A stretch of DNA of 64,000 nt, taken from positions 5,215,501-5,279,500 of the forward strand of contig NZ_CP107921.1 in NCBI RefSeq assembly GCF_036014215.1. Direction: 5' to 3'. The translations under genes and the position numbers were made by a program. This document shows positions 1-64,000 of this stretch, piece after piece. The notes beneath the pieces were generated by a model. That model made no database searches, was not told the DNA's origin, and saw only the letters and a list, made by a program, of their open reading frames with translations. Every line of letters starts with the position of its first letter. Positions within the stretch are counted from its first letter, which is position 1. This stretch comes from Streptomyces sp. NBC_00440. GTDB lineage: Bacteria; Actinomycetota; Actinomycetes; Streptomycetales; Streptomycetaceae.

Positions 1-887
1 GGGGCGAGGGCATCTTCCCGATGGTCCCCGGCCACGAGATCGCCGGAATCGTCGCGGAGGTCGGCCCCGGGGTCACCAAGTTCGCGGTCGGCGACCGGGT
101 CGGTGTCGGCTGCATGGTCGACTCCTGCCGGGAGTGCGACAACTGCAAGGCCGGCCTTGAGCAGTACTGCGCCCAGGGCAACACCGGCACGTACAACGCC
201 CTCGACAAGCAGGGCGAGCCCACCTACGGCGGCTACTCCACGCACATCGTGGTCGACGAGAACTACACCCTGCGCATCCCCGAGGGCATCGGGCTCGACG
301 TGGCCGCGCCGCTGCTCTGCGCCGGGATAACCACCTACTCGCCGCTCGCCCACTGGAACGCCGGCCCCGGCAAGAAGGTCGCCATCGTCGGCCTGGGCGG
401 CCTCGGTCACATGGGTGTCAAGATCGCGCACGCGATGGGCGCCGAGGTGACCGTACTGAGCCAGTCGCTGCGCAAGCAGGAGGACGGGCTGAAGCTGGGC
501 GCCGACCACTACTACGCCACCAGCGACCCGAAGACCTTCGACGAGCTCCGGGGCACCCTGGACCTGATCGTCTCCACGGTCTCCGCGCCGCTCCCGCTCG
601 ACTCGTATCTGAGCCTGCTCAAGACGGACGGCGCCATGGTCAACGTCGGCGCCCCCGAGGAGCCCGTCTCGCTCAACCTGTTCTCGGTCATCGGCGGCCG
701 TAAGACCCTCGCGGGCTCCGGCATCGGCGGTATCCGCGAGACCCAGGAGATGCTGGACTTCTGCGCCGAGCACGGCTTCGGCGCGGAGATCGAGGTGATC
801 GGCGCCGACCGGATCAACGAGGCGTACGAGCGTGTGATCAGCAGCGATGTGCGCTACCGCTTCGTGATCGACACCGCGACCATCTGA
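1..887 (+). CDS. Zinc-dependent alcohol dehydrogenase, CAD/YahK type (5' end outside window)
   Basis: Medium-chain zinc alcohol dehydrogenase that should interconvert alcohols and aldehydes with NADP(H). The reading frame is open from base 3, so the start lies upstream; about 294 residues are visible of a family length near 350. The GHE motif at the left edge belongs to the catalytic zinc site. The structural-zinc cluster follows (four Cys in SCRECDNC plus a Cys eight residues on), then a Rossmann motif GLGGLGHMG. The Cys-rich loop and the ending RYRFVID are typical of the cinnamyl-alcohol dehydrogenase/YahK branch. It appears monocistronic. The substrate cannot be told from sequence. Confidence 0.93.
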
Positions 888-1027
888 GGCGTCGTCGGGC
901 TTCCCTCTCACTCCGGCCACTACCTCCGGGGTAATCGACGCCTGGCCGCCACCCCGGCAGGATCGGGCACAGAGCGCATCGCCCACCGCGATCCGCCACC
1001 CGCGCCTGATCCTGCCGAGGAGCCCCC

Positions 1028-1375
1028 ATGACCGCGTACGCCGTCGCCCATCTGCGCCCCACCGACCAGCTCGTCGAGGATGTCTTCGTCTACATCGAGA
1101 AGATCCAGTCGACCCTCGACCCGTTCGGCGGGCGCTTCCTCGTCCACGACGCCCAGGTGGAGGTCCGCGAGGGCCAGTGGCCGGGAGCACTGGTGATGAT
1201 CGGCTTCCCCGGGATCGTGGAGGCCCGTGCCTGGTACGACTCCCCGGCCTACCGGGAGCTGATACCGCTGCGCGCCGACCACATCCCGGGCGACGTCGTA
1301 CTCGTGGAGGGTGTGGCACCCGGATACGACGCGGCAGCGACAGCGGCCGGCTACCGGGCCGCGGCGGAGAAGTAG
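1028..1375 (+). CDS. DUF1330 family protein
   Basis: A 115-residue cytosolic protein of the DUF1330 family (dimeric alpha-beta barrel fold). It shows the family core: a GGRFLVHDAQVEV strand, EGQWPG, then ARAWYDSPAYRELIPLR near residues 65-85. The ATG is preceded by GAGGAG at a good distance. The biochemical role of the family is not established. It stands alone, 140 bp after the alcohol dehydrogenase and pointing away from the next gene. Confidence 0.85.
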   Translation: MTAYAVAHLRPTDQLVEDVFVYIEKIQSTLDPFGGRFLVHDAQVEVREGQWPGALVMIGFPGIVEARAWYDSPAYRELIPLRADHIPGDVVLVEGVAPGYDAAATAAGYRAAAEK

Positions 1376-1403
1376 AGCCCTGTTCTGTCCCTGGCGGGCC
1401 CGC

Positions 1404-3035
1404 TCACTCCACCAGCGCGCGGTATCCGGAGCCGAGCCGGTAGTCGCCCGGGTGCCGCACTGTCAGCCCGGTCCACTTCCCGCTCCGGTGCACCGACCCG
1501 CCGCCGCTCGACCGCAGCCAGGGCGAGTACGCGATCCGTACCGTCACCGTCCCCGGCCGCGGCACATGCACCACCAGCCGTGCGTCGCCGCCGCTCACGA
1601 CGCTCGCGGGTGCTTCCACCAGCGGCGTCGCACCGCGTACCCGGTAGATCCGCCAGTGCGCGTCGTGCCAGACCGGCTGGAGCCAGCGCGGCCGCGACCG
1701 TACGAGCGCGGCCTCGCCCTCCGCCGGGCCGTCGGGGCGGCCGTCGTGCAGCACGACGTAACCGACGGCGAACCGGTCCAGCCACGCCCGGTACGTGGCG
1801 GGCGTCAGCGACCCGTCGTAGAAGAGCCGCCCGCGCTCCACGTCGAGCTGGCGGTTCCAGCCGCGGGCCATGTTCACGTGCGGGGCGAGCAGGGTGGCCT
1901 CGCGGTGGTTCCGGGCGGGCACCACCTCGACCCGGGTGCGGTCGGCGCGCAGCCCGTCCAGCGCGGTCACAACGCCCTTCGTGTCGGAGGCCCAGGCGGG
2001 CACGGTGGTGGAGACCCGCAGATCGTCGGCGGTCTTGTCGGCCAGCCAGTAGCAGTTCAGGCAGAGCGCGGCGGCGAGCAGCGCGCACCGCATCCGGGCG
2101 TGCTCGGAGAGGACCGCGACCAGCAGCACGACCGGACCCACCAGACCGACGAGCCGCTCCACGTTCGTCCCGATGGGGGAGGGGATCAGATACGTCAGGA
2201 CGACGCCGGCGCCGTACACCAGCGCGCTGTACCGGACGATCCGGGGCCGCGCGGCGATCCCCAGCGCGGCGCACGCGGCCAGCGGCATCCAGAGCTTCCC
2301 GGCCGCCATCGGCTGCTCACCCTGGAACGGGAAGACCAGCGTCGTCGCGCCGACCACCACGCACGGCGGCAGCGCGAGCCGCAGGGCCCGGCGCCACTGC
2401 CGGTCGAGCAGCAGGGCGCCCGCGATGACCAGCAGGAACAGCCCGGCCACCGGACTCGCCATGGTCGTCAGCGCCGCGCACACGGGCGCCGCGACCCGGC
2501 GTTCCAGCCACAGCACGGCGAGCAGGCCGATCGCCACCCCCACCGCGAAGGTGGTCCGGCCGGACGCGACGTCGCACCAGAGCGCTAGCGCACCGAGCAC
2601 CGCGGGCGCGAGCGGCCACCGCACGCCGGTGCGCACGACGAGAAAGGAGAGCACCCAGGTCCCGCCGGCTCCGGCCAGTACGGAGACGGTCCTGGCACCG
2701 CACCAGGCCATCAGATACGGCGTCAGCAGGCTGTAGTTGGCGGTGTGGGTCCCGCCGTACCAGAACAGGTTGTACGCCGAAGCCGGATGCCGGGACGCGA
2801 AACCGGCCCAGGCGAACTGGGCGGCCAGATCCCCGCCCCCGGTGGCCAGCACGGCCGCCCACACCGCGTACAGCGGAAGGACGCAGCCGGTGGCCACCAG
2901 CGGCACGAACCACCATCGTCCGGATATCCGGCCGGATATCCGCCCGGACCGGAGCCCGGAGTTCTGTCCGGAACTCTGTCCGGACCGTATGTTCCCCCCG
3001 GCGCGCAGCCGAACAACGCTCTCAGTCATCCCCAC
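1404..3035 (-). CDS. Polytopic membrane protein, GT-C-like topology
   Basis: A 543-residue integral membrane protein. About ten hydrophobic segments lie between residues 40 and 340, and a soluble C-terminal domain (roughly 345-543) carries beta-rich stretches. The layout resembles GT-C type glycosyltransferases and other actinobacterial envelope membrane proteins, but no catalytic motif could be assigned. The GTG at 3035 is the better spaced to an AGGG ribosome-binding site; an in-frame ATG at 3029 is the alternative. The N-terminal tail (residues about 14-40) is a Ser-Gly-Arg/Gln low-complexity stretch made by a 12-bp tandem repeat. It faces the L,D-transpeptidase tail to tail on the same strand. 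Confidence 0.75.
   Translation of the reverse strand: MGMTESVVRLRAGGNIRSGQSSGQNSGLRSGRISGRISGRWWFVPLVATGCVLPLYAVWAAVLATGGGDLAAQFAWAGFASRHPASAYNLFWYGGTHTANYSLLTPYLMAWCGARTVSVLAGAGGTWVLSFLVVRTGVRWPLAPAVLGALALWCDVASGRTTFAVGVAIGLLAVLWLERRVAAPVCAALTTMASPVAGLFLLVIAGALLLDRQWRRALRLALPPCVVVGATTLVFPFQGEQPMAAGKLWMPLAACAALGIAARPRIVRYSALVYGAGVVLTYLIPSPIGTNVERLVGLVGPVVLLVAVLSEHARMRCALLAAALCLNCYWLADKTADDLRVSTTVPAWASDTKGVVTALDGLRADRTRVEVVPARNHREATLLAPHVNMARGWNRQLDVERGRLFYDGSLTPATYRAWLDRFAVGYVVLHDGRPDGPAEGEAALVRSRPRWLQPVWHDAHWRIYRVRGATPLVEAPASVVSGGDARLVVHVPRPGTVTVRIAYSPWLRSSGGGSVHRSGKWTGLTVRHPGDYRLGSGYRALVE
2921..2986. repeat. Degenerate 12-bp tandem repeat inside the membrane-protein gene
   Basis: Five to six copies of a 12-bp unit starting CGGATATCCGGC lie head to tail and stay in frame. 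They encode the SGQ/SGR-rich N-terminal tail of the membrane protein. Copy number could vary without breaking the frame. Confidence 0.7.
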
Positions 3036-3082
3036 GGGGAAACCCTAGGGGGTGCGGCAGGCCGAGCCCCAGTGTTTCCGGG

Positions 3083-4315
3083 TCACTTCAGGGCGCTGCC
3101 GGCCGTCCACTTGTCCCAGGAGAGGTTCCAGCCGTTGATGCCGTTGTCCGGGGCGACATTGCCGCCGCCCGCGGAGTTCTTCACGATGACCACGTCACCG
3201 ATCAGTGAGTTGGTGTAGAACCAGCCGGCCGGGGTGGAGGTGTCCGTACCGCCCTGCGCGTCCCGCATCCCGACGCAGCCGTGGCTGGTCGCCTGCGCGC
3301 CGAACGTGCTCGGCGCGGCCCAGTAGTTGCCGTGGATGAAGGTTCCCGAACGGGTCAGGCGCTGCGCGTGCGGCACGTCCGGGATGTTGTACTCGCTGCC
3401 GAGCCCGACCGTCGTGCTGTCCATCTTGGTCTGCTGGTACTTCTCCGAGATCACCATCGTGCCGTTGTAGGTGCCGTGGGCGGGGGAGCCGCTGGAGACC
3501 GGGATGGTCTTGAGCGGGCTGCCGTCGCGCACCACGGTCATCGACTGCTTCGCCGCGTCCACCGTGGAGATCTGCGACCGCCCGACGGTGAACGTGAACG
3601 TCTTGTCCTGCACCCCGAACACACCGGGGGAGACCTCGACGCCGGCCAGATTCAGCCGCACTTCCACGACCGACCCGGGTGTCCAGTACGCCTTCGGCCG
3701 GAAGTCCAGCCGCTGCGGATTGAACCAGTGGCCCACGGCCTGCTCGCCGCCGCTCGACGTGATGGTGACGGCCGATTCGACGGCCTTCTCGTTCTTCACC
3801 GGCTTGTCGAGGTTGAAGGAGACCTCCATGCCGACACCGACCTTGGTGCTGGCCTCCGGGGTGAAGAACGCGATCACCGAATTGGCCTCGGAGACGGTGG
3901 TGAAGTGGGCGATCTTCGCCAGGGTCTTGCCGCCCGGGTCCTTGGCCTTCGCGGTGAGCACGTACGGCGTGCCGCGCTCCAGGCCCTTGTCCGGCCGCCA
4001 GGAGACCTTGGACCCGGCCATCGCACCCGGCACGGCCCGGCCGGTGTTCTGGTCCGTCAGAGTGACCGAGGTCAGGGTGCCGTTCTCGACGGCGGCCCGG
4101 ATGTCCCCGGTGTTGATGCCGACGTTCTTGGCGCCGTCCCCGGGCGTGGTGGTGAGCCGGGCCCGGGGCGTACTCGTACTGGTGGGCACCGGGGTCTTCG
4201 TACCGCCGCTGCCGCCGCCGGACCCCGCGGAGCAGGCGGCGAGTGCCAGCGCCCCGACGCTGAGCAGGGCCAGCAGGACGGCCCATCGGATCCGAATGCG
4301 GCTGATCGGTATCAA
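3083..4315 (-). CDS. L,D-transpeptidase lipoprotein (YkuD domain with Ig-like domains)
   Basis: Cell-wall enzyme that makes 3-3 peptidoglycan cross-links outside the membrane. The TTG start at 4315 has GGAGG eight bases upstream and gives a compact lipoprotein signal, with lipobox LAAC (Cys about 28) after an LLALLSVGALAL core. The ATG at 4444 would add 43 atypical residues. Ig-like beta domains occupy roughly residues 60-240. The YkuD catalytic domain follows, with the HGNYW region and the active site SHGC (Cys about 347). The Gly/Ser/Thr-rich linker after the lipobox is usual for surface lipoproteins. It diverges from the DnaN-like gene. Confidence 0.9.
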   Translation of the reverse strand: MIPISRIRIRWAVLLALLSVGALALAACSAGSGGGSGGTKTPVPTSTSTPRARLTTTPGDGAKNVGINTGDIRAAVENGTLTSVTLTDQNTGRAVPGAMAGSKVSWRPDKGLERGTPYVLTAKAKDPGGKTLAKIAHFTTVSEANSVIAFFTPEASTKVGVGMEVSFNLDKPVKNEKAVESAVTITSSGGEQAVGHWFNPQRLDFRPKAYWTPGSVVEVRLNLAGVEVSPGVFGVQDKTFTFTVGRSQISTVDAAKQSMTVVRDGSPLKTIPVSSGSPAHGTYNGTMVISEKYQQTKMDSTTVGLGSEYNIPDVPHAQRLTRSGTFIHGNYWAAPSTFGAQATSHGCVGMRDAQGGTDTSTPAGWFYTNSLIGDVVIVKNSAGGGNVAPDNGINGWNLSWDKWTAGSALK

Positions 4316-4639
4316 AGCTCTCGCCTCCACTGCGACGAGGAAGGGCCAGGCGGATTGCCCGGCCTTGGCACGTCCTGTCGGTGTTCGGTCGCCTTTCGGC
4401 TGGCTTTCTGTCTGCAGTCTGCGGCAGCCGACGCGGAGTGACACTTCTGATTGCGCTTACCGGGGGGTGCGGGGGCCGGGCGGGGCTGCCGGTGACGGGC
4501 CGGATTGTCAGTGGCAGCCGGTACGGTCACGGATCCTCGGGCGCACGCCGGCCCAGCCACCGCAACGGGCCCGACCGGCCCGGACCGGCCCGGCCAGCCC
4601 GAACGAGCCCCGCATCACCGACAAGGAAGGCGCCCCGCC
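4316..4639. other. 324-bp divergent intergenic region
   Basis: No gene is supported here. It must hold the promoters of the L,D-transpeptidase (left) and the DnaN-like gene (right). A small hairpin (8-bp stem, 4344-4364, one G-U pair) lies in the transpeptidase leader about 30 bases before its start. No riboswitch was recognised. Confidence 0.5.
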
Positions 4640-5755
4640 ATGGAGTTCCGCACCGACCGCAGCACATTCGCCGAGACCGTGACCTGGGCGGCCCGGGTGC
4701 TCCCGGCCAGATCGCCGATGCCCGTGCTCGGCGGGCTGCTCCTGGCGGCGGAAGGCTCCACGCTGCGCGTCTCCGGCCTCGACTACGAGGCGTCGGCGTG
4801 CATCGAAGTGCCGGTGGACACCGTGCGGCCGGGGAAGGCCCTCGTCATGGGGCGCAGGCTGCTCGACATCTGCCGGGTGCTGCCCGAGGGGCCGGTCGAG
4901 TGCGCGATCGAGGCCTCCCGCTTCACGGTGACCGGTGCCGGAACCAGTTTCGGGCTCTCCCTGCTGCCGCTCGACGACTATCCGGCCCTGCCGGACCTGC
5001 CCGAGCTGCGCGGGGCGGTGGACGCGGGCGAGTTCGCGGCGGCGGTCGCGCATGTCGTGGTGGCCGCCGGCCGCGACGACGCCCTGCCGGTGCTGACCGG
5101 GATCAGGGTGAGCCTGGACGGCGGCACGATGACGCTGGCCGCCACCGACCGCTACCGCTTCGCGGTGCGCACGCTCGGTTGGAAGCCGGACTCCGGCGCC
5201 GGCCCGGCCGACGTCGTCGTCCCGGCCCGCCGCCTGGCCGAGATCGCCCGCTCCCTCAGCCGTACGGGGATGGTTCGGGTGGCCCTGGGCGACGGTTCCA
5301 TCGGCTTCGGCAACGCCGGGATGCGGACGACGGTGCGTCTTCTCGACGGCCGACTGCCGCGCCACGACAAGCTGTTCACCATGGAGAGCCCGGTCGTCAC
5401 GGTGACGGACCGGGCCCCGCTGCTGGAGGCGGTCAGACGCGTCGCGGTGGTCGCCGAGGGCGACAGCCCCGTACGCCTGGACTTCTCACCCGAAGCGGTC
5501 CACCTGCACGCGGGGTACGAGGACGACGTGGCCTCACAGCGCCTGCCATCCCGCCTGGAAGGCGCCGACGACATCATGGTCGCCTTCAACCCGGCCTATC
5601 TGACGGATGCGTTGAGCGCCATGGACAGCCACTCCGTACGGTTCGATCTGCTCGGCCCCGGCCAGCGGGCCCTGCTGACCGGCCTGTCCACCCCGGACGC
5701 CGAACCGGACCCGTCCCACCGGCATCTGCTGATGTCGGTGAAGCCGCTGATGTGA
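4640..5755 (+). CDS. DNA polymerase III beta subunit (sliding clamp) paralogue
   Basis: A 371-residue protein with the three-domain DnaN architecture, close to full length for a bacterial clamp. Family features include the N-terminal TFAETVTWAARVLPARSP segment, the middle-domain LPVLTGIRVSL strand with TDRYRFAVR, and the C-terminal RHLLMSVKPLM that matches the usual clamp tail. The ATG at 4640 has GGAAGG nine bases upstream. None of the usual neighbours (dnaA, recF, gyrB) is present, so this is very probably a second clamp and not the housekeeping dnaN. A role in a specialised polymerase or repair pathway is inference. Confidence 0.88.
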   Translation: MEFRTDRSTFAETVTWAARVLPARSPMPVLGGLLLAAEGSTLRVSGLDYEASACIEVPVDTVRPGKALVMGRRLLDICRVLPEGPVECAIEASRFTVTGAGTSFGLSLLPLDDYPALPDLPELRGAVDAGEFAAAVAHVVVAAGRDDALPVLTGIRVSLDGGTMTLAATDRYRFAVRTLGWKPDSGAGPADVVVPARRLAEIARSLSRTGMVRVALGDGSIGFGNAGMRTTVRLLDGRLPRHDKLFTMESPVVTVTDRAPLLEAVRRVAVVAEGDSPVRLDFSPEAVHLHAGYEDDVASQRLPSRLEGADDIMVAFNPAYLTDALSAMDSHSVRFDLLGPGQRALLTGLSTPDAEPDPSHRHLLMSVKPLM

Positions 5756-5911
5756 GCGGAAGGGCGGGGCGGTACGGCGTCCGGAGCACCGCCCCGGTCC
5801 GCCCCGGTGCCCGCTCCGAACGCGGTCGGCCCGTCGAGCGCACCGCGGCGGAAGCTCAGCGCTCATCCCGGGATCGCAGAACACACGATCCACAGGGTCT
5901 GGCAATTTCTC

Positions 5912-6274
5912 TTACTCTCCATCAGCCGCCTGCAACGGGCATCCGGTGCCGACGCGCACCTCAAGATCGGCTCGCAGGGCGGCGAGTTCGGCCATGCGCG
6001 CGTCGATGACGTGGATCTTCTCCTCGAACAACGCGGACAGTGCTTCCGCGGTATCCGGCGCGTCGCGCAGTGCCTCGCCGTGCCGTGCGACCTCCGCCAG
6101 TGAGAATCCGAGCGCCTGCGCGGTGCGGATGTAGTGCAGCCAGGTCACCGTCTCGGGCGGGAAGTCGCGATAGCCGTTGGCCAGCCGCCGGCCTGCGACG
6201 AGGCCGAGCTTCTCGTAGAACCGAATGGCGTCCTTCGTGACGCCCGCTTGTGCGGCCAGCTCTCCGATACGCAT
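5912..6274 (-). CDS. MerR family transcriptional regulator
   Basis: A 120-residue MerR-type activator. Residues 1-40 form the winged helix (MRIGELAAQAGVTKDAIRFYEKLGLV), followed by a dimerisation coiled coil (about 75-108). One Cys lies near the C-terminus (GTGCPL), reminiscent of the heavy-metal or redox-sensing branch but lacking a full metal-binding loop. The ATG at 6274 is the only start consistent with the family N-terminus. It diverges from the MBL-fold hydrolase and a MerR-type promoter lies between them, so the hydrolase is the likely target. Confidence 0.92.
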   Translation of the reverse strand: MRIGELAAQAGVTKDAIRFYEKLGLVAGRRLANGYRDFPPETVTWLHYIRTAQALGFSLAEVARHGEALRDAPDTAEALSALFEEKIHVIDARMAELAALRADLEVRVGTGCPLQAADGE

Positions 6275-6295
6275 GCCCCTCCGTCGGATCGCGGC

Positions 6296-6326
6296 TTGAC
6301 CTTGGAGCGTACTCCACTGTTTAGCG
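6296..6326 (+). promoter_or_regulatory. MerR-type promoter/operator with 19-bp spacer
   Basis: A TTGACC -35 box is followed by a 19-bp spacer and a TTAGCG -10-like hexamer. The spacer carries the dyad GGAG-CGTA-CTCC. An over-long spacer holding an inverted repeat is the hallmark of promoters twisted open by MerR proteins. It points at the MBL-fold hydrolase gene 120 bp downstream. Confidence 0.65.
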
Positions 6327-6448
6327 TGAAGCGTTGCTGCCCAGCACGACGCCACCGCGGTCCGCTCGGTGACCCGGTGCGCGGCCCACCGCGCCGCGAA
6401 CCGGCTGTTCGTCACCGATCCCGAACCGCATATCTGGAGGGGAACCTG

Positions 6449-7345
6449 ATGCGCATCCATCACCTGAACTGCGGCACGATGCAGCCGGTCGGCGGCCGGC
6501 TCATCAACGGCAACCGGCTGCCGTTCCGGACCGCCCGGATGATCTGCCACTGCCTGCTGATCGAGACCGACCAGGGACTGGTGCTGGTGGACACCGGGAT
6601 CGGCCTGCGCGACATCGCCGACCCCAGGCGATCCCTGGGCCGCGAATTCCTGTTCCTCACCCGTCCGCGCCTCGACCTCGCCGAGACAGCGGTGCGTCAA
6701 GTGACCGGGCTGGGATACTCGGCCGACGACGTCAGGCACATCATCCTGACCCACCTCGACCTCGACCACGCCGGCGGGCTGCCCGACTTCCCCAAGGCAA
6801 AGGTCCACCTCCACGCGACCGAGCACCGAGCCGCGATGGGAACCACCGCACGGGCTGAACGATTCCGTTACCGAGCCGGTCAATTGGCCCATGGACCCGA
6901 CTGGGTCACCTACGACCCCACCGGCGGAGACCGCTGGTTCGGCTTCGAGGCCGTACGGCAACTCCGGGGAATATCCGCCGACATCGCGCTGATACCGCTG
7001 CCCGGCCACACCCGCGGCCACGCCGGTGTGGCGGTGCGCCGCCACGAGGGAACGGAGAGCGCGACCGGCCCCCAATGGCTGCTGCACGCCGGGGACGCCT
7101 ACTTCTCCCCCGGCGAGATCGACCCACTCGCTCCACGCTCCACCCCGGGACTGGCCCTCTTCCAGACCCTGGTCCAGGCCGACGGCCCGGCCCGCCACCG
7201 CAACCAGGCCCGGCTGCGCGAACTGGCCAGAGACCATGGCGATCAGATCGACATCTTCTCCGCCCATGATCCGGTCGAACTTGACCGCTGCCGGCAGAAC
7301 GAGCCGCGGACCGCTGGGCACGAACGCCACGATCGAGCCCGGTAG
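6449..7345 (+). CDS. MBL-fold metallo-hydrolase
   Basis: A 298-residue metallo-beta-lactamase-fold hydrolase. The metal motif is THLDLDHAGG (an HxDxDH variant of HxHxDH) near residue 107; further ligands are GHTRGHAG and HAGDAYF, and a late SAHDP supplies the last His. This set resembles lactonase-like and other small-ester MBL hydrolases. The ATG at 6449 has GGAGG eight to twelve bases upstream. It is probably controlled by the divergent MerR gene. Quorum-quenching lactonase activity is one possibility but cannot be shown from sequence. Confidence 0.88.
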   Translation: MRIHHLNCGTMQPVGGRLINGNRLPFRTARMICHCLLIETDQGLVLVDTGIGLRDIADPRRSLGREFLFLTRPRLDLAETAVRQVTGLGYSADDVRHIILTHLDLDHAGGLPDFPKAKVHLHATEHRAAMGTTARAERFRYRAGQLAHGPDWVTYDPTGGDRWFGFEAVRQLRGISADIALIPLPGHTRGHAGVAVRRHEGTESATGPQWLLHAGDAYFSPGEIDPLAPRSTPGLALFQTLVQADGPARHRNQARLRELARDHGDQIDIFSAHDPVELDRCRQNEPRTAGHERHDRAR

Positions 7346-7358
7346 TCGAGCCCGGTAG

Positions 7359-7448
7359 CGGCGGCTGTGTGGCCTGGCACGTGACGTCGGGATCTCCCGG
7401 GCCACCGGCCACCGCTACCTGCGCGAGGGCATCGACGCTCTGGCGTAA
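7359..7448 (+). pseudogene. IS5-type transposase relic (helix-turn-helix piece)
   Basis: Between two in-frame stops the DNA reads RRLCGLARDVGISRATGHRY and then LREGIDALA. This matches the N-terminal helix-turn-helix region of Streptomyces DDE transposases as I know them. Nothing else of the gene is left, so this is a footprint of a lost insertion sequence. It marks the left edge of the acquired segment that follows. Confidence 0.6.
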
Positions 7449-7634
7449 ACGAGGCTCCCGACACGCTGCCAGGAGAAGGCCAGTCGTGGGGGAGCCAGCC
7501 TGCTCACGCCCGCATCGCGGGGTAGCCGGCCGGTCGGCCTTGGCCACACGGATCGGCAGCTCACGCCCGTGCCGCCGAGCCTGTGGTGCCGTGTGCCCCC
7601 ACGGCGGGCATCTATCGGCAGAGAGGTTGCGGTC

Positions 7635-8438
7635 TTAGGCTGTTTGGCGTCGGTAGGTTCGGTCGCGCCTGCGTGCGAGCCACGAATCGGGCCGTCGGTG
7701 CGAGCGCTCGACGTACAGCGGTGTCGCTAAAATCAGTCTCTCTGACCACTCTCGTTGGGTACTGAGAAGCACGCGCGCATGTCCCCTGAGGCGTCCCTCT
7801 TGTTCAGCGGGATGCTCGCGAGCGATGTGTCGATAGACCCACTGGCAGACCTGCTCGGGGTCGTTGAGTCCTGACCGGTGGATTTCGGGGCTGCCAAGGA
7901 CCGGGGGCAGATCGTCATTCCCGGACCTGTCTGAGTCCTCGATCTGACGGATGAGCTTGTAAAGCCATGAGGTGCCAGAGCCCATCCAGCCAGCCCCCAG
8001 CGGGTCGCCAGGGCTGACAGGCTTGCAACCGCCGACGACCAGGTGGCGCGCATCACCGCAAAGGAGCAACTTCACAGGCTTGTCCTGGCCTACTGTCTCC
8101 CCGGGCATTACTCCCGCAAAGAGAGCGATGTCCTGGACGGCAGGTACGCGGCCATCTCGCCCACCCGTTGAGTAGCCCATGGGTAGATCAAAACTGATCC
8201 AGCCCGGGTGTTCGACCACGGGATCCGTGAAGGGTTTGGCAAGTTCCTTCACAGACCGGAGGGCTTGATTGAAGAGCTCTGGCAGGCCCGCATCTTCGGG
8301 TTTCCCTGGAGCCTTGGAAAAGGTGATCTTGGGAGTCAGGGAAAGTTCACCAGATGTAGATCGTGTTGAAGTGGGTAATCCAACTCGACAGAGCTCGTCG
8401 CGGATCTTGCGCTCCGATATGTATACGAGGTCTGGCAT
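7635..8438 (-). CDS. Hypothetical protein, possibly SAVMC3_10250/DUF7019-like
   Basis: A 267-residue protein without signal peptide or membrane segment. The opening MPDLVYISERKIRDEL and the central LLLCGDARHLVVGG plus GSGTSWLYKLIRQIE segments recall a Streptomyces hypothetical family (SAVMC3_10250 type), from memory only. The C-terminus is Arg-rich. The upstream region and gene are visibly less G+C-rich than the core genes, with more A/T at third positions, which suggests acquisition. Function unknown. Confidence 0.6.
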   Translation of the reverse strand: MPDLVYISERKIRDELCRVGLPTSTRSTSGELSLTPKITFSKAPGKPEDAGLPELFNQALRSVKELAKPFTDPVVEHPGWISFDLPMGYSTGGRDGRVPAVQDIALFAGVMPGETVGQDKPVKLLLCGDARHLVVGGCKPVSPGDPLGAGWMGSGTSWLYKLIRQIEDSDRSGNDDLPPVLGSPEIHRSGLNDPEQVCQWVYRHIAREHPAEQEGRLRGHARVLLSTQREWSERLILATPLYVERSHRRPDSWLARRRDRTYRRQTA

Positions 8439-8608
8439 GTTATTAAGCCTCTGAGTCGTTCTCGCTGAGATTTAACGGATTTCGTGCTCATTCTCGGCGA
8501 TTAATTGTAGTCTCGTTGAGCTAGGCATTTGTTTGGGGAACTGTGAGCCTGCACCCCCACGCGACCCGTTGCGCTTCGCTAGTAACTGTTGGGTGGCCAC
8601 GGCTGTGC

Positions 8609-9034
8609 TCAATTGAGAGCCGCACTGGGGATGAAGGCCACGAGGCCGGAGAGGAAGCTGCCGATCGCAGCTAGCGTCACGAGGGCGGCCTTGCCATCTG
8701 TGAAAAGTCCTGAGCAGAAGGTGCGGACCTGGCGTCGCAAGATCAGCATCTTGAGCTTCTGCCAACGATGCTGGCGGATGTGGCAGCCCATAAGGAGTCC
8801 GGCCGCGTTGTTGCGGCAACCATCTTCCCGTCCTCTGACGGGGGCGCCGCATGTCGCTGGCGCTTGGAAGAGTGACCAGATCAGGACCAGAGCTGACAGA
8901 GTGGCGACAACCGTCGGCCCCGCTGCCTTGTTGATCCATGCGGCGATCAGCAAGACCGCCGCGATAATGCCCCACCATTGCCCCAAGCCGCCGAGTCGAC
9001 TGCTTCTCGCCCCCGAAGTCGCCATGGTCTCCAT
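8609..9034 (-). CDS. Hypothetical membrane protein in acquired region
   Basis: About 141 residues from the ATG at 9034; starts at 9025 or 9190 are also possible and none has a strong ribosome-binding site. Two adjacent hydrophobic segments (WWGIIAAVLLIAAWI and TVVATLSALVLIWSLF) precede a Cys-containing loop (three Cys between CGAP and MGCH), a basic stretch, and a third hydrophobic segment at the C-terminus. Not recognised. Its low G+C flanks group it with the neighbouring hypothetical gene. Confidence 0.5.
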   Translation of the reverse strand: METMATSGARSSRLGGLGQWWGIIAAVLLIAAWINKAAGPTVVATLSALVLIWSLFQAPATCGAPVRGREDGCRNNAAGLLMGCHIRQHRWQKLKMLILRRQVRTFCSGLFTDGKAALVTLAAIGSFLSGLVAFIPSAALN

Positions 9035-9255
9035 CGTGACGAGACGTGTGCGTCCCAGCGGCCCGCCCTGGCTTCCTGGCTGAAAAGGACCTGAAGGTGG
9101 CCGATGAGCGATGTCGGACAACCCGCTGTGGCCCAGGGTGGGGGCCATGGCCACAGAGGTTACTGAGGTAGTCAGCGGCTTCTTGCCCATTTCCGGAGAC
9201 GGAGCGATTCCTTCGGGCGGGACGGCCCCCAGTTCGCCTCGAAGGGGTCACCTGG

Positions 9256-9318
9256 CTTGACCCCCGTCCCGTCGATGCTGCAGTATCCTGCCGGGTTCTT
9301 GTCCAGGTATTGCTGGTG
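9256..9318 (-). pseudogene. Second, diverged copy of the msrA 3' end (putative attachment-site half)
   Basis: On the minus strand this reads CHQQYLDKNPAGYCSIDGTG, matching the MsrA C-terminal [15 protein letters not shown] encoded at 12001-12063 (same orientation, roughly 70% identical over 63 bp by eye). The frame then leaves MsrA homology and ends about 30 codons later. With the serine recombinase starting 51 bp away, it is best read as one junction (att half-site) of an element inserted in msrA. Confidence 0.6.
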
Positions 9319-9369
9319 GCACTCATTCTTTTTGCGTAGGATTAGTTACCCTTCGTAAAGGGGTGGGAA

Positions 9370-10854
9370 GTGAACGAAGCGGCACCGGTGATCCCGGTTG
9401 TCTCATACGCGCGTATCTCCGCCGACACGGCCAGGGACGGTCATGGCGTCGAGGACCAGCACAAGGCGAACCGGGAGACGGCGGCCCGTCTCGGCTGGAC
9501 GATCGTGCACCGCTACACCGACAACGACCTGTCGGCGGCAAAGGCGGCGGTGGTGCGTCCGGACTTCGAGGCGATGGTGAAGGCGCTCAAGTCGGGCCAT
9601 ATGCCGGACGGGCAGTTCGTACGCGGCGTCATCGTGGTCGCCGACGACCGGCTCACGCGCCGGGCGGGCGACTACGAGCGTTTCGTGGACGCGCTCACGT
9701 ACGAGGAAGGGCGGCTGTACGCAGATGCCAGGGGTTCGAAGAACCTCTACAGCGAGGACGTGGAGTCCATGGGGCTCTTCGGCGTCGTTATCTCCAAGAT
9801 GGAGGTGCGTAAGATGCAGCGGCGTGCACGCCGCTCGCATCGCGCTCGCGCGGAGCTGGGCATCCCGGTCGGTGGAAAGCGTCCGTTCGGCTGGCAGGGC
9901 GACAAGCTCAGGCTGGAGCCCGAGGAAGCGGAGTGGCTGGCGAAGGGCGCCCGCGAGGTGATCGCGGGCAAGTCCCTGCACTCGATCCTCCGGGAGTGGC
10001 GGGAGGCAGGCGTCCGCACGGTCAACGACAAGGAATGGGCGAGCCGTTCGCTCAAGCTCGCGTTATGGAACCCGCGGCTGTGCGGCTGGCGGAAGCACAA
10101 TGGCGAGTTGGTGCGTGATGCCAACGGCATTCCGATTGTTGGTCTCTGGGAGACCGTCATCACACCCAAGGAATGGATGGCCATCGACGCCATCTTCTCG
10201 GCCCGTGTCGGTCCCAACACGAAGGCTGACGGATCGGTCACGGACTACCGCACTCCCTCGTACCTGCTGACGGGAATCCTTCGGTGCGGAAAGCCTCGTG
10301 AGGACGGTCAGATCTGCAACTCGCCCCTCAGGGCAACCGCAAGAGCGGACCTCTCCGGAGGCTATCTCTACCAGTGCCCCAGCAAAGAGATGGGCGGGTG
10401 TGGGGGCACTGGACGGAACGGTGCCAAGATCGATGAATCCATCACGGAGGCCGTGCTCTCGAAGCTGGAAGAGAGGGCGGCAGGGAAGACGCGCGCCGAT
10501 GCGGTGTGGGGAGGGGAGGAAGAGCTGGCCCGCCTGATGGCCAAGCAGCGCAAGCTTCTCCAGGCGTGGCAGGAAGACCAGGTCTCGGATGAGCTGTTCT
10601 TCCCTGAGAATCAGAGGATGGAGGCGCGCGTCAAGGAACTCCGAGCGGACAGAACGCGTCACGCCCTGAGTCAGCAGCGGGCCGCCGAAGTCACTGGCGA
10701 TGTACGCGAACGCTGGACCTCGGGCAGGTTGGACCTGGCACAAAAGCGCACGTTGATCAGGGAGGTACTGCAAGCGGTGCTTGTGCTTCCTGTGGGAGGC
10801 GGAGGTAGGCGACCCTTCAATCCTGATCTACTGGTACCGAAGTGGCGGGACTGA
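9370..10854 (+). CDS. Large serine recombinase (phage/ICE-type integrase)
   Basis: A 494-residue site-specific integrase of the large serine family. The resolvase domain (about 8-160) holds the catalytic Ser17 in YARIS and the conserved DDRLTRR. A recombinase domain covers about 170-285, a zinc-ribbon region with paired Cys (CGKPREDGQIC, YQCP, GGCGG) about 300-345, and a coiled coil the C-terminal third. The GTG at 9370 follows an AAGGGGTGGG purine run. It reads away from the msrA-like junction, as integrase genes often lie next to their own attachment site. No excisionase, replication or transfer gene accompanies it. Confidence 0.93.
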   Translation: MNEAAPVIPVVSYARISADTARDGHGVEDQHKANRETAARLGWTIVHRYTDNDLSAAKAAVVRPDFEAMVKALKSGHMPDGQFVRGVIVVADDRLTRRAGDYERFVDALTYEEGRLYADARGSKNLYSEDVESMGLFGVVISKMEVRKMQRRARRSHRARAELGIPVGGKRPFGWQGDKLRLEPEEAEWLAKGAREVIAGKSLHSILREWREAGVRTVNDKEWASRSLKLALWNPRLCGWRKHNGELVRDANGIPIVGLWETVITPKEWMAIDAIFSARVGPNTKADGSVTDYRTPSYLLTGILRCGKPREDGQICNSPLRATARADLSGGYLYQCPSKEMGGCGGTGRNGAKIDESITEAVLSKLEERAAGKTRADAVWGGEEELARLMAKQRKLLQAWQEDQVSDELFFPENQRMEARVKELRADRTRHALSQQRAAEVTGDVRERWTSGRLDLAQKRTLIREVLQAVLVLPVGGGGRRPFNPDLLVPKWRD

Positions 10855-11133
10855 CCAGTTGAGTCCGCATACGGGGGCGTCGGCTGAATGGCCGGCGCCG
10901 TGCTTCGGGCGATTATCGCCAGCCGAGTGGGTGGCGACCGCGACCGAGTGGGCTTCATGGAGTTGCCGCACCTCCTGCAGTTCGGTTGCTCCGCCGAGCG
11001 ATTGCCGATCACCTTGCACGGCCGCATCGAAGCACAAGGGCGAGAAGGCACCCCTTCAGGCACGTCAGAGGCGGCACGTTGAACGTGACGGACCGCAGTC
11101 CGTGCCAGTGATCCCGCCGGTAGCTTGGCACCC

Positions 11134-11910
11134 ATGACGGTGGCGTTGATCGACTCAGGGCTTGGCCTCCTTTCGACCGCAGGATGGCTTCGATCCCTCG
11201 CCCCGGAACTCGATCTGCTTCTCCTTCTGGACCCTGACGGCGCCCCCTGGGGGTCCAGAACGTCCTCCTTCGTCACGGACCGCCTGCTCAGCGCCGCCCA
11301 GTTGGCTGTCCAGCGTGGCGCGGAGGCCATCGTGGTCCCCTGCAACACCGCCACCGTCACCGCGATCGACGCTCTGCGTGAGAGTTTCGAACCCGGCGTG
11401 GCTGTGATCGGGACCGTTCCCGCCGTGAAGTCCGACGCCGTGGCCGACCAGGACTTCGCAGTGTGGGCAACCGTCCGGACCACGGCGAGTGACTACCAGA
11501 ATCGCCTGATCGCAGACTTCGCGAATGGTCGGCCTGTCGCACGGGTCGCATGCCCCGGACTGGCCGAGGCTATCGACCACGGAGGTACGGCCGCAGCAGC
11601 GGAGGCGATCGCCGACGCAGCCGAGCGCACTACCCAGAAATGCACCTCCATGGTGCTGGGATGCACGCACTACCCCCTGGTGGCGCCAGAGATTCTGCAG
11701 AGGCTGCCTGCCGGAACCGTGCCCGTATGACAGTGCGGAAGCAGTAGCCCGCCAGACCCTGCGGCGATTGGGCCGGACCACGGAATCGCGCAGTTCCACG
11801 GGCTCCATCGACGTGGTGGTCAGCGGCCGCCGCGGAACACTCCCAGATGGTGCCCACGCCTACCCGGTGGGTCGTGCCCTTGCTGCAACAGCATGGGTGC
11901 CCCGCGACAT
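11134..11910 (+). pseudogene. Aspartate/glutamate racemase family gene, frameshifted
   Basis: The first frame (11134-11730) encodes a MurI-like racemase with both catalytic Cys motifs, VVPCNTATV and LGCTHYPL. It stops directly after GTVPV. The homology continues in the next frame (YDSAEAVARQTLRRLG, then IDVVVSGRRGTLP) to about 11910, so one extra base near 11725 has broken the gene, or there is a sequencing error. A few bases later the msrA 3' end begins, so the racemase C-terminus may also be cut by the element boundary. It lies inside the putative element with the recombinase. Confidence 0.7.
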
Positions 11911-11964
11911 TCTCATCACCGCCGCAACACGCGCCTCGACGACTACTCCAGCGAAGCCGGGGGC

Positions 11965-12630
11965 TTATTCGTCGTCGGCTTGGGCCACACCGATCGGGCA
12001 CGAGACGCCCGTCCCGCCGATCCCGCAGTAGCCGTTAACGTTGCGGTCCAGGTACTGCTGGTGATACGGCTCAGCGGCGTAGAATTCGCGGCCCTCGGCC
12101 GGCTGGATCTCCGTCGAGATCGTGCCGTACCCCGAGCCCGTCAGGACCTGCTGGTACGCCTCGCGGGACGCGGTCGCCGCGGCTTCCTGGGCCGGGGAGT
12201 GGGTGTAGATCGCCGAGCGGTACTGGGTGCCCACGTCGTTGCCCTGGCGGAAGCCCTGGGTCGGGTTGTGGGACTCCCAGAAGATCTTGAGCAGGGTCGT
12301 GTACGGGACGACCTCCGGGTCGAAGACCACCCTGACCGCCTCCGTGTGACCGGTGAGGCCCGAGCAGACCTCCTCGTACGCCGGATTCACCGTGGAGCCG
12401 CCCTGGTAGCCGACGAGCGTCGTCCAGACGCCCTCCGTCTGCCAGAAGATGCGCTCGGCGCCCCAGAAACAGCCCAGGGCGAAATCGGCGGTCTCCAGCT
12501 GCGCCGGGTACGGGCCGGCCAGCGGATTGCCCAGGACCGTGTGGCGGGCGGGCAGCTCGAATTCCGGGGTGTCCCGGCCCTTCAGGGCCTGGTCCGGGGT
12601 GGGGAGCTGGGGGGTGCGGTTCAGGAACAT
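11965..12630 (-). CDS. msrA: Peptide methionine sulfoxide reductase MsrA
   Basis: Reduces methionine-S-sulfoxide in proteins using thioredoxin or similar. The 221-residue protein is full length: N-terminal [12 protein letters not shown] extension, active site GCFWGAER with Cys54, TGHTEAV and [19 protein letters not shown] family motifs, and resolving Cys residues in GYCGIGG and SCPIG near the end. The ATG at 12630 has a GAGGAG site. A near-perfect sigma-R promoter lies just upstream. The C-terminal codons RNVNGYC differ from the more usual KNPAGYC, which is where the flanking duplication suggests recombination. Confidence 0.96.
12001..12063 (-). repeat. msrA partner of the 63-bp imperfect direct repeat
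   Basis: This stretch of msrA is repeated imperfectly at 9256-9318. The two copies bracket about 2.7 kb that carries the serine recombinase and the broken racemase. It is a candidate att half-site. Confidence 0.5.
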
Positions 12631-12669
12631 CGGCTGCGGCTCCTCGGGGAGTATGGGTGCACCCCGTGC

Positions 12670-12695
12670 AACGCACGGGTCCCGGTCAGGATTCC
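12670..12695 (-). promoter_or_regulatory. Sigma-R-type promoter of msrA
   Basis: On the minus strand GGAAT is followed by exactly 18 bases and GTT. This matches the thiol-oxidative-stress sigma-R consensus of Streptomyces (GGGAAT-N18/19-GTT). The expected start point is about 30 bases before the msrA ATG. Methionine sulfoxide reductases are known members of this regulon. Confidence 0.75.
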
Positions 12696-12808
12696 TGCTG
12701 GTCCCCGGAGGACGTCCGGCGCTCCAGCCACGCCGCCGTCTTCCTCCTGGACCGGAGCCAGAAGTAGGCGCCGAAGCCGATCAGGACCAGCGGTATGAGG
12801 CGTGTCAT
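12686..12808 (-). CDS. Small single-pass membrane protein (40 aa)
   Basis: ATG at 12808 to TGA at 12686 encodes [20 protein letters not shown] and then a basic, polar tail ending in QQES. It has one transmembrane segment (residues 4-18) and a positive cytoplasmic side. It sits between msrA and the 370-residue gene on the same strand, and its 3' end overlaps the sigma-R promoter. Such micro-proteins are easily missed; function unknown. Confidence 0.55.
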
Positions 12809-12891
12809 CGGGCTCGCTCGTTCCTCTTCGGGTTCCCGCCCGCGGGGATGCGGTGCGGGGGTGCCGTGCGGTGTGCCGCCAGCCTACTCAG

Positions 12892-12963
12892 CGGGCTCAG
12901 CGGGCTCAGCGGGCTCAGCGGGCTCAGCGGGCTCGGCGGGCTCGGCGGGCTCGGCGGGTTCAA
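12892..12963. repeat. 9-bp tandem repeat (CGGGCTCAG/CGGGCTCGG)
   Basis: Seven near-perfect head-to-tail copies (four CGGGCTCAG, three CGGGCTCGG) and a degenerate eighth end at the stop codon of the 370-residue gene. The array is intergenic apart from its last few bases. It has no dyad symmetry and no spacers, so it is a minisatellite and not a terminator or CRISPR. Confidence 0.85.
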
Positions 12964-14072
12964 CGGGGCAGGGTGGCCGGGCTGCCGCCGTTCGCCTCGT
13001 ACCCCGCGACCGCCAGCGCCCGGTACACCGCGTACACCCCGGCCGGATCCTCGTCGAGCGTCCACGGCAGCGCCCCCACATGGCCGTCGATGCGGACCAG
13101 CTGGTTCATCGCCTCCGACCAGCGTTCGGACCGGACCAGGAAGAGCACCAGCAGATGCCGTACGTGCGCGAGCACCGGGTCGTCGGCGCGGGCCGTGTGC
13201 ACCGCGTGCATCGCCCCCTCCACCGCCCTGGTGACGACGACGCTCTGGTAGAAGCTGCGCACCAGTGTGACCTCGGGCAGGTGCTCGTACACGGCGAAGA
13301 GCGGGAGCGCGGCGAGCAGCGAGCCACGGGGTGCGCGGGCCGCCGCCGCGTGCGCGAACTCGTCCGCCCGGTCGCGCGACCCGTGCCACTTCTCGCACCA
13401 GTAGTGCAGCGCGGCCAGATGCGCCCCCATGTGCTCGGGCGCGCGGTCGATCACCTTCGCCCACAACTCCTCGAACTGCGGCTCGGGGTAGGCGAGTCCA
13501 CGTCCGACGGCCAGCTCCACGATGTACGGGACGGGGTCGCCCGGGGCGAGCAGCGCCGCTTCGCCGCAGACGGTGCGCGCCTCCTCCAGGATGATCCGGA
13601 AATCGTCGGTCCGTGCGCCGTCCGGCGACTCGGAGCGCCACGCCTGCTGCACCAGGAACGCGGCGTGCACCTGGGCCGCGCCCGCGTCCTTGGGGGACTC
13701 GGAGCGCCAGTTGCGCAGCCAGGCCCCGCCGACGCCCGGCCGCTGCGACAGCTCCAGTGAGGCCGCCCCCGCGAAGGCCTGCACCCGCTGCCAGCGCAGC
13801 TCGCCCTGCCGGGGCGTACCGGCGAGCAGCTGGGCGGCGGGCCGCCAGTTCTGGGTGTGCTGCACCACCTCCAGCACATCGAGCAGATCCTGGTCCGGGC
13901 CCGGCAGCCGTATGTCCAGTTCCTCCTGGCGCAGGAACCCGTAGTCATCGGGGTCCGCGGCGTCCGGGGAACCGGGCAGCACCTGGTGGATGCCGCCGCG
14001 TCTGCGCAGCAGCAACGGGCCGAGCACTGCCGCGAACATGCCAACCGCGAGCAGGAACCAGAGAATCTCCAT
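12960..14072 (-). CDS. Membrane-anchored hypothetical protein, TPR-like
   Basis: A 370-residue protein. It has one N-terminal transmembrane anchor (MEILWFLLAVGMFAAVLGPL) with a following RRR stop-transfer, then a helical, Ala/Leu/Trp-rich body resembling a TPR solenoid. There are two WRSESP repeats around residues 120-150. No enzymatic motif is visible. It lies upstream of the 40-residue membrane protein and msrA, and diverges from the cystathionine gamma-synthase gene. Confidence 0.75.
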   Translation of the reverse strand: MEILWFLLAVGMFAAVLGPLLLRRRGGIHQVLPGSPDAADPDDYGFLRQEELDIRLPGPDQDLLDVLEVVQHTQNWRPAAQLLAGTPRQGELRWQRVQAFAGAASLELSQRPGVGGAWLRNWRSESPKDAGAAQVHAAFLVQQAWRSESPDGARTDDFRIILEEARTVCGEAALLAPGDPVPYIVELAVGRGLAYPEPQFEELWAKVIDRAPEHMGAHLAALHYWCEKWHGSRDRADEFAHAAAARAPRGSLLAALPLFAVYEHLPEVTLVRSFYQSVVVTRAVEGAMHAVHTARADDPVLAHVRHLLVLFLVRSERWSEAMNQLVRIDGHVGALPWTLDEDPAGVYAVYRALAVAGYEANGGSPATLPR

Positions 14073-14123
14073 GAGTCAAGCGAACCAGACACGACCGACA
14101 TCTGACCACTACGCTCGGTTCCC

Positions 14124-15281
14124 ATGAGCGACGAGCACAGCGTGCACCAGAGTTTCGAGACCCTCGCGATTCATGCGGGCAACACCGCTGACCCCCTCAC
14201 GGGCGCGGTCGTGCCCCCCATCTACCAGGTCTCCACGTACAAGCAGGACGGCGTGGGCGGGCTGCGCGGCGGCTACGAGTACAGCCGCAGCGGCAACCCG
14301 ACCCGTACCGCCCTTGAGGAGAACCTGGCGGCCCTGGAGGGCGGCCGGCGCGGGCTCGCCTTCGCCTCCGGCCTCGCCGCCGAGGACTGCCTGCTCCGTA
14401 CGCTGCTGACGCCCGGGGACCACGTGGTCATCCCGAACGACGCGTACGGCGGCACCTTCCGGCTGTTCGCGAAGGTCGTGTCCCGGTGGGGCGTCGAGTG
14501 GTCGGTCGCGGACACCACGGACCCGGCATCGGTGCGGGCCGCCATGACGCCCCGTACCAAGGTGATCTGGGTGGAGACCCCCTCCAACCCGCTCCTCGGG
14601 ATCACGGACATCGCGGCGGTGGCCGACGTGGCGCGCACGGCGGGCGTGAAGCTCGTCGTCGACAACACCTTCGCCAGCCCCTACCTCCAGCAGCCGCTCG
14701 CGCTCGGCGCGGACGTCGTCGTGCACTCGATGACCAAGTACATGGGCGGCCACTCGGACGTGGTCGGCGGTGCGCTGGTCGTCAACTCCGACGACCTCGG
14801 TGAGGAGTTGGCGTACCACCAGAACGCGATGGGCGCGGTCTGCGGGCCGTTCGACGCCTGGCTGGTGCTGCGCGGGATCAAGACGCTGGCCGTACGGATG
14901 GACCGGCACAGCGAGAACGCCACGCGGATCGCGGAGATGCTGACCCGGCACCCGAAGGTCAGCAGCATCCTCTACCCGGGGCTGCCCGACCACCCCGGCC
15001 ACGAGATCGCGGCCAAGCAGATGCGGTCGTTCGGCGGGATGGTCTCCTTCCGGGTCCGGGGCGGCGAGGAGGCGGCGGTCGCGGTCTGCGACCGGGCGAA
15101 GCTGTTCACGCTGGGTGAGTCGCTCGGTGGGGTGGAGTCGCTGATCGAGCACCCGGGGCGGATGACGCACGCGTCGGTGGCCGGTTCGGCGCTGGAGGTT
15201 CCGGGGGATCTGGTGCGGCTCTCGGTGGGCATCGAGTCGGCCGACGACCTGCTCGCGGATCTGCAGCAGGCGCTGGGCTGA
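14124..15281 (+). CDS. metB: Cystathionine gamma-synthase / Cys-Met metabolism PLP enzyme
   Basis: A 385-residue PLP enzyme that should join an activated homoserine and cysteine to give cystathionine in methionine synthesis. It shows the family signature: YSRSGNPTR near residue 53, the phosphate-binding FASGLAAED, ETPSNPLL, VVDNTFASP and the PLP lysine in HSMTKYMGGHSD (Lys205). Length and N-terminus match bacterial MetB. Cystathionine gamma-lyases are close relatives, so direction of use is inferred. Confidence 0.9.
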   Translation: MSDEHSVHQSFETLAIHAGNTADPLTGAVVPPIYQVSTYKQDGVGGLRGGYEYSRSGNPTRTALEENLAALEGGRRGLAFASGLAAEDCLLRTLLTPGDHVVIPNDAYGGTFRLFAKVVSRWGVEWSVADTTDPASVRAAMTPRTKVIWVETPSNPLLGITDIAAVADVARTAGVKLVVDNTFASPYLQQPLALGADVVVHSMTKYMGGHSDVVGGALVVNSDDLGEELAYHQNAMGAVCGPFDAWLVLRGIKTLAVRMDRHSENATRIAEMLTRHPKVSSILYPGLPDHPGHEIAAKQMRSFGGMVSFRVRGGEEAAVAVCDRAKLFTLGESLGGVESLIEHPGRMTHASVAGSALEVPGDLVRLSVGIESADDLLADLQQALG

Positions 15282-15399
15282 CGGCCGGGCCGGAACTGGA
15301 CCGGGAACTGGGCTGACGGCTGGGCCGAGAACCGGGCTGAGGCCCGTCCGGTCGGGGCGGCGGATGGCTGCGGACGGGCTCGCAGTCATCCGTCGCCGC

Positions 15400-15651
15400 T
15401 CAGTAGCCCTCCACCGGCGGTGTGATCCGGGCCGGGGGCGGCGCCCACGGCTGGGTCAGGGTCGCCCACACCACGAATCCCACGAGCACCGCCGCCAGCA
15501 GCAGCCACGCCGCTCTCCGGCCCGCCGTGCGGCGACGCCGTATCCGGGTGCCGCGCTCCGCCGCACGGACCGCCAGGTCGGCGGGGACCGGCGGATGCGG
15601 GCCCTTCAGCATCCGGCGGACCATCTCCTCCTTGCGGTCCGGCAGGCTCAC
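15400..15651 (-). CDS. Small single-pass membrane protein coupled to ECF-like sigma gene
   Basis: An 83-residue protein from GTG 15651, whose start overlaps the stop of the sigma-like gene by four bases (GTGA), implying translational coupling. It has a soluble N-terminal half (SLPDRKEEMVRRML) and an Arg-rich stretch, then one transmembrane helix (AAWLLLAAVLVGFVVWATL) and a short Pro-rich outside tail. The size and pairing suggest an anti-sigma-like partner, but no zinc-anti-sigma motif is present. Confidence 0.7.
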   Translation of the reverse strand: MSLPDRKEEMVRRMLKGPHPPVPADLAVRAAERGTRIRRRRTAGRRAAWLLLAAVLVGFVVWATLTQPWAPPPARITPPVEGY

Positions 15652-16181
15652 GGCGTCGCCACCTCGGGCCGCCGGGGCGCGGCCTCCGGCGGGGTGCTGC
15701 GCAGGGTCGCCGTCGCATGGCCGCAGATCGCACGGACCCGCTCCGCCGGCAGGCCGACCGCCGCCGCGACCTGCTCCTCGGGGATCCCCTCGTACAGCCG
15801 CAGCACCACGATGAGGCGCTCCTGCGGGGTCAGCCGCCCCAGTACGCCGCCGCCCGCCGGGTTCGAGGGACGGCCTGCGCCTGCCGTCCGTCCCGGCCGG
15901 CCCGGCAGCTGCGGCCGGTGGTGGCGCCAGGCGCTGTGGGCGAAGTGGGCCGCCAGCTCCTGACGGGTGTGTTCGTACGGATCGTCGCCGCGCAGCCGGT
16001 CCCAGTGCGCGTACGTACGGGAGAGCGCCGCCAGCAGCAGCCGCTGCGCCCGTGGGGAGTCTCCGGTGGGCTCGGCCGTCAGCAGTACGGCCGCATGGAG
16101 GAGCCGTCCGGCCGCACCCGCGACGAACGATTCGAACTCCTCGTCGCGGCGGCGTTCCCGTGCTGCTGTCCGCTCCCGCAC
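15648..16181 (-). CDS. ECF-like (SigE-type) sigma factor, degenerate
   Basis: A 177-residue protein. Residues 15-85 look like a worn sigma region 2 (LLHAAVLLTAEPTGDSPRAQ, then ALSRTYAHWDRLRGDDPYEH). Residues about 115-165 form a good region 4 helix-turn-helix (LTPQERLIVVLRLYEGIPEE). The usual acidic DAEDLVQ element of region 2 is replaced, so promoter melting may be lost. It is coupled to the downstream membrane protein by a four-base overlap. It may act as an adaptor and not a true sigma. Confidence 0.75.
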   Translation of the reverse strand: MRERTAARERRRDEEFESFVAGAAGRLLHAAVLLTAEPTGDSPRAQRLLLAALSRTYAHWDRLRGDDPYEHTRQELAAHFAHSAWRHHRPQLPGRPGRTAGAGRPSNPAGGGVLGRLTPQERLIVVLRLYEGIPEEQVAAAVGLPAERVRAICGHATATLRSTPPEAAPRRPEVATP

Positions 16182-16224
16182 AGTGCCTCCCTGCTCTCAT
16201 CTGAGAGCAGGCCGCGGCACCCGG

Positions 16225-16728
16225 TCAAGAGGTCGGCGCGCCCGGCTCCTGGGTGCCTGCCGTACGGGTGGGGAGCGACGAGTTGAAGCGGGTCAACAGG
16301 GCGCAGAAGGTTTCGCGCTCCTCCTGCGTCCAGCCCTCGGTGACCTGGACCATCAGCTCGCGCCGTGAGGAGCGCACCTCTTCCAGGCGGGTCTGGCCGC
16401 GCGGGGAGAGCTGCAGGACGACCGCACGCCCGTCCTCGGGGTGCGAGGTGCGCTTGACCAGCCCGGTGTCGACGAGCGGGGCGACCTGCCTGGTCACCGT
16501 CGAGGAGTCGATGCCCATGCTCGCGGCCAGGGCCTTCACTCCCATCGGGCCCTCCCGGTCCAGCCGGTTGAGCAGCAGATAGGCCGCGCGGTCCATCGAG
16601 TTGCGCGCCTGGCCGACGCCTCCCATCCGGGTCTGCTCGGCGCGGCGGGCGAAGAGGGCCACCTGGTGCTGGAGGGCATCGAGGAAGCCGGGGTCGATAT
16701 CAGAAGTCATGTCCTGAGAAAGGGGCAT
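16225..16728 (-). CDS. MarR family transcriptional regulator
   Basis: A 167-residue winged-helix dimeric repressor. The DNA-binding core spans about residues 45-110: LNRLDREGPMGVKALAASMG, recognition helix DSSTVTRQVAPLV, wing KRTSHPEDGRAVV. Starts at 16728 or 16710 (MTSDIDPG) are both possible. It diverges from ilvA, with a small TTCA/TGAA dyad between them, but control of ilvA is not demonstrated. Confidence 0.9.
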   Translation of the reverse strand: MPLSQDMTSDIDPGFLDALQHQVALFARRAEQTRMGGVGQARNSMDRAAYLLLNRLDREGPMGVKALAASMGIDSSTVTRQVAPLVDTGLVKRTSHPEDGRAVVLQLSPRGQTRLEEVRSSRRELMVQVTEGWTQEERETFCALLTRFNSSLPTRTAGTQEPGAPTS

Positions 16729-16808
16729 GGCCGGGGGCTCTCTTCGTACGGTGGGCGGACAGTGGGGGACAGAGTACGCGGCCCGGAGCGGGCCCGTACC
16801 TGCGCTGC

Positions 16809-16823
16809 TTCAACCGTTGTGAA
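16809..16823. promoter_or_regulatory. Possible MarR operator
   Basis: TTCAACCGTTGTGAA has TTCA/TGAA arms and an inner CAA/TTG dyad. It lies between the divergent MarR gene and ilvA. The symmetry is modest, so this is a weak call. Confidence 0.3.
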
Positions 16824-16896
16824 CATGACGGTCCAGCCGTTGCCTGTCCGTCGGCTCCGGCGGCCAGGACGGCGCCGAGCTGCGAGACTTGGCGCC

Positions 16897-18126
16897 ATGA
16901 GCTTCGGTACGTCACACCCCCTGCCGCCGCTGATCCTTGACGACGTCCTCGGAGCGCAGAAGATGCTCTCCGGAGTGTCACGGATGACGCCTGTCGAGGG
17001 CAGCAGACATCTCTCGCGTCTCGTCGGGTCACCGGTCCGCTTCAAGTGCGAGAACCTCCAGCGGACCGGTTCGTTCAAGCTGCGCGGCGCCTATGTCCGG
17101 ATCGCCGGGCTGACTCCCGAGGAGCGCGCCGCCGGGGTCGTCGCGGCCAGCGCGGGCAACCACGCGCAGGGCGTCGCCCTCGCCTCGTCCCTTCTGGGGG
17201 TGCGCTCCACGGTCTTCATGCCGATGGGCGCCCCGCTGCCGAAGGTCGCCGCGACCCGTGAGTACGGCGCCGAGGTCCGGCTGCAGGGGCAGGTCGTCGA
17301 CGAGACGCTCGCCGCCGCCCAGGAGTACGCGCAGGAGACGGGCGCCGTCTTCATCCACCCCTTCGACCACGCCGACATCATCGCCGGGCAGGGCACGGTG
17401 GGCCTGGAGATCCTGGAGCAGTGCCCCGAGGTGCGGACGATCGTCGTCGGGATCGGCGGCGGGGGTCTTGCCGCGGGCATCGCGGTCGCGGTGAAGGCGC
17501 TGCGGCCCGATGTGAAGGTGGTCGGTGTGCAGGCGGCGAACGCCGCCGCGTACCCGCCCTCGCTCGCCGAGGGGCGCCCGGTGTCGGTCGAGGCGCAGGC
17601 GACGATGGCCGACGGCATCAAGGTGGGCCGCCCCGGAGACGTGCCGTTCGGGATCATCCGGGAGCTGGTGGACGAGGTCCGCACGGTCTCCGAGGACGAG
17701 CTGTCCAGCGCGCTGCTGCTCTGCCTGGAGCGGGCCAAGATGGTCGTGGAGCCGGCCGGCGCCAGCCCGGTCGCCGCCTTGCTGAGCGACCCCGGGGCGT
17801 TCGAGGGGCCGGTGGTCGCGGTGCTGTCGGGCGGCAATGTGGACCCGTTGCTGATGCAGCGCATCCTCACGCACGGGATGGCGGCCGCGGGCCGCTTCCT
17901 GTCGCTGCGGCTCCGGCTGACCGACCGCCCGGGTGCGCTCGCGACCCTGCTGCGCGTGCTCTCGGCGGCCGACGCCAACGTGCTCGATGTGAGCCATGTG
18001 CGGACGGATCCGCGGCTCGGCCTGACCGAGGTCGAGGTGGAGCTGCATGTGGAGACGAAGGGCCCCGAGCACTGCACGGAGGTCAGCGCCGCGCTGCGGG
18101 ACGCGGGGTACACCGCCATCGGGTGA
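16897..18126 (+). CDS. ilvA: Threonine ammonia-lyase (threonine dehydratase)
   Basis: A 409-residue PLP enzyme converting threonine to 2-oxobutanoate, the first step to isoleucine. The PLP lysine is in RTGSFKLRGAY (Lys61), SAGNHAQG binds the substrate, and GIGGGGLAAG binds the cofactor phosphate. A single C-terminal ACT-like domain (about 330-409, LRLRLTDRPGALATLL) marks the short regulatory form. The ATG at 16897 lacks an obvious ribosome-binding site. The catabolic form is an alternative. Confidence 0.92.
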   Translation: MSFGTSHPLPPLILDDVLGAQKMLSGVSRMTPVEGSRHLSRLVGSPVRFKCENLQRTGSFKLRGAYVRIAGLTPEERAAGVVAASAGNHAQGVALASSLLGVRSTVFMPMGAPLPKVAATREYGAEVRLQGQVVDETLAAAQEYAQETGAVFIHPFDHADIIAGQGTVGLEILEQCPEVRTIVVGIGGGGLAAGIAVAVKALRPDVKVVGVQAANAAAYPPSLAEGRPVSVEAQATMADGIKVGRPGDVPFGIIRELVDEVRTVSEDELSSALLLCLERAKMVVEPAGASPVAALLSDPGAFEGPVVAVLSGGNVDPLLMQRILTHGMAAAGRFLSLRLRLTDRPGALATLLRVLSAADANVLDVSHVRTDPRLGLTEVEVELHVETKGPEHCTEVSAALRDAGYTAIG

Positions 18127-18220
18127 GGTGTGGGACTTGGGGCGTGAGGCGTGGCGGATGAGGCCTGGTGGCACATGAGGGCGGCGACGCCTGGCCGGGT
18201 GGTCACCATGGGGCCAGAAT

Positions 18221-18242
18221 GTTCCCTGAACGTTCACCGTCC
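18221..18242 (+). promoter_or_regulatory. PHO-box-like direct repeat (PhoP site)
   Basis: GTTCCCTGAAC is followed directly by GTTCACCGTCC: two 11-bp units whose first seven bases fit the Streptomyces PhoP direct-repeat consensus GTTCACC (5/7 and 7/7). It sits 85 bp before the start of a secreted phosphoesterase, a logical phosphate-starvation target. Confidence 0.55.
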
Positions 18243-18326
18243 AACGACAGACCACGGGACAGCCGGGTTCCTACTCTTGCGAGGCTCCGCACCACGCGTA
18301 CTTCCCCCACTCATCGGAGGACCGCT

Positions 18327-19196
18327 GTGCCTGGAACCATGCTCCGTACCACCCGCCGCACCCTCGTCGCCCTGGCATCCGCCGTGGGCATCGCTGCCGC
18401 CTGGGCCGGAGCCACCCCGGCGCAGGCCGCCGGCGTTCCCACTCCCGACCACGTCATCGTGGTGGTGCTGGAGAACCACGGGTACGACCAGATCATCGGC
18501 AGCCCGGACGCCCCATACATCAACTCTCTGGTGGCCGGTGGGGCGAACCTGACGAACATGCACGCCGAGACCCACCCGAGCCAGCCGAACTACTACGCGC
18601 TCTTCTCGGGCGACACCCAGGGCATCACCGACGACTCCTGTGTCACCCCCGGCTTCAGCGCGGCGCACAACCTCGGCTCCGAACTCATCGCCGCGGGCAG
18701 GAGCTGGGGCAGCTACAACGAGTCACTGCCGGCGCAGGGGAGCACCACCTGCAAAAGCGGCTCGTACGCGCAGAAGCACAACCCGTGGTTCGGCTTCAGC
18801 AACGTGCCGGCCTCGACCGCCGACACGTTCGCCCAGTTCCCGTCCGACTTCACGAAGCTGCCGCAGGTGTCGTTCGTCATCCCGAACCTGCAGAACGACA
18901 TGCACGACGGCACCGTGAAACAGGGCGACACCTGGTTGCGGAACAACCTCGGCGCGTACGCGACCTGGGCCAAGACCCACAACAGCGTGCTGGCCATCAC
19001 CACCGACGAGGACGAGGGCACCACCAGCAACAACATCCCGACGGTCCTCTACGGCCAGCCGGTCACCGCAGGCAGCAGCTCGTCGGCCCGGTACAGCCAT
19101 TACGACCTGCTGCACAGCGTCGAGGACATGTACGGCCTGCCGCACGCCGGCAAGTCGGCCTCGGCGTCCGACATCAGCGGCGTCTGGACCTCGTGA
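18327..19196 (+). CDS. Secreted phosphoesterase (acid phosphatase / phospholipase C-like family)
   Basis: A 289-residue exported hydrolase of the phosphoesterase superfamily (PF04185-like, alkaline phosphatase fold). The GTG at 18327 has GGAGG six bases upstream; an ATG at 18339 is in frame. The signal peptide (RTTRRTLVALASAVGIAAAW) ends at an AQA-A cleavage site near residue 34. Metal-site features include IVVVLENHGYDQI, HPSQPNYYALFSG, FVIPNLQNDMHDG and TTDEDEG. Together with the upstream PHO-box-like site it looks like a phosphate-scavenging enzyme. The gene ends before a very strong terminator. Confidence 0.88.
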   Translation: MPGTMLRTTRRTLVALASAVGIAAAWAGATPAQAAGVPTPDHVIVVVLENHGYDQIIGSPDAPYINSLVAGGANLTNMHAETHPSQPNYYALFSGDTQGITDDSCVTPGFSAAHNLGSELIAAGRSWGSYNESLPAQGSTTCKSGSYAQKHNPWFGFSNVPASTADTFAQFPSDFTKLPQVSFVIPNLQNDMHDGTVKQGDTWLRNNLGAYATWAKTHNSVLAITTDEDEGTTSNNIPTVLYGQPVTAGSSSSARYSHYDLLHSVEDMYGLPHAGKSASASDISGVWTS

Positions 19197-19224
19197 GACA
19201 TCACCTGATCGCGACTGCGTACGA

Positions 19225-19273
19225 CGCATGACCACGGGCCGGCGGAGCGACTCCGCCGGCCCGTGGTCATGCG
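19225..19273. terminator. Perfect 23-bp stem terminator
   Basis: CGCATGACCACGGGCCGGCG and three more bases pair perfectly with the downstream copy around a CGA loop. It closes the phosphoesterase gene; with no T-tract it is a typical actinobacterial hairpin terminator. Confidence 0.88.
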
Positions 19274-19310
19274 GGGCCCCGGACACCGATTCGCGGAACC
19301 CCCTGCGAAG

Positions 19311-19326
19311 ACGCGATACATCGCGT
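19311..19326. promoter_or_regulatory. Palindromic operator upstream of the ABC exporter
   Basis: ACGCGAT-AC-ATCGCGT is a perfect 7-bp inverted repeat. It lies about 100 bp before the exporter genes, consistent with a TetR- or PadR-type repressor site. No regulator gene is adjacent. Confidence 0.4.
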
Positions 19327-19426
19327 TAGTGTGTGGCCTGCGTCACTCGCCGGGGGGCGGTGTGGCTGAGGCAAATCTACGATGTGTCCGTAAAAGTACC
19401 CAAAAATGCAACATGGGGGAGCGCAC

Positions 19427-20488
19427 ATGCCTGGCGCCATCTATGCCGAGGGTCTGGTGAAGACCTTCGGCGACGTACGAGCACTGGACGGCGTGGATCT
19501 CGATGTGCCGGAAGGCACGGTCCTCGGCCTGCTCGGGCCCAACGGCGCCGGCAAGACGACGGCCGTCCGGGTCCTGACGACCCTGCTGCAGCCCGACACC
19601 GGGCGGGCGGTCGTGGCCGGGATCGACGTGCTCACGCACCCGACGGAGGTACGCAGGTCGATCGGTCTGTCCGGGCAGTTCGCCGCGGTCGACGAGTACC
19701 TCACCGGCCGGGAGAACCTGCAGATGGTCGGGCAGCTCTACCAGATGTCCGCACGCGACGCGAAGCGGCGTGCGGTCGAGCTGCTCGACCGCTTCCACCT
19801 CGCCGACGCGGCCGACCGCCCCGCCAAGACGTACTCAGGCGGGATGCGCAGGCGGCTCGACCTCGCCGCCGCCCTCGTCGTGTCGCCGCCCGTGATGTTC
19901 ATGGACGAGCCGACCACCGGGCTCGACCCCCGGAACCGTCAGCAGCTCTGGGAGGTGATCCAGGACCTGGTGGCAGGGGGTACGACGCTGCTGCTCACCA
20001 CCCAGTACCTCGAAGAGGCCGACCACCTGGCCCATGACATCTGCGTCATCGACCACGGAAAGGTCATCGCCCGCGGTACGTCGGACCAGCTCAAGGCCCG
20101 CACGGGTGGCGAGCGCGTCGAGGTCGTCGTCCACCAGCCCGGCCAGATCGGCCCCGCCCGCGAGGTGCTGGCCGCTCTGGGCAAGGGCGAGGTCGCCGTC
20201 GCGGAACACACCCGGAAACTGACCGTCCCGGTGACGGGCGGCGCCAAGCTGCTCGCCGAGGTCATCAGGGACCTGGACGGGCGAGGCGTGGAGATCGACG
20301 ACATCGGGCTGCGCCGCCCCACGCTCGACGACGTGTTCCTCTCACTCACCGGCCATGTGGCCGAGGCGGAGGCCGACCCCGACGCCGGTGGCGGCACCCC
20401 CACAGGCACCGCGACCACAGGCACCGCAACAACAGGCACCGCAACCACCAGCAGCGCAACCACGAGCACCGAGGAGGCCGGCGAATGA
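19427..20488 (+). CDS. DrrA-type ABC transporter ATP-binding protein
   Basis: A 353-residue ATPase of the daunorubicin-resistance (DrrA/Nod) exporter family. Walker A is GPNGAGKTT (37-45), the signature YSGGMRRRLDLA, and Walker B MFMDEPTTGLD. The DrrA C-terminal domain (about 220-310) is present. The ATG at 19427 has GGGGGA six bases upstream. The tail is an unusual Thr/Ala/Gly repeat encoded by a 15-bp tandem repeat. Its stop overlaps the permease start (ATGA), so the two are co-translated. The exported drug or lipid is unknown. Confidence 0.94.
   Translation: MPGAIYAEGLVKTFGDVRALDGVDLDVPEGTVLGLLGPNGAGKTTAVRVLTTLLQPDTGRAVVAGIDVLTHPTEVRRSIGLSGQFAAVDEYLTGRENLQMVGQLYQMSARDAKRRAVELLDRFHLADAADRPAKTYSGGMRRRLDLAAALVVSPPVMFMDEPTTGLDPRNRQQLWEVIQDLVAGGTTLLLTTQYLEEADHLAHDICVIDHGKVIARGTSDQLKARTGGERVEVVVHQPGQIGPAREVLAALGKGEVAVAEHTRKLTVPVTGGAKLLAEVIRDLDGRGVEIDDIGLRRPTLDDVFLSLTGHVAEAEADPDAGGGTPTGTATTGTATTGTATTSSATTSTEEAGE
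20402..20470. repeat. 15-bp tandem repeat in the ATPase C-terminus
   Basis: Three close copies of ACAGGCACCGCAACC and two degenerate ones encode the TGTAT-rich tail of the DrrA-like protein. The unit is a multiple of three, so copy changes keep frame. Confidence 0.8.
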
Positions 20489-21339
20489 GCGCCGTCACGG
20501 AGGCCGCACCCAAGCCGCTCGCCCCGCGGCCGCGCGGCGGGATCATCCAGTCGGTCAACGACTCCCTGGTCATCGCCAAACGCAATCTGATCAGGATGAC
20601 CCGCATCCCCGAGATCGTGGTCTTCGGCCTGGTCCAGCCGATCATGTTCGTGGTGCTCTTCAGTTACGTCTTCGGCGGGTCCCTGGTCGTCAACGGCTCG
20701 ACCAGCGCTGTGGGTTACCGCAACTTCCTGATGGCGGGCATCTTCGCCCAGACCGTGACGTTCGCCACGGCCGGTGCGGGCGCCGGTATCGCCGACGACA
20801 TGCACAAGGGCCTGATCGACCGGTTCCGCTCGCTGCCGATGGCCCGGGGCGCGGTGCTCACCGGACGTACGATCGCCGACCTGGTCCAGACGGCGCTCAC
20901 CCTGGTGGTGCTGGCGATCGTGGCGCTGCTCGTCGGCTGGCGCACCCACGAGAACATCGGGAAGGTGCTCGGCGGCTTCGGACTGCTGCTGCTGCTCGGG
21001 TACGCCTTCTCCTGGATCGGTGCGCTGATCGGCCTCTCGGTCCGCACACCGGAAGCGGCCACATCGGGCGGGCTCGTCTGGCTCTTCCCGGTGACCTTTG
21101 TCTCGAACGCGTTCGTGTCGACGTCCATGATGCCGGGCTGGCTGCAGCCGATCGCCGAGTGGAACCCCTTCAGCGCGACCGTCCAGGCCTGCCGCGTCCT
21201 CTTCGGCAACCCGGGTGTGTCGACGTCGGACGCCTGGCCCATGCAGCACCCGGTCTGGGCCTCGCTGATCTGGTCGCTGGTCATCTTCGCGATCTTCCGC
21301 ACCCTGGCGGTCCGCAAGTACCGCTCGGCAGCGGCCTGA
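20485..21339 (+). CDS. DrrB-type ABC transporter permease
   Basis: A 284-residue ABC-2 type membrane protein and partner of the upstream ATPase (four-base overlap). After a soluble N-terminus (about 45 residues) it has six hydrophobic segments. The ABC-2 signature sits in the middle (KGLIDRFRSLPMARGAVLTG) and the family motif PEAATSGGLVWLFPVTF follows. It forms the exporter channel in the cytoplasmic membrane. A repeat block and a terminator follow the gene. Confidence 0.94.
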   Translation: MSAVTEAAPKPLAPRPRGGIIQSVNDSLVIAKRNLIRMTRIPEIVVFGLVQPIMFVVLFSYVFGGSLVVNGSTSAVGYRNFLMAGIFAQTVTFATAGAGAGIADDMHKGLIDRFRSLPMARGAVLTGRTIADLVQTALTLVVLAIVALLVGWRTHENIGKVLGGFGLLLLLGYAFSWIGALIGLSVRTPEAATSGGLVWLFPVTFVSNAFVSTSMMPGWLQPIAEWNPFSATVQACRVLFGNPGVSTSDAWPMQHPVWASLIWSLVIFAIFRTLAVRKYRSAAA

Positions 21340-21360
21340 CACCGGGCAGGCCGCCCACAG

Positions 21361-21416
21361 TCTCTGATCTCACAACCTCTGAGCCCACAACCTCTGAGCC
21401 CACAACCTCTGAGCCC
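21361..21416. repeat. 15-bp tandem repeat CCTCTGAGCCCACAA
   Basis: Two exact copies (21376-21405), a degenerate copy before and a truncated copy after run into the terminator stem. The block is intergenic. Confidence 0.8.
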
Positions 21417-21443
21417 CCGGCCGCGGTGCGCGGCCGGGGGCTC
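21411..21443. terminator. Bidirectional terminator between the exporter and greA
   Basis: A perfect 15-bp stem (GAGCCCCCGGCCGCG) with a 3-base loop lies between convergent genes and can serve both strands. Confidence 0.85.
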
Positions 21444-21470
21444 ATGCGGTGCTGTGTGTCCGGGTCGGGG

Positions 21471-21968
21471 TCAGCCCTGGAACGGCTCGGCCTTGAGGAT
21501 CTTCACCGTGGCCGTCTTGCCGTTCGGCAGTTCGTAGTCGGCGTTCTCGCCGACCTTCTTGCCGATCACACCAGTGCCCAGTGGGGACTGGGGGGAGTAC
21601 GTCTCGAAGTCCGAGCTCGCGTACTCGCGGGAGGCGAGCAGGAACGTCATCGTGTCGTCCTCGTCGCCGTCGAAGGCGATGGTCACGACCATGCCGGGAG
21701 CCGCTTCGCCGGAGGCCGCGGGGGCCTCGCCGACCTTCGCGTGTTCGAGCAGCTGGGTCAGCTGGCGTACGCGCAGCTCCTGCTTGCCCTGCTCCTCCTT
21801 GGCCGCGTGGTACCCGCCGTTCTCGCGCAGGTCACCCTCCTCGCGGGCGGCCGCGATCTTGGTGACGATCTCCGAGCGTGCGGGACCCGACAGATACTCC
21901 AGCTCAGCCTTCAGCTGGTTGTACGCCTCCTGGGTCAGCCAGGTGACGTTTTCGCTGGTCTGGGTCAC
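21471..21968 (-). CDS. greA: Transcription elongation factor GreA
   Basis: A 165-residue GreA that rescues backtracked RNA polymerase by stimulating transcript cleavage. The N-terminal coiled coil (residues about 8-80) carries the tip acidic motif REEGDLRENGGYHAAKEEQG. The C-terminal globular domain has SREYASSDFETYSPQSPLG and GKKVGE. The GTG at 21968, with GAGGAG upstream, gives the usual length; the ATG at 21998 would add ten non-family residues. Confidence 0.96.
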   Translation of the reverse strand: MTQTSENVTWLTQEAYNQLKAELEYLSGPARSEIVTKIAAAREEGDLRENGGYHAAKEEQGKQELRVRQLTQLLEHAKVGEAPAASGEAAPGMVVTIAFDGDEDDTMTFLLASREYASSDFETYSPQSPLGTGVIGKKVGENADYELPNGKTATVKILKAEPFQG

Positions 21969-22204
21969 TGGTGCTCCTCGTAGGTACCGGAAATACAAAG
22001 CATCGCCCTACCCAGAAGGATGTGCCTCCAGGGGCGGGCGAAACCACGAGCCTAACAATTCAAGAGCCGAAGGGGGAGGACCGAAGCGTCAGGAAGGTGC
22101 ACCGGCGGATCCGGAACCGCGTGCCGCGCCGTCTCCGCGGGCGCCGCGTCCGGCTGCCGGGCCGGGCAGGAGCTGGTCCGGCAGGCAGGCACCCGCCGGG
22201 CGGG

Positions 22205-22609
22205 TCAGGTGGTGGTCTGGCAGCCGACGAGCTCGACGCTGGTGGCCCTGGACGTGGTCCGTACGGTGACGACCTGGTCGATCCGGGTCTTCTTCTCGTC
22301 GAACCTGGCGTCCTTGCGGCCGACCTCGTCACCGTCGGTGGCCCGCAGGCGCAGGGTGCAGGTCCCGTGGAGTCCGGCGTCCTTGCGGACCTCCAGATGG
22401 ACGTCGACCGCGTGGTCCGACGCGATGTCCCAGGCGATGACCTCGCCGCTGACGGACTTGCCGCCGACGGACTGGTAACCGAACCAGCCGACGACTCCGA
22501 TCACCACGGCGCCGAGCACCGCGCCGATGATCTTCAGCTTGCGGTCCGCGCGCTGGTCCGCGGAGCGGCCGTAGCGGCCCTCGGGAAGCTGTTCGCCAAC
22601 CGCCGTCAT
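22205..22609 (-). CDS. DUF4307 membrane protein
   Basis: A 134-residue actinobacterial DUF4307 protein: a polar N-terminus with GRYGRSADQRADR, one transmembrane helix (KIIGAVLGAVVIGVVGWFGY), then an extracytoplasmic domain with two Cys (GTCTLRLRA, VGCQTTT). From memory it usually neighbours mca, and it diverges from mca here. A link to thiol metabolism is guilt by association only. Confidence 0.9.
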   Translation of the reverse strand: MTAVGEQLPEGRYGRSADQRADRKLKIIGAVLGAVVIGVVGWFGYQSVGGKSVSGEVIAWDIASDHAVDVHLEVRKDAGLHGTCTLRLRATDGDEVGRKDARFDEKKTRIDQVVTVRTTSRATSVELVGCQTTT

Positions 22610-22636
22610 GATCGTTCCTCCAGTGCAGGGGATCCC

Positions 22637-22662
22637 GGAATTTTCCGTCCCCTCAGTCGGTC
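22637..22662 (+). promoter_or_regulatory. Sigma-R-like promoter of mca
   Basis: GGAAT, exactly 18 bases, then GTC, one base off the sigma-R consensus GTT. It lies about 45 bp before the TTG start of mca. Mycothiol genes, mca among them, are reported sigma-R targets in S. coelicolor. A TATAGA hexamer nearby could serve a second promoter. Confidence 0.5.
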
Positions 22663-22706
22663 ACTATAGAAGCCGCCGATTGCGACGAATCACTGAGGAT
22701 CCTGTC

Positions 22707-23588
22707 TTGACTGAGCAGCTTCGCCTGATGGCCGTCCACGCCCACCCCGACGACGAGTCGAGCAAGGGTGCGGCGACCATGGCCAAGTACGTGTCCGAGG
22801 GGGTGGACGTGCTGGTCGTGACCTGCACCGGAGGCGAGCGCGGCTCCATCCTCAATCCCAAACTCCAGGGTGACGCCTACATCGAGGAGAACATTCACGA
22901 AGTCCGCAAGAAGGAGATGGACGAGGCGCGCGAGATCCTCGGGGTCGACCAGGCCTGGCTGGGCTTCGTCGACTCGGGCCTGCCCGAGGGCGACCCGCTG
23001 CCTCCGCTGCCCGAGGGCTGCTTCGCACTGGAGGACGTCGATGTGGCCGCGGGACGGCTGGTGCGGCTGATCCGGGAATTCCGGCCGCAGGTCATCACCA
23101 CGTACGACGAGAACGGCGGATACCCGCACCCCGACCACATCATGACCCACCAGGTCTCGATGGTGGCGTTCGATGCGGCGGCGGACACCGAGAGGTACCC
23201 CGAGGCCGAGTTCGGTCCGGCCTTCCAGCCGCAGAAGCTCTACTACAACCAGGGCTTCAACAAGCCGCGCACCGTGGCGCTGCACGAGGCGCTGCTGGCG
23301 CGCGGCCTGGAGTCGCCGTACGCGGAGTGGCTGGAGCGCTGGAAGACGTTCGAGCGCGCCGAACGCACCCTGACCACGCACGTTCCCTGCGCGGACTTCT
23401 TCGAGATCCGGGACAAGGCGCTCATCGCGCACGCCACGCAGATCGACCCCGACGGCGGCTGGTTCCACGTCCCGATGGAGATCCAGCAGGAGGTCTGGCC
23501 GACCGAGGAGTACGAGCTCGCGAAGTCTCTCGTGCCGACATCCCTCCCCGAGGACGACCTCTTTGCGGGCATCCGCGACAATGCCTAG
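22707..23588 (+). CDS. mca: Mycothiol S-conjugate amidase
   Basis: A 293-residue zinc amidase of the LmbE/PIG-L family. It cleaves mycothiol S-conjugates of electrophiles and antibiotics so that the mercapturic acid can be exported. The zinc motif AHPDDE (12-17) and late PHPDHIMTH are present, as are TCTGGERGS and YYNQGFNKPR typical of Mca versus MshB. The TTG start at 22707 has GAGGA seven bases upstream and gives the family N-terminus. It is divergent from DUF4307 and followed after two bases by a small membrane protein. Confidence 0.96.
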   Translation: MTEQLRLMAVHAHPDDESSKGAATMAKYVSEGVDVLVVTCTGGERGSILNPKLQGDAYIEENIHEVRKKEMDEAREILGVDQAWLGFVDSGLPEGDPLPPLPEGCFALEDVDVAAGRLVRLIREFRPQVITTYDENGGYPHPDHIMTHQVSMVAFDAAADTERYPEAEFGPAFQPQKLYYNQGFNKPRTVALHEALLARGLESPYAEWLERWKTFERAERTLTTHVPCADFFEIRDKALIAHATQIDPDGGWFHVPMEIQQEVWPTEEYELAKSLVPTSLPEDDLFAGIRDNA

Positions 23589-23590
23589 TT

Positions 23591-23827
23591 ATGAGCGCTA
23601 GCCAGGCATTGACGCACCTCGTCCCTCTGGCCGAGGTCGACGACAACAAGGTGACTCCCGGGCTTCTCGGCTTCCTCGTCTTCGCGGCCCTGGCCGTGGG
23701 GGTGTGGCTGCTGATGAAGTCGATGAGCCGGCACATGGGCCGGGTGGCCTTCAAGGAGGCCCCGGAGCCGCAGCAGAAGCCGGAGCCCGCCGCCCGGCAG
23801 TCCGGGTCCGAGAGCAAGCAGGGCTGA
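23591..23827 (+). CDS. Small membrane protein downstream of mca
   Basis: A 78-residue protein with one transmembrane helix (TPGLLGFLVFAALAVGVWLL) and a charged cytoplasmic tail rich in Glu, Pro and Gln. The ATG lies two bases after the mca stop, so it is surely co-transcribed. No known function. Confidence 0.85.
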   Translation: MSASQALTHLVPLAEVDDNKVTPGLLGFLVFAALAVGVWLLMKSMSRHMGRVAFKEAPEPQQKPEPAARQSGSESKQG

Positions 23828-23870
23828 CGCCTCCGGGGCCGCGTCCCGGCCCCGGAGCGGGCGCACGGCC

Positions 23871-23904
23871 GCTGGTGCGTACGGCTCGGGCCGTACGCAC
23901 CAGC
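23871..23904. terminator. Terminator after the mca operon
   Basis: A 15-bp perfect stem (GCTGGTGCGTACGGC) with a TCGG loop lies between convergent genes. Confidence 0.85.
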
Positions 23905-23935
23905 GGGCTGCCGCCGTCCGGTGGCGCCGCGCTGC

Positions 23936-26900
23936 CTACGGCCGTGCCACCGGCACCGGTACGCCCATGATCTCGCGGGCGTTCCGGCCCGGCACCATGC
24001 CGAGCAGCCAGGCCTGCCAGCCGTCGTCCAGTGACACCCCGCGCTCCAGGATCAGGGCGTACGCCTCCGCGCATTCGGCGAGACCGGGGTCGCGGGCCGG
24101 GTGTTCCGCCCGGATCAGCCGGGACAGCTCCTCCGCCGCCACCGCGGTGCCCACCTCCGAGCCGCCGGGCGACGCGTACGGCAGCAGCGTGCAGCGCAGG
24201 AAACGGGCCCAGTCGCCGCCCCGCCCGTCGTCGTACGTCGCGAAGAGCGCCGCCGCCTCGTCGCAGAGCTGGAGCGCCTGGGCCGCGCGGTCGTTGCCCG
24301 CGTCGATCAGGGCCAGCTCCAGACAGGTCCACGCCTCGCCGTGCGCCACCCCGATCCGGTGGAAGTCGGTGCGCGCGTCGACCAGCAGCTGGCGGGCGAA
24401 ACCGCTGTTGCGGAGGTTGCCCGTCTGCGCCGCGCGCTGGTCGCGGGTGACCCGCCCCGAGTGGTGTCGGGCGCAGGCCAGCCCGTACCCGTCGCGCATC
24501 CGCGAGAACATCGTCCGGGCCCGCTCCAGCTCCCGTACCGCCTGGTCGCGGGCGCCGCGCTCCTCCAGGGCCTGGCCCAGGTAGTAGAGCGTCCAGGCCT
24601 CGCCCCGGGCGTCCTCGTTGTCCCGGTGGCGGGAGAGCGCCTGGCGCAGCTGGTCCACCGCGACCGACGCGTCACCTTCGACCAGCCTGGCCCGGGCCAG
24701 CTGGGTCATCGCCCAGGCTTCGCCCCGGCCGTCCCTGGTCTGCCCGTACGCGTCGAGCGCCGTCCGCAGCTCCTCGTCCGCCCGGACCACCTCGCCCAGG
24801 CGCAGGCAGAGCTGGCCCAGCTGGAAGTGCGTCCATGCCTCGCCGTGCAGCGAGTCGCTCTCCTGGTGCAGGGTGAGCGCCGTCGAGAGCAGTGTCAGTG
24901 CCTCCGTCAGATTCCCCAGGTCGCGCTCCACCGCCGCCAGCGCGTGCAGCGACCAGGCGCGGTCCGCGGCCAGCTCCGGCGCCGCCTGGAGTGCGATCGC
25001 CTCCCGCAGCCGCGCCGCCGCCTCCGTCAGATTCCCCTGGTGGTGCAGGGTGATGCCGAGCGAGCAGAGTGCCAGCGCCTCGCCCGCGCCGTGCTGCGCC
25101 TCGTGGTAGAGGTCGACGACCGAGGTCAGGGTCGTGCGGGCCTTGTCCAGCTCGCCGAGCTGGCGGGCCGCGATCCCCGTACGCCACTGCACCGACCTGG
25201 CGAGCAGCCCCTTCCCGACGGCCTGCGTCAGCTCGCTGATCTCACCCAGCCGGTAGAGGTCGCCGCGCAGCAGGCAGTAGTCGCAGAGGGCGCCCAGCAG
25301 ATGCAGCACCACGTCCTGGTCGACGCCCTCCGCCTGGCGCAGCGCGGAGGTGATGAAGCTCGACTCCTCGTCCAGCCAGCGCAGCGCCGCGTCCAGCGAG
25401 GCGAAGCCGTGCGGCCCGAACTGGCCCGCCCGGGTGGAGAGTTTGCCGTCCACCAGCCGGATCACCGCGTCCGCGAGCTCGGCGTAGCTCTGGATCAGCC
25501 GCTCCTGCGCGGCCGTGCGCTCCTGCGGCTGCTCCTCGTCCTCCAGCCGGGCCTGCGCGAAGGTGCGCACCGTGTCGTGCAGCCGGTAGCGGCTGCCGCG
25601 TACGTGGTCGATCAGGCCGGCCCGGGACAGCAGGGTCAGCAGCCGCCGCGCCTCCTGGTCGTCGGCGCCCAGCAGCGCCGCCGCTGCGGCCGCGCCCAGG
25701 CTGGCGCGCCCGGCCAGCGCGAGCCGGCGCAGCAGCCGCCGCCCCTCATCGGGCTGGTCGCTGTAGCGCAGCGCGAGCGCCCGCTCCACCGGGTCGAGCT
25801 GCCGGTACGTACCGAGGTGCGCGGCGAGTTCACGCGTGGAGCGGCGGCCGAGCGAGGAGCCCGCGACCCGCAGCGCCAGCGGCAGTCCGCCGCACAACTC
25901 CGTGACCCGATCGGTCGATTCGGCGTCGTACGGGCTCTCCGGCTCCTCCGCGGTCTCCCGCAGCAGCTCCTCCGCACCCGCCGCGTCCAGCGCCTCCACC
26001 GGCAGCTGGTGCACCCAGGCCCGGATGTCGCCGGGCAGTTCGAGCGGGGCGCCCGACGTCACCAGGACCAGGCTGTCCGAGCGCTCCGGCACCAGGGCGC
26101 GCACCTGCGCCGGGTCCGACGCGTCGTCCAGTACGACGGTGACGGCCAGCTCGGTCAGATGCTGGTGGTACAACTCGCTCAGCCGCTTCAACTGCTGTTC
26201 CGGCGACGAGCGTTCCCGGAAGAGCAGCTGCTCGCGCGGGGCACCGAGCCGGTTCAGCAGATGGAGCAGCGCGTCCCTGGTCGACAGGAGGGCCTCGTCG
26301 CGGGTCGCGCCGCGCAGATCGACCACGCAGGCCCCGCGGAACTGGTCCTTGAGCTGGTGCGCAGCGCGGACGGCGAGCGTGGTGCGCCCCGAGCCGGGGG
26401 CACCGTGCAGCACCACGACCGTCGGCCGGGTCTCGGTGGAGGCGCGGGCGGCGTGCACCCACTGGGCGATCTGCGCCAGCTCGGCCCGGCGTCCCGCGAA
26501 CGGCCCGTCCGCCTCGGGCAGATGGCTGAACGACTGGTCGAGCGTGGACCGCCTGCGCGCCGCCGCGCTCTTGTCGGTGCCGCGCAACTGCGGCGGCACG
26601 GTGCTCTTGGCCTTCTTCTGGTTCTGGGGCACCGCGAGCATCCGCTGCTGGTCCAGGTACGGGCGGATGCCGCGTACCTCCAGCGCGGTCAGCCACTGGA
26701 GCCGCAGCTGCTCGGTCCCGCCGGGCTGCCCCTGGGCCCCGGCTCTGCGGTGGGCCGCGGGCCAGTGCGCGGCGGTCACCCTGGCGACGGTGGCGGCGGC
26801 CCCGGCCACGGCGACGACCACGCCCGACCCGACCGCGGTCCCGCCGCCGGTGCCGAGGGCGAGGTCCGCACCGCACGCGGCGATGGCGGCAACCACGGTG

Positions 26901-27151
26901 ACCAGTGCGGGTGTTGCGAGGGACGCGCGGTTGAAGTGCGCGGAGAGCGGATGCTGTTCGGCCTCCGCCGCGTCGAGTGCGCGGGTGTACGCGGCGTACT
27001 CGTCGGCGGCGCTCCCGGCCAGCGAATCGAGCGCACCGCGCCCGCGCGCCAGCAGCGTCCCCGCATCGGCCCGGCCGCCCGCCCGCCGCACCTCTTCCTC
27101 CACGGCGCGCGCCAACAGCCGCTCTGCTTCCGCCCGATGGCCGTCCCGCAT
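23936..27151 (-). CDS. STAND-type NTPase with TPR repeats and N-terminal membrane segments
   Basis: About 1071 residues from ATG 27151, which has GGAGG ten bases upstream (an ATG at 27157 is too close). There is a helical N-terminus, two hydrophobic segments (about 80-98 and 105-124), and an NB-ARC-like ATPase. Its P-loop is HGAPGSGRTT (249-258), with VTVVLDDASD as Walker B and GGLPLALRV as the conserved GLPL box. About ten TPRs follow, from about residue 600 to the end (repeated GEAWTLYYLGQ-type units). The arrangement resembles AfsR without its SARP domain. Such proteins act as signal-sensing switches in regulation, secondary metabolism or defence; the trigger here is unknown. Confidence 0.85.
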   Translation of the reverse strand: MRDGHRAEAERLLARAVEEEVRRAGGRADAGTLLARGRGALDSLAGSAADEYAAYTRALDAAEAEQHPLSAHFNRASLATPALVTVVAAIAACGADLALGTGGGTAVGSGVVVAVAGAAATVARVTAAHWPAAHRRAGAQGQPGGTEQLRLQWLTALEVRGIRPYLDQQRMLAVPQNQKKAKSTVPPQLRGTDKSAAARRRSTLDQSFSHLPEADGPFAGRRAELAQIAQWVHAARASTETRPTVVVLHGAPGSGRTTLAVRAAHQLKDQFRGACVVDLRGATRDEALLSTRDALLHLLNRLGAPREQLLFRERSSPEQQLKRLSELYHQHLTELAVTVVLDDASDPAQVRALVPERSDSLVLVTSGAPLELPGDIRAWVHQLPVEALDAAGAEELLRETAEEPESPYDAESTDRVTELCGGLPLALRVAGSSLGRRSTRELAAHLGTYRQLDPVERALALRYSDQPDEGRRLLRRLALAGRASLGAAAAAALLGADDQEARRLLTLLSRAGLIDHVRGSRYRLHDTVRTFAQARLEDEEQPQERTAAQERLIQSYAELADAVIRLVDGKLSTRAGQFGPHGFASLDAALRWLDEESSFITSALRQAEGVDQDVVLHLLGALCDYCLLRGDLYRLGEISELTQAVGKGLLARSVQWRTGIAARQLGELDKARTTLTSVVDLYHEAQHGAGEALALCSLGITLHHQGNLTEAAARLREAIALQAAPELAADRAWSLHALAAVERDLGNLTEALTLLSTALTLHQESDSLHGEAWTHFQLGQLCLRLGEVVRADEELRTALDAYGQTRDGRGEAWAMTQLARARLVEGDASVAVDQLRQALSRHRDNEDARGEAWTLYYLGQALEERGARDQAVRELERARTMFSRMRDGYGLACARHHSGRVTRDQRAAQTGNLRNSGFARQLLVDARTDFHRIGVAHGEAWTCLELALIDAGNDRAAQALQLCDEAAALFATYDDGRGGDWARFLRCTLLPYASPGGSEVGTAVAAEELSRLIRAEHPARDPGLAECAEAYALILERGVSLDDGWQAWLLGMVPGRNAREIMGVPVPVARP

Positions 27152-27329
27152 ATGCATTCCCCCTCCGGGATACTCCGTTCGGAATGCAAGTGTCCTGCGC
27201 GGGGCGCCCGAACGCGAGGGAACCGGGCCGTGTACCGGGAAACGGCACCGGTTCCGCACGGGTCCGAAGTGGCGACCCAGTGACAGGAACCCGGCCACAT
27301 CCGGACGGCACGAGCGGTGTACCGGGCGG

Positions 27330-28211
27330 CTACTGTGCGCTCTCGTCGTTCAGCCAGGGCGGAGTGTGGAACGTGCCGCCGTACATGGGAAGTTCGATGG
27401 CCGATCCGTACCGGGCGAGCTGGGCCCAGGGGCGGTTGAGCCCGGCGGAACCGTAACGGCGCACCCGGGTGACCGTGTCCAGGTCCAGGACGTCGACGAG
27501 GATCTCCTCACCGCTCCCGGCCTGCTGGCGGACGATGCCCTCCGGGTCGACCAACGCGCTGGTGCCGACGCCGGCCGGGTCGGCGGCGTTCACGTTGAGG
27601 ACGTACAGCTGGTTCGTCCAGGCGTTGGCGCGTGCGCAGACGAGTTCCATCTCACGGTCCCGGGTGGTGGTCAGCGTGGGCTGGATGACGATCTCGGCGC
27701 CCATCCAGGCGAGTTGGCGCACGGTCTCGGGAAAGGAGCCGTCGTAGCAGATGGCCAGACCCACCCGGCCGACCCCGGGGATGTCGAAGACGGTGAAACC
27801 CGTCCCGGGGGCCGCCTTCTCGTACGGCTGCCAGGGGAAGACCTTGCGGTAGCGGGCTGCGATCTCGCCCTGGGGAGAGACCGCGAGCGCGGTGTTGTGG
27901 ATACGGCCGTCCTCGGCGCGTTCGAAGACGCTGCCGGGGACGAGCCACAGCCCGGTCTCCACCGCGAGGGCGCGGAGCCGGTCGGTGAGTGGGCCGGGGA
28001 TGGTGACGGCGGCCTGTTCCATCCAGTCGTCGGGCGCCGGCCCCAGCAGCGGTCCTTCGGCGGCGAGGTGCAGTTCGGGAACGGTGACCAGCTGGACGTG
28101 GGGGAACAGGTCACGGGTGGCGCGGACCTGATCGGCGAAACGGAGCCAGGTGGCTTCGAGGTCGTGGGGAACGGGGACGGTCTGGAGTGCGGCGACGGCG
28201 AGTGTGCGCAT
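27330..28211 (-). CDS. Carbon-nitrogen hydrolase (nitrilase superfamily)
   Basis: A 293-residue amidase/nitrilase-fold enzyme that hydrolyses a carbon-nitrogen bond. The Glu-Lys-Cys triad is visible: Glu46 in VPELHLA, Lys123 in YRKVFPW, Cys155 in GLAICYDGSFPE. The ATG at 28211 lies seven bases after the permease stop, so enzyme and permease form one operon, likely for uptake and deamidation of an amine or amide. The TetR gene divergent from the permease probably controls both. Confidence 0.9.
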   Translation of the reverse strand: MRTLAVAALQTVPVPHDLEATWLRFADQVRATRDLFPHVQLVTVPELHLAAEGPLLGPAPDDWMEQAAVTIPGPLTDRLRALAVETGLWLVPGSVFERAEDGRIHNTALAVSPQGEIAARYRKVFPWQPYEKAAPGTGFTVFDIPGVGRVGLAICYDGSFPETVRQLAWMGAEIVIQPTLTTTRDREMELVCARANAWTNQLYVLNVNAADPAGVGTSALVDPEGIVRQQAGSGEEILVDVLDLDTVTRVRRYGSAGLNRPWAQLARYGSAIELPMYGGTFHTPPWLNDESAQ

Positions 28212-28218
28212 GGGGTTG

Positions 28219-29724
28219 TCAGTCCTCGGTGATGGTGAGCCGGGCGACGGCGGTGCGGCCATCGCGGAAGAAGCGGGGGAAGCGGGAACGGGCGATCAGT
28301 ACGGCCGCCACGCCCAGGGCGATGGAGCCTGCTCCGAGCAGGAAGACCCCGCCCACGCCGTGGAAGGAGGTACTGCCGTAGGTGGGCGCGTACATGTCGT
28401 GGGCGCTCCGGGCGAAGGCCGCCAGCATCATCACGGCGCCCAGCAGCGGAAAGAGACCCTTCATCAACAGGTCGCGCGGCGAGTCGCGCAACTGCTTGCG
28501 GAAGTGCCAGACGCACGCCAGCGCCGTGGTGCCGTAGTAGCCGGCGATCAGCAGGCCGACGGAGAGGATGGCATCGCCCAGGAACCTCGCCGAGAGCAGC
28601 TGGAGCATGACCAGCAGGGCCGCGGTGGTGGCGCCGAAGAAGACGGTTCCGAAGGCGGGTGTGCGATGGCGCGGGTGGATACGGGCGAACGGGGCGGGCA
28701 GGGCGCCGTGCGAGGCCATGGACAAGGTGGCCCGGGAGCTGCTGATGAGGCTGGTGAGCAGGGCGGAGAGGGCGGAGAGGCAGACGGCGAGCTGGACCGC
28801 CTTGGTCAGGGCCGTGCCGAGCACGGAGGGGGCGAGGGTGGCCAGGATGTCGGTGGCGTTGGCGGGGTTGCCCAGTCCGTTGCCGGTGCGGGCGGTGCCG
28901 GCGAAGCTGATCGCGGCGAAGGCGGTGAACAGGTAGGTGCCCAGCAGGACGAAGGTGGAGACGAGCACAGCCCGCCCGGGGACGCGGTCGCTGTCGCTGG
29001 TCTCCTCGTTGACGGTGATCAGCGCGTCCCATCCCCAGTAGATGAACAGGCACAGCAGCACCGCCTGGGCGCAGGGTCCGAAGCCCCCGAAGGCCAGGGG
29101 GTCGAGCCAGGCCAGGGACGGGGTGGCGGCGTGATGCCGCAGGAGGGCGGCGGCGCCGAACCCGAACAGGGCGGTGAGCTGCAGTCCCAGCAGGACGTAC
29201 TGGAGCGGGGCGGCGATCTGCAGGCCCCTGCGGGCCACAGCGGTGAGGGCCGCCAGCAGCAGGACGGCCGTGGCGGTCACGGCGGTGGTGCTCTGCTCCA
29301 GCGCGTGCAGGCCGAGCGCCTGGAGCAGGTAGGTGGCGCCGACCTGGGACAGTGCCGTCATCGCGATCAGGGTGGCGATCTGTACCACCCAGCCGCCGGT
29401 GAGCCAGCCGGTCAGGGGGCCGAAGGCGCGGGTGGTCCACACGAAGGTGGTTCCGCAGTCCGGCATCTGCCGGTTGAGTTCGCGGAAGGCGAAGGCGGTG
29501 AGCAGGATCGGCACGAAGCCGAGCAGCAGTGCGGCCGGGGCGAGGTGTCCGACGACCAGGGTGACCAGGCCGAGTGTGACGGCGATGCTGTACGCCGGGG
29601 CCACCGAGGACAGACCGAGGGCGACGGCCGCGAGCAGGCCGACCGAGCCCGATCGCAGCCCTTTACCGGTGGAAGGGGGCGGGCTGCCGGTTGCTTCGGC
29701 GGTGTCGGTCGGGTTCATCGTCAC
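28219..29724 (-). CDS. APC-family amino acid/amine permease
   Basis: A 501-residue permease with about twelve transmembrane segments. The APC signature is at the N-terminus (GLLAAVALGLSSVAPAYSI), and PDCGTTFVWTTRAFGP and YWGWDALITVNEETSD are in the body. The GTG at 29724 has AGGAG seven bases upstream. It is the first gene of the operon with the nitrilase and faces the TetR gene across an operator-rich gap. Confidence 0.93.
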   Translation of the reverse strand: MTMNPTDTAEATGSPPPSTGKGLRSGSVGLLAAVALGLSSVAPAYSIAVTLGLVTLVVGHLAPAALLLGFVPILLTAFAFRELNRQMPDCGTTFVWTTRAFGPLTGWLTGGWVVQIATLIAMTALSQVGATYLLQALGLHALEQSTTAVTATAVLLLAALTAVARRGLQIAAPLQYVLLGLQLTALFGFGAAALLRHHAATPSLAWLDPLAFGGFGPCAQAVLLCLFIYWGWDALITVNEETSDSDRVPGRAVLVSTFVLLGTYLFTAFAAISFAGTARTGNGLGNPANATDILATLAPSVLGTALTKAVQLAVCLSALSALLTSLISSSRATLSMASHGALPAPFARIHPRHRTPAFGTVFFGATTAALLVMLQLLSARFLGDAILSVGLLIAGYYGTTALACVWHFRKQLRDSPRDLLMKGLFPLLGAVMMLAAFARSAHDMYAPTYGSTSFHGVGGVFLLGAGSIALGVAAVLIARSRFPRFFRDGRTAVARLTITED

Positions 29725-29755
29725 GGTGGCGCTCCTGACACGGGCACGGCTGTTG

Positions 29756-29817
29756 TTAAATTTGGATTTAAGAGCGCTGTGCCAGAACCGTCAAGGCCTG
29801 CGTCGATGTTTGTTAAA
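29756..29817. promoter_or_regulatory. Paired operator-like sites between the permease and TetR genes
   Basis: TTAAAT-TTGG-ATTTAA (29756-29771) is a perfect 6-bp inverted repeat. About 50 bp away GTTTGTTAAAC (29808-29818) is a second dyad. Both share TTGTTAAA and are the only A/T-rich spots in the gap, as expected for TetR binding over divergent promoters. Confidence 0.5.
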
Positions 29818-29853
29818 CTCGGCGAGAGATCAGGACCGGGGAAAGGGGACACC

Positions 29854-30468
29854 ATGGCGGCGAAGAAGGGCGGCGGGAAGGAAGCCCGCCGTGCCGAGCT
29901 GGGCGCAGCGGTGCAGCGCGCCTTGCTGACGCGCGGGCTGGACGGTCTGCGCCTGCGCGACATCGCCGAGGAAGCCGGCGTCACACCCGCCGCGGTGCTC
30001 TACTACGGCGATCTGGACGCCCTGGTTCACGAGACCTATCAGCGGGCCATCGAGCGGTACAGCCAGGAGCGCGAGCAGGCCGCCGACCGCTTCACGGACG
30101 CCCGCGAGAAGCTCCGCTCCTGCATCGACAACGGCGTCGCCAGCGGCCCCGACGACGCTCTGACCCGGCTGCTCTACGAGTACTGGCCGCGCTGCCTGCG
30201 GGATGCCAGGGCCGCGGCCCTGGACAGTGCACTGACCGAACGTCAGATCTCTGTCTACGCAGGCATCCTGGTGCTGGGCCAGGCCCAGGGCCACTTCGCC
30301 CTCCAGGACCCGCCCCGCCTTGTCGCCGCCAACTTCGTCGCCATGGAGGACGGCTATCAGATGGAGGTTCTCGCCGGCCGCCGCACCCGCGCCGAAGTGA
30401 TCACCGCCCTGCACGCCCACGCACGGGCCGTCACCGGCCACGACCTGGCCGGCGGCACTGAGCGCTGA
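29854..30468 (+). CDS. TetR family transcriptional regulator
   Basis: A 204-residue repressor. The N-terminal helix-turn-helix (about 10-55) reads ALLTRGLDGLRLRDIAEEAG, then VTPAAVLYYGDLDALVHETY. The ligand-binding C-terminal domain is all-helical. The ATG at 29854 has AAAGGGGA upstream. It is divergent from the permease/nitrilase operon, the probable target, and likely senses the permease substrate or its product. Confidence 0.93.
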   Translation: MAAKKGGGKEARRAELGAAVQRALLTRGLDGLRLRDIAEEAGVTPAAVLYYGDLDALVHETYQRAIERYSQEREQAADRFTDAREKLRSCIDNGVASGPDDALTRLLYEYWPRCLRDARAAALDSALTERQISVYAGILVLGQAQGHFALQDPPRLVAANFVAMEDGYQMEVLAGRRTRAEVITALHAHARAVTGHDLAGGTER

Positions 30469-30565
30469 GTACTGACCAACCGGCCAGATGGTTCCCAGGT
30501 CCGCGGTGACGGGGAGGATTCAGGCGAGTTGGGCCGTGGCAAGCCGAACCGTGGAAACCGTTCGC

Positions 30566-31600
30566 TCACAGGTCCAGGATGGTCGCCACCAGTTCGCGGC
30601 GGCTGCGGACACCGGCCTTCGCGAAGACGCTCTTCAGGTGGTCCTGCACGGTGGCTGTGGTGATATGCAGTTCCATGGCGATGGCCCGCGAGGGCAGGCC
30701 GGCGACGACCCGGGCCAGGACGTCCCGCTCGCGCGGCGTGAGCCCGTACGCGAGCAGCAGCACCTCGGCCACGTCGGCGGCCGGCGCCGGGTGCACCGTC
30801 ACGGCGACGGGCGCCGGGTACGGGCCACCGCTCATCGGCGAGGCGTGGACCGAGAGCCACCGGCCCGACCGGCCACGGATCCGCCCGTAGGCCGGCAGCG
30901 CCGCGCCTCTCCCTCGCGCGGCGACCTCCAGGACCGCGATGGGCAGCTCCGAACCGGACGAGGCCAGTTCGTCCCGCCAGAGTTTCGCGGCCGGATTCTC
31001 CGAGAGCAGCCGCAAGTCCTGATCGAGCAGGAGCACACCTGCCTCGGCCGGGCCGGGAGCGGCGTCGGCGGGTGCCCGGTGGACGGCCCGGCGCAGGGCC
31101 GCAGCCACCGGGGCGGACAGCCGCCGCAGCACGTCGACGTCGGCCGGGGTGAAGTCGGGCCGCCCACCGCCGCCGAACAGGGCGATGGCGCCCCAGCACC
31201 GGCGGTCCACCACGAAGCTCGCCCGCAGCTCGTGCCGCGCGTCGATCATCGGGAGCACGGCCCGGTACCGGTGGCTGGACTCCGGGTCACCGCCGGTGGC
31301 CGCACCGAGCGTGCCTGCGGGCATCTCGGAACGGGCGAGCGCCGCGAACTTCAGTACGTCGTCCACCAGGTACTCGTTGTGCGCGGCGGATGCGGCCGCG
31401 GCCGGCGTGAGCCCGGCACTCACGTCGTCGGTGATCAGCAACGTTGCGGGGTCGATCGTGCCGAAACAGTAGGAGTCGGCCGGGACGAGCCGCGTCAGCC
31501 GCTCGGCGATCCGGCGTCGCAGCTCCCGGGAGCCGAGGTCGAGACGGCAGATCGCCTCGATGTCACGCACGGTCTCGCGCTGGGCAACCGGGGAACTCAC
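30566..31600 (-). CDS. LuxR family transcriptional regulator with sensor domain
   Basis: A 344-residue protein. A GAF/PAS-like N-terminal region (about 15-250) precedes a C-terminal LuxR helix-turn-helix (LTPRERDVLARVVAGLPSRA, ITTATVQDHLKSVFAKAG) in the last 65 residues. The GTG at 31600 starts just before the conserved SSPVAQRETVRDIEAI but has no clear ribosome-binding site. No receiver phospho-acceptor is seen, so it likely senses a ligand. Neighbours give no clear target. Confidence 0.88.
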   Translation of the reverse strand: MSSPVAQRETVRDIEAICRLDLGSRELRRRIAERLTRLVPADSYCFGTIDPATLLITDDVSAGLTPAAAASAAHNEYLVDDVLKFAALARSEMPAGTLGAATGGDPESSHRYRAVLPMIDARHELRASFVVDRRCWGAIALFGGGGRPDFTPADVDVLRRLSAPVAAALRRAVHRAPADAAPGPAEAGVLLLDQDLRLLSENPAAKLWRDELASSGSELPIAVLEVAARGRGAALPAYGRIRGRSGRWLSVHASPMSGGPYPAPVAVTVHPAPAADVAEVLLLAYGLTPRERDVLARVVAGLPSRAIAMELHITTATVQDHLKSVFAKAGVRSRRELVATILDL

Positions 31601-31702
31601 CGGCCGGACGATACCCCAGAAGTGTGGGAGGGCCGGGCAGTTGCCCCGGTGGCTACCCTCGGTCCGGAAAGCGGAAGGCAAAAGCACAGGAGGTATCGCG
31701 GC

Positions 31703-32107
31703 ATGTCCCCGTCCATGCTCATCGTCGGGCTTGATCCCGCGCTGGTGGACGACGCGCCCTCGTCGCGGGCGGCGTTCCCCGAGATCGACGCCGAAGCGGT
31801 CCGGGCCGGCGTGGCCGCCGGGCGGGCCCGGCTCAAGGAACTCGGCTTCGCGGTCGACGTCTGCCCGCTCGACTACGGCCGCACGGCCGAGGCGGTCTAC
31901 CGCGCCGCGCTGTCCAGGAAGGACTACGACATCGTGGTGATCGGCGCCGGCATCCGGCTGGACCCGGCGCTGACCCCGCTCTTCGAGGTGTTGGTGGACA
32001 CCACCCATGAACTGGCACCCGGTGCGAAGCTCTGTTTCAACGTGAGCCCATCGACAACCGTCGAGGCCGTCCAGCGGTGGTGGCCCGAACGCAGGCCACT
32101 GGTCTAG
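31703..32107 (+). CDS. Hypothetical cytosolic protein
   Basis: A 134-residue protein with AGGAGG ten bases before the ATG. Alternating hydrophobic strands (MLIVGLDP, AVDVCPLDYG, YDIVVIGAGIRL) and a late KLCFNVSPSTTVEAVQRWWP suggest a compact Rossmann-like alpha/beta fold. No signal or membrane segment. Not recognised; divergent from the LuxR gene. Confidence 0.75.
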   Translation: MSPSMLIVGLDPALVDDAPSSRAAFPEIDAEAVRAGVAAGRARLKELGFAVDVCPLDYGRTAEAVYRAALSRKDYDIVVIGAGIRLDPALTPLFEVLVDTTHELAPGAKLCFNVSPSTTVEAVQRWWPERRPLV

Positions 32108-32171
32108 TACTTGACCCAAGCCCTGAGCGTCCGCAGGCGCGGCGGACACGACAAAGGGAAGGTGCAAACAC

Positions 32172-32918
32172 ATGGATGCCAGTGGCGTCATCGACGGGAC
32201 GGAGACGGAAGGGACCGAGACGGAAGGGACCGAGAAGGAAGGGACCGAGACAGCTGGGGCCGACCCGGCAGAGCCGTCGGTTCCCGCGCCGGACAGGATC
32301 GAGGGGGGCGTCTCGGGGGAGCGCCTGGTGCTCTTCACCGACGCGGTCACCGCGATCTCCATCACCCTGCTGATCCTGCCGCTGGTGGACCTCGTCCCGG
32401 AAGCCGCGTCCGCCCACGAGGGCGCCAGCGAGGTGATCACCGGTCACCTCGACCAGATCTGGAGCTTCCTGCTCAGCTTCGCGGTCATCGCGAACATCTG
32501 GCGGGAGCACCACCGGACCTTCTCATCGGTCGCGACGTTCACCCGCTCCCTGATGGTGTGGAACATGGGGTGGCTGCTCTCCGTCGTCGTACTTCCTCTG
32601 CCGACGGAGATGCTCGGCGCCTTCGGCCGCGACCGATTCGTGGGGGCGTTCTACTACTCGACCCTCCTGACCAGCATGGTCTGCCGGTTCGCGATGCTGA
32701 GGATCCTGAAAACCACCCCGGCACTCCTGGAGGAAGACGGCCAGGCGGCCCGCCGGAGGACCGAGGACCTGTACACCGAGAGCTGTCTCAACGTCCTCGC
32801 CCTGGTCATCGCCTTCGCCATCGCGCTCGCCGTACCCGTCCTGCAGTACTACAGCCTGTTGCTGCTCGCCGTCCTGCCGAGGCTGGCGCGTCTGCGAGGC
32901 CGGCGCACCGCCCGCTGA
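32172..32918 (+). CDS. TMEM175 family (DUF1211) potassium-channel-like protein
   Basis: A 248-residue membrane protein with six predicted helices. The first carries the family motif as RLVLFTDAVTAISITLLIL, with Thr in place of Ser in the usual FSD. Family members form potassium-permeable channels, and the second helix pair (WSFLLSFAVIANIWREHH) also fits. The acidic N-terminal tail (residues 8-30) is a GTETE repeat made by 15-bp tandem units. It stands alone before the DUF255 gene. Confidence 0.88.
   Translation: MDASGVIDGTETEGTETEGTEKEGTETAGADPAEPSVPAPDRIEGGVSGERLVLFTDAVTAISITLLILPLVDLVPEAASAHEGASEVITGHLDQIWSFLLSFAVIANIWREHHRTFSSVATFTRSLMVWNMGWLLSVVVLPLPTEMLGAFGRDRFVGAFYYSTLLTSMVCRFAMLRILKTTPALLEEDGQAARRRTEDLYTESCLNVLALVIAFAIALAVPVLQYYSLLLLAVLPRLARLRGRRTAR
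32196..32255. repeat. 15-bp in-frame tandem repeat in the TMEM175-like gene
   Basis: Four 15-bp units (GGGACCGAGACGGAA type) encode GTETE/GTEKE/GTETA in the acidic N-terminal tail. Confidence 0.8.
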
Positions 32919-32989
32919 CGGCCGGGCGTTTTCGCTGTCCGAGGCCTGAATCGCCGGGCTGCTGAGAGGGACGTGGGAGGGTTGGCCCC

Positions 32990-35014
32990 ATGCCGAATCG
33001 CCTGGCCCACGAGACGTCCCCCTACCTTCTCCAGCACGCCGACAATCCGGTCGACTGGTGGCCCTGGTCGGCCGAGGCCTTCGAGGAGGCGCGCAGGCGC
33101 GGGGTGCCGGTGCTGCTCAGCGTCGGGTACTCGTCCTGCCACTGGTGCCACGTCATGGCGCACGAATCCTTCGAGGACGGGCCGACCGCCGCTTACCTCA
33201 ACGAGCACTTCGTCCCGGTCAAGGTCGACCGGGAGGAGCGCCCGGACATCGACGCCGTCTATATGGAGGCCGTCCAGGCCGCCACCGGACAGGGCGGCTG
33301 GCCCATGACCGTGTTCCTCAACGCCGAGGCCCAGCCCTTCTACTTCGGTACGTACTTCCCGCCCGCGCCCCGGCACGGCAGCCCCTCCTTCCGGCAGGTG
33401 CTCGAAGGCGTCACGGGTGCCTGGACCGACCGGCGCGGCGAGGTGGACGAGGTCGCCGCCAAGGTGGTGGAGGATCTGGCCGGCCGCTCCCTCACCCACG
33501 AAGCGGCCGGTCCACCCGCCGCGGACGACCTCGCGCGGGCGCTGCTCGCGCTGACCCGCGAATACGACGCCAAGAACGCCGGGTTCGGCGGTGCGCCCAA
33601 GTTCCCGCCGTCCATGGCCGTCGAGTTCCTGCTGCGCCACCACGCACGTACCGGCTCCGACGGCGCCCTCCAGATGGCCGCCGACACCTGCGGGGCGATG
33701 GCACGCGGCGGGATGTACGACCAGCTCGGTGGCGGGTTCGCCCGGTACTCCGTGGACCGGGAGTGGCGAGTGCCCCACTTCGAGAAGATGCTCTACGACA
33801 ACGCCCTGCTCTGCCGGGTGTACGCGCACCTCTGGCGGGCCACCGGATCGGATCTGGCGCGCCGGGTGGCCCTGGAGACCGCCGACTTCATCGCCACCGA
33901 ACTGCGCACCCCCGAGGGCGGGTTCGCCTCCGCGCTGGACGCCGACAGCGAGGACGCGGACGGCCGGCACGTCGAGGGCGCCTACTACGTCTGGACCCCG
34001 GCCCAGCTGCGCGAGGTGCTGGGCGAGCAGGACGGCGAGCGGGCCGCGCAGCTGTACGGGGTCACCGAGGAGGGGACCTTCGAGGAGGGCGCATCCGTCC
34101 TCCAGCTGCCCGGCGACGACGTACCCGCTGAACTGCGCGAACGGCTGCTCGCCGCCCGGAGCCTGCGGGCCCGGCCGGGCAGGGACGACAAGGTCGTCGC
34201 GGCGTGGAACGGCCTGGCCGTCGCGGCCCTCGCCGAGGCGGGTGCCTACTTCGACCGCCCCGACCTGGTCGAGCGCGCCACCGAGGCCGCCGACCTGCTG
34301 GTGCGGCTGCACATGGACGAGGGCGCCCGGCTCACCCGTACGTCCAGGGACGGCCGGGCCGGCGCCAACTCCGGTGTCCTTGAGGACTACGCCGATGTCG
34401 CCGAGGGGTTCCTCGCCCTGGCCGGGGTCACCGGGGAAGGGGTCTGGCTGGAGTTCGCCGGGTTCCTGCTCGATCTCGTACTCGACCAGTTCACCGGTGC
34501 GGACGGCACGCTCTACGACACCGCGCACGACGCCGAGCCGCTGATCCGCCGCCCCCAGGACCCGACGGACACCGCGACCCCTTCGGGCTGGACCGCCGCC
34601 GCCGGAGCGCTGCTCTCGTACGCCGCGCACACCGGCTCCGAGGCCCATCGCAGCGCCGCCGAACGGGCGCTCGGTGTGGTGAAGGCGCTCGGCCCGCGTG
34701 CGCCGCGCTTCATCGGCTGGGGGCTGGCGGTGGCGGAAGCCGCCCTCGACGGGCCGCGCGAGGTGGCGGTCGTGGGACCCGCGGGTGACGCCGGTACGTC
34801 GGCCCTGCACCGCACCGCGCTCTTGGCCACCGCCCCGGGCGCGGTGGTCGCCGCGGGGGAGAGCGGCAGTGACGAGTTCCCGCTGCTTGTGGACCGGCCG
34901 CTGCTCGACGGGCGCGCCGCCGCGTATGTCTGCCGGAACTTCACCTGTAGCGCGCCGACTCCCGATCCGGCCGTGCTGGCCGAGCAGTTGGGCGGTGCGC
35001 AGCAGGACGCGTAG
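32990..35014 (+). CDS. DUF255 thioredoxin-fold / glycoside-hydrolase-like protein (YyaL type)
   Basis: A 674-residue protein. The N-terminal thioredoxin-like DUF255 domain (1-160) includes [20 protein letters not shown] and the CxxC motif SSCHWCHVM (Cys50, Cys53). A long (alpha/alpha)6-barrel domain follows, as in N-acylglucosamine epimerase-type folds ([20 protein letters not shown]). Full length for the YyaL/spermatogenesis-associated protein 20 family. A redox role is suspected but unproven. It ends just before a strong terminator. Confidence 0.92.
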
Positions 35015-35036
35015 CGGCAGACGCGTAGCGACAACT

Positions 35037-35085
35037 GTGGCCGGGACCCGTCCCCTTCGGAGCGAAGGAGGCGGGTCCCGGCCAC
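35037..35085. terminator. Bidirectional terminator
   Basis: A 14-bp perfect stem (GTGGCCGGGACCCG) encloses a 21-base loop that itself has a short CCTTCG dyad. It lies between convergent genes. Confidence 0.82.
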
Positions 35086-35106
35086 TGCCGTGTGCGGTGC
35101 GGGCCG

Positions 35107-35784
35107 TCAGTAGGCGACCAGCGAGATCGCCACGTACTGCGTGATGAAAGCGGCCAGCGTCAGTGAGTGGAACACCTCGTGGAAACCGAACCAGCGCGGT
35201 GACGGGTCCGGGCGCTTGAGCGCGTAGATCACGCCGCCCGCGCTGTAGAGCAGCCCGCCGACGACGACGCAGACGAGGACGGCCACCCCGCCCACCCGCA
35301 TGAAGTCGGGCAGGAAGAAGACCGCGGCCCAACCCATCGCGATGTAGCAGGGCGTGTACAGCCAGCGCGGCGCGCCGACCCAGAAGACCCGGAACGCTAT
35401 TCCGGCGAACGCCGCCCCCCAGACCGCCCAGAGCAGCGGCGCCGCCGTCGACCCGGGGAGCAGGAGCAGCGTCAGCGGTGTGTAGGTGCCCGCGATGATC
35501 AGGAAGATGTTCGCGTGGTCGAGCCTGCGCAGGATGGCCTCGCCGGTGCGGCCCCAGGTGCCGCGGTGGTACACCGCGCTCACCCCGAAGAGCATGCAGG
35601 CGGTGAGGATGTAGATCGCGCAGGCGATACGGGCGCGGGTGGAGTCGGCGAGGGCCACGAGCGCGAGCCCCGCGACGATCACGGCCGGGAACATTCCGGC
35701 GTGCAGCCAGCCGCGCAGCAGCGGTTTCACCGGCTGGATGTTCTCCGGGGTGAGCGCGGTCGCTTCCGGTGCGGCGGGAGTCAT
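35107..35784 (-). CDS. Hemolysin III / PAQR family membrane protein
   Basis: A 225-residue protein with seven transmembrane segments. The conserved PAQR motifs are SAVYHRGTW (helix 2-3), RRLDHANIFLIIAGTYTP and, near the end, FGFHEVFHSLTL, which supply the Ser/His/Asp cluster seen in this hydrolase-like superfamily. Bacterial members are linked to membrane-lipid homeostasis; hemolysis is a historical name. It is convergent with the DUF255 gene. Confidence 0.93.
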   Translation of the reverse strand: MTPAAPEATALTPENIQPVKPLLRGWLHAGMFPAVIVAGLALVALADSTRARIACAIYILTACMLFGVSAVYHRGTWGRTGEAILRRLDHANIFLIIAGTYTPLTLLLLPGSTAAPLLWAVWGAAFAGIAFRVFWVGAPRWLYTPCYIAMGWAAVFFLPDFMRVGGVAVLVCVVVGGLLYSAGGVIYALKRPDPSPRWFGFHEVFHSLTLAAFITQYVAISLVAY

Positions 35785-35839
35785 ATGGCGATGCTACCTA
35801 CGTACCCGTAGGTTCCCGGCCGCGCGGTAGGCCGGGCCG

Positions 35840-35893
35840 GTGACGGCAGTGACGGCAGTGACGGCAGTGACGGCAGTGACGGCAGTGACGGCA
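35840..35893. repeat. 9-bp tandem repeat GTGACGGCA, six copies
   Basis: Six exact copies and a degenerate seventh lie 60 bp before the hemolysin-III start and about 190 bp before pckG. The array lies in the shared divergent regulatory gap, so changes in copy number could shift promoter spacing. Confidence 0.88.
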
Positions 35894-36080
35894 GTGATGC
35901 CGAGGCCGGCGGTGAGAGTGGCGACGCTCACGTGAGAGACCCCCTGGACAGATGGGCGGATTGCGCGGATCATCAGATGAGTGCGAGCGGCACCGGATGA
36001 GCGGCTACGAAGCATCCGGGCCGTAGCCCCCAAGGGGCAAACCAACCCTCAGTCCTTCACATACGTGCATTGGAGCAATC

Positions 36081-37913
<1,833 letters not shown>

Positions 37914-38010
37914 TCCCGGCGGCTCCGTCCGGAGCCGAGCTGAAGCCACGCGGCGGGTCCACCCGACATCCGCCCTGACCTGTGGGGTCATCCCAGGCCC
38001 GCCGCGTAAC

Positions 38011-38052
38011 GGCCCGGCCCCCGAAGCCAGATCCGGCTTCGGGGGCCGGGCC
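38011..38052. terminator. Terminator after pckG
   Basis: A perfect 18-bp stem (GGCCCGGCCCCCGAAGCC) with a six-base loop AGATCC lies 98 bp past the pckG stop. Confidence 0.88.
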
Positions 38053-38148
38053 ATCTGTCTGCGTGAGGAGCCCTTCGTCCGCGTGAGGAGCGGCGTGGGT
38101 TGATGGCACCCGGTCCGCGCGCCTCCGCGGCCCGCGAACCGGGGCCTG

Positions 38149-38535
38149 TCAGTGGGCGCCGGCGAGGTGCCGGGCTGCCTGGTGGGCGTCCATCCGCTCC
38201 GCCGCGAGGATCGCCACCGCGGTGTCCGCGCGGGAGGCCGCCACCAGAAGGGCGCGGCCGGCGAGGTGGTGGGCCCGTGCGTGCAGGTCGGCGGGGGAGG
38301 CGTTGCTGAGGCCCGCGTGCCGGGTCGGCGGGGTGCCGCGCAACCTGGCCACCTGCTCCGCGATGCGGTCGCCCTCGGCCGCCAGGCCCAGCTCGTCCGT
38401 CACCGCGAGGAGTGCGGCCAGATGGCCCGCGAGCTGGATGTCCAGCTCCTCGTCGCGGCTGCGGCGGGGGTAGCCGGCGGCTGCGGACTCCTCGGCCACC
38501 GTGTGGACCGACTTGGTGCGGATCGGTTCGTACAT
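38149..38535 (-). CDS. Hypothetical helical protein
   Basis: A 128-residue soluble protein from ATG 38535, which has GAGGAGG seven bases upstream. It is Ala/His/Arg-rich and almost all helical, with DIQLAGHLAALLAVTDELGL and two later amphipathic helices. No known motif. Its neighbours (pckG and the aminotransferase) are metabolic, but no link is evident. Confidence 0.72.
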   Translation of the reverse strand: MYEPIRTKSVHTVAEESAAAGYPRRSRDEELDIQLAGHLAALLAVTDELGLAAEGDRIAEQVARLRGTPPTRHAGLSNASPADLHARAHHLAGRALLVAASRADTAVAILAAERMDAHQAARHLAGAH

Positions 38536-38662
38536 GGGATGGCCTCCTCCTCGCGGGCAGGACTCCATCCTAGCGTCCTATATTAGATTCTGTCTAAAGT
38601 TGAGCCGGGTCGCGATGTGCCGACGGCGTGACCCCGCCGGTCCGGCCTCCCGGCGGCTCCGG

Positions 38663-39874
38663 CTACCGCTGGGAGTAGCCGTCCAGGAAGGTCCCGATCC
38701 GCGTCACCGCGTCCTCCAGCTCCTTCGCCGTGGGCAGCGTCACAATGCGGAAGTGGTCCGGCTCCGGCCAGTTGAACCCCGTGCCGTGCACCACCATGAT
38801 CTTCTCGGCGCGCAGCAGGTCGAGGACCATCTGACGGTCGTCCTTCACCTTGTAGACCTTCGGGTCCAGCCGCGGGAAGAGATACAGCGCCCCCTTCGGC
38901 TTGACGCAGGTCACCCCCGGGATCTGCGTCAGCAGCTCGTACGCCGTGTCGCGCTGCTCCAGGATGCGCCCGCCCGGCAGCACCAGGTCCTCGATCGACT
39001 GCCGCCCGCCGAGCGCCGTGGCCACCGCGTGCTGCGAGGGCATGTTGGCGCAGAGCCGCATGTTCGCCAGGATCGTCAGGCCCTCGATGTACGAGGAGGC
39101 GTGCGCCTTCGGCCCGCACACCGCCATCCAGCCGGAGCGGAACCCGGCCACCCGGTAGTTCTTGGAGAGGCCGTTGAAGGTCAGGACCATCAGATCGGGG
39201 GCGATGGCCGCCGTCGGCGTGTGCGTGGCGCCGTCGTAGAGGATCCGGTCGTAGATCTCGTCCGAGCAGATGGTCAGGGAGTGGCGGCGGGCGATGTCCG
39301 CGATGCCGCGCAGCAGCTCGTCGTCGTACACCGCGCCCGTCGGGTTGTTCGGGTTGATGATCACGATCGCCTTGGTGCGGTCGGTGACCTTCCGCTCGAT
39401 GTCGGCGAGGTCCGGCATCCAGTCCGCCTGCTCGTCGCAGCGGTAGTGCACGGCCGTGCCGCCCGCCAGCGAGACCGACGCGGTCCACAGCGGATAGTCC
39501 GGGGCGGGTACGAGCACCTCGTCGCCGTCGTCGAGCAGCGCCTGCATCGACATCTGGATCAGCTCGGAGACGCCGTTGCCGAGGTAGATGTCCTCGACGC
39601 CCAGCTCGATGCCCTTGGTCTGGTAGTGCTGCATCACCGCGCGGCGCGCGGACAGCAGCCCCTTGGCGTCGCCGTAGCCGTGCGCGTCGCCGAGGTTGCG
39701 GAGCATGTCCTCCAGGATTTCCGGCGGGCACTCGAAACCGAAGGCGGCCGGATTGCCGGTGTTGAGCTTGAGGATGCGGTGACCTGCTGCCTCCAGCCGC
39801 ATTGCCTCATCGAGAACCGGGCCCCGGATCTCGTAACAGACGTTGGCGAGCTTCGTTGACTGGATCACCTGCAT
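38663..39874 (-). CDS. Alanine-type aminotransferase (class I PLP)
   Basis: A 403-residue class I/II aminotransferase close to the AlaA/glutamate-pyruvate transaminase type. The PLP lysine is Lys238 in NGLSKNYRVAGFRSG. IINPNNPTGAVY and CSDEIYDRI are cofactor contacts, and the start MQVIQSTKLANVCYEIRGPV is typical of the actinobacterial alanine transaminase. It connects alanine/pyruvate with glutamate/2-oxoglutarate. The amino donor is inferred. Confidence 0.92.
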   Translation of the reverse strand: MQVIQSTKLANVCYEIRGPVLDEAMRLEAAGHRILKLNTGNPAAFGFECPPEILEDMLRNLGDAHGYGDAKGLLSARRAVMQHYQTKGIELGVEDIYLGNGVSELIQMSMQALLDDGDEVLVPAPDYPLWTASVSLAGGTAVHYRCDEQADWMPDLADIERKVTDRTKAIVIINPNNPTGAVYDDELLRGIADIARRHSLTICSDEIYDRILYDGATHTPTAAIAPDLMVLTFNGLSKNYRVAGFRSGWMAVCGPKAHASSYIEGLTILANMRLCANMPSQHAVATALGGRQSIEDLVLPGGRILEQRDTAYELLTQIPGVTCVKPKGALYLFPRLDPKVYKVKDDRQMVLDLLRAEKIMVVHGTGFNWPEPDHFRIVTLPTAKELEDAVTRIGTFLDGYSQR

Positions 39875-40020
39875 GTCCGCAACCTTACGGTCACATAACG
39901 GGGACGGCCTGGTGTTTTCCCCCACAGGGGGAGCGGCACGGAAGCGGCCCGCCCTGCCGGGGGAAGCAGGATGGGCCGCGGTTCCGGTGGGACTCCCGGT
40001 CCCGGAGAGTGGTGAGCCTC

Positions 40021-41625
40021 TCAGGGCCGGCCGGGTGTACGGCGGACCGAGCGCCCCGCGAGCACATCCGTGCGCCGGCCGTCCTCGATCACGAAGCGGC
40101 CGTCGATCAGGACATGCGGGATACCGGTCGGCAGGGTGCGCGGGACCTCGAACGTGGAGCCCGCCGCCACCGTCTCCGGGTCGAAGAGCACCAGGTCGGC
40201 GCGGTAGCCCTCGCGGACCAGACCGCGGTCCGGCAGCCGCAGCCGGGCCGCCGGGCGCGAGGTGAGATGCGCCACGCACTCCTCCAGGGACAGCACGCCC
40301 AGCTCCCGTACGTACCGGCCGAGGTACTGCGGGAAGGTGCCGTACGCGCGCGGGTGCGGCTTGTCGCCCTGGAGGATCCCGTCGCTGCCGCCGGTGTGCA
40401 CCCGGTGGCGCATGATCTGCTGGACGTTCTCCTCGTGGCCGACGTGCTGGAGGATCGTCGAACCGAGCCGGTCCTCGATCAGCAGCCGCAGCGCGGTCGC
40501 CCACGGCTCCTCGCCGCGCTCGCGCGCACTGGCCGCGACGGTCCGGCCGACATAGCCGCTCAGCGCGGGATCGGACACCCCGGAGATCTCGATGGCGTCC
40601 CACTCGATGGGCACCCCGTGACAGCCGTCGGCGCCCTCGACCTCCATGACCTGGCGGATCTTCCGGACCGTCTCCTCGTCCCTGAGCCGCCCCATGATCG
40701 CGTCGGGCCCGCCCTCGCTCGCCCAGCTGGGCAGCATGGCGACGAGCGTCGTACAGCCCGGGGTGTACGGGTAGGTGTCGAGGGAGATGTCCGCACCGCC
40801 GTCCAGCGCCTCGTCGAGGAGGGCGAGCAGCTCGGGTGCCTTCCCCTTGTTCACGCCGAAGTTCATGGTGGCGTGGGCGAGGTGGAGCGCGCAGCCCGCG
40901 GCCCGGGTGAGGCCGATCATCTCCTGGTACGCCTGGAGCGCGCCCGCGCCGTAACTGCGGTGGTGCGGGCAGTAGTAGCCGCCGTAGGAGGCCACCACCC
41001 GGCACAGTTCGGTGAGTTCGGCGTCGTCCGCGTACATGCCCGGCGTGTAGGTGAGCCCCGACGACATGCCGACGGCGCCCTGCTCCATGCCCTCGGCCAC
41101 CAGCTGCTTCATCCGCTCGGTCTCGGCCGGGGTGGCGGGCCGGTCGTCCCAGCCCATCGCGTACATCCGCAGGGTGCCCTGCGGGATCAGATACGCCGCG
41201 TTCACCGCGATGCCCCGGTCGAGCCGGTCCAGATAGCCGCCGACGGTGTGCCAGTCGAAGTCGATGTCCGAACCGTCGCCGTTCCATCCGGTGATGGCCC
41301 GGCGGACCTCGGTACGGGTGCGGTCGTCGACCGGCGCGTACGACAGGCCGTCCTGGCCGAGCACTTCCAGCGTCACGCCCTGCGCGGCCTTCGCCTCGTG
41401 GCCGGGGTCGCGCAGCAGCGCCAGGTCGGAGTGGGCGTGCATGTCGATGAAGCCGGGCGACAGGGCGAGCCCGTGTGCCTCCACCACCCGTGGAGCGCTC
41501 GGCCGTTGGCCGGAACCCTCGCGGACGATGGATGTGATGCGGCCGCCGTCGACGGCGACGTCGGCGCGGTACGAGGCCCCGCCGGTCCCGTCCACGACGC
41601 GGACGTCGCGGATGACGAGATCCAT
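40021..41625 (-). CDS. N-acyl-D-amino-acid deacylase (D-aminoacylase family)
   Basis: A 534-residue amidohydrolase that removes an acyl group from an N-acyl-D-amino acid. It has the composite beta domain (residues 1-50), the HxH metal site DMHAHSD (His63, His65), a late HLAHATMNFG and the barrel Asp in RVHTGGSDG. The usual metal-bridging Cys loop (GNCG in characterised D-aminoacylases) reads LGQDGLS here. It lies on the same strand, 74 bp after the deaminase gene, in the putative glucosaminate locus, where N-acetyl-D-glucosaminate is the suggested substrate. Confidence 0.88.
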   Translation of the reverse strand: MDLVIRDVRVVDGTGGASYRADVAVDGGRITSIVREGSGQRPSAPRVVEAHGLALSPGFIDMHAHSDLALLRDPGHEAKAAQGVTLEVLGQDGLSYAPVDDRTRTEVRRAITGWNGDGSDIDFDWHTVGGYLDRLDRGIAVNAAYLIPQGTLRMYAMGWDDRPATPAETERMKQLVAEGMEQGAVGMSSGLTYTPGMYADDAELTELCRVVASYGGYYCPHHRSYGAGALQAYQEMIGLTRAAGCALHLAHATMNFGVNKGKAPELLALLDEALDGGADISLDTYPYTPGCTTLVAMLPSWASEGGPDAIMGRLRDEETVRKIRQVMEVEGADGCHGVPIEWDAIEISGVSDPALSGYVGRTVAASARERGEEPWATALRLLIEDRLGSTILQHVGHEENVQQIMRHRVHTGGSDGILQGDKPHPRAYGTFPQYLGRYVRELGVLSLEECVAHLTSRPAARLRLPDRGLVREGYRADLVLFDPETVAAGSTFEVPRTLPTGIPHVLIDGRFVIEDGRRTDVLAGRSVRRTPGRP

Positions 41626-41699
41626 GACTCTTTGCTCCCTTGCCCTGTTCCCTCTGGCCCTGTTCCCGGCGCTGCCCGGCGCTGTGTCGGAAAGCTGTG

Positions 41700-43004
41700 T
41701 CAGAAATACGTACGGATGTAGTCCGTGACCGTGCCGTCCGCCTCGACGAGCGGGATCAGCTGCCACTTGTCGAAGGAGGTGCAGGGGTGCGAGAGCCCGA
41801 GCCCCACCCAGTCACCGACTTCGAGGCGCGCGTCGGCCGTGGTGCGCAGCCAGCCGTGCTGGTCGGAGAGGCCGGTGAGCGTGATGCCGGTGGCTGGGCG
41901 TACCTCGCCGGTGCGCGCGTCGCGGACGACCTGCGCCTGCGGCAGGTCGAGGTCGTACGCCGCGTCCCGCTTGCCCGCGTTGACGAACGCCTGCTCCCCG
42001 GTGGGCTGCGAGACGACCTGCGCCCAGAGCCGGAAGGCCGGCTGGAGCGCGCCCTCGGACGGCACCCGGTTGAACGGCGTCAGATGCTTGTAGTGGCCGT
42101 CGTCGTGCGAGACATAGGCGCCGGAGCGCAGCAGCTTCAGCACGGGGGCCGAGAGCGCGGGGATCTCGGCGAAGACGTCGGCCACCGCGTCGAACCAGGC
42201 GCTGCCGCCCGCGCTCAGCACGATCTCGTCCAGACCCGCGAAGTGGCCGTCGCGGTCGAGTCCGGCGGCCAGCGCGACCAGTTGGCGCAGCCAGGCGTGC
42301 ACCCGCTCGCTGTCGGCTTCGGGCACCTCGCCCTCGTAACCGGCGACGCCGACCAGGCGCAGCGTGTCCGTCGCGGCCACCGCTCCGGCGACGGCAGCGC
42401 CATCGGCCGGGGTCCGTACGCCGGTCCGGGCGCCGTCGCCCGCGCCCAGCTCCACGACCACGTCGAGCGGGCGGGCGGAGCCGCGCAGCGCCTCGTCCAT
42501 CAGCTCGACCCCGCGTACGGAGTCGACGTAGCAGATGAAGCGGAAGTCCGGGTCGGCGGCCAGTTCGGCGGCGATCCACTGGAGGGCGGGGGCGTCCACG
42601 ATCTCGTTGGCGACGAAGATCCGCTGCACGCCGAAGGCGCGGGCGACGCGGACCTGGTGCGGGACGGCGAGGGTGATGCCCCAGGCGCCGTGCTCGGTCT
42701 GCCGGTCGAAGAGCTGCGGGGCCATCGACGTCTTGCCGTGCGGGGCGAAGGCGAGGCCGTGCTGTGTGGAGTACGTCTCCATGAGGGCGAGGTTGTGCTC
42801 GACCGACTCGGCCGAGAGCGCGAGTACGGGGGTGGTGAACCCGCCGGTGAACAGGTTGCGGCGTTCCGCCGCGAGGGCGGCCAGGGTCAGCCCGTCGGCG
42901 CCGGGCGGCAGCCCCTTGAAGCGGTGGTCGGCCACCTCCGCGCCGATGGTCTCGCGTGCGTCCGCCGCACTCGCCGCGCCCGCCGTACCTGCCGCGCCCG
43001 CCAT
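41700..43004 (-). CDS. PLP-dependent D-amino acid deaminase (alanine-racemase fold; DSD1/D-glucosaminate deaminase-like)
   Basis: A 434-residue fold-type III PLP enzyme. The PLP lysine is Lys91 in FAPHGKTSMAPQLF. The C-terminal HxC (LSHPC) looks like the zinc site of D-serine dehydratases. Characterised relatives deaminate D-serine, D-threonine or D-glucosaminate. GGGAGG lies five bases before ATG 43004. Head-to-head with the sugar kinase, and followed by the D-aminoacylase, it fits conversion of D-glucosaminate to 2-keto-3-deoxygluconate plus ammonia; this is inference from context. Confidence 0.87.
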   Translation of the reverse strand: MAGAAGTAGAASAADARETIGAEVADHRFKGLPPGADGLTLAALAAERRNLFTGGFTTPVLALSAESVEHNLALMETYSTQHGLAFAPHGKTSMAPQLFDRQTEHGAWGITLAVPHQVRVARAFGVQRIFVANEIVDAPALQWIAAELAADPDFRFICYVDSVRGVELMDEALRGSARPLDVVVELGAGDGARTGVRTPADGAAVAGAVAATDTLRLVGVAGYEGEVPEADSERVHAWLRQLVALAAGLDRDGHFAGLDEIVLSAGGSAWFDAVADVFAEIPALSAPVLKLLRSGAYVSHDDGHYKHLTPFNRVPSEGALQPAFRLWAQVVSQPTGEQAFVNAGKRDAAYDLDLPQAQVVRDARTGEVRPATGITLTGLSDQHGWLRTTADARLEVGDWVGLGLSHPCTSFDKWQLIPLVEADGTVTDYIRTYF

Positions 43005-43023
43005 GGAACCTCCCAGAGAGTGT

Positions 43024-43077
43024 GCGTTGCAACATGCGCAACGCTCATTGCGTATATCGCTCACCGCTGTCTAACAT
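43024..43077. promoter_or_regulatory. IclR-type palindromic operator and kinase-operon promoter
   Basis: GCGTTGC-AACATGC-GCAACGC (43024-43044) is a perfect 7-bp inverted repeat between the divergent deaminase and kinase genes. Just right of it, TTGCGT (43048) and TAACAT (43072), 18 bp apart, make a plausible promoter reading towards the kinase. The IclR gene in the same operon is the natural regulator of both directions. Confidence 0.6.
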
Positions 43078-43138
43078 CCGAGCCATCGCCGGGTCAACGG
43101 AGTCCCCGGCCACCCACCACCGAGGAGCGAGAGCGATC

Positions 43139-44206
43139 GTGACCGCCCAGTACACCCCAGGGCCCCCAGTGGACGTCGTCTGTCTCGGCGAGTCCATGGT
43201 CACCTTCCTGCCTTCCCGCCCCGGCCGACTGGCCGACGTGCCCTCCTTCGACCGGGGCATCGGCGGCGCCGAGTCCAATGTGGCCTGCGCGCTGGCCGCC
43301 GCCGGGCACTCCGCGCGGTGGATCAGCCGGGTCGGCGCCGACGGCTTCGGCGACCACCTGACCGAGGCCGTCGGGGCGTACGGGGTCGACACCTCGGCCG
43401 TCCAGCGCGACCCGAACCGGCCCACCGGTGTCTACTTCCGTACCGCCGACGACCGTGACGCCGACCACCACGAGGTCATCTACTACCGGGCCGGGTCCGC
43501 CGCGAGCGCGATGGCGCCCGGCGTGATGGACCGCGCCGCGCTGTGGTCGGGGCAGGTGCTCCACCTCTCCGGGATCACGGCCGCGCTCTCGCCCGGCTGC
43601 CTGGCCCTGATGCGCGAACTGACCGCGCCGGCGCCCGGCCGCCCGCTGGTCTCCTTCGACGTGAACTTCCGGCCGGGGCTGTGGCGCGACGACGCAGACG
43701 AGACCGGCCCCCGGGTGCTGCTGGAGCTGGCGCGCGGGGCGGACGTGGTGTTCGTCGGCGAGGACGAGGCGGCGGCGGCCTGGGACGTACGGGGCGCTGC
43801 CGCGATCCGGGCGGCGCTGCCGGAGCCCGCCGTGCTGGTCGTGAAGCGGGGGGCGGCGGGGGCGACGGTCTTCGCCGGCGGTCCGCAGGGCGACACCGTC
43901 ACCACCGTCCCCGCGCTGCGCGTCGACGTCGTGGCCCCCGTGGGCGCGGGCGATGCCTTCGCCGCCGGTTTCCTCTCCGGCACGCTGCGCGGCCTCCCGG
44001 TCCGCGACCGCGTCCGGCACGGCCATCTGATGGCCGCCGCCGCCCTCACCGTCCACGGCGACCTGGCCGACCCGCCGTCCCGTTGTGTGGCCGACCGCCT
44101 CGCGGCTCTCGACGACACCGCCTGGGGCACACTTCGCATCGGCCCCGGCTGGACCGAGACCGTGTCCGACGTGACCGGCGCCGAAGAGGAGGCATGTACG
44201 CCATGA
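43139..44206 (+). CDS. PfkB-family sugar kinase, 2-keto-3-deoxygluconate kinase-like
   Basis: A 355-residue ribokinase-fold kinase. It shows the PfkB N-terminal region CLGESMVTFLPS with IGGAESNVACALAAAG, and the C-terminal signature PVGAGDAFAAGFL with its catalytic Asp. VSFDVNFRPGLW matches KDG and fructo-kinase relatives. The GTG at 43139 is preceded by GAGGAG. Its stop overlaps the IclR start (ATGA). The predicted step is KDG to KDPG in the glucosaminate pathway. Confidence 0.9.
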   Translation: MTAQYTPGPPVDVVCLGESMVTFLPSRPGRLADVPSFDRGIGGAESNVACALAAAGHSARWISRVGADGFGDHLTEAVGAYGVDTSAVQRDPNRPTGVYFRTADDRDADHHEVIYYRAGSAASAMAPGVMDRAALWSGQVLHLSGITAALSPGCLALMRELTAPAPGRPLVSFDVNFRPGLWRDDADETGPRVLLELARGADVVFVGEDEAAAAWDVRGAAAIRAALPEPAVLVVKRGAAGATVFAGGPQGDTVTTVPALRVDVVAPVGAGDAFAAGFLSGTLRGLPVRDRVRHGHLMAAAALTVHGDLADPPSRCVADRLAALDDTAWGTLRIGPGWTETVSDVTGAEEEACTP

Positions 44207-44997
44207 GCCAGACCGTGGACCGCGCGCTGTCCATCCTGCCGCTGCTCGCCCGGGGGCCGGCCGACCTCGGCCAGGTCTCGGAGAGCCTCGGCGTCCACAA
44301 GTCGACCGCGCTGCGGCTGCTGCGCACCCTCCACGAGCACGGGCTCGTCTACCGCCAGCAGGACCAGCGCTACCGGCTGGGCACCCGCCTCTTCGCGCTC
44401 GCCCAGGAGGCCGTCGAGAACCTCGACGTACGGGAGATCGCGCACCCCCATCTGGCCAGGCTCAACGAGGAGTGCGGGCACACCGTGCACCTCGCGGTGT
44501 ACGAGGAGAACGAGGTCCTCTACATCGACAAGGTCGAGAGCCGCTACCCGGTCCGGATGTACTCGCGGATCGGCAGGCCCGTCGCGATCACCGTGGCGGC
44601 CGTCGCCAAACTGCTGCTCGCCGACCTCCCCGAGCCGGAGCGGCGCAGCGTCGCCGAACGGCTCGACTACCCCACATACACGGCCCGTTCGACTCCGAAC
44701 GCCGGCGCCTTCCTCAAGGAGCTGGCCACGGTGCGCGAACAGGGCTGGGCCACCGACCTCGGTGGCCACGAGGAGTCCATCAACTGCGTCGGAGCCCCCA
44801 TCCGGGGCGTGGACGGCCGGGTTGTCGCCGCCATGTCGATGTCGGCGCCCAATGTGGTCGTGACCGCAGAGGAACTCCTCACCCTGCTCCCGCTGGTGCG
44901 CCGCACGGCCGACGCCATCAGCGGCGAGTACGCGGGCACCGCACCGCAGCCGAAGACCGTTTCCCCGCACCACCCCCCGAAGGAAGCAAGGGCATGA
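44203..44997 (+). CDS. IclR family transcriptional regulator
   Basis: A 264-residue regulator. The N-terminal winged helix (about 1-65) includes VSESLGVHKSTALRLLRTLH, and the C-terminal IclR effector domain contains HLAVYEENEVLYIDKVES and SINCVGAPIRGVDG. ATG 44203 is ten bases after AGGAGG; the ATG at 44194 is too close. It is coupled by four-base overlaps to the kinase before and RidA after. It probably represses both divergent units through the palindrome at 43024. Confidence 0.94.
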   Translation: MSQTVDRALSILPLLARGPADLGQVSESLGVHKSTALRLLRTLHEHGLVYRQQDQRYRLGTRLFALAQEAVENLDVREIAHPHLARLNEECGHTVHLAVYEENEVLYIDKVESRYPVRMYSRIGRPVAITVAAVAKLLLADLPEPERRSVAERLDYPTYTARSTPNAGAFLKELATVREQGWATDLGGHEESINCVGAPIRGVDGRVVAAMSMSAPNVVVTAEELLTLLPLVRRTADAISGEYAGTAPQPKTVSPHHPPKEARA

Positions 44998-45404
44998 CCG
45001 AGAAGACCGCTCTCACCCCCGCCACCCACACCACGCCGCCCGCGAAGTTCTCGCACGGCGTCCGCAAGGGCAACATCCTCCAGGTCGCCGGCCAGGTCGG
45101 CTTCCTGCCGGCCGTCGAGGGCCAGGCGCCCACCCCGGCGGGCCCGACCCTGCGCGAGCAGACCCTCCAGACCTTCGCCAACGTCAAGGCGATCCTGGAG
45201 GAGGGTGGCGCGACCTGGGACGACGTGATGATGATGCGCGTCTACCTCACGGACGTCGCGCACTTCGCCGAGCTGAACGAGATCTACAACGCGTACTTCG
45301 AGGAGCAGGGACTCACCCAGCCCGCCTCGGCCCGTACGACCGTCTACGTCGGCCTGCCGCCCGGCCTGCTCATCGAGATCGACGCGCTCGCCGTACTCGG
45401 CTGA
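44994..45404 (+). CDS. RidA family enamine/imine deaminase
   Basis: A 136-residue protein of the RidA/YjgF family that hydrolyses reactive enamine and imine intermediates released by PLP dehydratases. Family features: SHGVRKGNILQVAGQVG, EQTLQTFANVKAILEEGG, and the late ASARTTVYVGLPPGLLIEID with the conserved Arg. It is coupled to iclR by ATGA. In this operon it would clear the 2-aminoacrylate-like intermediate made by the divergent deaminase. Confidence 0.93.
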   Translation: MTEKTALTPATHTTPPAKFSHGVRKGNILQVAGQVGFLPAVEGQAPTPAGPTLREQTLQTFANVKAILEEGGATWDDVMMMRVYLTDVAHFAELNEIYNAYFEEQGLTQPASARTTVYVGLPPGLLIEIDALAVLG

Positions 45405-45422
45405 CACCGCCTCACCCCGACC

Positions 45423-45461
45423 CGGCACGGCGCCCCTTCCCCCTTCCGGGGCGCCGTGCCG
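45423..45461. terminator. Hairpin between ridA and the permease
   Basis: A perfect 14-bp stem (CGGCACGGCGCCCC) around an 11-base loop. It lies between genes on the same strand, so it may attenuate read-through into the permease. Confidence 0.75.
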
Positions 45462-45573
45462 CGCACCACCCTGCTCCGCCGCACCCCTGCATCTCCCGTG
45501 CACTGAAGTCTCCCCTTGTGCACCGGCAGCCCCCCCGCCCCTGAAGTCCCCGAGGAAACAACGGAGTTCCCCC

Positions 45574-47043
45574 ATGTACTTCGCCGCTGACACCCCCGCA
45601 GCGCCACCCCACACCGGCGGACTGCTCGCCGTCGTCGGCGGCACCACCGGTCTGCTGACCGTCGCCGTCCTGGGCATAGCACTGCTCCTCTTCCTGATCA
45701 TCAAGGTCAGGCTGCAGCCGTTCGTCGCGCTGCTCGGCGTCTCCATAGCCGTCGGCCTCGGTGCCGGACTCTCCGTCACCGAACTCTTCGGCACGGTCCA
45801 GAAGTCGTCGTCGGTCTCGATGATCGAGTCGGGCATGGGCGGCATCCTCGGGCACATCGCGATCATCATCGGCCTCGGTACGATGCTCGGCTCGATCCTT
45901 GAGGTCTCGGGCGGCGCCGAGGTGCTGAGCTCCCGGCTGCTGAACCTCTTCGGTGAGAAGCGCGCCCCGCTCGCGATGGGTCTCACCGGCCTCATCTTCG
46001 GTATCCCGATCTTCTTCGACGTCGGCATCTTCGTCCTCGCGCCGATCGTCTACGCGGCCGCCAAGCGGTCCGGCAAGTCCATCGTCCTGTACGCGATGCC
46101 GCTGCTCGCGGGCCTGTCGATGACCCACGCGTTCCTGCCGCCGCACCCCGGCCCGGTCGCGGCCGCCGCGCTCTTCCACGTCTCGCTCGGCTGGGTCATC
46201 CTGATCGGCGCCGCCTGCGGTATCCCCGCCGTGCTGGCCGCCTGGGTGTACGCGGCGTGGATCGGCAAGCGCCTCTTCGTCCCGGTGCCGCAGGACATGG
46301 TCGAGGCCGCCGAGGAGGCCAAGGCCGCGGTCGTCGCCGAGCAGCAGGCCCTGGGGGTCGAGCCGCAGGAGAAGCCGGTCCCGCTGGGCACGGTCCTCGC
46401 GATCATCGGTACCCCGCTGATCCTGATCCTGCTGGCGACGTTCTCCTCGATCGCGCTGGACCCCTCGACGCTCCGCTCGGTCCTGGAGTTCTTCGGCCAC
46501 CCCTTCGTCGCCCTGACGATCGCGCTCTTCCTCTCGTACTACCTGCTGGGCATCCGCCGCGGCTGGTCGCGCAAGTCCCTGGAGGCGGTCTCGACCGCCT
46601 CGCTCAAGCCGGTCGGCAACATCCTGCTGGTGGTCGGCGCCGGCGGCATCTTCGGCGCGGTCCTCAGCGGCAGCGGCATCGCGGGCGCCCTGTCCAAGAC
46701 CTTCAACGACGTGGGTCTGCCGGTCATCGTGCTGGCCTACCTGATCTCGCTGGTGCTGCGGGTGGCCCAGGGCAGCGCGACGGTGGCGATCGTGACCACG
46801 GCGGGCATCGTCCTGCCCCTGGTCGACGGCCAGCACCTCTCGCAGCCCCACCTCGCCCTGATCATCATGGCCATCTCGGCCGGCTCGATCTTCGCCTCGC
46901 ACGTCAACGACGGCGGGTTCTGGATGGTCGCCAAGTACTTCGGCATATCGGAACGCGACACGCTGAAGTCCTGGACGGTGCTGGAATCGGTCCTGTCGGT
47001 GGCGGGCTTCGTGGTCGCCGCGCTGCTCAGCCTGGTGATCTAG
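45574..47043 (+). CDS. GntP family gluconate/sugar-acid permease
   Basis: A 489-residue permease with about twelve to fourteen transmembrane helices. GntP hallmarks include GMGGILGHIAIIIGLGTMLG, FGIPIFFDVGIFVLAPIVY, THAFLPPHPGPVAAA and RVAQGSATVAIVTTAGI. The family imports gluconate and related sugar acids with protons. As the last gene of the kinase/IclR/RidA unit it should bring in the amino-sugar acid. The N-terminus starts at ATG 45574. Confidence 0.95.
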   Translation: MYFAADTPAAPPHTGGLLAVVGGTTGLLTVAVLGIALLLFLIIKVRLQPFVALLGVSIAVGLGAGLSVTELFGTVQKSSSVSMIESGMGGILGHIAIIIGLGTMLGSILEVSGGAEVLSSRLLNLFGEKRAPLAMGLTGLIFGIPIFFDVGIFVLAPIVYAAAKRSGKSIVLYAMPLLAGLSMTHAFLPPHPGPVAAAALFHVSLGWVILIGAACGIPAVLAAWVYAAWIGKRLFVPVPQDMVEAAEEAKAAVVAEQQALGVEPQEKPVPLGTVLAIIGTPLILILLATFSSIALDPSTLRSVLEFFGHPFVALTIALFLSYYLLGIRRGWSRKSLEAVSTASLKPVGNILLVVGAGGIFGAVLSGSGIAGALSKTFNDVGLPVIVLAYLISLVLRVAQGSATVAIVTTAGIVLPLVDGQHLSQPHLALIIMAISAGSIFASHVNDGGFWMVAKYFGISERDTLKSWTVLESVLSVAGFVVAALLSLVI

Positions 47044-47052
47044 CAGGTCGCG

Positions 47053-47085
47053 CCCCGGCAACGTGCTCGGTGACCGCTGCCGGGG
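47053..47085 (+). terminator. Terminator after the GntP permease
   Basis: An 8-bp stem CCCCGGCA/TGCCGGGG followed by TTTC, ten bases past the stop codon. Confidence 0.65.
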
Positions 47086-47136
47086 TTTCGGGGCGGGGAA
47101 CGCAGCGGTGGGCGACCGCGGTCGACCGCAGGCGGA

Positions 47137-47637
47137 TCACACAGTGACGCGCTTGCCGGACATGAATTCCGCGAGGCCCGAGACGGGGAGGACGCGGACG
47201 CTCTGTTCCGCCTGGGGCAGGGCATCCCGGTAGGCCACGAGGTCGCGTACGTCCGAGGTCACGACCACGCTGCTGACATGGCGGGCGGCGATGACCATGG
47301 CGAGGGCGTCCACCGCGTCGGGGCGTTTCTCGGCGGGGATGGCGGCGAGCGCGAGCAGCTGCCCGGCGCGCTTCGCGTCGCTTTCGAGATGCCCCACGTC
47401 GCAGGGGCCGCACCCTGCGACCCGGGCCTCCCGGGTGCCGAAGACCGTGCACTGGGGCACACACCGGCTCAGCGGTGTCCAGCGTCCCGGGCGCCAGACC
47501 TGGGCCAGCACCGGGAGGGGCACCACGGGCGGATGGTCCAGCCGGATCAGTGCCTGGTGGAAGGTGTGTGCTGTGCGGTCCTGGTGGTCGAGCGCGATGA
47601 GCATGCCTGCGTCGTAGACGAAGGCCGGGTGGCTCAC
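47137..47637 (-). CDS. PIN-domain toxin-like RNase
   Basis: A 166-residue PIN-fold protein. Acidic metal ligands appear in VYDAGMLIALD (Asp9), the central DAVDALAMVIAA and VVTSDVRDL. It is longer than VapC (about 130 residues) because of a Cys-containing loop (CGPCDVGHLE) in the middle. The GTG at 47637 overlaps the stop of the antitoxin gene by four bases. PIN toxins cleave RNA when their partner is lost. Confidence 0.85.
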   Translation of the reverse strand: MSHPAFVYDAGMLIALDHQDRTAHTFHQALIRLDHPPVVPLPVLAQVWRPGRWTPLSRCVPQCTVFGTREARVAGCGPCDVGHLESDAKRAGQLLALAAIPAEKRPDAVDALAMVIAARHVSSVVVTSDVRDLVAYRDALPQAEQSVRVLPVSGLAEFMSGKRVTV

Positions 47638-47933
47638 GCCGCTTCTTCCGACGAAGGTGCGAGAGCGTGGGCGATACCCGCGAGCGCTGCCGCGATCTCG
47701 GCGTCGTCGATCCCGAGCTCCGCGCCCTCCGGAGCGGGCAGGGCCTCGGTCGCGGCGATGTCCGCATCGATCGTCGCGAAGCGACGGGCGATGACGGCGT
47801 CCTCCTGCATCTGCTTCTGAACGGCGAGGGTCACATAGCGCGTCACATCGAGCTCCGCCGCCCGTGCGTGCTCCTTGAGCGAGGCTTTGAGGTCAGGGTC
47901 CATGCTGATGCTGAAGCGTTCCTTGGGCGCCAT
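47634..47933 (-). CDS. Ribbon-helix-helix antitoxin
   Basis: A 99-residue partner of the PIN protein. The N-terminal ribbon-helix-helix (KERFSISMDPDLKASLKEHA) should bind the operon promoter; the acidic C-terminal half (IDDAEIAAALAGIAHAL) would neutralise the toxin. It is translationally coupled to it. No clear ribosome-binding site precedes the ATG. Confidence 0.82.
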   Translation of the reverse strand: MAPKERFSISMDPDLKASLKEHARAAELDVTRYVTLAVQKQMQEDAVIARRFATIDADIAATEALPAPEGAELGIDDAEIAAALAGIAHALAPSSEEAA

Positions 47934-48034
47934 GACAGAAGCGTAGCACTGCGTGTTACGGCCATGGGGTGCGACCGCGTGACCTCAGGTGCCGGGGAAG
48001 CAGTCCAGGCCGGCCCTGCTCCGGCCGGCCGCCC

Positions 48035-50890
48035 CTATGCCATCTGCCGCCGTACCAGCTCGTGCAGGCGGCCGTCCGTGTCCGCGAGGAGCTGGGCCGG
48101 GGGGCCCTGCTGGACGATGTGGCCGTCCGCCATGACCACCACCCGGTCCGCGTCCATGACCGTCGACAGGCGGTGTGCGATGACGATCCGGGTCGCGTTC
48201 AGTGCGCGCGTGCTGTCGATGACCGTGCGCTGGGTCTCGTTGTCGAGTGCGCTCGTGGCCTCGTCGAAGAACAGGATGCGGGGGCGACGGATCAGCGCCT
48301 GCGCGATCATCAGGCGCTGGCGCTGGCCGCCCGAGATCGCGCCGCCGCCGGCGATCATCGTGTGCAGGCCCATCGGCATCTGTTTGATGTCCTCGGCCAG
48401 ACCCGCCATCGCCGCCGCCTCCCACGCCTCCTCCTGCGTGAACACCTCAGCACCGCAGATGCAGTCCAGGATCGAACCGGTCAGCGGCTGGGCGTTCTGC
48501 AGCACCACCCCGCACTGCCTGCGCACCGCCGCCTGGTCGAGTGCCGTGAGGTCCTGGCCGTCGTACAGGACGCCCCCCGAGACCGGCCGGTCGAAGCCGA
48601 TGAGCAGCCGCAGCAGCGTCGACTTGCCGCAGCCGCTCGGGCCGACGACCGCCACGAACTCGCCAGGACGGACGGACAGCGACACGTCGTCCAGGACGAG
48701 CGGGCCGTCGTCCGTGTACCGGAAGGACACCCCGCGCGCCTCGATCTCCCCCGTCAGGGCGCCCGGCTGGGTGCTGGCGGCGCGTACCTCGGGCGCCTCG
48801 TCGAGCACCGGCTTGATCTGCTCGAACATCGGAAGGACCGCCGCCGCCGAGAGCGCCGCGCCGGTGAGCTGCGTGACCGCGGTGAGCAGCATCGTCACCG
48901 CGGTGCTGAACGTCAGGAAGTCGCCCGCCGACATGCTGCCCCGCGCCGGGCCCGCGAGCAGCATGAACATCACCAGTGAGCACAGCGGCAGATAGACGGA
49001 GTTGAGGACCGTGGTGAGGTTCTTGACGCGTCCCGCGCGCCGCTGGAGTTCCCGGCTGCGCGCGAACTCCCCGGCCCACGCGGCGTACGCGAAGCTCTCC
49101 GCGCCCGCGACACGCAGCTTCGGCAGTCCGCGCAGGGTCTGGAACGCCTGGTTGTTGAGCTTGTTGCCGAGCACCACGAGGCGCCGCTGCCAGCGCAGCT
49201 CCCACAGCCCGAGGGCGAGGAACACGGCCGCGATCACCGCCAGCATCCCGAGAGCGGCCAGGGCGAGGGGCACGCTGTAGCAGAGCAGCAGGACGAGGTT
49301 GAGCGTGCCGACCGTGCCCGCCTGCACCACCACGGGGCCCACCCCCGACAGGAGCCGGCGGATCGAGCTGATGCCCATCGCCGCACTGGCCAGTTCGCCG
49401 GTGGAGCGCGAGGCGAAGAAGCGCGTCGGCAGCCGCAGCAGCCGGTCCCACACGGCCGGTTGGAGCGCGCTCTCGATCCGGCCCTCCATCCGCAGGATCG
49501 TCAGGTTCTGGAGCAGCATGAACGCCGCCGACACGATGCTCGTCACCATCACCGCGACGGACACCTGGACGATGAGGTCCGACTCGGCGTTCGGCACGTA
49601 CTCGCCCAGGACCCGCCCGGTCGCCACCGGCACCAGGGCGCCGATCGCGACCGTCACCAGGCCCGCGCCGAGCAGGTTCCGCAGATCGCCCCTGGTGCCG
49701 CGCGCACTGAACCGCAGCAGCCGCAGCGGGCTCAGCGGCCGGTCGGGTAGCGGCCGGTACAGCATCACGGCCCGCGGTTCGAACTCGTCCGCGTTGTCCT
49801 CGTCGATCCGGGTGGGCCGTCCGCTGGAGGGGTGCACCGCCTCGTACCCGCCGCGCCGCCACAGGAGCGCGACCGGGGCGCCGGACGCGGCCCGGTGTCC
49901 CACCAGGGGGCCGGTGTTCTCGCGCCACCAGCGGCCGTCGAGCCGGACCGCGCGGCTGCGGATCCGCGAGGCGACCGCGACCTGCTCGACCGGGTCGATC
50001 CGGTCGCTGACCGCGCCGCTGCGCGCGGGCTCGGTGAGCGTGATCCCGGCCGCGTCGGCGACCAGCTTGCACGCGGCGTACGTCGCGTCGTCACCGTATC
50101 CGGAGGACGTACGCCGTGAACTTCCCCTGCTCTGGCTGCCGATGGACGCGAGCAGTGTCCGGTCGGCGTTCTCGCGGACGGTCTCGCCCGCCTTGATACC
50201 GGCCGCCGTACGGGTCTCGTGCGCGCTCTCCAGGCGCTCGATCCACCGGTCGAGGGCCGAAAGCAGCCGGAACTGCTGGTTGACCATGCGCTGCCACATC
50301 GACCCGTCGACCAGCAGGTCGCCGGCCGCGTCCGCGCTGTACGACGCCCCGTACTGCACGCTGCCCGGCATGACCGGCAGCCACAGGATGTCGTCGTCGC
50401 CCACGGAGTCGTCGCCGGCGGTCCTGCCGTCGAGCGGGGCCTCGAACAGCACCCGCTGACTGCGGCCCACGCCCAGCGCGAACGCGTGCTCCAGGAGGCT
50501 CAGCGCCGCGTCCTGGGTGTCGTACTGGCTGAGGTACTGCTGGTCGTACGCCCACGAGCCGTCGCCGTGGTCGGGGCCCTGCAGTTCCCGCAGCGCGATC
50601 CGGCGCAGCGCGCAGCCCTGCAACGGCCGCCCCACCAGCGTGTGTTGCGGCCCCTCGACCGGACCGAGGAGCAGGGTCCCCGCCTCCAGCCGGCCCAGGA
50701 AGTGCCAGTGCCCCTGCGCCGCGGCGTCCACCGCGAACAGGTCGAGCGCGCCCCCGACGACGAGCCACAGGACCTGCGGCCCCTCCAGCGGCAGGCTGCG
50801 CAGGCCGGTGCAGTCGACCGGCACGCCCAGCGCGCCGAACGCGGCGGTCACCTGGTCGCCCGCGGTGTGCTCCTGGTGCGGGTACGTCAC
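48035..50890 (-). CDS. NHLP-type bacteriocin export ABC transporter, permease/ATPase without peptidase
   Basis: A 951-residue half-transporter of the NHLP/NHLM export family. A long non-membrane N-terminal region (about 1-380) replaces the C39 peptidase; it is followed by a six-helix ABC exporter domain (about 400-690) and an ATPase with VVGPSGCGKST, ISGGQRQRLMIAQAL and RILFFDEATSALD. It starts at GTG 50890, one base after the stop of the C39 transporter. The pair probably forms a heteromeric exporter for the peptide encoded upstream. Confidence 0.93.
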   Translation of the reverse strand: MTYPHQEHTAGDQVTAAFGALGVPVDCTGLRSLPLEGPQVLWLVVGGALDLFAVDAAAQGHWHFLGRLEAGTLLLGPVEGPQHTLVGRPLQGCALRRIALRELQGPDHGDGSWAYDQQYLSQYDTQDAALSLLEHAFALGVGRSQRVLFEAPLDGRTAGDDSVGDDDILWLPVMPGSVQYGASYSADAAGDLLVDGSMWQRMVNQQFRLLSALDRWIERLESAHETRTAAGIKAGETVRENADRTLLASIGSQSRGSSRRTSSGYGDDATYAACKLVADAAGITLTEPARSGAVSDRIDPVEQVAVASRIRSRAVRLDGRWWRENTGPLVGHRAASGAPVALLWRRGGYEAVHPSSGRPTRIDEDNADEFEPRAVMLYRPLPDRPLSPLRLLRFSARGTRGDLRNLLGAGLVTVAIGALVPVATGRVLGEYVPNAESDLIVQVSVAVMVTSIVSAAFMLLQNLTILRMEGRIESALQPAVWDRLLRLPTRFFASRSTGELASAAMGISSIRRLLSGVGPVVVQAGTVGTLNLVLLLCYSVPLALAALGMLAVIAAVFLALGLWELRWQRRLVVLGNKLNNQAFQTLRGLPKLRVAGAESFAYAAWAGEFARSRELQRRAGRVKNLTTVLNSVYLPLCSLVMFMLLAGPARGSMSAGDFLTFSTAVTMLLTAVTQLTGAALSAAAVLPMFEQIKPVLDEAPEVRAASTQPGALTGEIEARGVSFRYTDDGPLVLDDVSLSVRPGEFVAVVGPSGCGKSTLLRLLIGFDRPVSGGVLYDGQDLTALDQAAVRRQCGVVLQNAQPLTGSILDCICGAEVFTQEEAWEAAAMAGLAEDIKQMPMGLHTMIAGGGAISGGQRQRLMIAQALIRRPRILFFDEATSALDNETQRTVIDSTRALNATRIVIAHRLSTVMDADRVVVMADGHIVQQGPPAQLLADTDGRLHELVRRQMA

Positions 50891-50891
50891 G

Positions 50892-53150
50892 TCAGTGCTC
50901 CCTGACCAGGTCGGCGTACGGCCCCCCGGCGGCGACCAGTTCCTCGTGGCGGCCGCGCTCCACGACCTGGCCGTGGTCGAGCACCACGATCTCGTCGCTG
51001 TCGCGGACCGTGCTGAGGCGGTGCGCGATCACCACGCACGCGCAGCCGCGGCGCCGCAGATTGTCGATGATGATCTGCTCGGTCTCGGCGTCCAGGGCGC
51101 TGGTCACCTCGTCGAGCACGAGGACGCTCGGCCGCCGGACCAGGGCACGCGCGATTTCGAGCCGCTGGCGCTGCCCGCCGGAGAAGTTCCGTCCGTCCTG
51201 CTCGACACGGCCCTGGATGGAGCCGGGCCTGCGCGCCACCACGTCGTACAGCGCCGCGTCCTTGAGCGCGTCGACGACCGCCTCGTCGGGGATCGACGGA
51301 TCCCACAGCGCGACGTTGTCACGGACCGTGCCCTCGAAGAGGAACACGTCCTGGTCGACGAAGGACACGGACGCGGTCAGCGCGCCGCGCGGGATGTCGT
51401 CCAGACGCTGCCCGTCGATCCGGATCGTGCCCTCCCAGGGGGTGTACAGACCGGAGATCAGCCGCGACACCGTCGACTTGCCGCTGCCCGAACCGCCCAC
51501 GAGGGCGACCTGCTGCCCCGGTCCGACGGTCAGCGAGAAACCCGTCAGGAGCGGCTTGTCGAGCGGGCTGTAGCCGAACGTGATGTCGTCCAGCGTGACG
51601 TGCCCCTTCAGACGGCGCGTGCTCCCGGCTGTTCCGGACGGGGCATCGTCGGAACGGGCGTACAGGGAGTCCACCGGAAAGTTCTCGACGTCCTTCAGCC
51701 GCGTCACGTCGGCGGCGAAGTCCTGGATGCGGCCCGCGACGCCGTTGAGACGGGTGACCGGCGCGGTGAAGCGGACCACGAGCGCCTGGAACGCCACCAG
51801 GAGCCCCACCGACAGATGCCCCTCGACCGCGCGCAGACCGCCGATCCACAGGATCAGCGCGCTGTTCAGCGTCGCCAGGGTCGGCGCCACGATGCCCAGC
51901 CACGCGCTCGGCACCCCGAGGCGCTGCTGCTCCTCAAGCGTGGTGGCGTGCTGCCCGGCCCAGCGCCGGAAGTAGCCGTTCTCGCCGCCCGTCGCCTTCA
52001 TCGTCTCGATCAGCTGAAGGCCCGTGTACGAGGTGTTGGTGAGCCGGGCGGTGTCCGCGCGCAGCTTCTGCGTACGCGTGGCGCGCAGCCGGATCACGAT
52101 CCGCATCGCGACGACGTTCCCGAGCGCGATGCCCACCCCGACGAGCGTCAGCTGCGGGTCGTACGTCCACAGCAGCGCCGCGTACAGCAGCACCACCACA
52201 CCGTCGACTCCGGCGGCGGCCAGATCGCGCGCGAGGGTCTCGGCGACCGCGTCGTTCGACTGGAGACGCTGCACCAGGTCGGCCGGGCTGCGCTGCGCGA
52301 AGAACGTCACGGGAAGCCGCAGCAGATGCCCCAGGAAGCGGGCGCTGCTGAGCGTCGAAGCGATGATGCGCCCGTGCAGCAGGTTCGCCTGCTGGAGCCA
52401 GGTGAGGACGCCGGTGAGCGCCACCATCGTGGCCATCGAGGCGAACAGCGCGCCCAGGAGCGATGTCTGATGGCCGAGCAGGAACATGTCGATGTACGTG
52501 CGGCTGAGCGCGGGCAGCGCCGCGCCGGTCGCGACCAGCAGCAGGCTGGCGAGGAGCGCGGCGAGCATCGTGCCCGTGGTGCCGCGCAGGCGCGCGGGCA
52601 GCGCCCTCAGGACGCCCGGCCTGCGGCCGCCCTCGCGGAATCCTTCGCCCGGTTCGAGTACGAGGACGACGCCGGTGAAACTGGTGTCGAAGTCCTCGGC
52701 GGGCACGAACCTGCGGCCCTTGTCCGGGTCGTTGATGTGTACGCCGCGCCGGCCGAAGCGCCGGCCCATGCCGTCGTAGACGACGTAGTGGTTGAACTCC
52801 CAGAAGAGGATCGCGGGCGCCTTGACCTCGGCGAGGGCGGCCGGCTCCATCTGCATGCCCCTGGCGGTCAGGCCGTAACTCCGCGCCGCTTTCAGGAGAC
52901 TGCTGGCCCGCGAGCCGTCACGCGAGACGCCGCAGGCGATGCGGAGCTCTTCGAGGGGGACATGGCGGCCGTGGTGGGCGAGGATCATGGCCAGGGACGC
53001 GGCGCCGCACTCGACGGCCTCCATCTGGAGGACGGTGGGCGTCCGGACCGTCCGGTGGCGGCGGCGCTGCGGCGCGGGCGCGGGGCGTGCCCTGCGGCGG
53101 CCGTGGCCGGCCGGCGGCAGCTGCTGCTGGGCGGCGGGGGAGGGGCTCAC
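50892..53150 (-). CDS. C39 peptidase-containing bacteriocin ABC exporter (NHLP family)
   Basis: A 752-residue processing exporter. The C39 cysteine protease at residues 35-165 has Cys48 in QMEAVECGAASLAMIL, His121 in NHYVVYDG and Asp141 in INDPDKG: the full triad that cuts double-glycine leaders. It is followed by an ABC membrane domain and an ATPase (GGSGSGKST, FSGGQRQRLEIARAL, VLVLDEVTSALD). The GTG at 53150 overlaps the fusion-protein stop (GTGA). The 54060 peptide with its GG leader is the obvious cargo. Confidence 0.95.
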   Translation of the reverse strand: MSPSPAAQQQLPPAGHGRRRARPAPAPQRRRHRTVRTPTVLQMEAVECGAASLAMILAHHGRHVPLEELRIACGVSRDGSRASSLLKAARSYGLTARGMQMEPAALAEVKAPAILFWEFNHYVVYDGMGRRFGRRGVHINDPDKGRRFVPAEDFDTSFTGVVLVLEPGEGFREGGRRPGVLRALPARLRGTTGTMLAALLASLLLVATGAALPALSRTYIDMFLLGHQTSLLGALFASMATMVALTGVLTWLQQANLLHGRIIASTLSSARFLGHLLRLPVTFFAQRSPADLVQRLQSNDAVAETLARDLAAAGVDGVVVLLYAALLWTYDPQLTLVGVGIALGNVVAMRIVIRLRATRTQKLRADTARLTNTSYTGLQLIETMKATGGENGYFRRWAGQHATTLEEQQRLGVPSAWLGIVAPTLATLNSALILWIGGLRAVEGHLSVGLLVAFQALVVRFTAPVTRLNGVAGRIQDFAADVTRLKDVENFPVDSLYARSDDAPSGTAGSTRRLKGHVTLDDITFGYSPLDKPLLTGFSLTVGPGQQVALVGGSGSGKSTVSRLISGLYTPWEGTIRIDGQRLDDIPRGALTASVSFVDQDVFLFEGTVRDNVALWDPSIPDEAVVDALKDAALYDVVARRPGSIQGRVEQDGRNFSGGQRQRLEIARALVRRPSVLVLDEVTSALDAETEQIIIDNLRRRGCACVVIAHRLSTVRDSDEIVVLDHGQVVERGRHEELVAAGGPYADLVREH

Positions 53151-53953
53151 GGAAGCAGCCAATCGATCGGGTGCTGCCCGGCGAGGTGCACGGCGCCCGA
53201 GGCCGGGGTCATGGAGTCGAGCGCGTACGGCGGTCCGCCGGCGGACGACCACGCGTAACCCGACTTCGTGGCGGAGGACTTGACCAGCTTCACGAGGACC
53301 GCGACCGTCGGGCCGCCCTTCGTGAACTGCCCGGCCAGCTGTTTGTCACCGAGGAAGCCGGCTATCTGCTGCTGGGTCTGCGCGCCGTGCCCCACGGCCT
53401 GTACGCGGCCCCGCAGCATCCCGTACTGCTGTTCCGGCGCCGACTGGACGGTGAGATCGACGTCAGCGCCGACCGGCACGGTCCCCGCGCTGTCCGCGGG
53501 GACGTAGACCATGGCGAGGAGGGGATCCCCGGCGCTGCGGGTCTTCTCCACGGTGGCGACATCGGCGCCGGTGGTCACGACCGTGCCGATCCCGGCCGAC
53601 AGTGTGGTGACCCGGCCCGCGTCGATGGCGCGGACGAGCCGGTCGCCCTGCTCCGTACGGACCTTGAGGACGGGCGCGCCGGCGGCCAGGCGCTGTCCTT
53701 CCTTGGCGAGCACGCCCGTGACCTGACCGGTGACGGGGCTCTGGAGGACGTAACTGCCCTGCGCGTGCGTCAGGATGCCGGGTGCGCGGAGGGTCGACGA
53801 CACCGACCCGGTGACCGCCCACACGGACGCGGCGGCCATCACGACGACCGTCACGACCAGGGCGAGCAGTCCCTGCGGTCTGGCGAGCCGCACGGGAAGG
53901 TCGAGTTCCTCGGGCGACTGCAGCTTGGACAGGGCCTGTTGGCGGAACTGCAC
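53147..53953 (-). CDS. HlyD-like membrane fusion protein of the bacteriocin export system
   Basis: A 268-residue accessory protein of the NHLP secretion type. A short cytosolic N-terminus (MQFRQQALSKLQSPEELDLPV) precedes one transmembrane helix (GLLALVVTVVVMAAASVWAV) and a biotinyl-lipoyl-like beta domain (SPVTGQVTGVLAKEGQRLAAG) outside. The GTG at 53953 has GGGAAG seven bases upstream. It is coupled to the C39 exporter and lies after a hairpin that separates it from the precursor gene. Confidence 0.9.
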   Translation of the reverse strand: MQFRQQALSKLQSPEELDLPVRLARPQGLLALVVTVVVMAAASVWAVTGSVSSTLRAPGILTHAQGSYVLQSPVTGQVTGVLAKEGQRLAAGAPVLKVRTEQGDRLVRAIDAGRVTTLSAGIGTVVTTGADVATVEKTRSAGDPLLAMVYVPADSAGTVPVGADVDLTVQSAPEQQYGMLRGRVQAVGHGAQTQQQIAGFLGDKQLAGQFTKGGPTVAVLVKLVKSSATKSGYAWSSAGGPPYALDSMTPASGAVHLAGQHPIDWLLP

Positions 53954-54009
53954 GACATTCTTCCCTTACGTTGCGGAGCCGGTGGACCGACAGGCCCTGA
54001 CGGCGCCGT

Positions 54010-54045
54010 CAGGCCCCGGAACCCTGGGGAAGGTTCCGGGGCCTG
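54010..54045 (-). terminator. Hairpin between precursor peptide and transporter genes
   Basis: A 14-bp stem (CAGGCCCCGGAACC with its complement) with an eight-base loop lies 15 bp after the peptide stop. It overlaps an 18-bp palindrome (53996-54013), so the two structures exclude each other. Such a partial terminator would give more peptide mRNA than transporter mRNA, as in many bacteriocin operons. Confidence 0.75.
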
Positions 54046-54059
54046 TGTGGAGCCGTGGC

Positions 54060-54287
54060 TCAGGCGCCGGCGATGAGGCCGGTGACCGTGCCGGTGACGG
54101 CGCCGGTGTTGACACCGGTCAGACCCGCGACCGTGCCGGCGACGCCGCCGACGAGGCCCGAGACCGGGGCGATGGAGTCGGCCGTGCCGGTCACGTTGCT
54201 GACGAGGCCACCGACGAGACCGCCGGAGACGTTGTCGAGGTCGGCGTCGGAGATCTCAAGGGTCTGAACCTGGGGGACGGAGTTCAT
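54060..54287 (-). CDS. Double-glycine-leader precursor peptide (bacteriocin-like)
   Basis: A 75-residue secreted-peptide precursor. The leader (residues 1-23) ends in the C39 recognition pattern ISDADLDNVSGG, with hydrophobic residues at -12, -7 and -4, acidic at -8 and Gly-Gly at -2/-1. The 52-residue core begins LVGGLVSNVTG and is Gly/Val/Thr/Ala-rich with many GxxxG-type spacings and no Cys. That rules out lanthionine or disulfide bridges but suits membrane-inserting class II bacteriocins or assembly into fibres. AAAGG lies 11 bases before the ATG. It is the first gene of the export operon. Confidence 0.88.
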   Translation of the reverse strand: MNSVPQVQTLEISDADLDNVSGGLVGGLVSNVTGTADSIAPVSGLVGGVAGTVAGLTGVNTGAVTGTVTGLIAGA

Positions 54288-54691
54288 GATGTGAGCGGCC
54301 TTTCTCAGGGGTAATTCGAGAAAACGGGAATCAGTGGTGCAACTCCCGCGGTGCGGAGGATCAAAGCACGATGGCCCCTCGCACATCCACTCGGAGCGTC
54401 CCCGCTCAGGGGCTGTGTGGTCACAGAATTGCGGCGGAGTGCAGGTCTGTTCACCGACCCGGGACAGCCCCTTCACGGGATCGATAGGTTCGCATTACCC
54501 GGGGCGCTGTGACATTCACCAAAGTGGACACTCCCGCATTAATGACCAACGTCAATTCTGCGGGTTGTGCGTGTTCTCGGGACGCAGTGACCGGACTGCG
54601 CAGTCGGTGTGCAGGTTCACTGGAGATGCTCATGGGGCGGCCGGGGCCGGTGGGGTTCCCGGCTGCTCGGTCCCGCTTCACAGCGCTCCGA
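54288..54691 (-). promoter_or_regulatory. 404-bp regulatory gap before the precursor gene
   Basis: No further gene is supported. The gap contains an A/T-richer stretch around 54500-54560, unusual here, with a TTGACG on the minus strand near 54555. The perfect 12-bp palindrome GACTGCGCAGTC (54594-54605) is a candidate binding site for the adjacent LuxR-type regulator. It should hold the precursor promoter and an untranslated leader. Confidence 0.45.
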
Positions 54692-54714
54692 TCACAGCCA
54701 TCCGGAGCGCTGTG
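54679..54714 (-). terminator. Hairpin straddling the stop of the regulator gene
   Basis: A 12-bp perfect stem CACAGCGCTCCG/CGGAGCGCTGTG with a 12-base loop overlaps the last codons of the regulator. It would insulate the peptide operon from the regulator transcript. Confidence 0.65.
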
Positions 54715-55684
54715 CCTGCAAGGCCATCTGGAAGCGGTTCGCGGCGCCCAGCTGGGCCATCAGGATCTGCAGGCGGCGGAAGAGCGTGCGGCGGCTGATT
54801 CCGAGCTCGCGGGCGATGACGTCGTCGCTCGTGCCGCCCGCGAGGAGCCACAGCAGCCGGCGGTCGGCGGGCGGCAGGCCGCCCGGGCGGGCGGTGCGGC
54901 CGTGGAACGGCAGGGCGTTCTGCCAGGACTGCTCGAACAGTGCCATGAGCGCGGAGAGCAGGCCGCACGGCTGCACGACCAGCATCGTGTTGTGCACGTC
55001 GGCCTCTTTGATCGACAGCGACACGAGCCCGTACGCCTCGTCGATGATCACGAGCTTGACCGGCACCGACGGCAGCACCCTCGCCTGCTCACCGGCCTTG
55101 ATGCACGGTTCGACGGCCTCCTCCAGATGGCCCGGGTGCTCCAGCGACGCCCGCGAGTACACGACACGCTGTGTCACACCGCGGGCCAGCGTCGCCAGCG
55201 CGTCGTCCGTGGCGCCGGACAGCGGGAAGTACGGCGGTGACTCGAACTGCCGGATCTGTTCGCGGGCGCTCGCCCACGCCTGGCGGATCCTGGGTCCGAC
55301 GGCCTCGCCGGTCACGACCTCGACCAGGTGGTCGTTGTACGCGGCGAGCCGCTGACGCCGGAACGACTCGAACGCGCCCCCGACGCTGATGCGCGACTCC
55401 TCGACCTCGGCCGCCCGGTGTCTGGCGAGGATCTCCAGACCGGCGGTCGGCGGAACCGGCGCCACCACGTCCCCGCCCGACCCGGCGGCACTGGCCAGAC
55501 CGGCGTCGACCAGTGCGCCGTAAGCCGTGGTCAGTTCCGCACCGTCCAGACCGGCCGCGGCGCCGACAGCACTCAGCGGGGCCGGGGCCAGTTCGAGCAG
55601 CGCCAGATAGACCCGGACCGCCGAGTGATCGATTCCCAGGAGCCGCAGGGCCTCACCGAGCTTCGCGTTCGTCATATGCCCCAT
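54692..55684 (-). CDS. TrmB/LuxR-like two-domain regulator
   Basis: A 330-residue protein. Its N-terminal winged helix resembles TrmB (EALRLLGIDHSAVRVYLALL, AAAGLDGAELTTAYGALVDAG). A middle effector domain has a phospholipase-D-like fold feel (QRVVYSRASLEHPGHLEE). The LuxR helix-turn-helix is at the end (GGTSDDVIARELGISRRTLF, RRLQILMAQLGAANRFQ). ATG 55684 has GGGAG nine bases upstream. Its position just ahead of the peptide operon on the same strand makes it the likely cluster regulator. The signal is unknown. Confidence 0.85.
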   Translation of the reverse strand: MGHMTNAKLGEALRLLGIDHSAVRVYLALLELAPAPLSAVGAAAGLDGAELTTAYGALVDAGLASAAGSGGDVVAPVPPTAGLEILARHRAAEVEESRISVGGAFESFRRQRLAAYNDHLVEVVTGEAVGPRIRQAWASAREQIRQFESPPYFPLSGATDDALATLARGVTQRVVYSRASLEHPGHLEEAVEPCIKAGEQARVLPSVPVKLVIIDEAYGLVSLSIKEADVHNTMLVVQPCGLLSALMALFEQSWQNALPFHGRTARPGGLPPADRRLLWLLAGGTSDDVIARELGISRRTLFRRLQILMAQLGAANRFQMALQAQRSGWL

Positions 55685-55818
55685 TATCGGTGGCTCCCGC
55701 CGGGGTGTCTGTCCGATCTGTGCCACTGGCACTCTTCCGCCCCGAACGCGCGCGGTGCGAGGTAGCGTCCGGGAGCCGCCGAGTGGCTGCGGGATCCATC
55801 CAGAGGAAGGTGTACGAC

Positions 55819-57231
55819 GTGGCGAAAGGCCGGAGGAACGGTCTCTACTCAGGGATCTCCGATGAGCTGTCCGCTCTGATGCGGACGGGCTGGGCGGACA
55901 CCGAGCGGCACGACCTGACGCTCGCCGAGCAGTCCCCGCACGCGGCCCGCCGCCGAGCGGCGCTCTCCGCGCGCTTTCCGGGCGAACGCCTCGTGATTCC
56001 CTCCGGGAACCTCAAGGTCCGTTCGAACGACGACACCTACCCCTTCCGGCCGTACTCGGGCTATGTGCACATGACCGGAGACCAGGTCCGGGACGGCGCG
56101 CTCGTCCTCGAACCCCGTGCGGACGGCGGCCACGACGCCTACTGCTACCAGCTGCCGCGCGACAGCAGGGACAACGACGAGTTCTGGACCGGCCCCACGG
56201 CCGAGCTGTGGATGGGCCGCCGCCGCTCCCTCGCCGAGTCGGAGCTCGTGCTCGGCCTGCCCTGCCGTGACATCCGCACGGCCGCCGACGACCTGGCCGC
56301 CGCCCCCGCCGCGCCGACCCGGATCGTCCGCGGTGTCGACCCGGCCCTGACGGCCGCCGTCACCACCGATGAGGTGCGCGACGCCGAACTCGACGAGGCG
56401 CTCAGCGATCTCCGGCTCGTCAAGGACGAGTGGGAGATCACGGAGCTCCGCAAGGCCGTGGACTCCACGGTGCGCGGATTCACCGATGTGATCGGTGAAC
56501 TCTCCACGGCGATCGCGTCGTCCGAGCGGTGGATCGAGGGCACGTTCTTCCGCCGCGCACGCCTTGAGGGCAACGCCGTCGGCTACGGCTCGATCTGCGC
56601 AGCGGGCGAGCACGCCACGATCATGCACTGGACGGACAACGACGGTCCGGTGCGCCCCGGCGACCTGCTCCTGCTCGACGCGGGCGTCGAGACGAACACC
56701 CTCTACACGGCCGACGTCACGCGCACCCTCCCGATCAACGGGACCTTCACGCCCGTGCAGCGCAAGGTCTACGACGCGGTGTACGAGGCCCAGGAAGCGG
56801 GCATGGCCGCCGTCAAGCCGGGCGCCGCGTACCGCGACTTCCACGAGGCGTCGCAGCGCCACCTGGCGACCCGGCTGGTCGAGTGGGGCTTCATCGAAGG
56901 CCCGGCCGACCGCGCGTACGAACTCGGCCTCCAGCGCCGCTTCACCATGGCCGGTACCGGTCACATGCTCGGTCTGGACGTCCACGACTGCGCGCAGGCC
57001 AGGCAGGAGGAGTACGTCGACGGCGTAATGGAGCCGGGCATGGTGCTCACCGTCGAGCCCGGCCTGTACTTCCAGCCGGACGACCTCACCGTGCCCGAGG
57101 AGTGGCGCGGCATCGGCGTCCGCATCGAGGACGACCTGCTCGTCACCGACGACGGCAACGAGAACCTGTCGGACGGTCTGCCCCGGTCGGCGGACGAGGT
57201 CGAGGCGTGGATGGCCCGTTTCGCCGGCTGA
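55819..57231 (+). CDS. Aminopeptidase P family (M24) metallopeptidase
   Basis: A 470-residue Xaa-Pro aminopeptidase-type enzyme. The N-terminal AMP_N domain (about 35-170) precedes the pita-bread M24 domain with metal ligands in LLLDAGVETNTLYTADVTRT, GTGHMLGLDVHD, LTVEPGLYF and GVRIEDDLLVT. The GTG at 55819 has GGAAGG eight bases before it. It is cytosolic, with no signal peptide, and divergent from the TrmB/LuxR gene. Involvement in trimming the exported peptide is speculative since maturation occurs at the membrane; a housekeeping role is equally possible. Confidence 0.93.
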   Translation: MAKGRRNGLYSGISDELSALMRTGWADTERHDLTLAEQSPHAARRRAALSARFPGERLVIPSGNLKVRSNDDTYPFRPYSGYVHMTGDQVRDGALVLEPRADGGHDAYCYQLPRDSRDNDEFWTGPTAELWMGRRRSLAESELVLGLPCRDIRTAADDLAAAPAAPTRIVRGVDPALTAAVTTDEVRDAELDEALSDLRLVKDEWEITELRKAVDSTVRGFTDVIGELSTAIASSERWIEGTFFRRARLEGNAVGYGSICAAGEHATIMHWTDNDGPVRPGDLLLLDAGVETNTLYTADVTRTLPINGTFTPVQRKVYDAVYEAQEAGMAAVKPGAAYRDFHEASQRHLATRLVEWGFIEGPADRAYELGLQRRFTMAGTGHMLGLDVHDCAQARQEEYVDGVMEPGMVLTVEPGLYFQPDDLTVPEEWRGIGVRIEDDLLVTDDGNENLSDGLPRSADEVEAWMARFAG

Positions 57232-57267
57232 GTGCGCTCAGCGGGCCCTGCGGTGAAGGTGGGATGC

Positions 57268-58080
57268 TCATCCGGCCATCAGCCGCCGGATGTACGCCGC
57301 GTCGGTCCGGGTCCGGTCGAGCACCTGGGCGTAGGGCAGCGCGTACGGGCTGTGCAGGGTGAGTACGCCGCCGAAGTCCGCTGCTCGAAGGTGGGCGATG
57401 ATCGCAGGCCACGGGACCATGCCGTCGGCGAGTCCGAACCAGTCGGAGGCCCATGCCCGCCGGCCGCTCGGGTCGAGGGCGGCCGGGTACCAGCCGCCGT
57501 TCTTCACCCCCACGCAGCCGAGCCAGGTCGCCAGCAGGTCGAAGGTCAACCGCCAGTCCTCCCGGCCTTCCTGCACCACCTGGTTCCCGGGGTCCGGGTA
57601 GGCGACGAACGTGGCCGGATCACGCCCGTCGAGGAGCCGGTGCGCGAGCGCGCCGGAGCTGTGCACGGTGCCGCCGTGCAGCTGCAGCGCGAGCCGGACA
57701 CCGGCCCGTTCTGCGATCTCGCCCAATACGTCGAGATCGCGCCTGGCTCGGTCGATCTGCTCGGTGACCCGAGTGTGCGGGTCGTACTTCCAGAAGCCGA
57801 GCCGAACCGTGCCGATCCCGGCCGCGGCGCAGGCGTCGAGCACGGACTGGGCCGGGTAGGCCGCGGGATCGCTGAGGTCGGTCGTCGCCAGCGGCACCGA
57901 CAATCCGCCTTCGCGGCAGCGGGAGACCGCGGTGGAGATGTCGGCAGGGCTCGTCGGGGAGGCGGTGAAGCCGTCCCGGATGAGGAGATCGACGCCGTCG
58001 AAGCCGAGATCGGCGCTCGTGTCGGCGACCTCGGCGACTTCGCGGTCGCCGAACAGCTTGGTGAACAGGACCGTTTGCAT
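57268..58080 (-). CDS. Sugar phosphate isomerase/epimerase (TIM barrel, xylose isomerase-like)
   Basis: A 270-residue AP-endonuclease-2-type TIM barrel. Barrel strands and metal-site residues appear in GFDGVDLLIRDGF, VRLGFWKYDP, VRLALQLHGGTVH (Glu replaced by Gln/His), VAYPDPGN and GCVGVKNGGWYP. It acts in sugar or sugar-acid catabolism with the enolase-superfamily enzyme and dehydrogenase upstream on the same strand. Substrate not identifiable. ATG 58080 has a weak AAAGG site. Confidence 0.85.
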   Translation of the reverse strand: MQTVLFTKLFGDREVAEVADTSADLGFDGVDLLIRDGFTASPTSPADISTAVSRCREGGLSVPLATTDLSDPAAYPAQSVLDACAAAGIGTVRLGFWKYDPHTRVTEQIDRARRDLDVLGEIAERAGVRLALQLHGGTVHSSGALAHRLLDGRDPATFVAYPDPGNQVVQEGREDWRLTFDLLATWLGCVGVKNGGWYPAALDPSGRRAWASDWFGLADGMVPWPAIIAHLRAADFGGVLTLHSPYALPYAQVLDRTRTDAAYIRRLMAG

Positions 58081-58286
58081 CTGGCGCTGCCTTTCTCTCA
58101 AGGGGCACGGCGCGGTTGACTCCGCAACTGCGAGGCGGGTGGGCAGTTCGTCCGTCCGCGAGCGTGCGGTACGCCGTGGCGGGCGCCGGCACCTGGGCGG
58201 TGTCGGATCCGGTCCCGGCGATCAGCCGCCCGGCCTGGTCACCGGGCAGTGCCGCCCAGGGTTTGGTGAAGGCCGCGGATTCGGCA

Positions 58287-58434
58287 TCAGCGGCCTCCCA
58301 GGCCACTCATGGTGATTCCGCGGACGAACCAGCGTTGGGTGAGGAAGAACAAGATGATCAGCGTGACCGCGGTGACCAGGAAACAGGCGAAGAGCTGAGC
58401 TCGACGAAGCTGCGGCGGGACACTTGCTGATCAT
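58287..58434 (-). pseudogene. Collapsed sugar ABC-transporter operon scar
   Basis: On the minus strand a ribosome-binding site and start are followed by GTG codons reading SRRSFVELS, which looks like the signal-peptide start of a solute-binding protein. Within a few bases the frame becomes ACFLVTAVTLIILFFLTQRW and then FVRGITMSGLGGR-stop, the last helix and EAA-side tail of a MalG-type permease. One deletion thus seems to have fused the first and last genes of a sugar importer. The rest of the 58081-58442 gap shows no gene I can support. Confidence 0.55.
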
Positions 58435-58442
58435 GGTTCTCC

Positions 58443-59585
58443 TCAGCGATAGAGCAGGTTGAGCGACTCGGCCCGGATACGCTCCTCGTCGACCTCGACG
58501 CCCAGTCCAGGGGCTGTGGGGACCGTTGCGACGGCCTTGGTGATGGTCAGCCCGTCGACGTACAGATCCGTCAGCAGCTCCGGCCCGTTGAGTTCGGCGG
58601 GCAGGGCGAGTTCGAGCTGGCTGAAGACGTGCAGTGCGGCGGCGAACGCGATTCCGCAGTCGGTGAGGCCGCTGGCCAGGATCTCGAGACCGCCGGCCAG
58701 CGCGGTCTGGGCGGTCTTCAGGGCGTTGCGCAGTCCGCCGGACTTGCAGACCTTGATCACGACCAGGTCCGCCGCGTCCAGCCGGATCGCGCGCGCCAGG
58801 TCCTGCGCGGAGAAGCTGCCCTCGTCGATCGCGATCGGCAGGTCGATCAGCTCACGCAACCGGCCCATCGCCAGCGTGTCGGTGCTCGGCACGGGCTGCT
58901 CGACGCAGTGGATCGTGCGGACGTGCGCCGTCCGGTCGCGGAGTCGCTTGAGGGCGGCCGGGCGGTACGACTGGTTCGCGTCGAGCCACAGCGGTTTGTC
59001 GCCGGCAACTTCCGCGGCGGTCTCGATCGCCGCCGTGTCGGCGTCCAGATCACCACCGATCTTGATCTTGTACGCCGCATAGTCCGACGACTGGAGTGCG
59101 TGCTCACGGACCGCGTCCTGGTCGCCGACCCCGATCGCCGAGCAGAGCGGGATCTCGTCGTGCACCTTGCCGCCGAGCAGCGCGTGCACGGGGACGCCCG
59201 CGAGCTTGCCGGCCGCGTCGTGCATCGCGACGTCGACCGCCGCGCGGGCGAACGGGAAGCCGTTCGAGACCGCGGGACTCAGGCGCTGGGCGGCGCGCCG
59301 TTGGAAGAGCTCGACATCGAACGGTGTGAGTTCGAGCAGGATCGGCGCGAGGTGGCGGCGGATGATGACGGCCATCGTCTCGGCGGTCTCGTAGCTCCAG
59401 CTCGGGAGCGCGCGCTGTTCTCCCCAGCCGACCACGCCGTCCTCGGTGGTCAGCTTGACGAAGATCACCGCCGCGGACTGGTCCGGCGCGGCGTCGGGTG
59501 CGCCGACAGCTCCGCTGCCGAGCACGAACCGGCGGGCGAACGGTACGGCGACCGGGAAGACCTCGACCTGGGTGATGCGGGACAT
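58443..59585 (-). CDS. Enolase-superfamily enzyme (mandelate racemase / muconate lactonizing type)
   Basis: A 380-residue enzyme of the MLE-like subgroup. The catalytic KxK is in AAYKIKIGG, metal ligands are in LWLDANQSY, HCVEQPVP and IAIDEGSF, and the second-side lysine is in VIKVCKSGGL. These enzymes abstract a proton next to a carboxylate for epimerisation, dehydration or cycloisomerisation. Context (hydroxyacid dehydrogenase, sugar isomerase, lost sugar importer) favours a sugar-acid or related carboxylate. It starts at ATG 59585, 11 bp after the dehydrogenase. Confidence 0.88.
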   Translation of the reverse strand: MSRITQVEVFPVAVPFARRFVLGSGAVGAPDAAPDQSAAVIFVKLTTEDGVVGWGEQRALPSWSYETAETMAVIIRRHLAPILLELTPFDVELFQRRAAQRLSPAVSNGFPFARAAVDVAMHDAAGKLAGVPVHALLGGKVHDEIPLCSAIGVGDQDAVREHALQSSDYAAYKIKIGGDLDADTAAIETAAEVAGDKPLWLDANQSYRPAALKRLRDRTAHVRTIHCVEQPVPSTDTLAMGRLRELIDLPIAIDEGSFSAQDLARAIRLDAADLVVIKVCKSGGLRNALKTAQTALAGGLEILASGLTDCGIAFAAALHVFSQLELALPAELNGPELLTDLYVDGLTITKAVATVPTAPGLGVEVDEERIRAESLNLLYR

Positions 59586-59596
59586 CGGTGGTCCTT

Positions 59597-60628
59597 TCAG
59601 GCGGTGATCGACCAGGCGGCCGGCTCGACGAAGCTCGGTCCGCGGGTGCCGTCGGCCAACCACTGCAGGGCGTCGCGCAGCACATAGCCCGCGAGCGCGA
59701 GGTGACCTTCGGCGGTGTCGCCCGCGATGTGCGGGGTGAACAGGAGGTTCGGGGCTTGGAGGATCGTCGCGTCGAACGTCGAGGGCTCGGGGTCGTAGAC
59801 GTCCAGGGCCGCGTAGATCCGGCCACCCAGCGCGTGGTCCAGGAGTGCTTGCTGGTCGACCGCAGGGCCGCGCGACGAGTTGACCACGACCGCGCCGTCG
59901 GGCAGGGTCTCGATCAGCTCGCGGGTGATCATGCCTTTCGTCTCGGGCACGTTCGGGACGTGGATGCTCAGGAGCGCACTGCGTGCGGCGTCCTCGAGCG
60001 TCGTCGTCCGTACGCCGAGTTCCTGCGCGTGTGCGTGCGACAGGTACGGGTCGTAGACGGCGAGGTCGCAGCCGAACGGTTTGAGCATGGCGATCAGTGC
60101 GCGGGCGGTGCTGCTCGCGCCGATGATCCCGACCTTGGCGCCGGCCAGCTCGTGACCGCGGTACTCCGTCTGCTTCCAGCCGCCGGAGCGGATCGCGCCG
60201 TCGAACCGGGGAAGCCGGCGGGCGAGGGTCAGCAGGGCGCCGAGGCAGTACTCGCCGACCGACCACGCGATCCGCCGGCCGGCTGAGAAGACGCCGACGC
60301 CGTGGTCGAGGATGACCGGGTCGATCAGGTGCTTCACCGTGCCGGCCGCGTGTGCGACCACCTTCGGGCCCTGGCCGTCGGCCCACAGCTCGTTGCCGAG
60401 CTTCGGCGTACCCCAGCTGGTCAGCAGGACGTCGGCGCCGGCGACCAGTTCGGGCAGGGTGGCCGGGTCGAGAGCAGGAGGCCGGCCCGGCTGGGCCGGA
60501 CCCGCCGCGTGCCCGGCTTCCGCCCAGACGACCTCGAAACGTTCCTCGAGAAGCCGTCGCGTGCCGGCGTCGACGACCTCAGCGGCACGTTCGGGGGAGA
60601 TGAGGGCGGCGAGTTTGGGATTCGGCAC
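59597..60628 (-). CDS. D-isomer-specific 2-hydroxyacid dehydrogenase
   Basis: A 343-residue NAD(P)-dependent dehydrogenase of the D-2-hydroxyacid family. The Rossmann motif is GIIGASSTARALIAML (an unusual variant of GxGxxG), substrate and catalytic residues lie in VVNSSRGPAVDQQAL and DVYDPEP, and the catalytic His is in LFTPHIAGDT. GTG 60628 with AAGGAG is the start. It is the first gene of the leftward sugar-acid operon and diverges from the LysR gene. Confidence 0.9.
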   Translation of the reverse strand: MPNPKLAALISPERAAEVVDAGTRRLLEERFEVVWAEAGHAAGPAQPGRPPALDPATLPELVAGADVLLTSWGTPKLGNELWADGQGPKVVAHAAGTVKHLIDPVILDHGVGVFSAGRRIAWSVGEYCLGALLTLARRLPRFDGAIRSGGWKQTEYRGHELAGAKVGIIGASSTARALIAMLKPFGCDLAVYDPYLSHAHAQELGVRTTTLEDAARSALLSIHVPNVPETKGMITRELIETLPDGAVVVNSSRGPAVDQQALLDHALGGRIYAALDVYDPEPSTFDATILQAPNLLFTPHIAGDTAEGHLALAGYVLRDALQWLADGTRGPSFVEPAAWSITA

Positions 60629-60721
60629 GGGAACTCCTTCGGGTTGGCGTGAATCTGACGGTAGGTGCACTCCGTCATGCAGGTCCAAGCCCGATTTCGC
60701 ATCAACCGATACCGTGTGCGC

Positions 60722-61597
60722 ATGGATTTCACGCTTCAGCAACTCCGTGGGTTCGTCGCCGTCGCCGAAGAACTGCACTTCGGGCGGGCGGCGCAGCGTC
60801 TGAACCTGACCCAGCCGCCACTGACCCGGCAGATCCAGGGACTTGAGCGGATACTCGGTGTCCGCCTGTTCGACCGCCTCGGCCGCGGTGTCCGGCTGAC
60901 CGCGGCCGGCGCGGTGTTCCTGGAGCACGCCCGCCGCGTGCTCGCGCTGCTTGAGGTCGCTCCGGAGGCGACCCGGCGGGCGGCCGACGGGACGACCGGG
61001 ACATTGCGGCTCGCGTTCACCGCGATCGGCGCCTACGCCGTACTCGCGGATTTCCTGACCATGGTCGGCAAGCGGACGCCGGGCGTGACGGCGGAGCTGA
61101 CGGAGCTGGTGAGTCCGGCGCAGTTCGAGGCGCTGGCGAATCTCGAGATCGATCTCGGGCTGGTGCGGCCGCCGATCCCGGAGAAGTTCGAGTCGCTGCT
61201 GGTGCACTCGGAGGACCTGGTGCTCGCCGTACCGGACTCCCATCCGCTGGCGTCCGGCGAGGGGCCGGTGTCGCTGACCGACGTCACCGACGACTACATC
61301 GGGTACAGCCCGGAAGGATCCCAGTACCTGCACGACATCTGCGCGGCGATGATCGGGATGGACCGGTACGCCGTGAGCCAACTGGCGTCACAAGTACCGA
61401 CGATGCTCGCGCTGGTGCGGGCCGGACTGGGATGCGCGCTGATCCCGCGGTCGATCACGGCGATGAAGGTCGAGAGTGTCCGGTACCGCGAACTCGACAC
61501 AGCCGAAGCACATTCGGTGACACTGCATGCCTGCTGGAGCCCCGACAACCCGAACCCGGCGCTGCAGCGGCTGGCGGAGTCGCTGCGCGAGCAATAG
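60722..61597 (+). CDS. LysR family transcriptional regulator
   Basis: A 291-residue regulator. The N-terminal winged helix (1-60) includes LQQLRGFVAVAEELHFGRAA and LTQPPLTRQIQGLERIL, and the LysR substrate-binding domain (about 90-290) has DLGLVRPPIP and VPTMLALVRAGLGCALIP. Divergent from the hydroxyacid dehydrogenase operon, its presumed target across a 93-bp gap. No ribosome-binding site is evident, so it may be leaderless. Confidence 0.93.
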   Translation: MDFTLQQLRGFVAVAEELHFGRAAQRLNLTQPPLTRQIQGLERILGVRLFDRLGRGVRLTAAGAVFLEHARRVLALLEVAPEATRRAADGTTGTLRLAFTAIGAYAVLADFLTMVGKRTPGVTAELTELVSPAQFEALANLEIDLGLVRPPIPEKFESLLVHSEDLVLAVPDSHPLASGEGPVSLTDVTDDYIGYSPEGSQYLHDICAAMIGMDRYAVSQLASQVPTMLALVRAGLGCALIPRSITAMKVESVRYRELDTAEAHSVTLHACWSPDNPNPALQRLAESLREQ

Positions 61598-61647
61598 CCG
61601 GACCCGCAAACCGGCCACGCCACCTCGACCGAAGCCCCGCCACCCGT

Positions 61648-61902
61648 CTACGTGACGGTTTCGCGTTTCCCGCCCCTCCAGTCCCTCGGCCGCCGCCAGC
61701 ACGTCATGCCTGAGCCGAAGCCGAAGCCGAAGCCGAAGCCCAGCTCCTGCGGCAGGAACTCCCACGGGATCCTTGTGTACAGCACGAACGGGATCCCGCA
61801 CCTGACCTTCCGCTGGTCGAGTCGCTTGCGACCGGGGTAACGGAAACGCCGCGCCACCACCGGCCGCAGTGGCTCGACCCGCTCCCACAGCGCGTCCCCC
61901 AT
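61648..61902 (-). pseudogene. IS5-family transposase N-terminal fragment
   Basis: The fragment reads GDALWERVEPLRPVV, GRKRLDQRKVRCGIPFVLYT and IPWEFLPQELGFGF, the classic N-terminus of Streptomyces IS5-type transposases. It is truncated after about 85 codons. A GFGFGFGFGSG stretch replaces the usual GFGSG because of a hexanucleotide expansion. No intact element ends were recognised. Its presence next to the LysR gene marks a further insertion and decay event. Confidence 0.8.
61714..61740. repeat. Hexanucleotide (GCCGAA) expansion, 4.5 copies
   Basis: Four exact copies of GCCGAA and a partial fifth lie inside the decayed transposase and encode the repeated Gly-Phe on the minus strand. Slippage after loss of selection is the simple explanation. 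Confidence 0.85.
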
Positions 61903-62142
61903 CTCCTATGGCTTGCGCCTGACCGTTCCAGTAGCCGTCTCGCACCCCCAACTCCCCCTGAAGCAACACGGCATGACGCCAGTCCTCGGACCGACCGGCA
62001 AATGGGGGCGGGTGATGGAGCGGGGTCTGGACCGGGTGGTGGGGGTTGTCCCCAGGGGTGTGCTCTTCCCCGTAACCCCCTCTTGCGTTAAGAATGCGCA
62101 TGTCAAACCGGAAGAACTTCGGTCACAGAGGGGACCCCCCAC

Positions 62143-62970
62143 ATGAAGAAGCCTCTCGTCGGCGCACTGCTCGCCCTTTTCCTCATGGGCGCGGCAGCGA
62201 CACCCGCGGTGGCGGCCACCAGCCGCCCCACGGTCAAAGCAGCCGACTTCGCGGGAACGGTGGCGCTGAGCAACTGCTCGGGCTCCGTCGTCCGCACGCC
62301 GGACTCCCAGCCGGACGACCCCGCGCTGGTGCTCTCCAACGGTCACTGCCTGGAGACCGGCTTCCCGGCCGCCGGACAGGTCATCACCGACCAGCCGTCC
62401 AGCCGTACCTTCTCGCTGCTCAATGCCGCGGGCAGTTCGGTCGCCACGCTCAAGGCGAGCAAGGTTGCCTACGCGACGATGACCGACACGGACATCTCGC
62501 TGTACCAGCTCACCTCCACGTACGCGCAGATACAGAGCAAGTACGGGATTTCGGCGCTGGAGCTGAACGCCGCCCATCCCACGCAGGGCACGGCGATCAG
62601 TGTGGTCTCCGGGTACTGGAAGAAGATCTACAGCTGCAACGTGGACGGCTTCGTCTACCGCCTCAAGGAGGGTGACTGGACCTGGAAGGACTCGGTCCGC
62701 TACACCTCGGCCTGCGACACCATCGGTGGCACCTCGGGATCGCCGGTGGTCGACACCGCGACGGGCAAGGTCGTCGCGGTGAACAACACGGGTAACGAGG
62801 ACGGCGAGCGCTGCACGGAGAACAACCCGTGCGAGGTGGACGAGAACGGCAACGTCACCATCCACCAGGGCATCAACTACGCCGAGGAGACGTACGGGAT
62901 CGTGCCGTGCGTCGGCGCCGGCAGCAAGATCGACCTGAGCCGCTCGGGCTGCACCCTGCCCAAGCCGTAG
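62143..62970 (+). CDS. Secreted trypsin-like serine protease
   Basis: A 275-residue exported protease. The signal peptide MKKPLVGALLALFLMGAAAT is followed by AVA-A cleavage near residue 25. The triad is likely His68 in SNGHCLE, an Asp in TDTDISLYQL (115 or 117) and Ser198 in GGTSGSPV, as in the glutamyl-endopeptidase/trypsin-like group. Several Cys pairs can form disulfides. GAGGGGA precedes the ATG. It stands alone and is closed by a strong terminator. Confidence 0.9.
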   Translation: MKKPLVGALLALFLMGAAATPAVAATSRPTVKAADFAGTVALSNCSGSVVRTPDSQPDDPALVLSNGHCLETGFPAAGQVITDQPSSRTFSLLNAAGSSVATLKASKVAYATMTDTDISLYQLTSTYAQIQSKYGISALELNAAHPTQGTAISVVSGYWKKIYSCNVDGFVYRLKEGDWTWKDSVRYTSACDTIGGTSGSPVVDTATGKVVAVNNTGNEDGERCTENNPCEVDENGNVTIHQGINYAEETYGIVPCVGAGSKIDLSRSGCTLPKP

Positions 62971-62988
62971 GGATCCGGCCGCATCGGT

Positions 62989-63022
62989 GACGGCGCCCGC
63001 CGGGGGACCGGCGGGCGCCGTC
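62989..63022 (+). terminator. Terminator after the serine protease
   Basis: A perfect 15-bp stem GACGGCGCCCGCCGG with a four-base loop, 18 bases past the stop. Confidence 0.87.
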
Positions 63023-63073
63023 GTGCGCCCGGTCATACTGGGCGGTGAACCGAGAGCAGGAGGGGGCCCGCAC

Positions 63074-63511
63074 ATGTCAGGGACCGGACAGTACGGTGGC
63101 ACGGCCCCGGAGCCGTACTCCCCGGCCCAGCAGCCGCAGGGCTTCGGGCCGCCGCCCCCGCCGTACGCTCCGGCGCCGCCACCCGTGCCTCAACAACCCG
63201 CGGGCTCCGCGTCCTTCGCGGACGGCGGCCCCGACTTCCTCGCCACGGACCGGCGGAACGCCGTGGTCGTCGACAGTGAAGGCGTCTCCTTCGAACGGGG
63301 CGGCCGGACGGCCGATTTCGCCTGGAGCCACATCCGGGCGGTGCCCTACAAGGGTTCCTACGGGGGCACCACGCTCATGGTGGCGGTGGTGCTGGCCGAC
63401 GGCCTGTACTACGAGTGCGCCGTGGACGCCCGGAACGGCGCCACGCTTCAGCAGTGGTTCGTCGAACTGGCCCCGGTGCTCGGGTACTACCTCGGCGGAC
63501 GGCCGCAGTAG
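63074..63511 (+). CDS. Hypothetical protein with Pro-rich N-terminus
   Basis: A 145-residue cytosolic protein. Residues 10-48 are Pro/Gln/Ala-rich and probably disordered. Residues 50-145 form a beta-rich domain (NAVVVDSEGVSFERGGRTAD, FAWSHIRAVPY) reminiscent of bacterial PH-like domains. GAGGGGG lies upstream of ATG 63074. Not recognised further. Confidence 0.75.
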   Translation: MSGTGQYGGTAPEPYSPAQQPQGFGPPPPPYAPAPPPVPQQPAGSASFADGGPDFLATDRRNAVVVDSEGVSFERGGRTADFAWSHIRAVPYKGSYGGTTLMVAVVLADGLYYECAVDARNGATLQQWFVELAPVLGYYLGGRPQ

Positions 63512-63534
63512 CCGGCCGGTCCCGTACGCACGGC

Positions 63535-63566
63535 GGCAGCGCCGCCGGGGGAGCGGCGGCGCTGCC
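63535..63566. terminator. Bidirectional terminator
   Basis: A 12-bp stem GGCAGCGCCGCC/GGCGGCGCTGCC with an eight-base loop lies between convergent genes. Confidence 0.75.
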
Positions 63567-63617
63567 GTGCTGGGTGCAGCGGTCGATACGGGCTGCGATC
63601 GCTGCGGGCTGTTCCGG

Positions 63618-64000
63618 CTACAGGCTGTGGACGTGCGGTCCGACCGCGCCGGACCAGGCGTTGCCGGCCGTGGCGTCCCAGTTGGTGGACCAGGTCATCG
63701 CGCCGCGCAGTCCGGGATAGGTCTTCGAGGGCTTGAAGGAGCCGCAGTTGCTGCCCTTGGTGAGGCAGTCGAGCGCGTTGTTGACGACGCTCGGTGCGAC
63801 ATAGCCGCTGCCCGCCGCACTCGACGACGCGGGGACGCCGAGACCGACCTGCGAGGGGTCGAGGCCGCCCTCCAGCTGGATGCAGGCGAGCGCGGTGAGG
63901 AAGTCCACCGTGCCCTGCGAGTAGACCTTGCCGTCGCAGCCGAGCATGGAGCCGCTGTTGTAGTACTGCATATTGACGACGGTCAGGATGTCCTTGATGG
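63618..64000 (-). CDS. GH18 chitinase, C-terminal part (5' end outside window)
   Basis: The last 127 codons of a family-18 glycoside hydrolase, open to the window edge. It contains the GH18 barrel strand VVNMQYYNSGSM (the Met-x-Tyr-Tyr substrate-contact motif), GLGVPASSSAAGSGY and the closing RGAMTWSTNWDATAG strand, then ends without a C-terminal binding domain. It degrades chitin outside the cell; the signal peptide and the catalytic DxxDxDxE lie beyond the window. It could supply chitin oligomers relevant to the amino-sugar locus at 40-47 kb. Confidence 0.9.
   Translation of the reverse strand, partial: IKDILTVVNMQYYNSGSMLGCDGKVYSQGTVDFLTALACIQLEGGLDPSQVGLGVPASSSAAGSGYVAPSVVNNALDCLTKGSNCGSFKPSKTYPGLRGAMTWSTNWDATAGNAWSGAVGPHVHSL

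Follow-up and report, generated by a model that had tools for sequence, protein, structure and literature searches.

Background

Class IIb two-peptide bacteriocins combine a double-glycine (GG) leader, a C39 exporter and GxxxG motifs and have no modification enzyme; pore-forming bacteriocins are cationic, and SapB and SapT, Streptomyces peptides linked to the hyphal surface or morphology, are lanthipeptides. The closest published parallel to the locus described here is SCO0753–SCO0756 of S. coelicolor, in which the gene for a hydrophobic, Cys-free peptide lies upstream of those for one HlyD-like and two ABC proteins (the paper gives a length of 77 aa for SCO0753); its authors describe the set as conserved in many Streptomyces and consider export probable (PMC6629963). 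The original prediction for our locus had pointed to a vaguely similar "bacteriocin" cluster in S. coelicolor, and this set, already published, is indeed a close parallel. Exporters of the NHLM type are also known alongside modified peptides, according to a second report (PMC2887384).

The export module and its precursor peptide

The window is the whole analyzed stretch of 64,000 nucleotides from Streptomyces sp. NBC_00440, to which all coordinates refer. Its minus-strand genes at 48035–54287 encode an NHLM export trio (a HlyD-like protein, a C39-ABC protein and a second ABC protein) together with a precursor peptide. These genes, the conserved elements around them and the adjacent genes are as follows.

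48035–50890, minus strand: second ABC permease-ATPase (ABC2); TIGR03797 at 902.8 bits (cut-off 709.4), no Peptidase_C39 match in the Pfam scan
50892–53150, minus strand: C39 peptidase-permease-ATPase (ABC1); TIGR03796 at 1012.6 bits (cut-off 853.3), Peptidase_C39, ABC_membrane and ABC_tran
53147–53953, minus strand: HlyD-like fusion protein; best family TIGR03794 at 134.8 bits (cut-off 156.2), HlyD_3
54010–54045, minus strand: stem-loop of 16 bp in the precursor–HlyD interval
54060–54287, minus strand: 75-aa precursor; 23-aa leader MNSVPQVQTLEISDADLDNVSGG and 52-aa Cys-free core
54350–54392, minus strand: element B, a GATTGG-like hexamer (GAGTGG in the window) followed by CGTGCTTTGATCC; TTTGATCC or TTGTATCC in 79 of 80 loci
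54438–54477, minus strand: element A, GTGAAG-N16-GTG followed by CTGCAC; present in 78 of 80 loci, also described by a weight matrix
54692–55684, minus strand: TrmB/LuxR-like regulator; weak TrmB and HTH matches, below cut-off
55513–57231, plus strand: aminopeptidase P homologue

All parts of the predicted precursor (a 75-aa ORF, a GG leader ending in DLDNVSGG and a 52-residue core with no Cys) are present. A C39 exporter and a second NHLP-type ABC protein had been predicted as well, and both score above the cut-offs of their families. The predicted fusion protein is there as a HlyD-like protein, with a score that stays below the cut-off of its best family. The Peptidase_C39 match in ABC1 spans model positions 2–131 of 133, and the residues that we take to make up the C39 motif (Cys, His and Asp) are recognizable in its translation. 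ABC1, the sole C39 match in the window's own genome, is the predicted cleaver and exporter of the peptide. The description of the genes as largely joined by GTGA overlaps holds for the HlyD/ABC1 junction only, where the GTG start of ABC1 overlaps the HlyD stop (53150–53147); ABC1 and ABC2 are 1 nt apart, and the precursor and HlyD-like genes are separated by 106 nt. The stem-loop in the latter interval has a stem of at least 10 bp in 75 of the 80 loci (base-shuffle mean about 6.7), and positions 3 and 10 of the stem show compensatory changes across the 13 distinct hairpins compared; it may be a partial terminator or a processing site.

The core contains seven GxxxG motifs versus 2.8 in shuffled sequences (a count matched by 0.5% of 2000 shuffles), which bears out the predicted glycine-zipper spacing. 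Since AlphaFold2 gave no confident fold for the peptide (mean pLDDT 56.7), we use the term zipper for a sequence pattern only. A profile search of the PDB with the peptide returned a best E-value of 0.17, and the only NCBIfam match of the precursor at E ≤1 was to TigB (E 0.85), with no nitrile hydratase- or Nif11-like leader. The computed average mass of the unmodified 52-residue core is 4551.1. Cys is absent from all 80 cluster precursors (64 distinct cores); across the distinct cores F, H, K, M, R and W each stay below 0.05%, Ser and Thr together make up about 21%, and the net charge ranges from −1 to −3. The NCBI name of the peptide is "type A2 lantipeptide", despite the absent Cys.

Conservation and distribution of the module

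The search for precursor homologues yielded 295, and the four-gene order is kept in 78 of 80 relatives (the remaining two being interrupted by a contig end), which argues for a module rather than a chance coincidence. The HlyD-like gene adjoins the precursor in 80/80 loci. Far from representing an uncommon class in actinomycetes, as the original prediction had it, the precursor is matched in 248 of the 392 Streptomyces genomes searched, or in 284 of them when a wider leader profile is used. ABC2 is present in 245 of the 248 precursor-positive genomes. In counts that ignore kinship, 280 of the 392 genomes carry a leader peptide as well as the exporter, 4 the leader alone, 3 the exporter alone, and 105 neither.

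Exporter-positive genomes that have no match to the query precursor were followed up in 30 stretches. In 28 of them a second type of Cys-free precursor with a GG leader occupies the same position; the other two hold a different NHLM system beside a YcaO and a nitroreductase/ThcOx-like protein. Precursor absence from otherwise conserved clusters, a possible point against the original prediction, was thus not encountered in these stretches. Cys is likewise absent from the 27 second-type cores.

The commonest extra neighbor is a divergent secreted S1 protease, found at no fewer than 46 of the 80 loci; neighbor counts are lower bounds here because the gene caller misses genes. The TrmB/LuxR-like regulator of the original prediction exists as an ORF (TrmB E-value 5e-4, under the cut-off) and accompanies only 2 of the 80 loci, which rules it out as a member of the module; it is a local neighbor outside the conserved set.

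A two-part promoter region and solo genes in relatives

Upstream of the precursor, elements A and B lie 110–112 nt apart in all 77 cluster loci that have both. An exact-string regulon search found a single mismatch-free occurrence of CGTGCTTTGATCC in the window's own genome. We considered a riboswitch or another structured RNA for the conserved upstream region and rejected it, with no Rfam match at gathering score (matches below it were at chance level) and an unconvincing consensus structure (−0.81 kcal/mol). Among second-type clusters with spacings other than 111, both of those at 122 and one of three at 100 have background-level element A scores. As the spacings beyond 110–112 rest mostly on such weak scores, we keep helical phasing of A and B as a possibility only. 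One could guess, from expression data in another species, that the two elements are tied to an orthologue of SCO5283, an OmpR-type regulator (PMC6629963).

In many relatives, we found unlinked solo genes that carry the same leader on different cores and, in many cases, share the promoter elements. Of the 28 solo cases parsed, mostly from one solo family, 26 have their best-scoring A and B elements at a distance of 110–112 bp. The window's own genome shows no solo gene, the wider leader profile giving a single leader match there. One relative with a solo gene has a single C39 domain. The occurrence of the same leader, and often of the same promoter type, on scattered genes suggests one exporter for a family of peptides, and in relatives the solo peptides are probably exported in trans by the cluster exporter. 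We consider it rather likely that a single NHLM exporter serves a scattered regulon composed of the cluster peptide and of solo genes in which the core has diverged and the leader, the 5' region and the two-part promoter have been kept; a swapped or evolved core alone would then suffice to bring a new unmodified peptide into the system. In an open literature search we recognized no paper on solo leader-tagged genes or on these promoter elements; the second precursor type, the two-part promoter, the solo genes and the co-occurrence of leader and exporter are new here.

Possible functions of the peptide

On balance, we lean toward a regulated NHLM-type exporter of one or more unmodified, anionic, hydrophobic peptides that would act at the producer's own envelope. 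The precursor gene would be activated through the two-part promoter region, whose elements keep a nearly constant distance; the activator may be a response regulator of the OmpR type, for instance the SCO5283 orthologue. The C39 domain of ABC1 would cleave after GG, and the ABC1/ABC2/HlyD machine would export the 52-residue, very hydrophobic glycine-zipper peptide, which would most likely work on the envelope or the hyphal surface of its producer instead of killing other cells. One observation touching on the envelope is that sco0756 was reported among the genes raised in a ppm1 (envelope-glycosylation) mutant (PMC5882110).

A class II bacteriocin-like function, in which the exported zipper peptide, alone or with solo partners, permeabilizes competitors, would fit the GG leader, the C39 exporter and the GxxxG enrichment, but we regard it as doubtful for an anionic core nearly without K, R, H, F and W that is encoded in most of the Streptomyces sampled. 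No recurrent extra gene fit for immunity was seen at the loci, where the gene caller misses small genes. Two of the 120 solo-profile relatives listed bear the NCBI name class IIb bacteriocin, and a gene of this NCBI name has been called antimicrobial, in a report that offers a BlastP name only (PMC13047742). The evolutionary rates point in both directions. Solo cores have a dN/dS of 1.39 (231 pairs) versus 0.44 for their leaders, with 0.72 in the 25 closest pairs, a point in favor of the bacteriocin-like reading. On the other hand, in 98 close pairs the cluster core (0.28) differs little from the leader (0.26) and the HlyD-like gene (0.22), so the cluster core is under purifying selection among close relatives. 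We therefore rejected the idea that a fast-evolving cluster core betrays antagonism, though the ratio of the core does rise with distance (0.59 in 1212 pairs and 0.84 in 1693 pairs; leader 0.26 and 0.35), where dS is lowered, probably by codon bias.

That the peptide is instead a RiPP, modified by an enzyme from another part of the genome, appears improbable. The Ser and Thr content of the cores, the known pairing of NHLM exporters with modified peptides, the YcaO-associated NHLM system in two Streptomyces stretches, and the LANC-like and YcaO genes that the window's own genome has outside the cluster could all be cited in its favor; the cores, however, offer no Cys, and LANC-like and YcaO genes do not always accompany the precursor. 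In agreement with the original prediction, no RiPP modification enzyme was found among the 7 proteins near the precursor or the 10 further ORFs scanned at 38–63 kb (two of these 10 had no Pfam family). Neither of the two enzyme types followed for co-inheritance is universal: of 40 genomes taken from the 248 with the precursor, 10 had no LANC-like gene, 11 had no YcaO and 4 had neither. No enzyme recurs widely beside the 80 clusters (again in lower-bound gene counts), and at solo loci the recurrence of anything besides the solo ORF stays within 3 of 15 or 4 of 30. As to a lanthipeptide in particular, the core has no Cys, no lanthionine synthetase was seen among the neighbors scanned, and LANC-like genes are not always co-inherited. 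An extracellular signal peptide acting in a regulatory loop seems very improbable to us: the peptide is small and predicted to be exported, its promoter region with two spaced elements is conserved, and in the window a regulator gene adjoins the precursor, but that gene is found in just 2 of the 80 loci, and the core would be long and hydrophobic for a pheromone.

The envelope-directed export that we prefer would concern a cluster present in most Streptomyces sampled, with a similar set in the model species whose product goes unmentioned in the description of that set (PMC6629963). Its role is testable, because leader, promoter elements and solo genes together single out possible substrates, a possible regulon and one exporter gene. 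If the scattered regulon is real, this would be a plug-in system, with one exporter and one promoter type common to peptide genes dispersed over the chromosome.

Comparison with known systems

The window set shares with class IIb bacteriocins the GG leader, the C39 exporter, the GxxxG motifs and the lack of a modification enzyme. It differs in its anionic core and in the absence of a neighboring partner from the same peptide family, each of the 80 loci having a single query-like precursor; no immunity gene was seen, with a gene caller that misses small genes. The net charge of −1 to −3 equally sets the cluster cores apart from the cationic pore-forming bacteriocins. Unlike SapB and SapT, the window peptide has no Cys and no lanthionine-type enzyme adjoins its gene.

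Judged from its published description, the SCO0753–SCO0756 set is alike in gene order and in its Cys-free peptide, while that account, as far as it describes these genes, mentions neither solo genes nor another type of precursor nor promoter elements (PMC6629963). A 71-aa relative with the source name S. violaceoruber (P0057) shares 66% identity with the window peptide. With the NHLM/NHLP and Nif11 system of Haft et al. (2010) the locus has the export families TIGR03796 and TIGR03797 in common, along with TIGR03794 as the best, below-cut-off family of its HlyD-like protein (PMC2887384). It departs from that system in its leader, which is of the short GG type rather than nitrile hydratase- or Nif11-like, in having no maturase near, and in the promoter elements that are common here to scattered peptide genes.

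Gene content and conservation of the cluster

The peptide gene and the three export genes of the original prediction were all located, on one strand:

54287-54060, minus strand, 75-aa precursor, first in transcription order
53953-53147, minus strand, HlyD-like protein (best family TIGR03794, score 134.8 vs a cut-off of 156.2)
53150-50892, minus strand, C39-ABC exporter (above the curated cut-off of NHLM family TIGR03796)
50890-48035, minus strand, second ABC protein (above the curated cut-off of NHLM family TIGR03797)

The precursor matched no Pfam or NCBIfam family above cut-off, and the window's own genome holds a single C39 match. The other window genes, as far as the scanned part of the ORFs goes, appear metabolic or unrelated. 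Those at 40021-47043 (amidohydrolase, D-serine dehydratase-like protein, PfkB kinase, IclR regulator, GntP permease) are perhaps an amino/sugar-acid catabolic set; further products are an enolase-superfamily enzyme, a 2-hydroxyacid dehydrogenase, a trypsin-like protein, aminopeptidase P and a xylose isomerase-like protein.

Homologues of the precursor numbered 295 among 397 candidates, and those named among the 120 matches listed are from Streptomyces, mostly labelled 'type A2 lantipeptide'. Of the 392 Streptomyces genomes sampled, 248 gave a match, which contradicts the proposed status as a class uncommon in actinomycetes. TIGR03797 occurs in 34 of 296 sampled genomes of the class (24 in the genus, 10 in other genera). 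Streptomyces accounts for 77 of the 80 named loci, Actinacidiphila for 2 and Kitasatospora for 1. In all 80 the HlyD gene adjoins the precursor gene, and both ABC genes are present in 78; the remaining two (L024 and L081) stop at a contig end, and only partial ABC matches were obtained in L027 and L056. The regulator, originally counted as part of the cluster, does not belong to it: together with the aminopeptidase it is present in only 2 of the 80 loci, and all seven proteins compared are identical between the window and one of these two (L002). The commonest neighbour found is a divergent gene for a secreted S1 (alpha-lytic type) protease (46/80 loci, e.g. L077:7615-9570), followed in 33 loci by a Ppx/GppA gene; both are absent among the genes scanned beside the window's cluster.

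Linkage of precursor and exporter

The exporter, called by TIGR03797 at E 1e-200, is present in 283 of the 392 Streptomyces genomes, including 245 of the 248 precursor-positive ones. Another 38 carry it with no match to the query precursor; 30 of these were re-searched, yielding 30 upstream stretches from 29 genomes (one gave two, one none). In 28 stretches a second type of Cys-free GG-leader peptide (27 distinct cores, typical start MRNDIETREIADAELDAVSGG) precedes the HlyD gene, so that the precursor place of these otherwise conserved clusters is not vacant, as the original prediction required. The other two stretches (L139 and L140) hold a separate NHLM system that has genes for YcaO and nitroreductase/ThcOx-like proteins directly upstream; its precursor was not found in either stretch. 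A modified-type NHLM system thus exists in the genus and is detectable by the approach used. Neither LANC-like nor YcaO genes are constantly co-inherited with the precursor: in a subset of 40 taken from the 248 precursor-positive genomes, LANC-like genes are missing from 10, YcaO genes from 11 and both from 4. Both kinds are present elsewhere in the window's own genome.

Composition and evolution of the cluster peptide

Five residues (V, G, T, L and A) account for ∼78% of the 64 distinct cluster cores, which lack Cys; F, H, K, M, R and W each stay below 0.05%, and the net charge is -1 to -3. Second-type cores, unlike these, contain K, R or H in 18 of 27 cases (net charge -4 to 0). GxxxG motifs number 271 vs 96 in shuffles, counted over cores related to each other, and 7 vs 2.8 in the window core alone. 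PVS at positions 41-43 is invariant (alignment of 31), and structure prediction gave no confident structure for the peptide. Close pairs (98) gave a core dN/dS of 0.28, and two more distant sets of 1212 and 1693 pairs gave 0.59 and 0.84, vs 0.26, 0.26 and 0.35 for the leader; the dS of the precursor is lowered, probably by codon bias.

Promoter elements and stem-loop

Upstream of the precursor gene, element A (GTGAAG-N16-GTG, then CTGCAC) is conserved in 78 of the 80 loci, and 79 have the TTTGATCC segment of element B; the elements lie 110-112 nt apart in the 77 loci holding both. RNA structure was searched for as the cause of this conservation, and none accounts for it. Weight matrices from the cluster loci, applied to the 28 second-type clusters, gave a best A-B distance of 111 in 18, 100 in 3, 122 in 2 and another value in 5; element A was at background score in several, including both with 122.

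A strong stem-loop lacking a T run lies in the precursor-HlyD gap (window 54010-54045) and is conserved in relatives, a stem of at least 10 bp being found in this gap in 75 of 80 loci. It may act as a partial stop, which would leave more precursor than exporter message.

Solo genes sharing the leader

Twenty genomes were re-searched, 19 of them having two or more precursor matches, and in 19 a second match lay outside the cluster (in G016 without the leader part). The readable outside-cluster peptides have the leader in common and differ in the core. In the neighbourhood of solo matches (15 stretches of 16 kb) a search for NHLM exporters gave nothing, the only ABC matches being weak ones (27-33% identity, in L184 and L188); the solo ORF excepted, no neighbour recurred beyond 3 of these stretches or 4 of 30 shorter ones.

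Solo promoters were scored with matrices built from cluster promoters only. In 14 of the 15 stretches element A exceeded all 911 background windows in 6 and element B in 9, with a spacing of 110 in 6. Parsing succeeded for 28 of the 30 top-scoring solo matches in the genus, and these are non-independent, since they are mostly one family (cores starting NPH or similar) and seven are counted among the 15 stretches too: the best A-B distance was 110 in 22, 111 in 3, 112 in 1 and other in 2, and each element exceeded all 405 background windows in 26, the best background pair being 100-122 apart in 29 of 405. In the set of 14 stretches, solo families outside the NPH-like group mostly lack element A at the usual distance.

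Eight genomes with both genes allowed a cluster-solo comparison at the DNA level. Identity was 86% in the leader (45 shuffled), 65% from element B to the start codon (41 shuffled) and 46% between the elements (40 shuffled); the 71% of element A and 57% of element B are biased toward likeness, as these were matrix-located. Core residues were 24% identical (18 shuffled).

The solo core dN/dS was 1.39 (231 pairs, 22 genes) vs 0.44 for the leader, and 0.72 in the 25 closest pairs, values that codon bias may inflate. Such fast evolution could reflect antagonism or relaxed selection, which leaves room for a bacteriocin role of the solo peptides. With Cys in 2 and K or R in 21 of the 28 parsed cores, they are more than plain copies of the cluster type.

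Several solo genes stand out individually. L178:8025-8222 and L189:7930-8154 encode leader-tagged peptides with a single core Cys, unlike cluster peptides. Another family (L186:7992-8216 and L188:7839-8063) has an Ala/Gly-rich core nearly identical in the two genomes, with a high score for element B but no such score for element A at the usual distance. L187 (∼7480-8290) has a pair of unlike leader-tagged peptide genes, near neighbours on the same strand and at a distance from any NHLM exporter.

Co-occurrence with the exporter

A solo-based profile matched 284 of the 392 genomes. By counts that ignore kinship, 280 have both leader peptide and exporter, 4 the leader only, 3 the exporter only and 105 neither. 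A C39 match is present in two of the leader-only genomes and absent from two; of the exporter-only ones (G120, G188, G320) two were inspected, G120 having its match near a contig end and G188 a YcaO-type system. The exporter is present in 124 of 125 genomes with at least two profile matches (taken as profile counts), and 20 solo-bearing genomes that were checked have exactly one C39 match in 13 cases and two in 7. The window's own genome gave one leader match only. At the level of the family, scattered peptide genes with a common leader occur with one exporter, and common promoter elements mark those of the main solo family.

Comparison with the S. coelicolor set

The similar S. coelicolor cluster mentioned in the original prediction is SCO0753-SCO0756, whose peptide has no cysteines and is 57% hydrophobic and whose organisation many Streptomyces share (PMC6629963). 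Expression of the set is >60-fold higher in a dispersed strain carrying an activated kinase allele, and almost nil in the null mutant of that study (PMC6629963); no product of the set is mentioned in the literature passages covered. An aor1 mutant shows higher expression of three secondary-metabolism genes, SCO0753 among them (PMC5733086), and SCO0756 is up in a ppm1 mutant (PMC5882110) and slightly down in a SCO2730 (copper) mutant (PMC6414726). In a 2026 paper the antimicrobial activity of a 'type A2 lantipeptide' gene, possibly a member of the window family, was inferred from a BlastP name (PMC13047742).

No report of scattered leader-tagged peptide genes with common promoter elements was found in the open literature searched, and it is this family-level finding, rather than the window cluster itself, that is worth following. 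The window cluster is one unexceptional example of a set that is widespread in Streptomyces and already in print for S. coelicolor.
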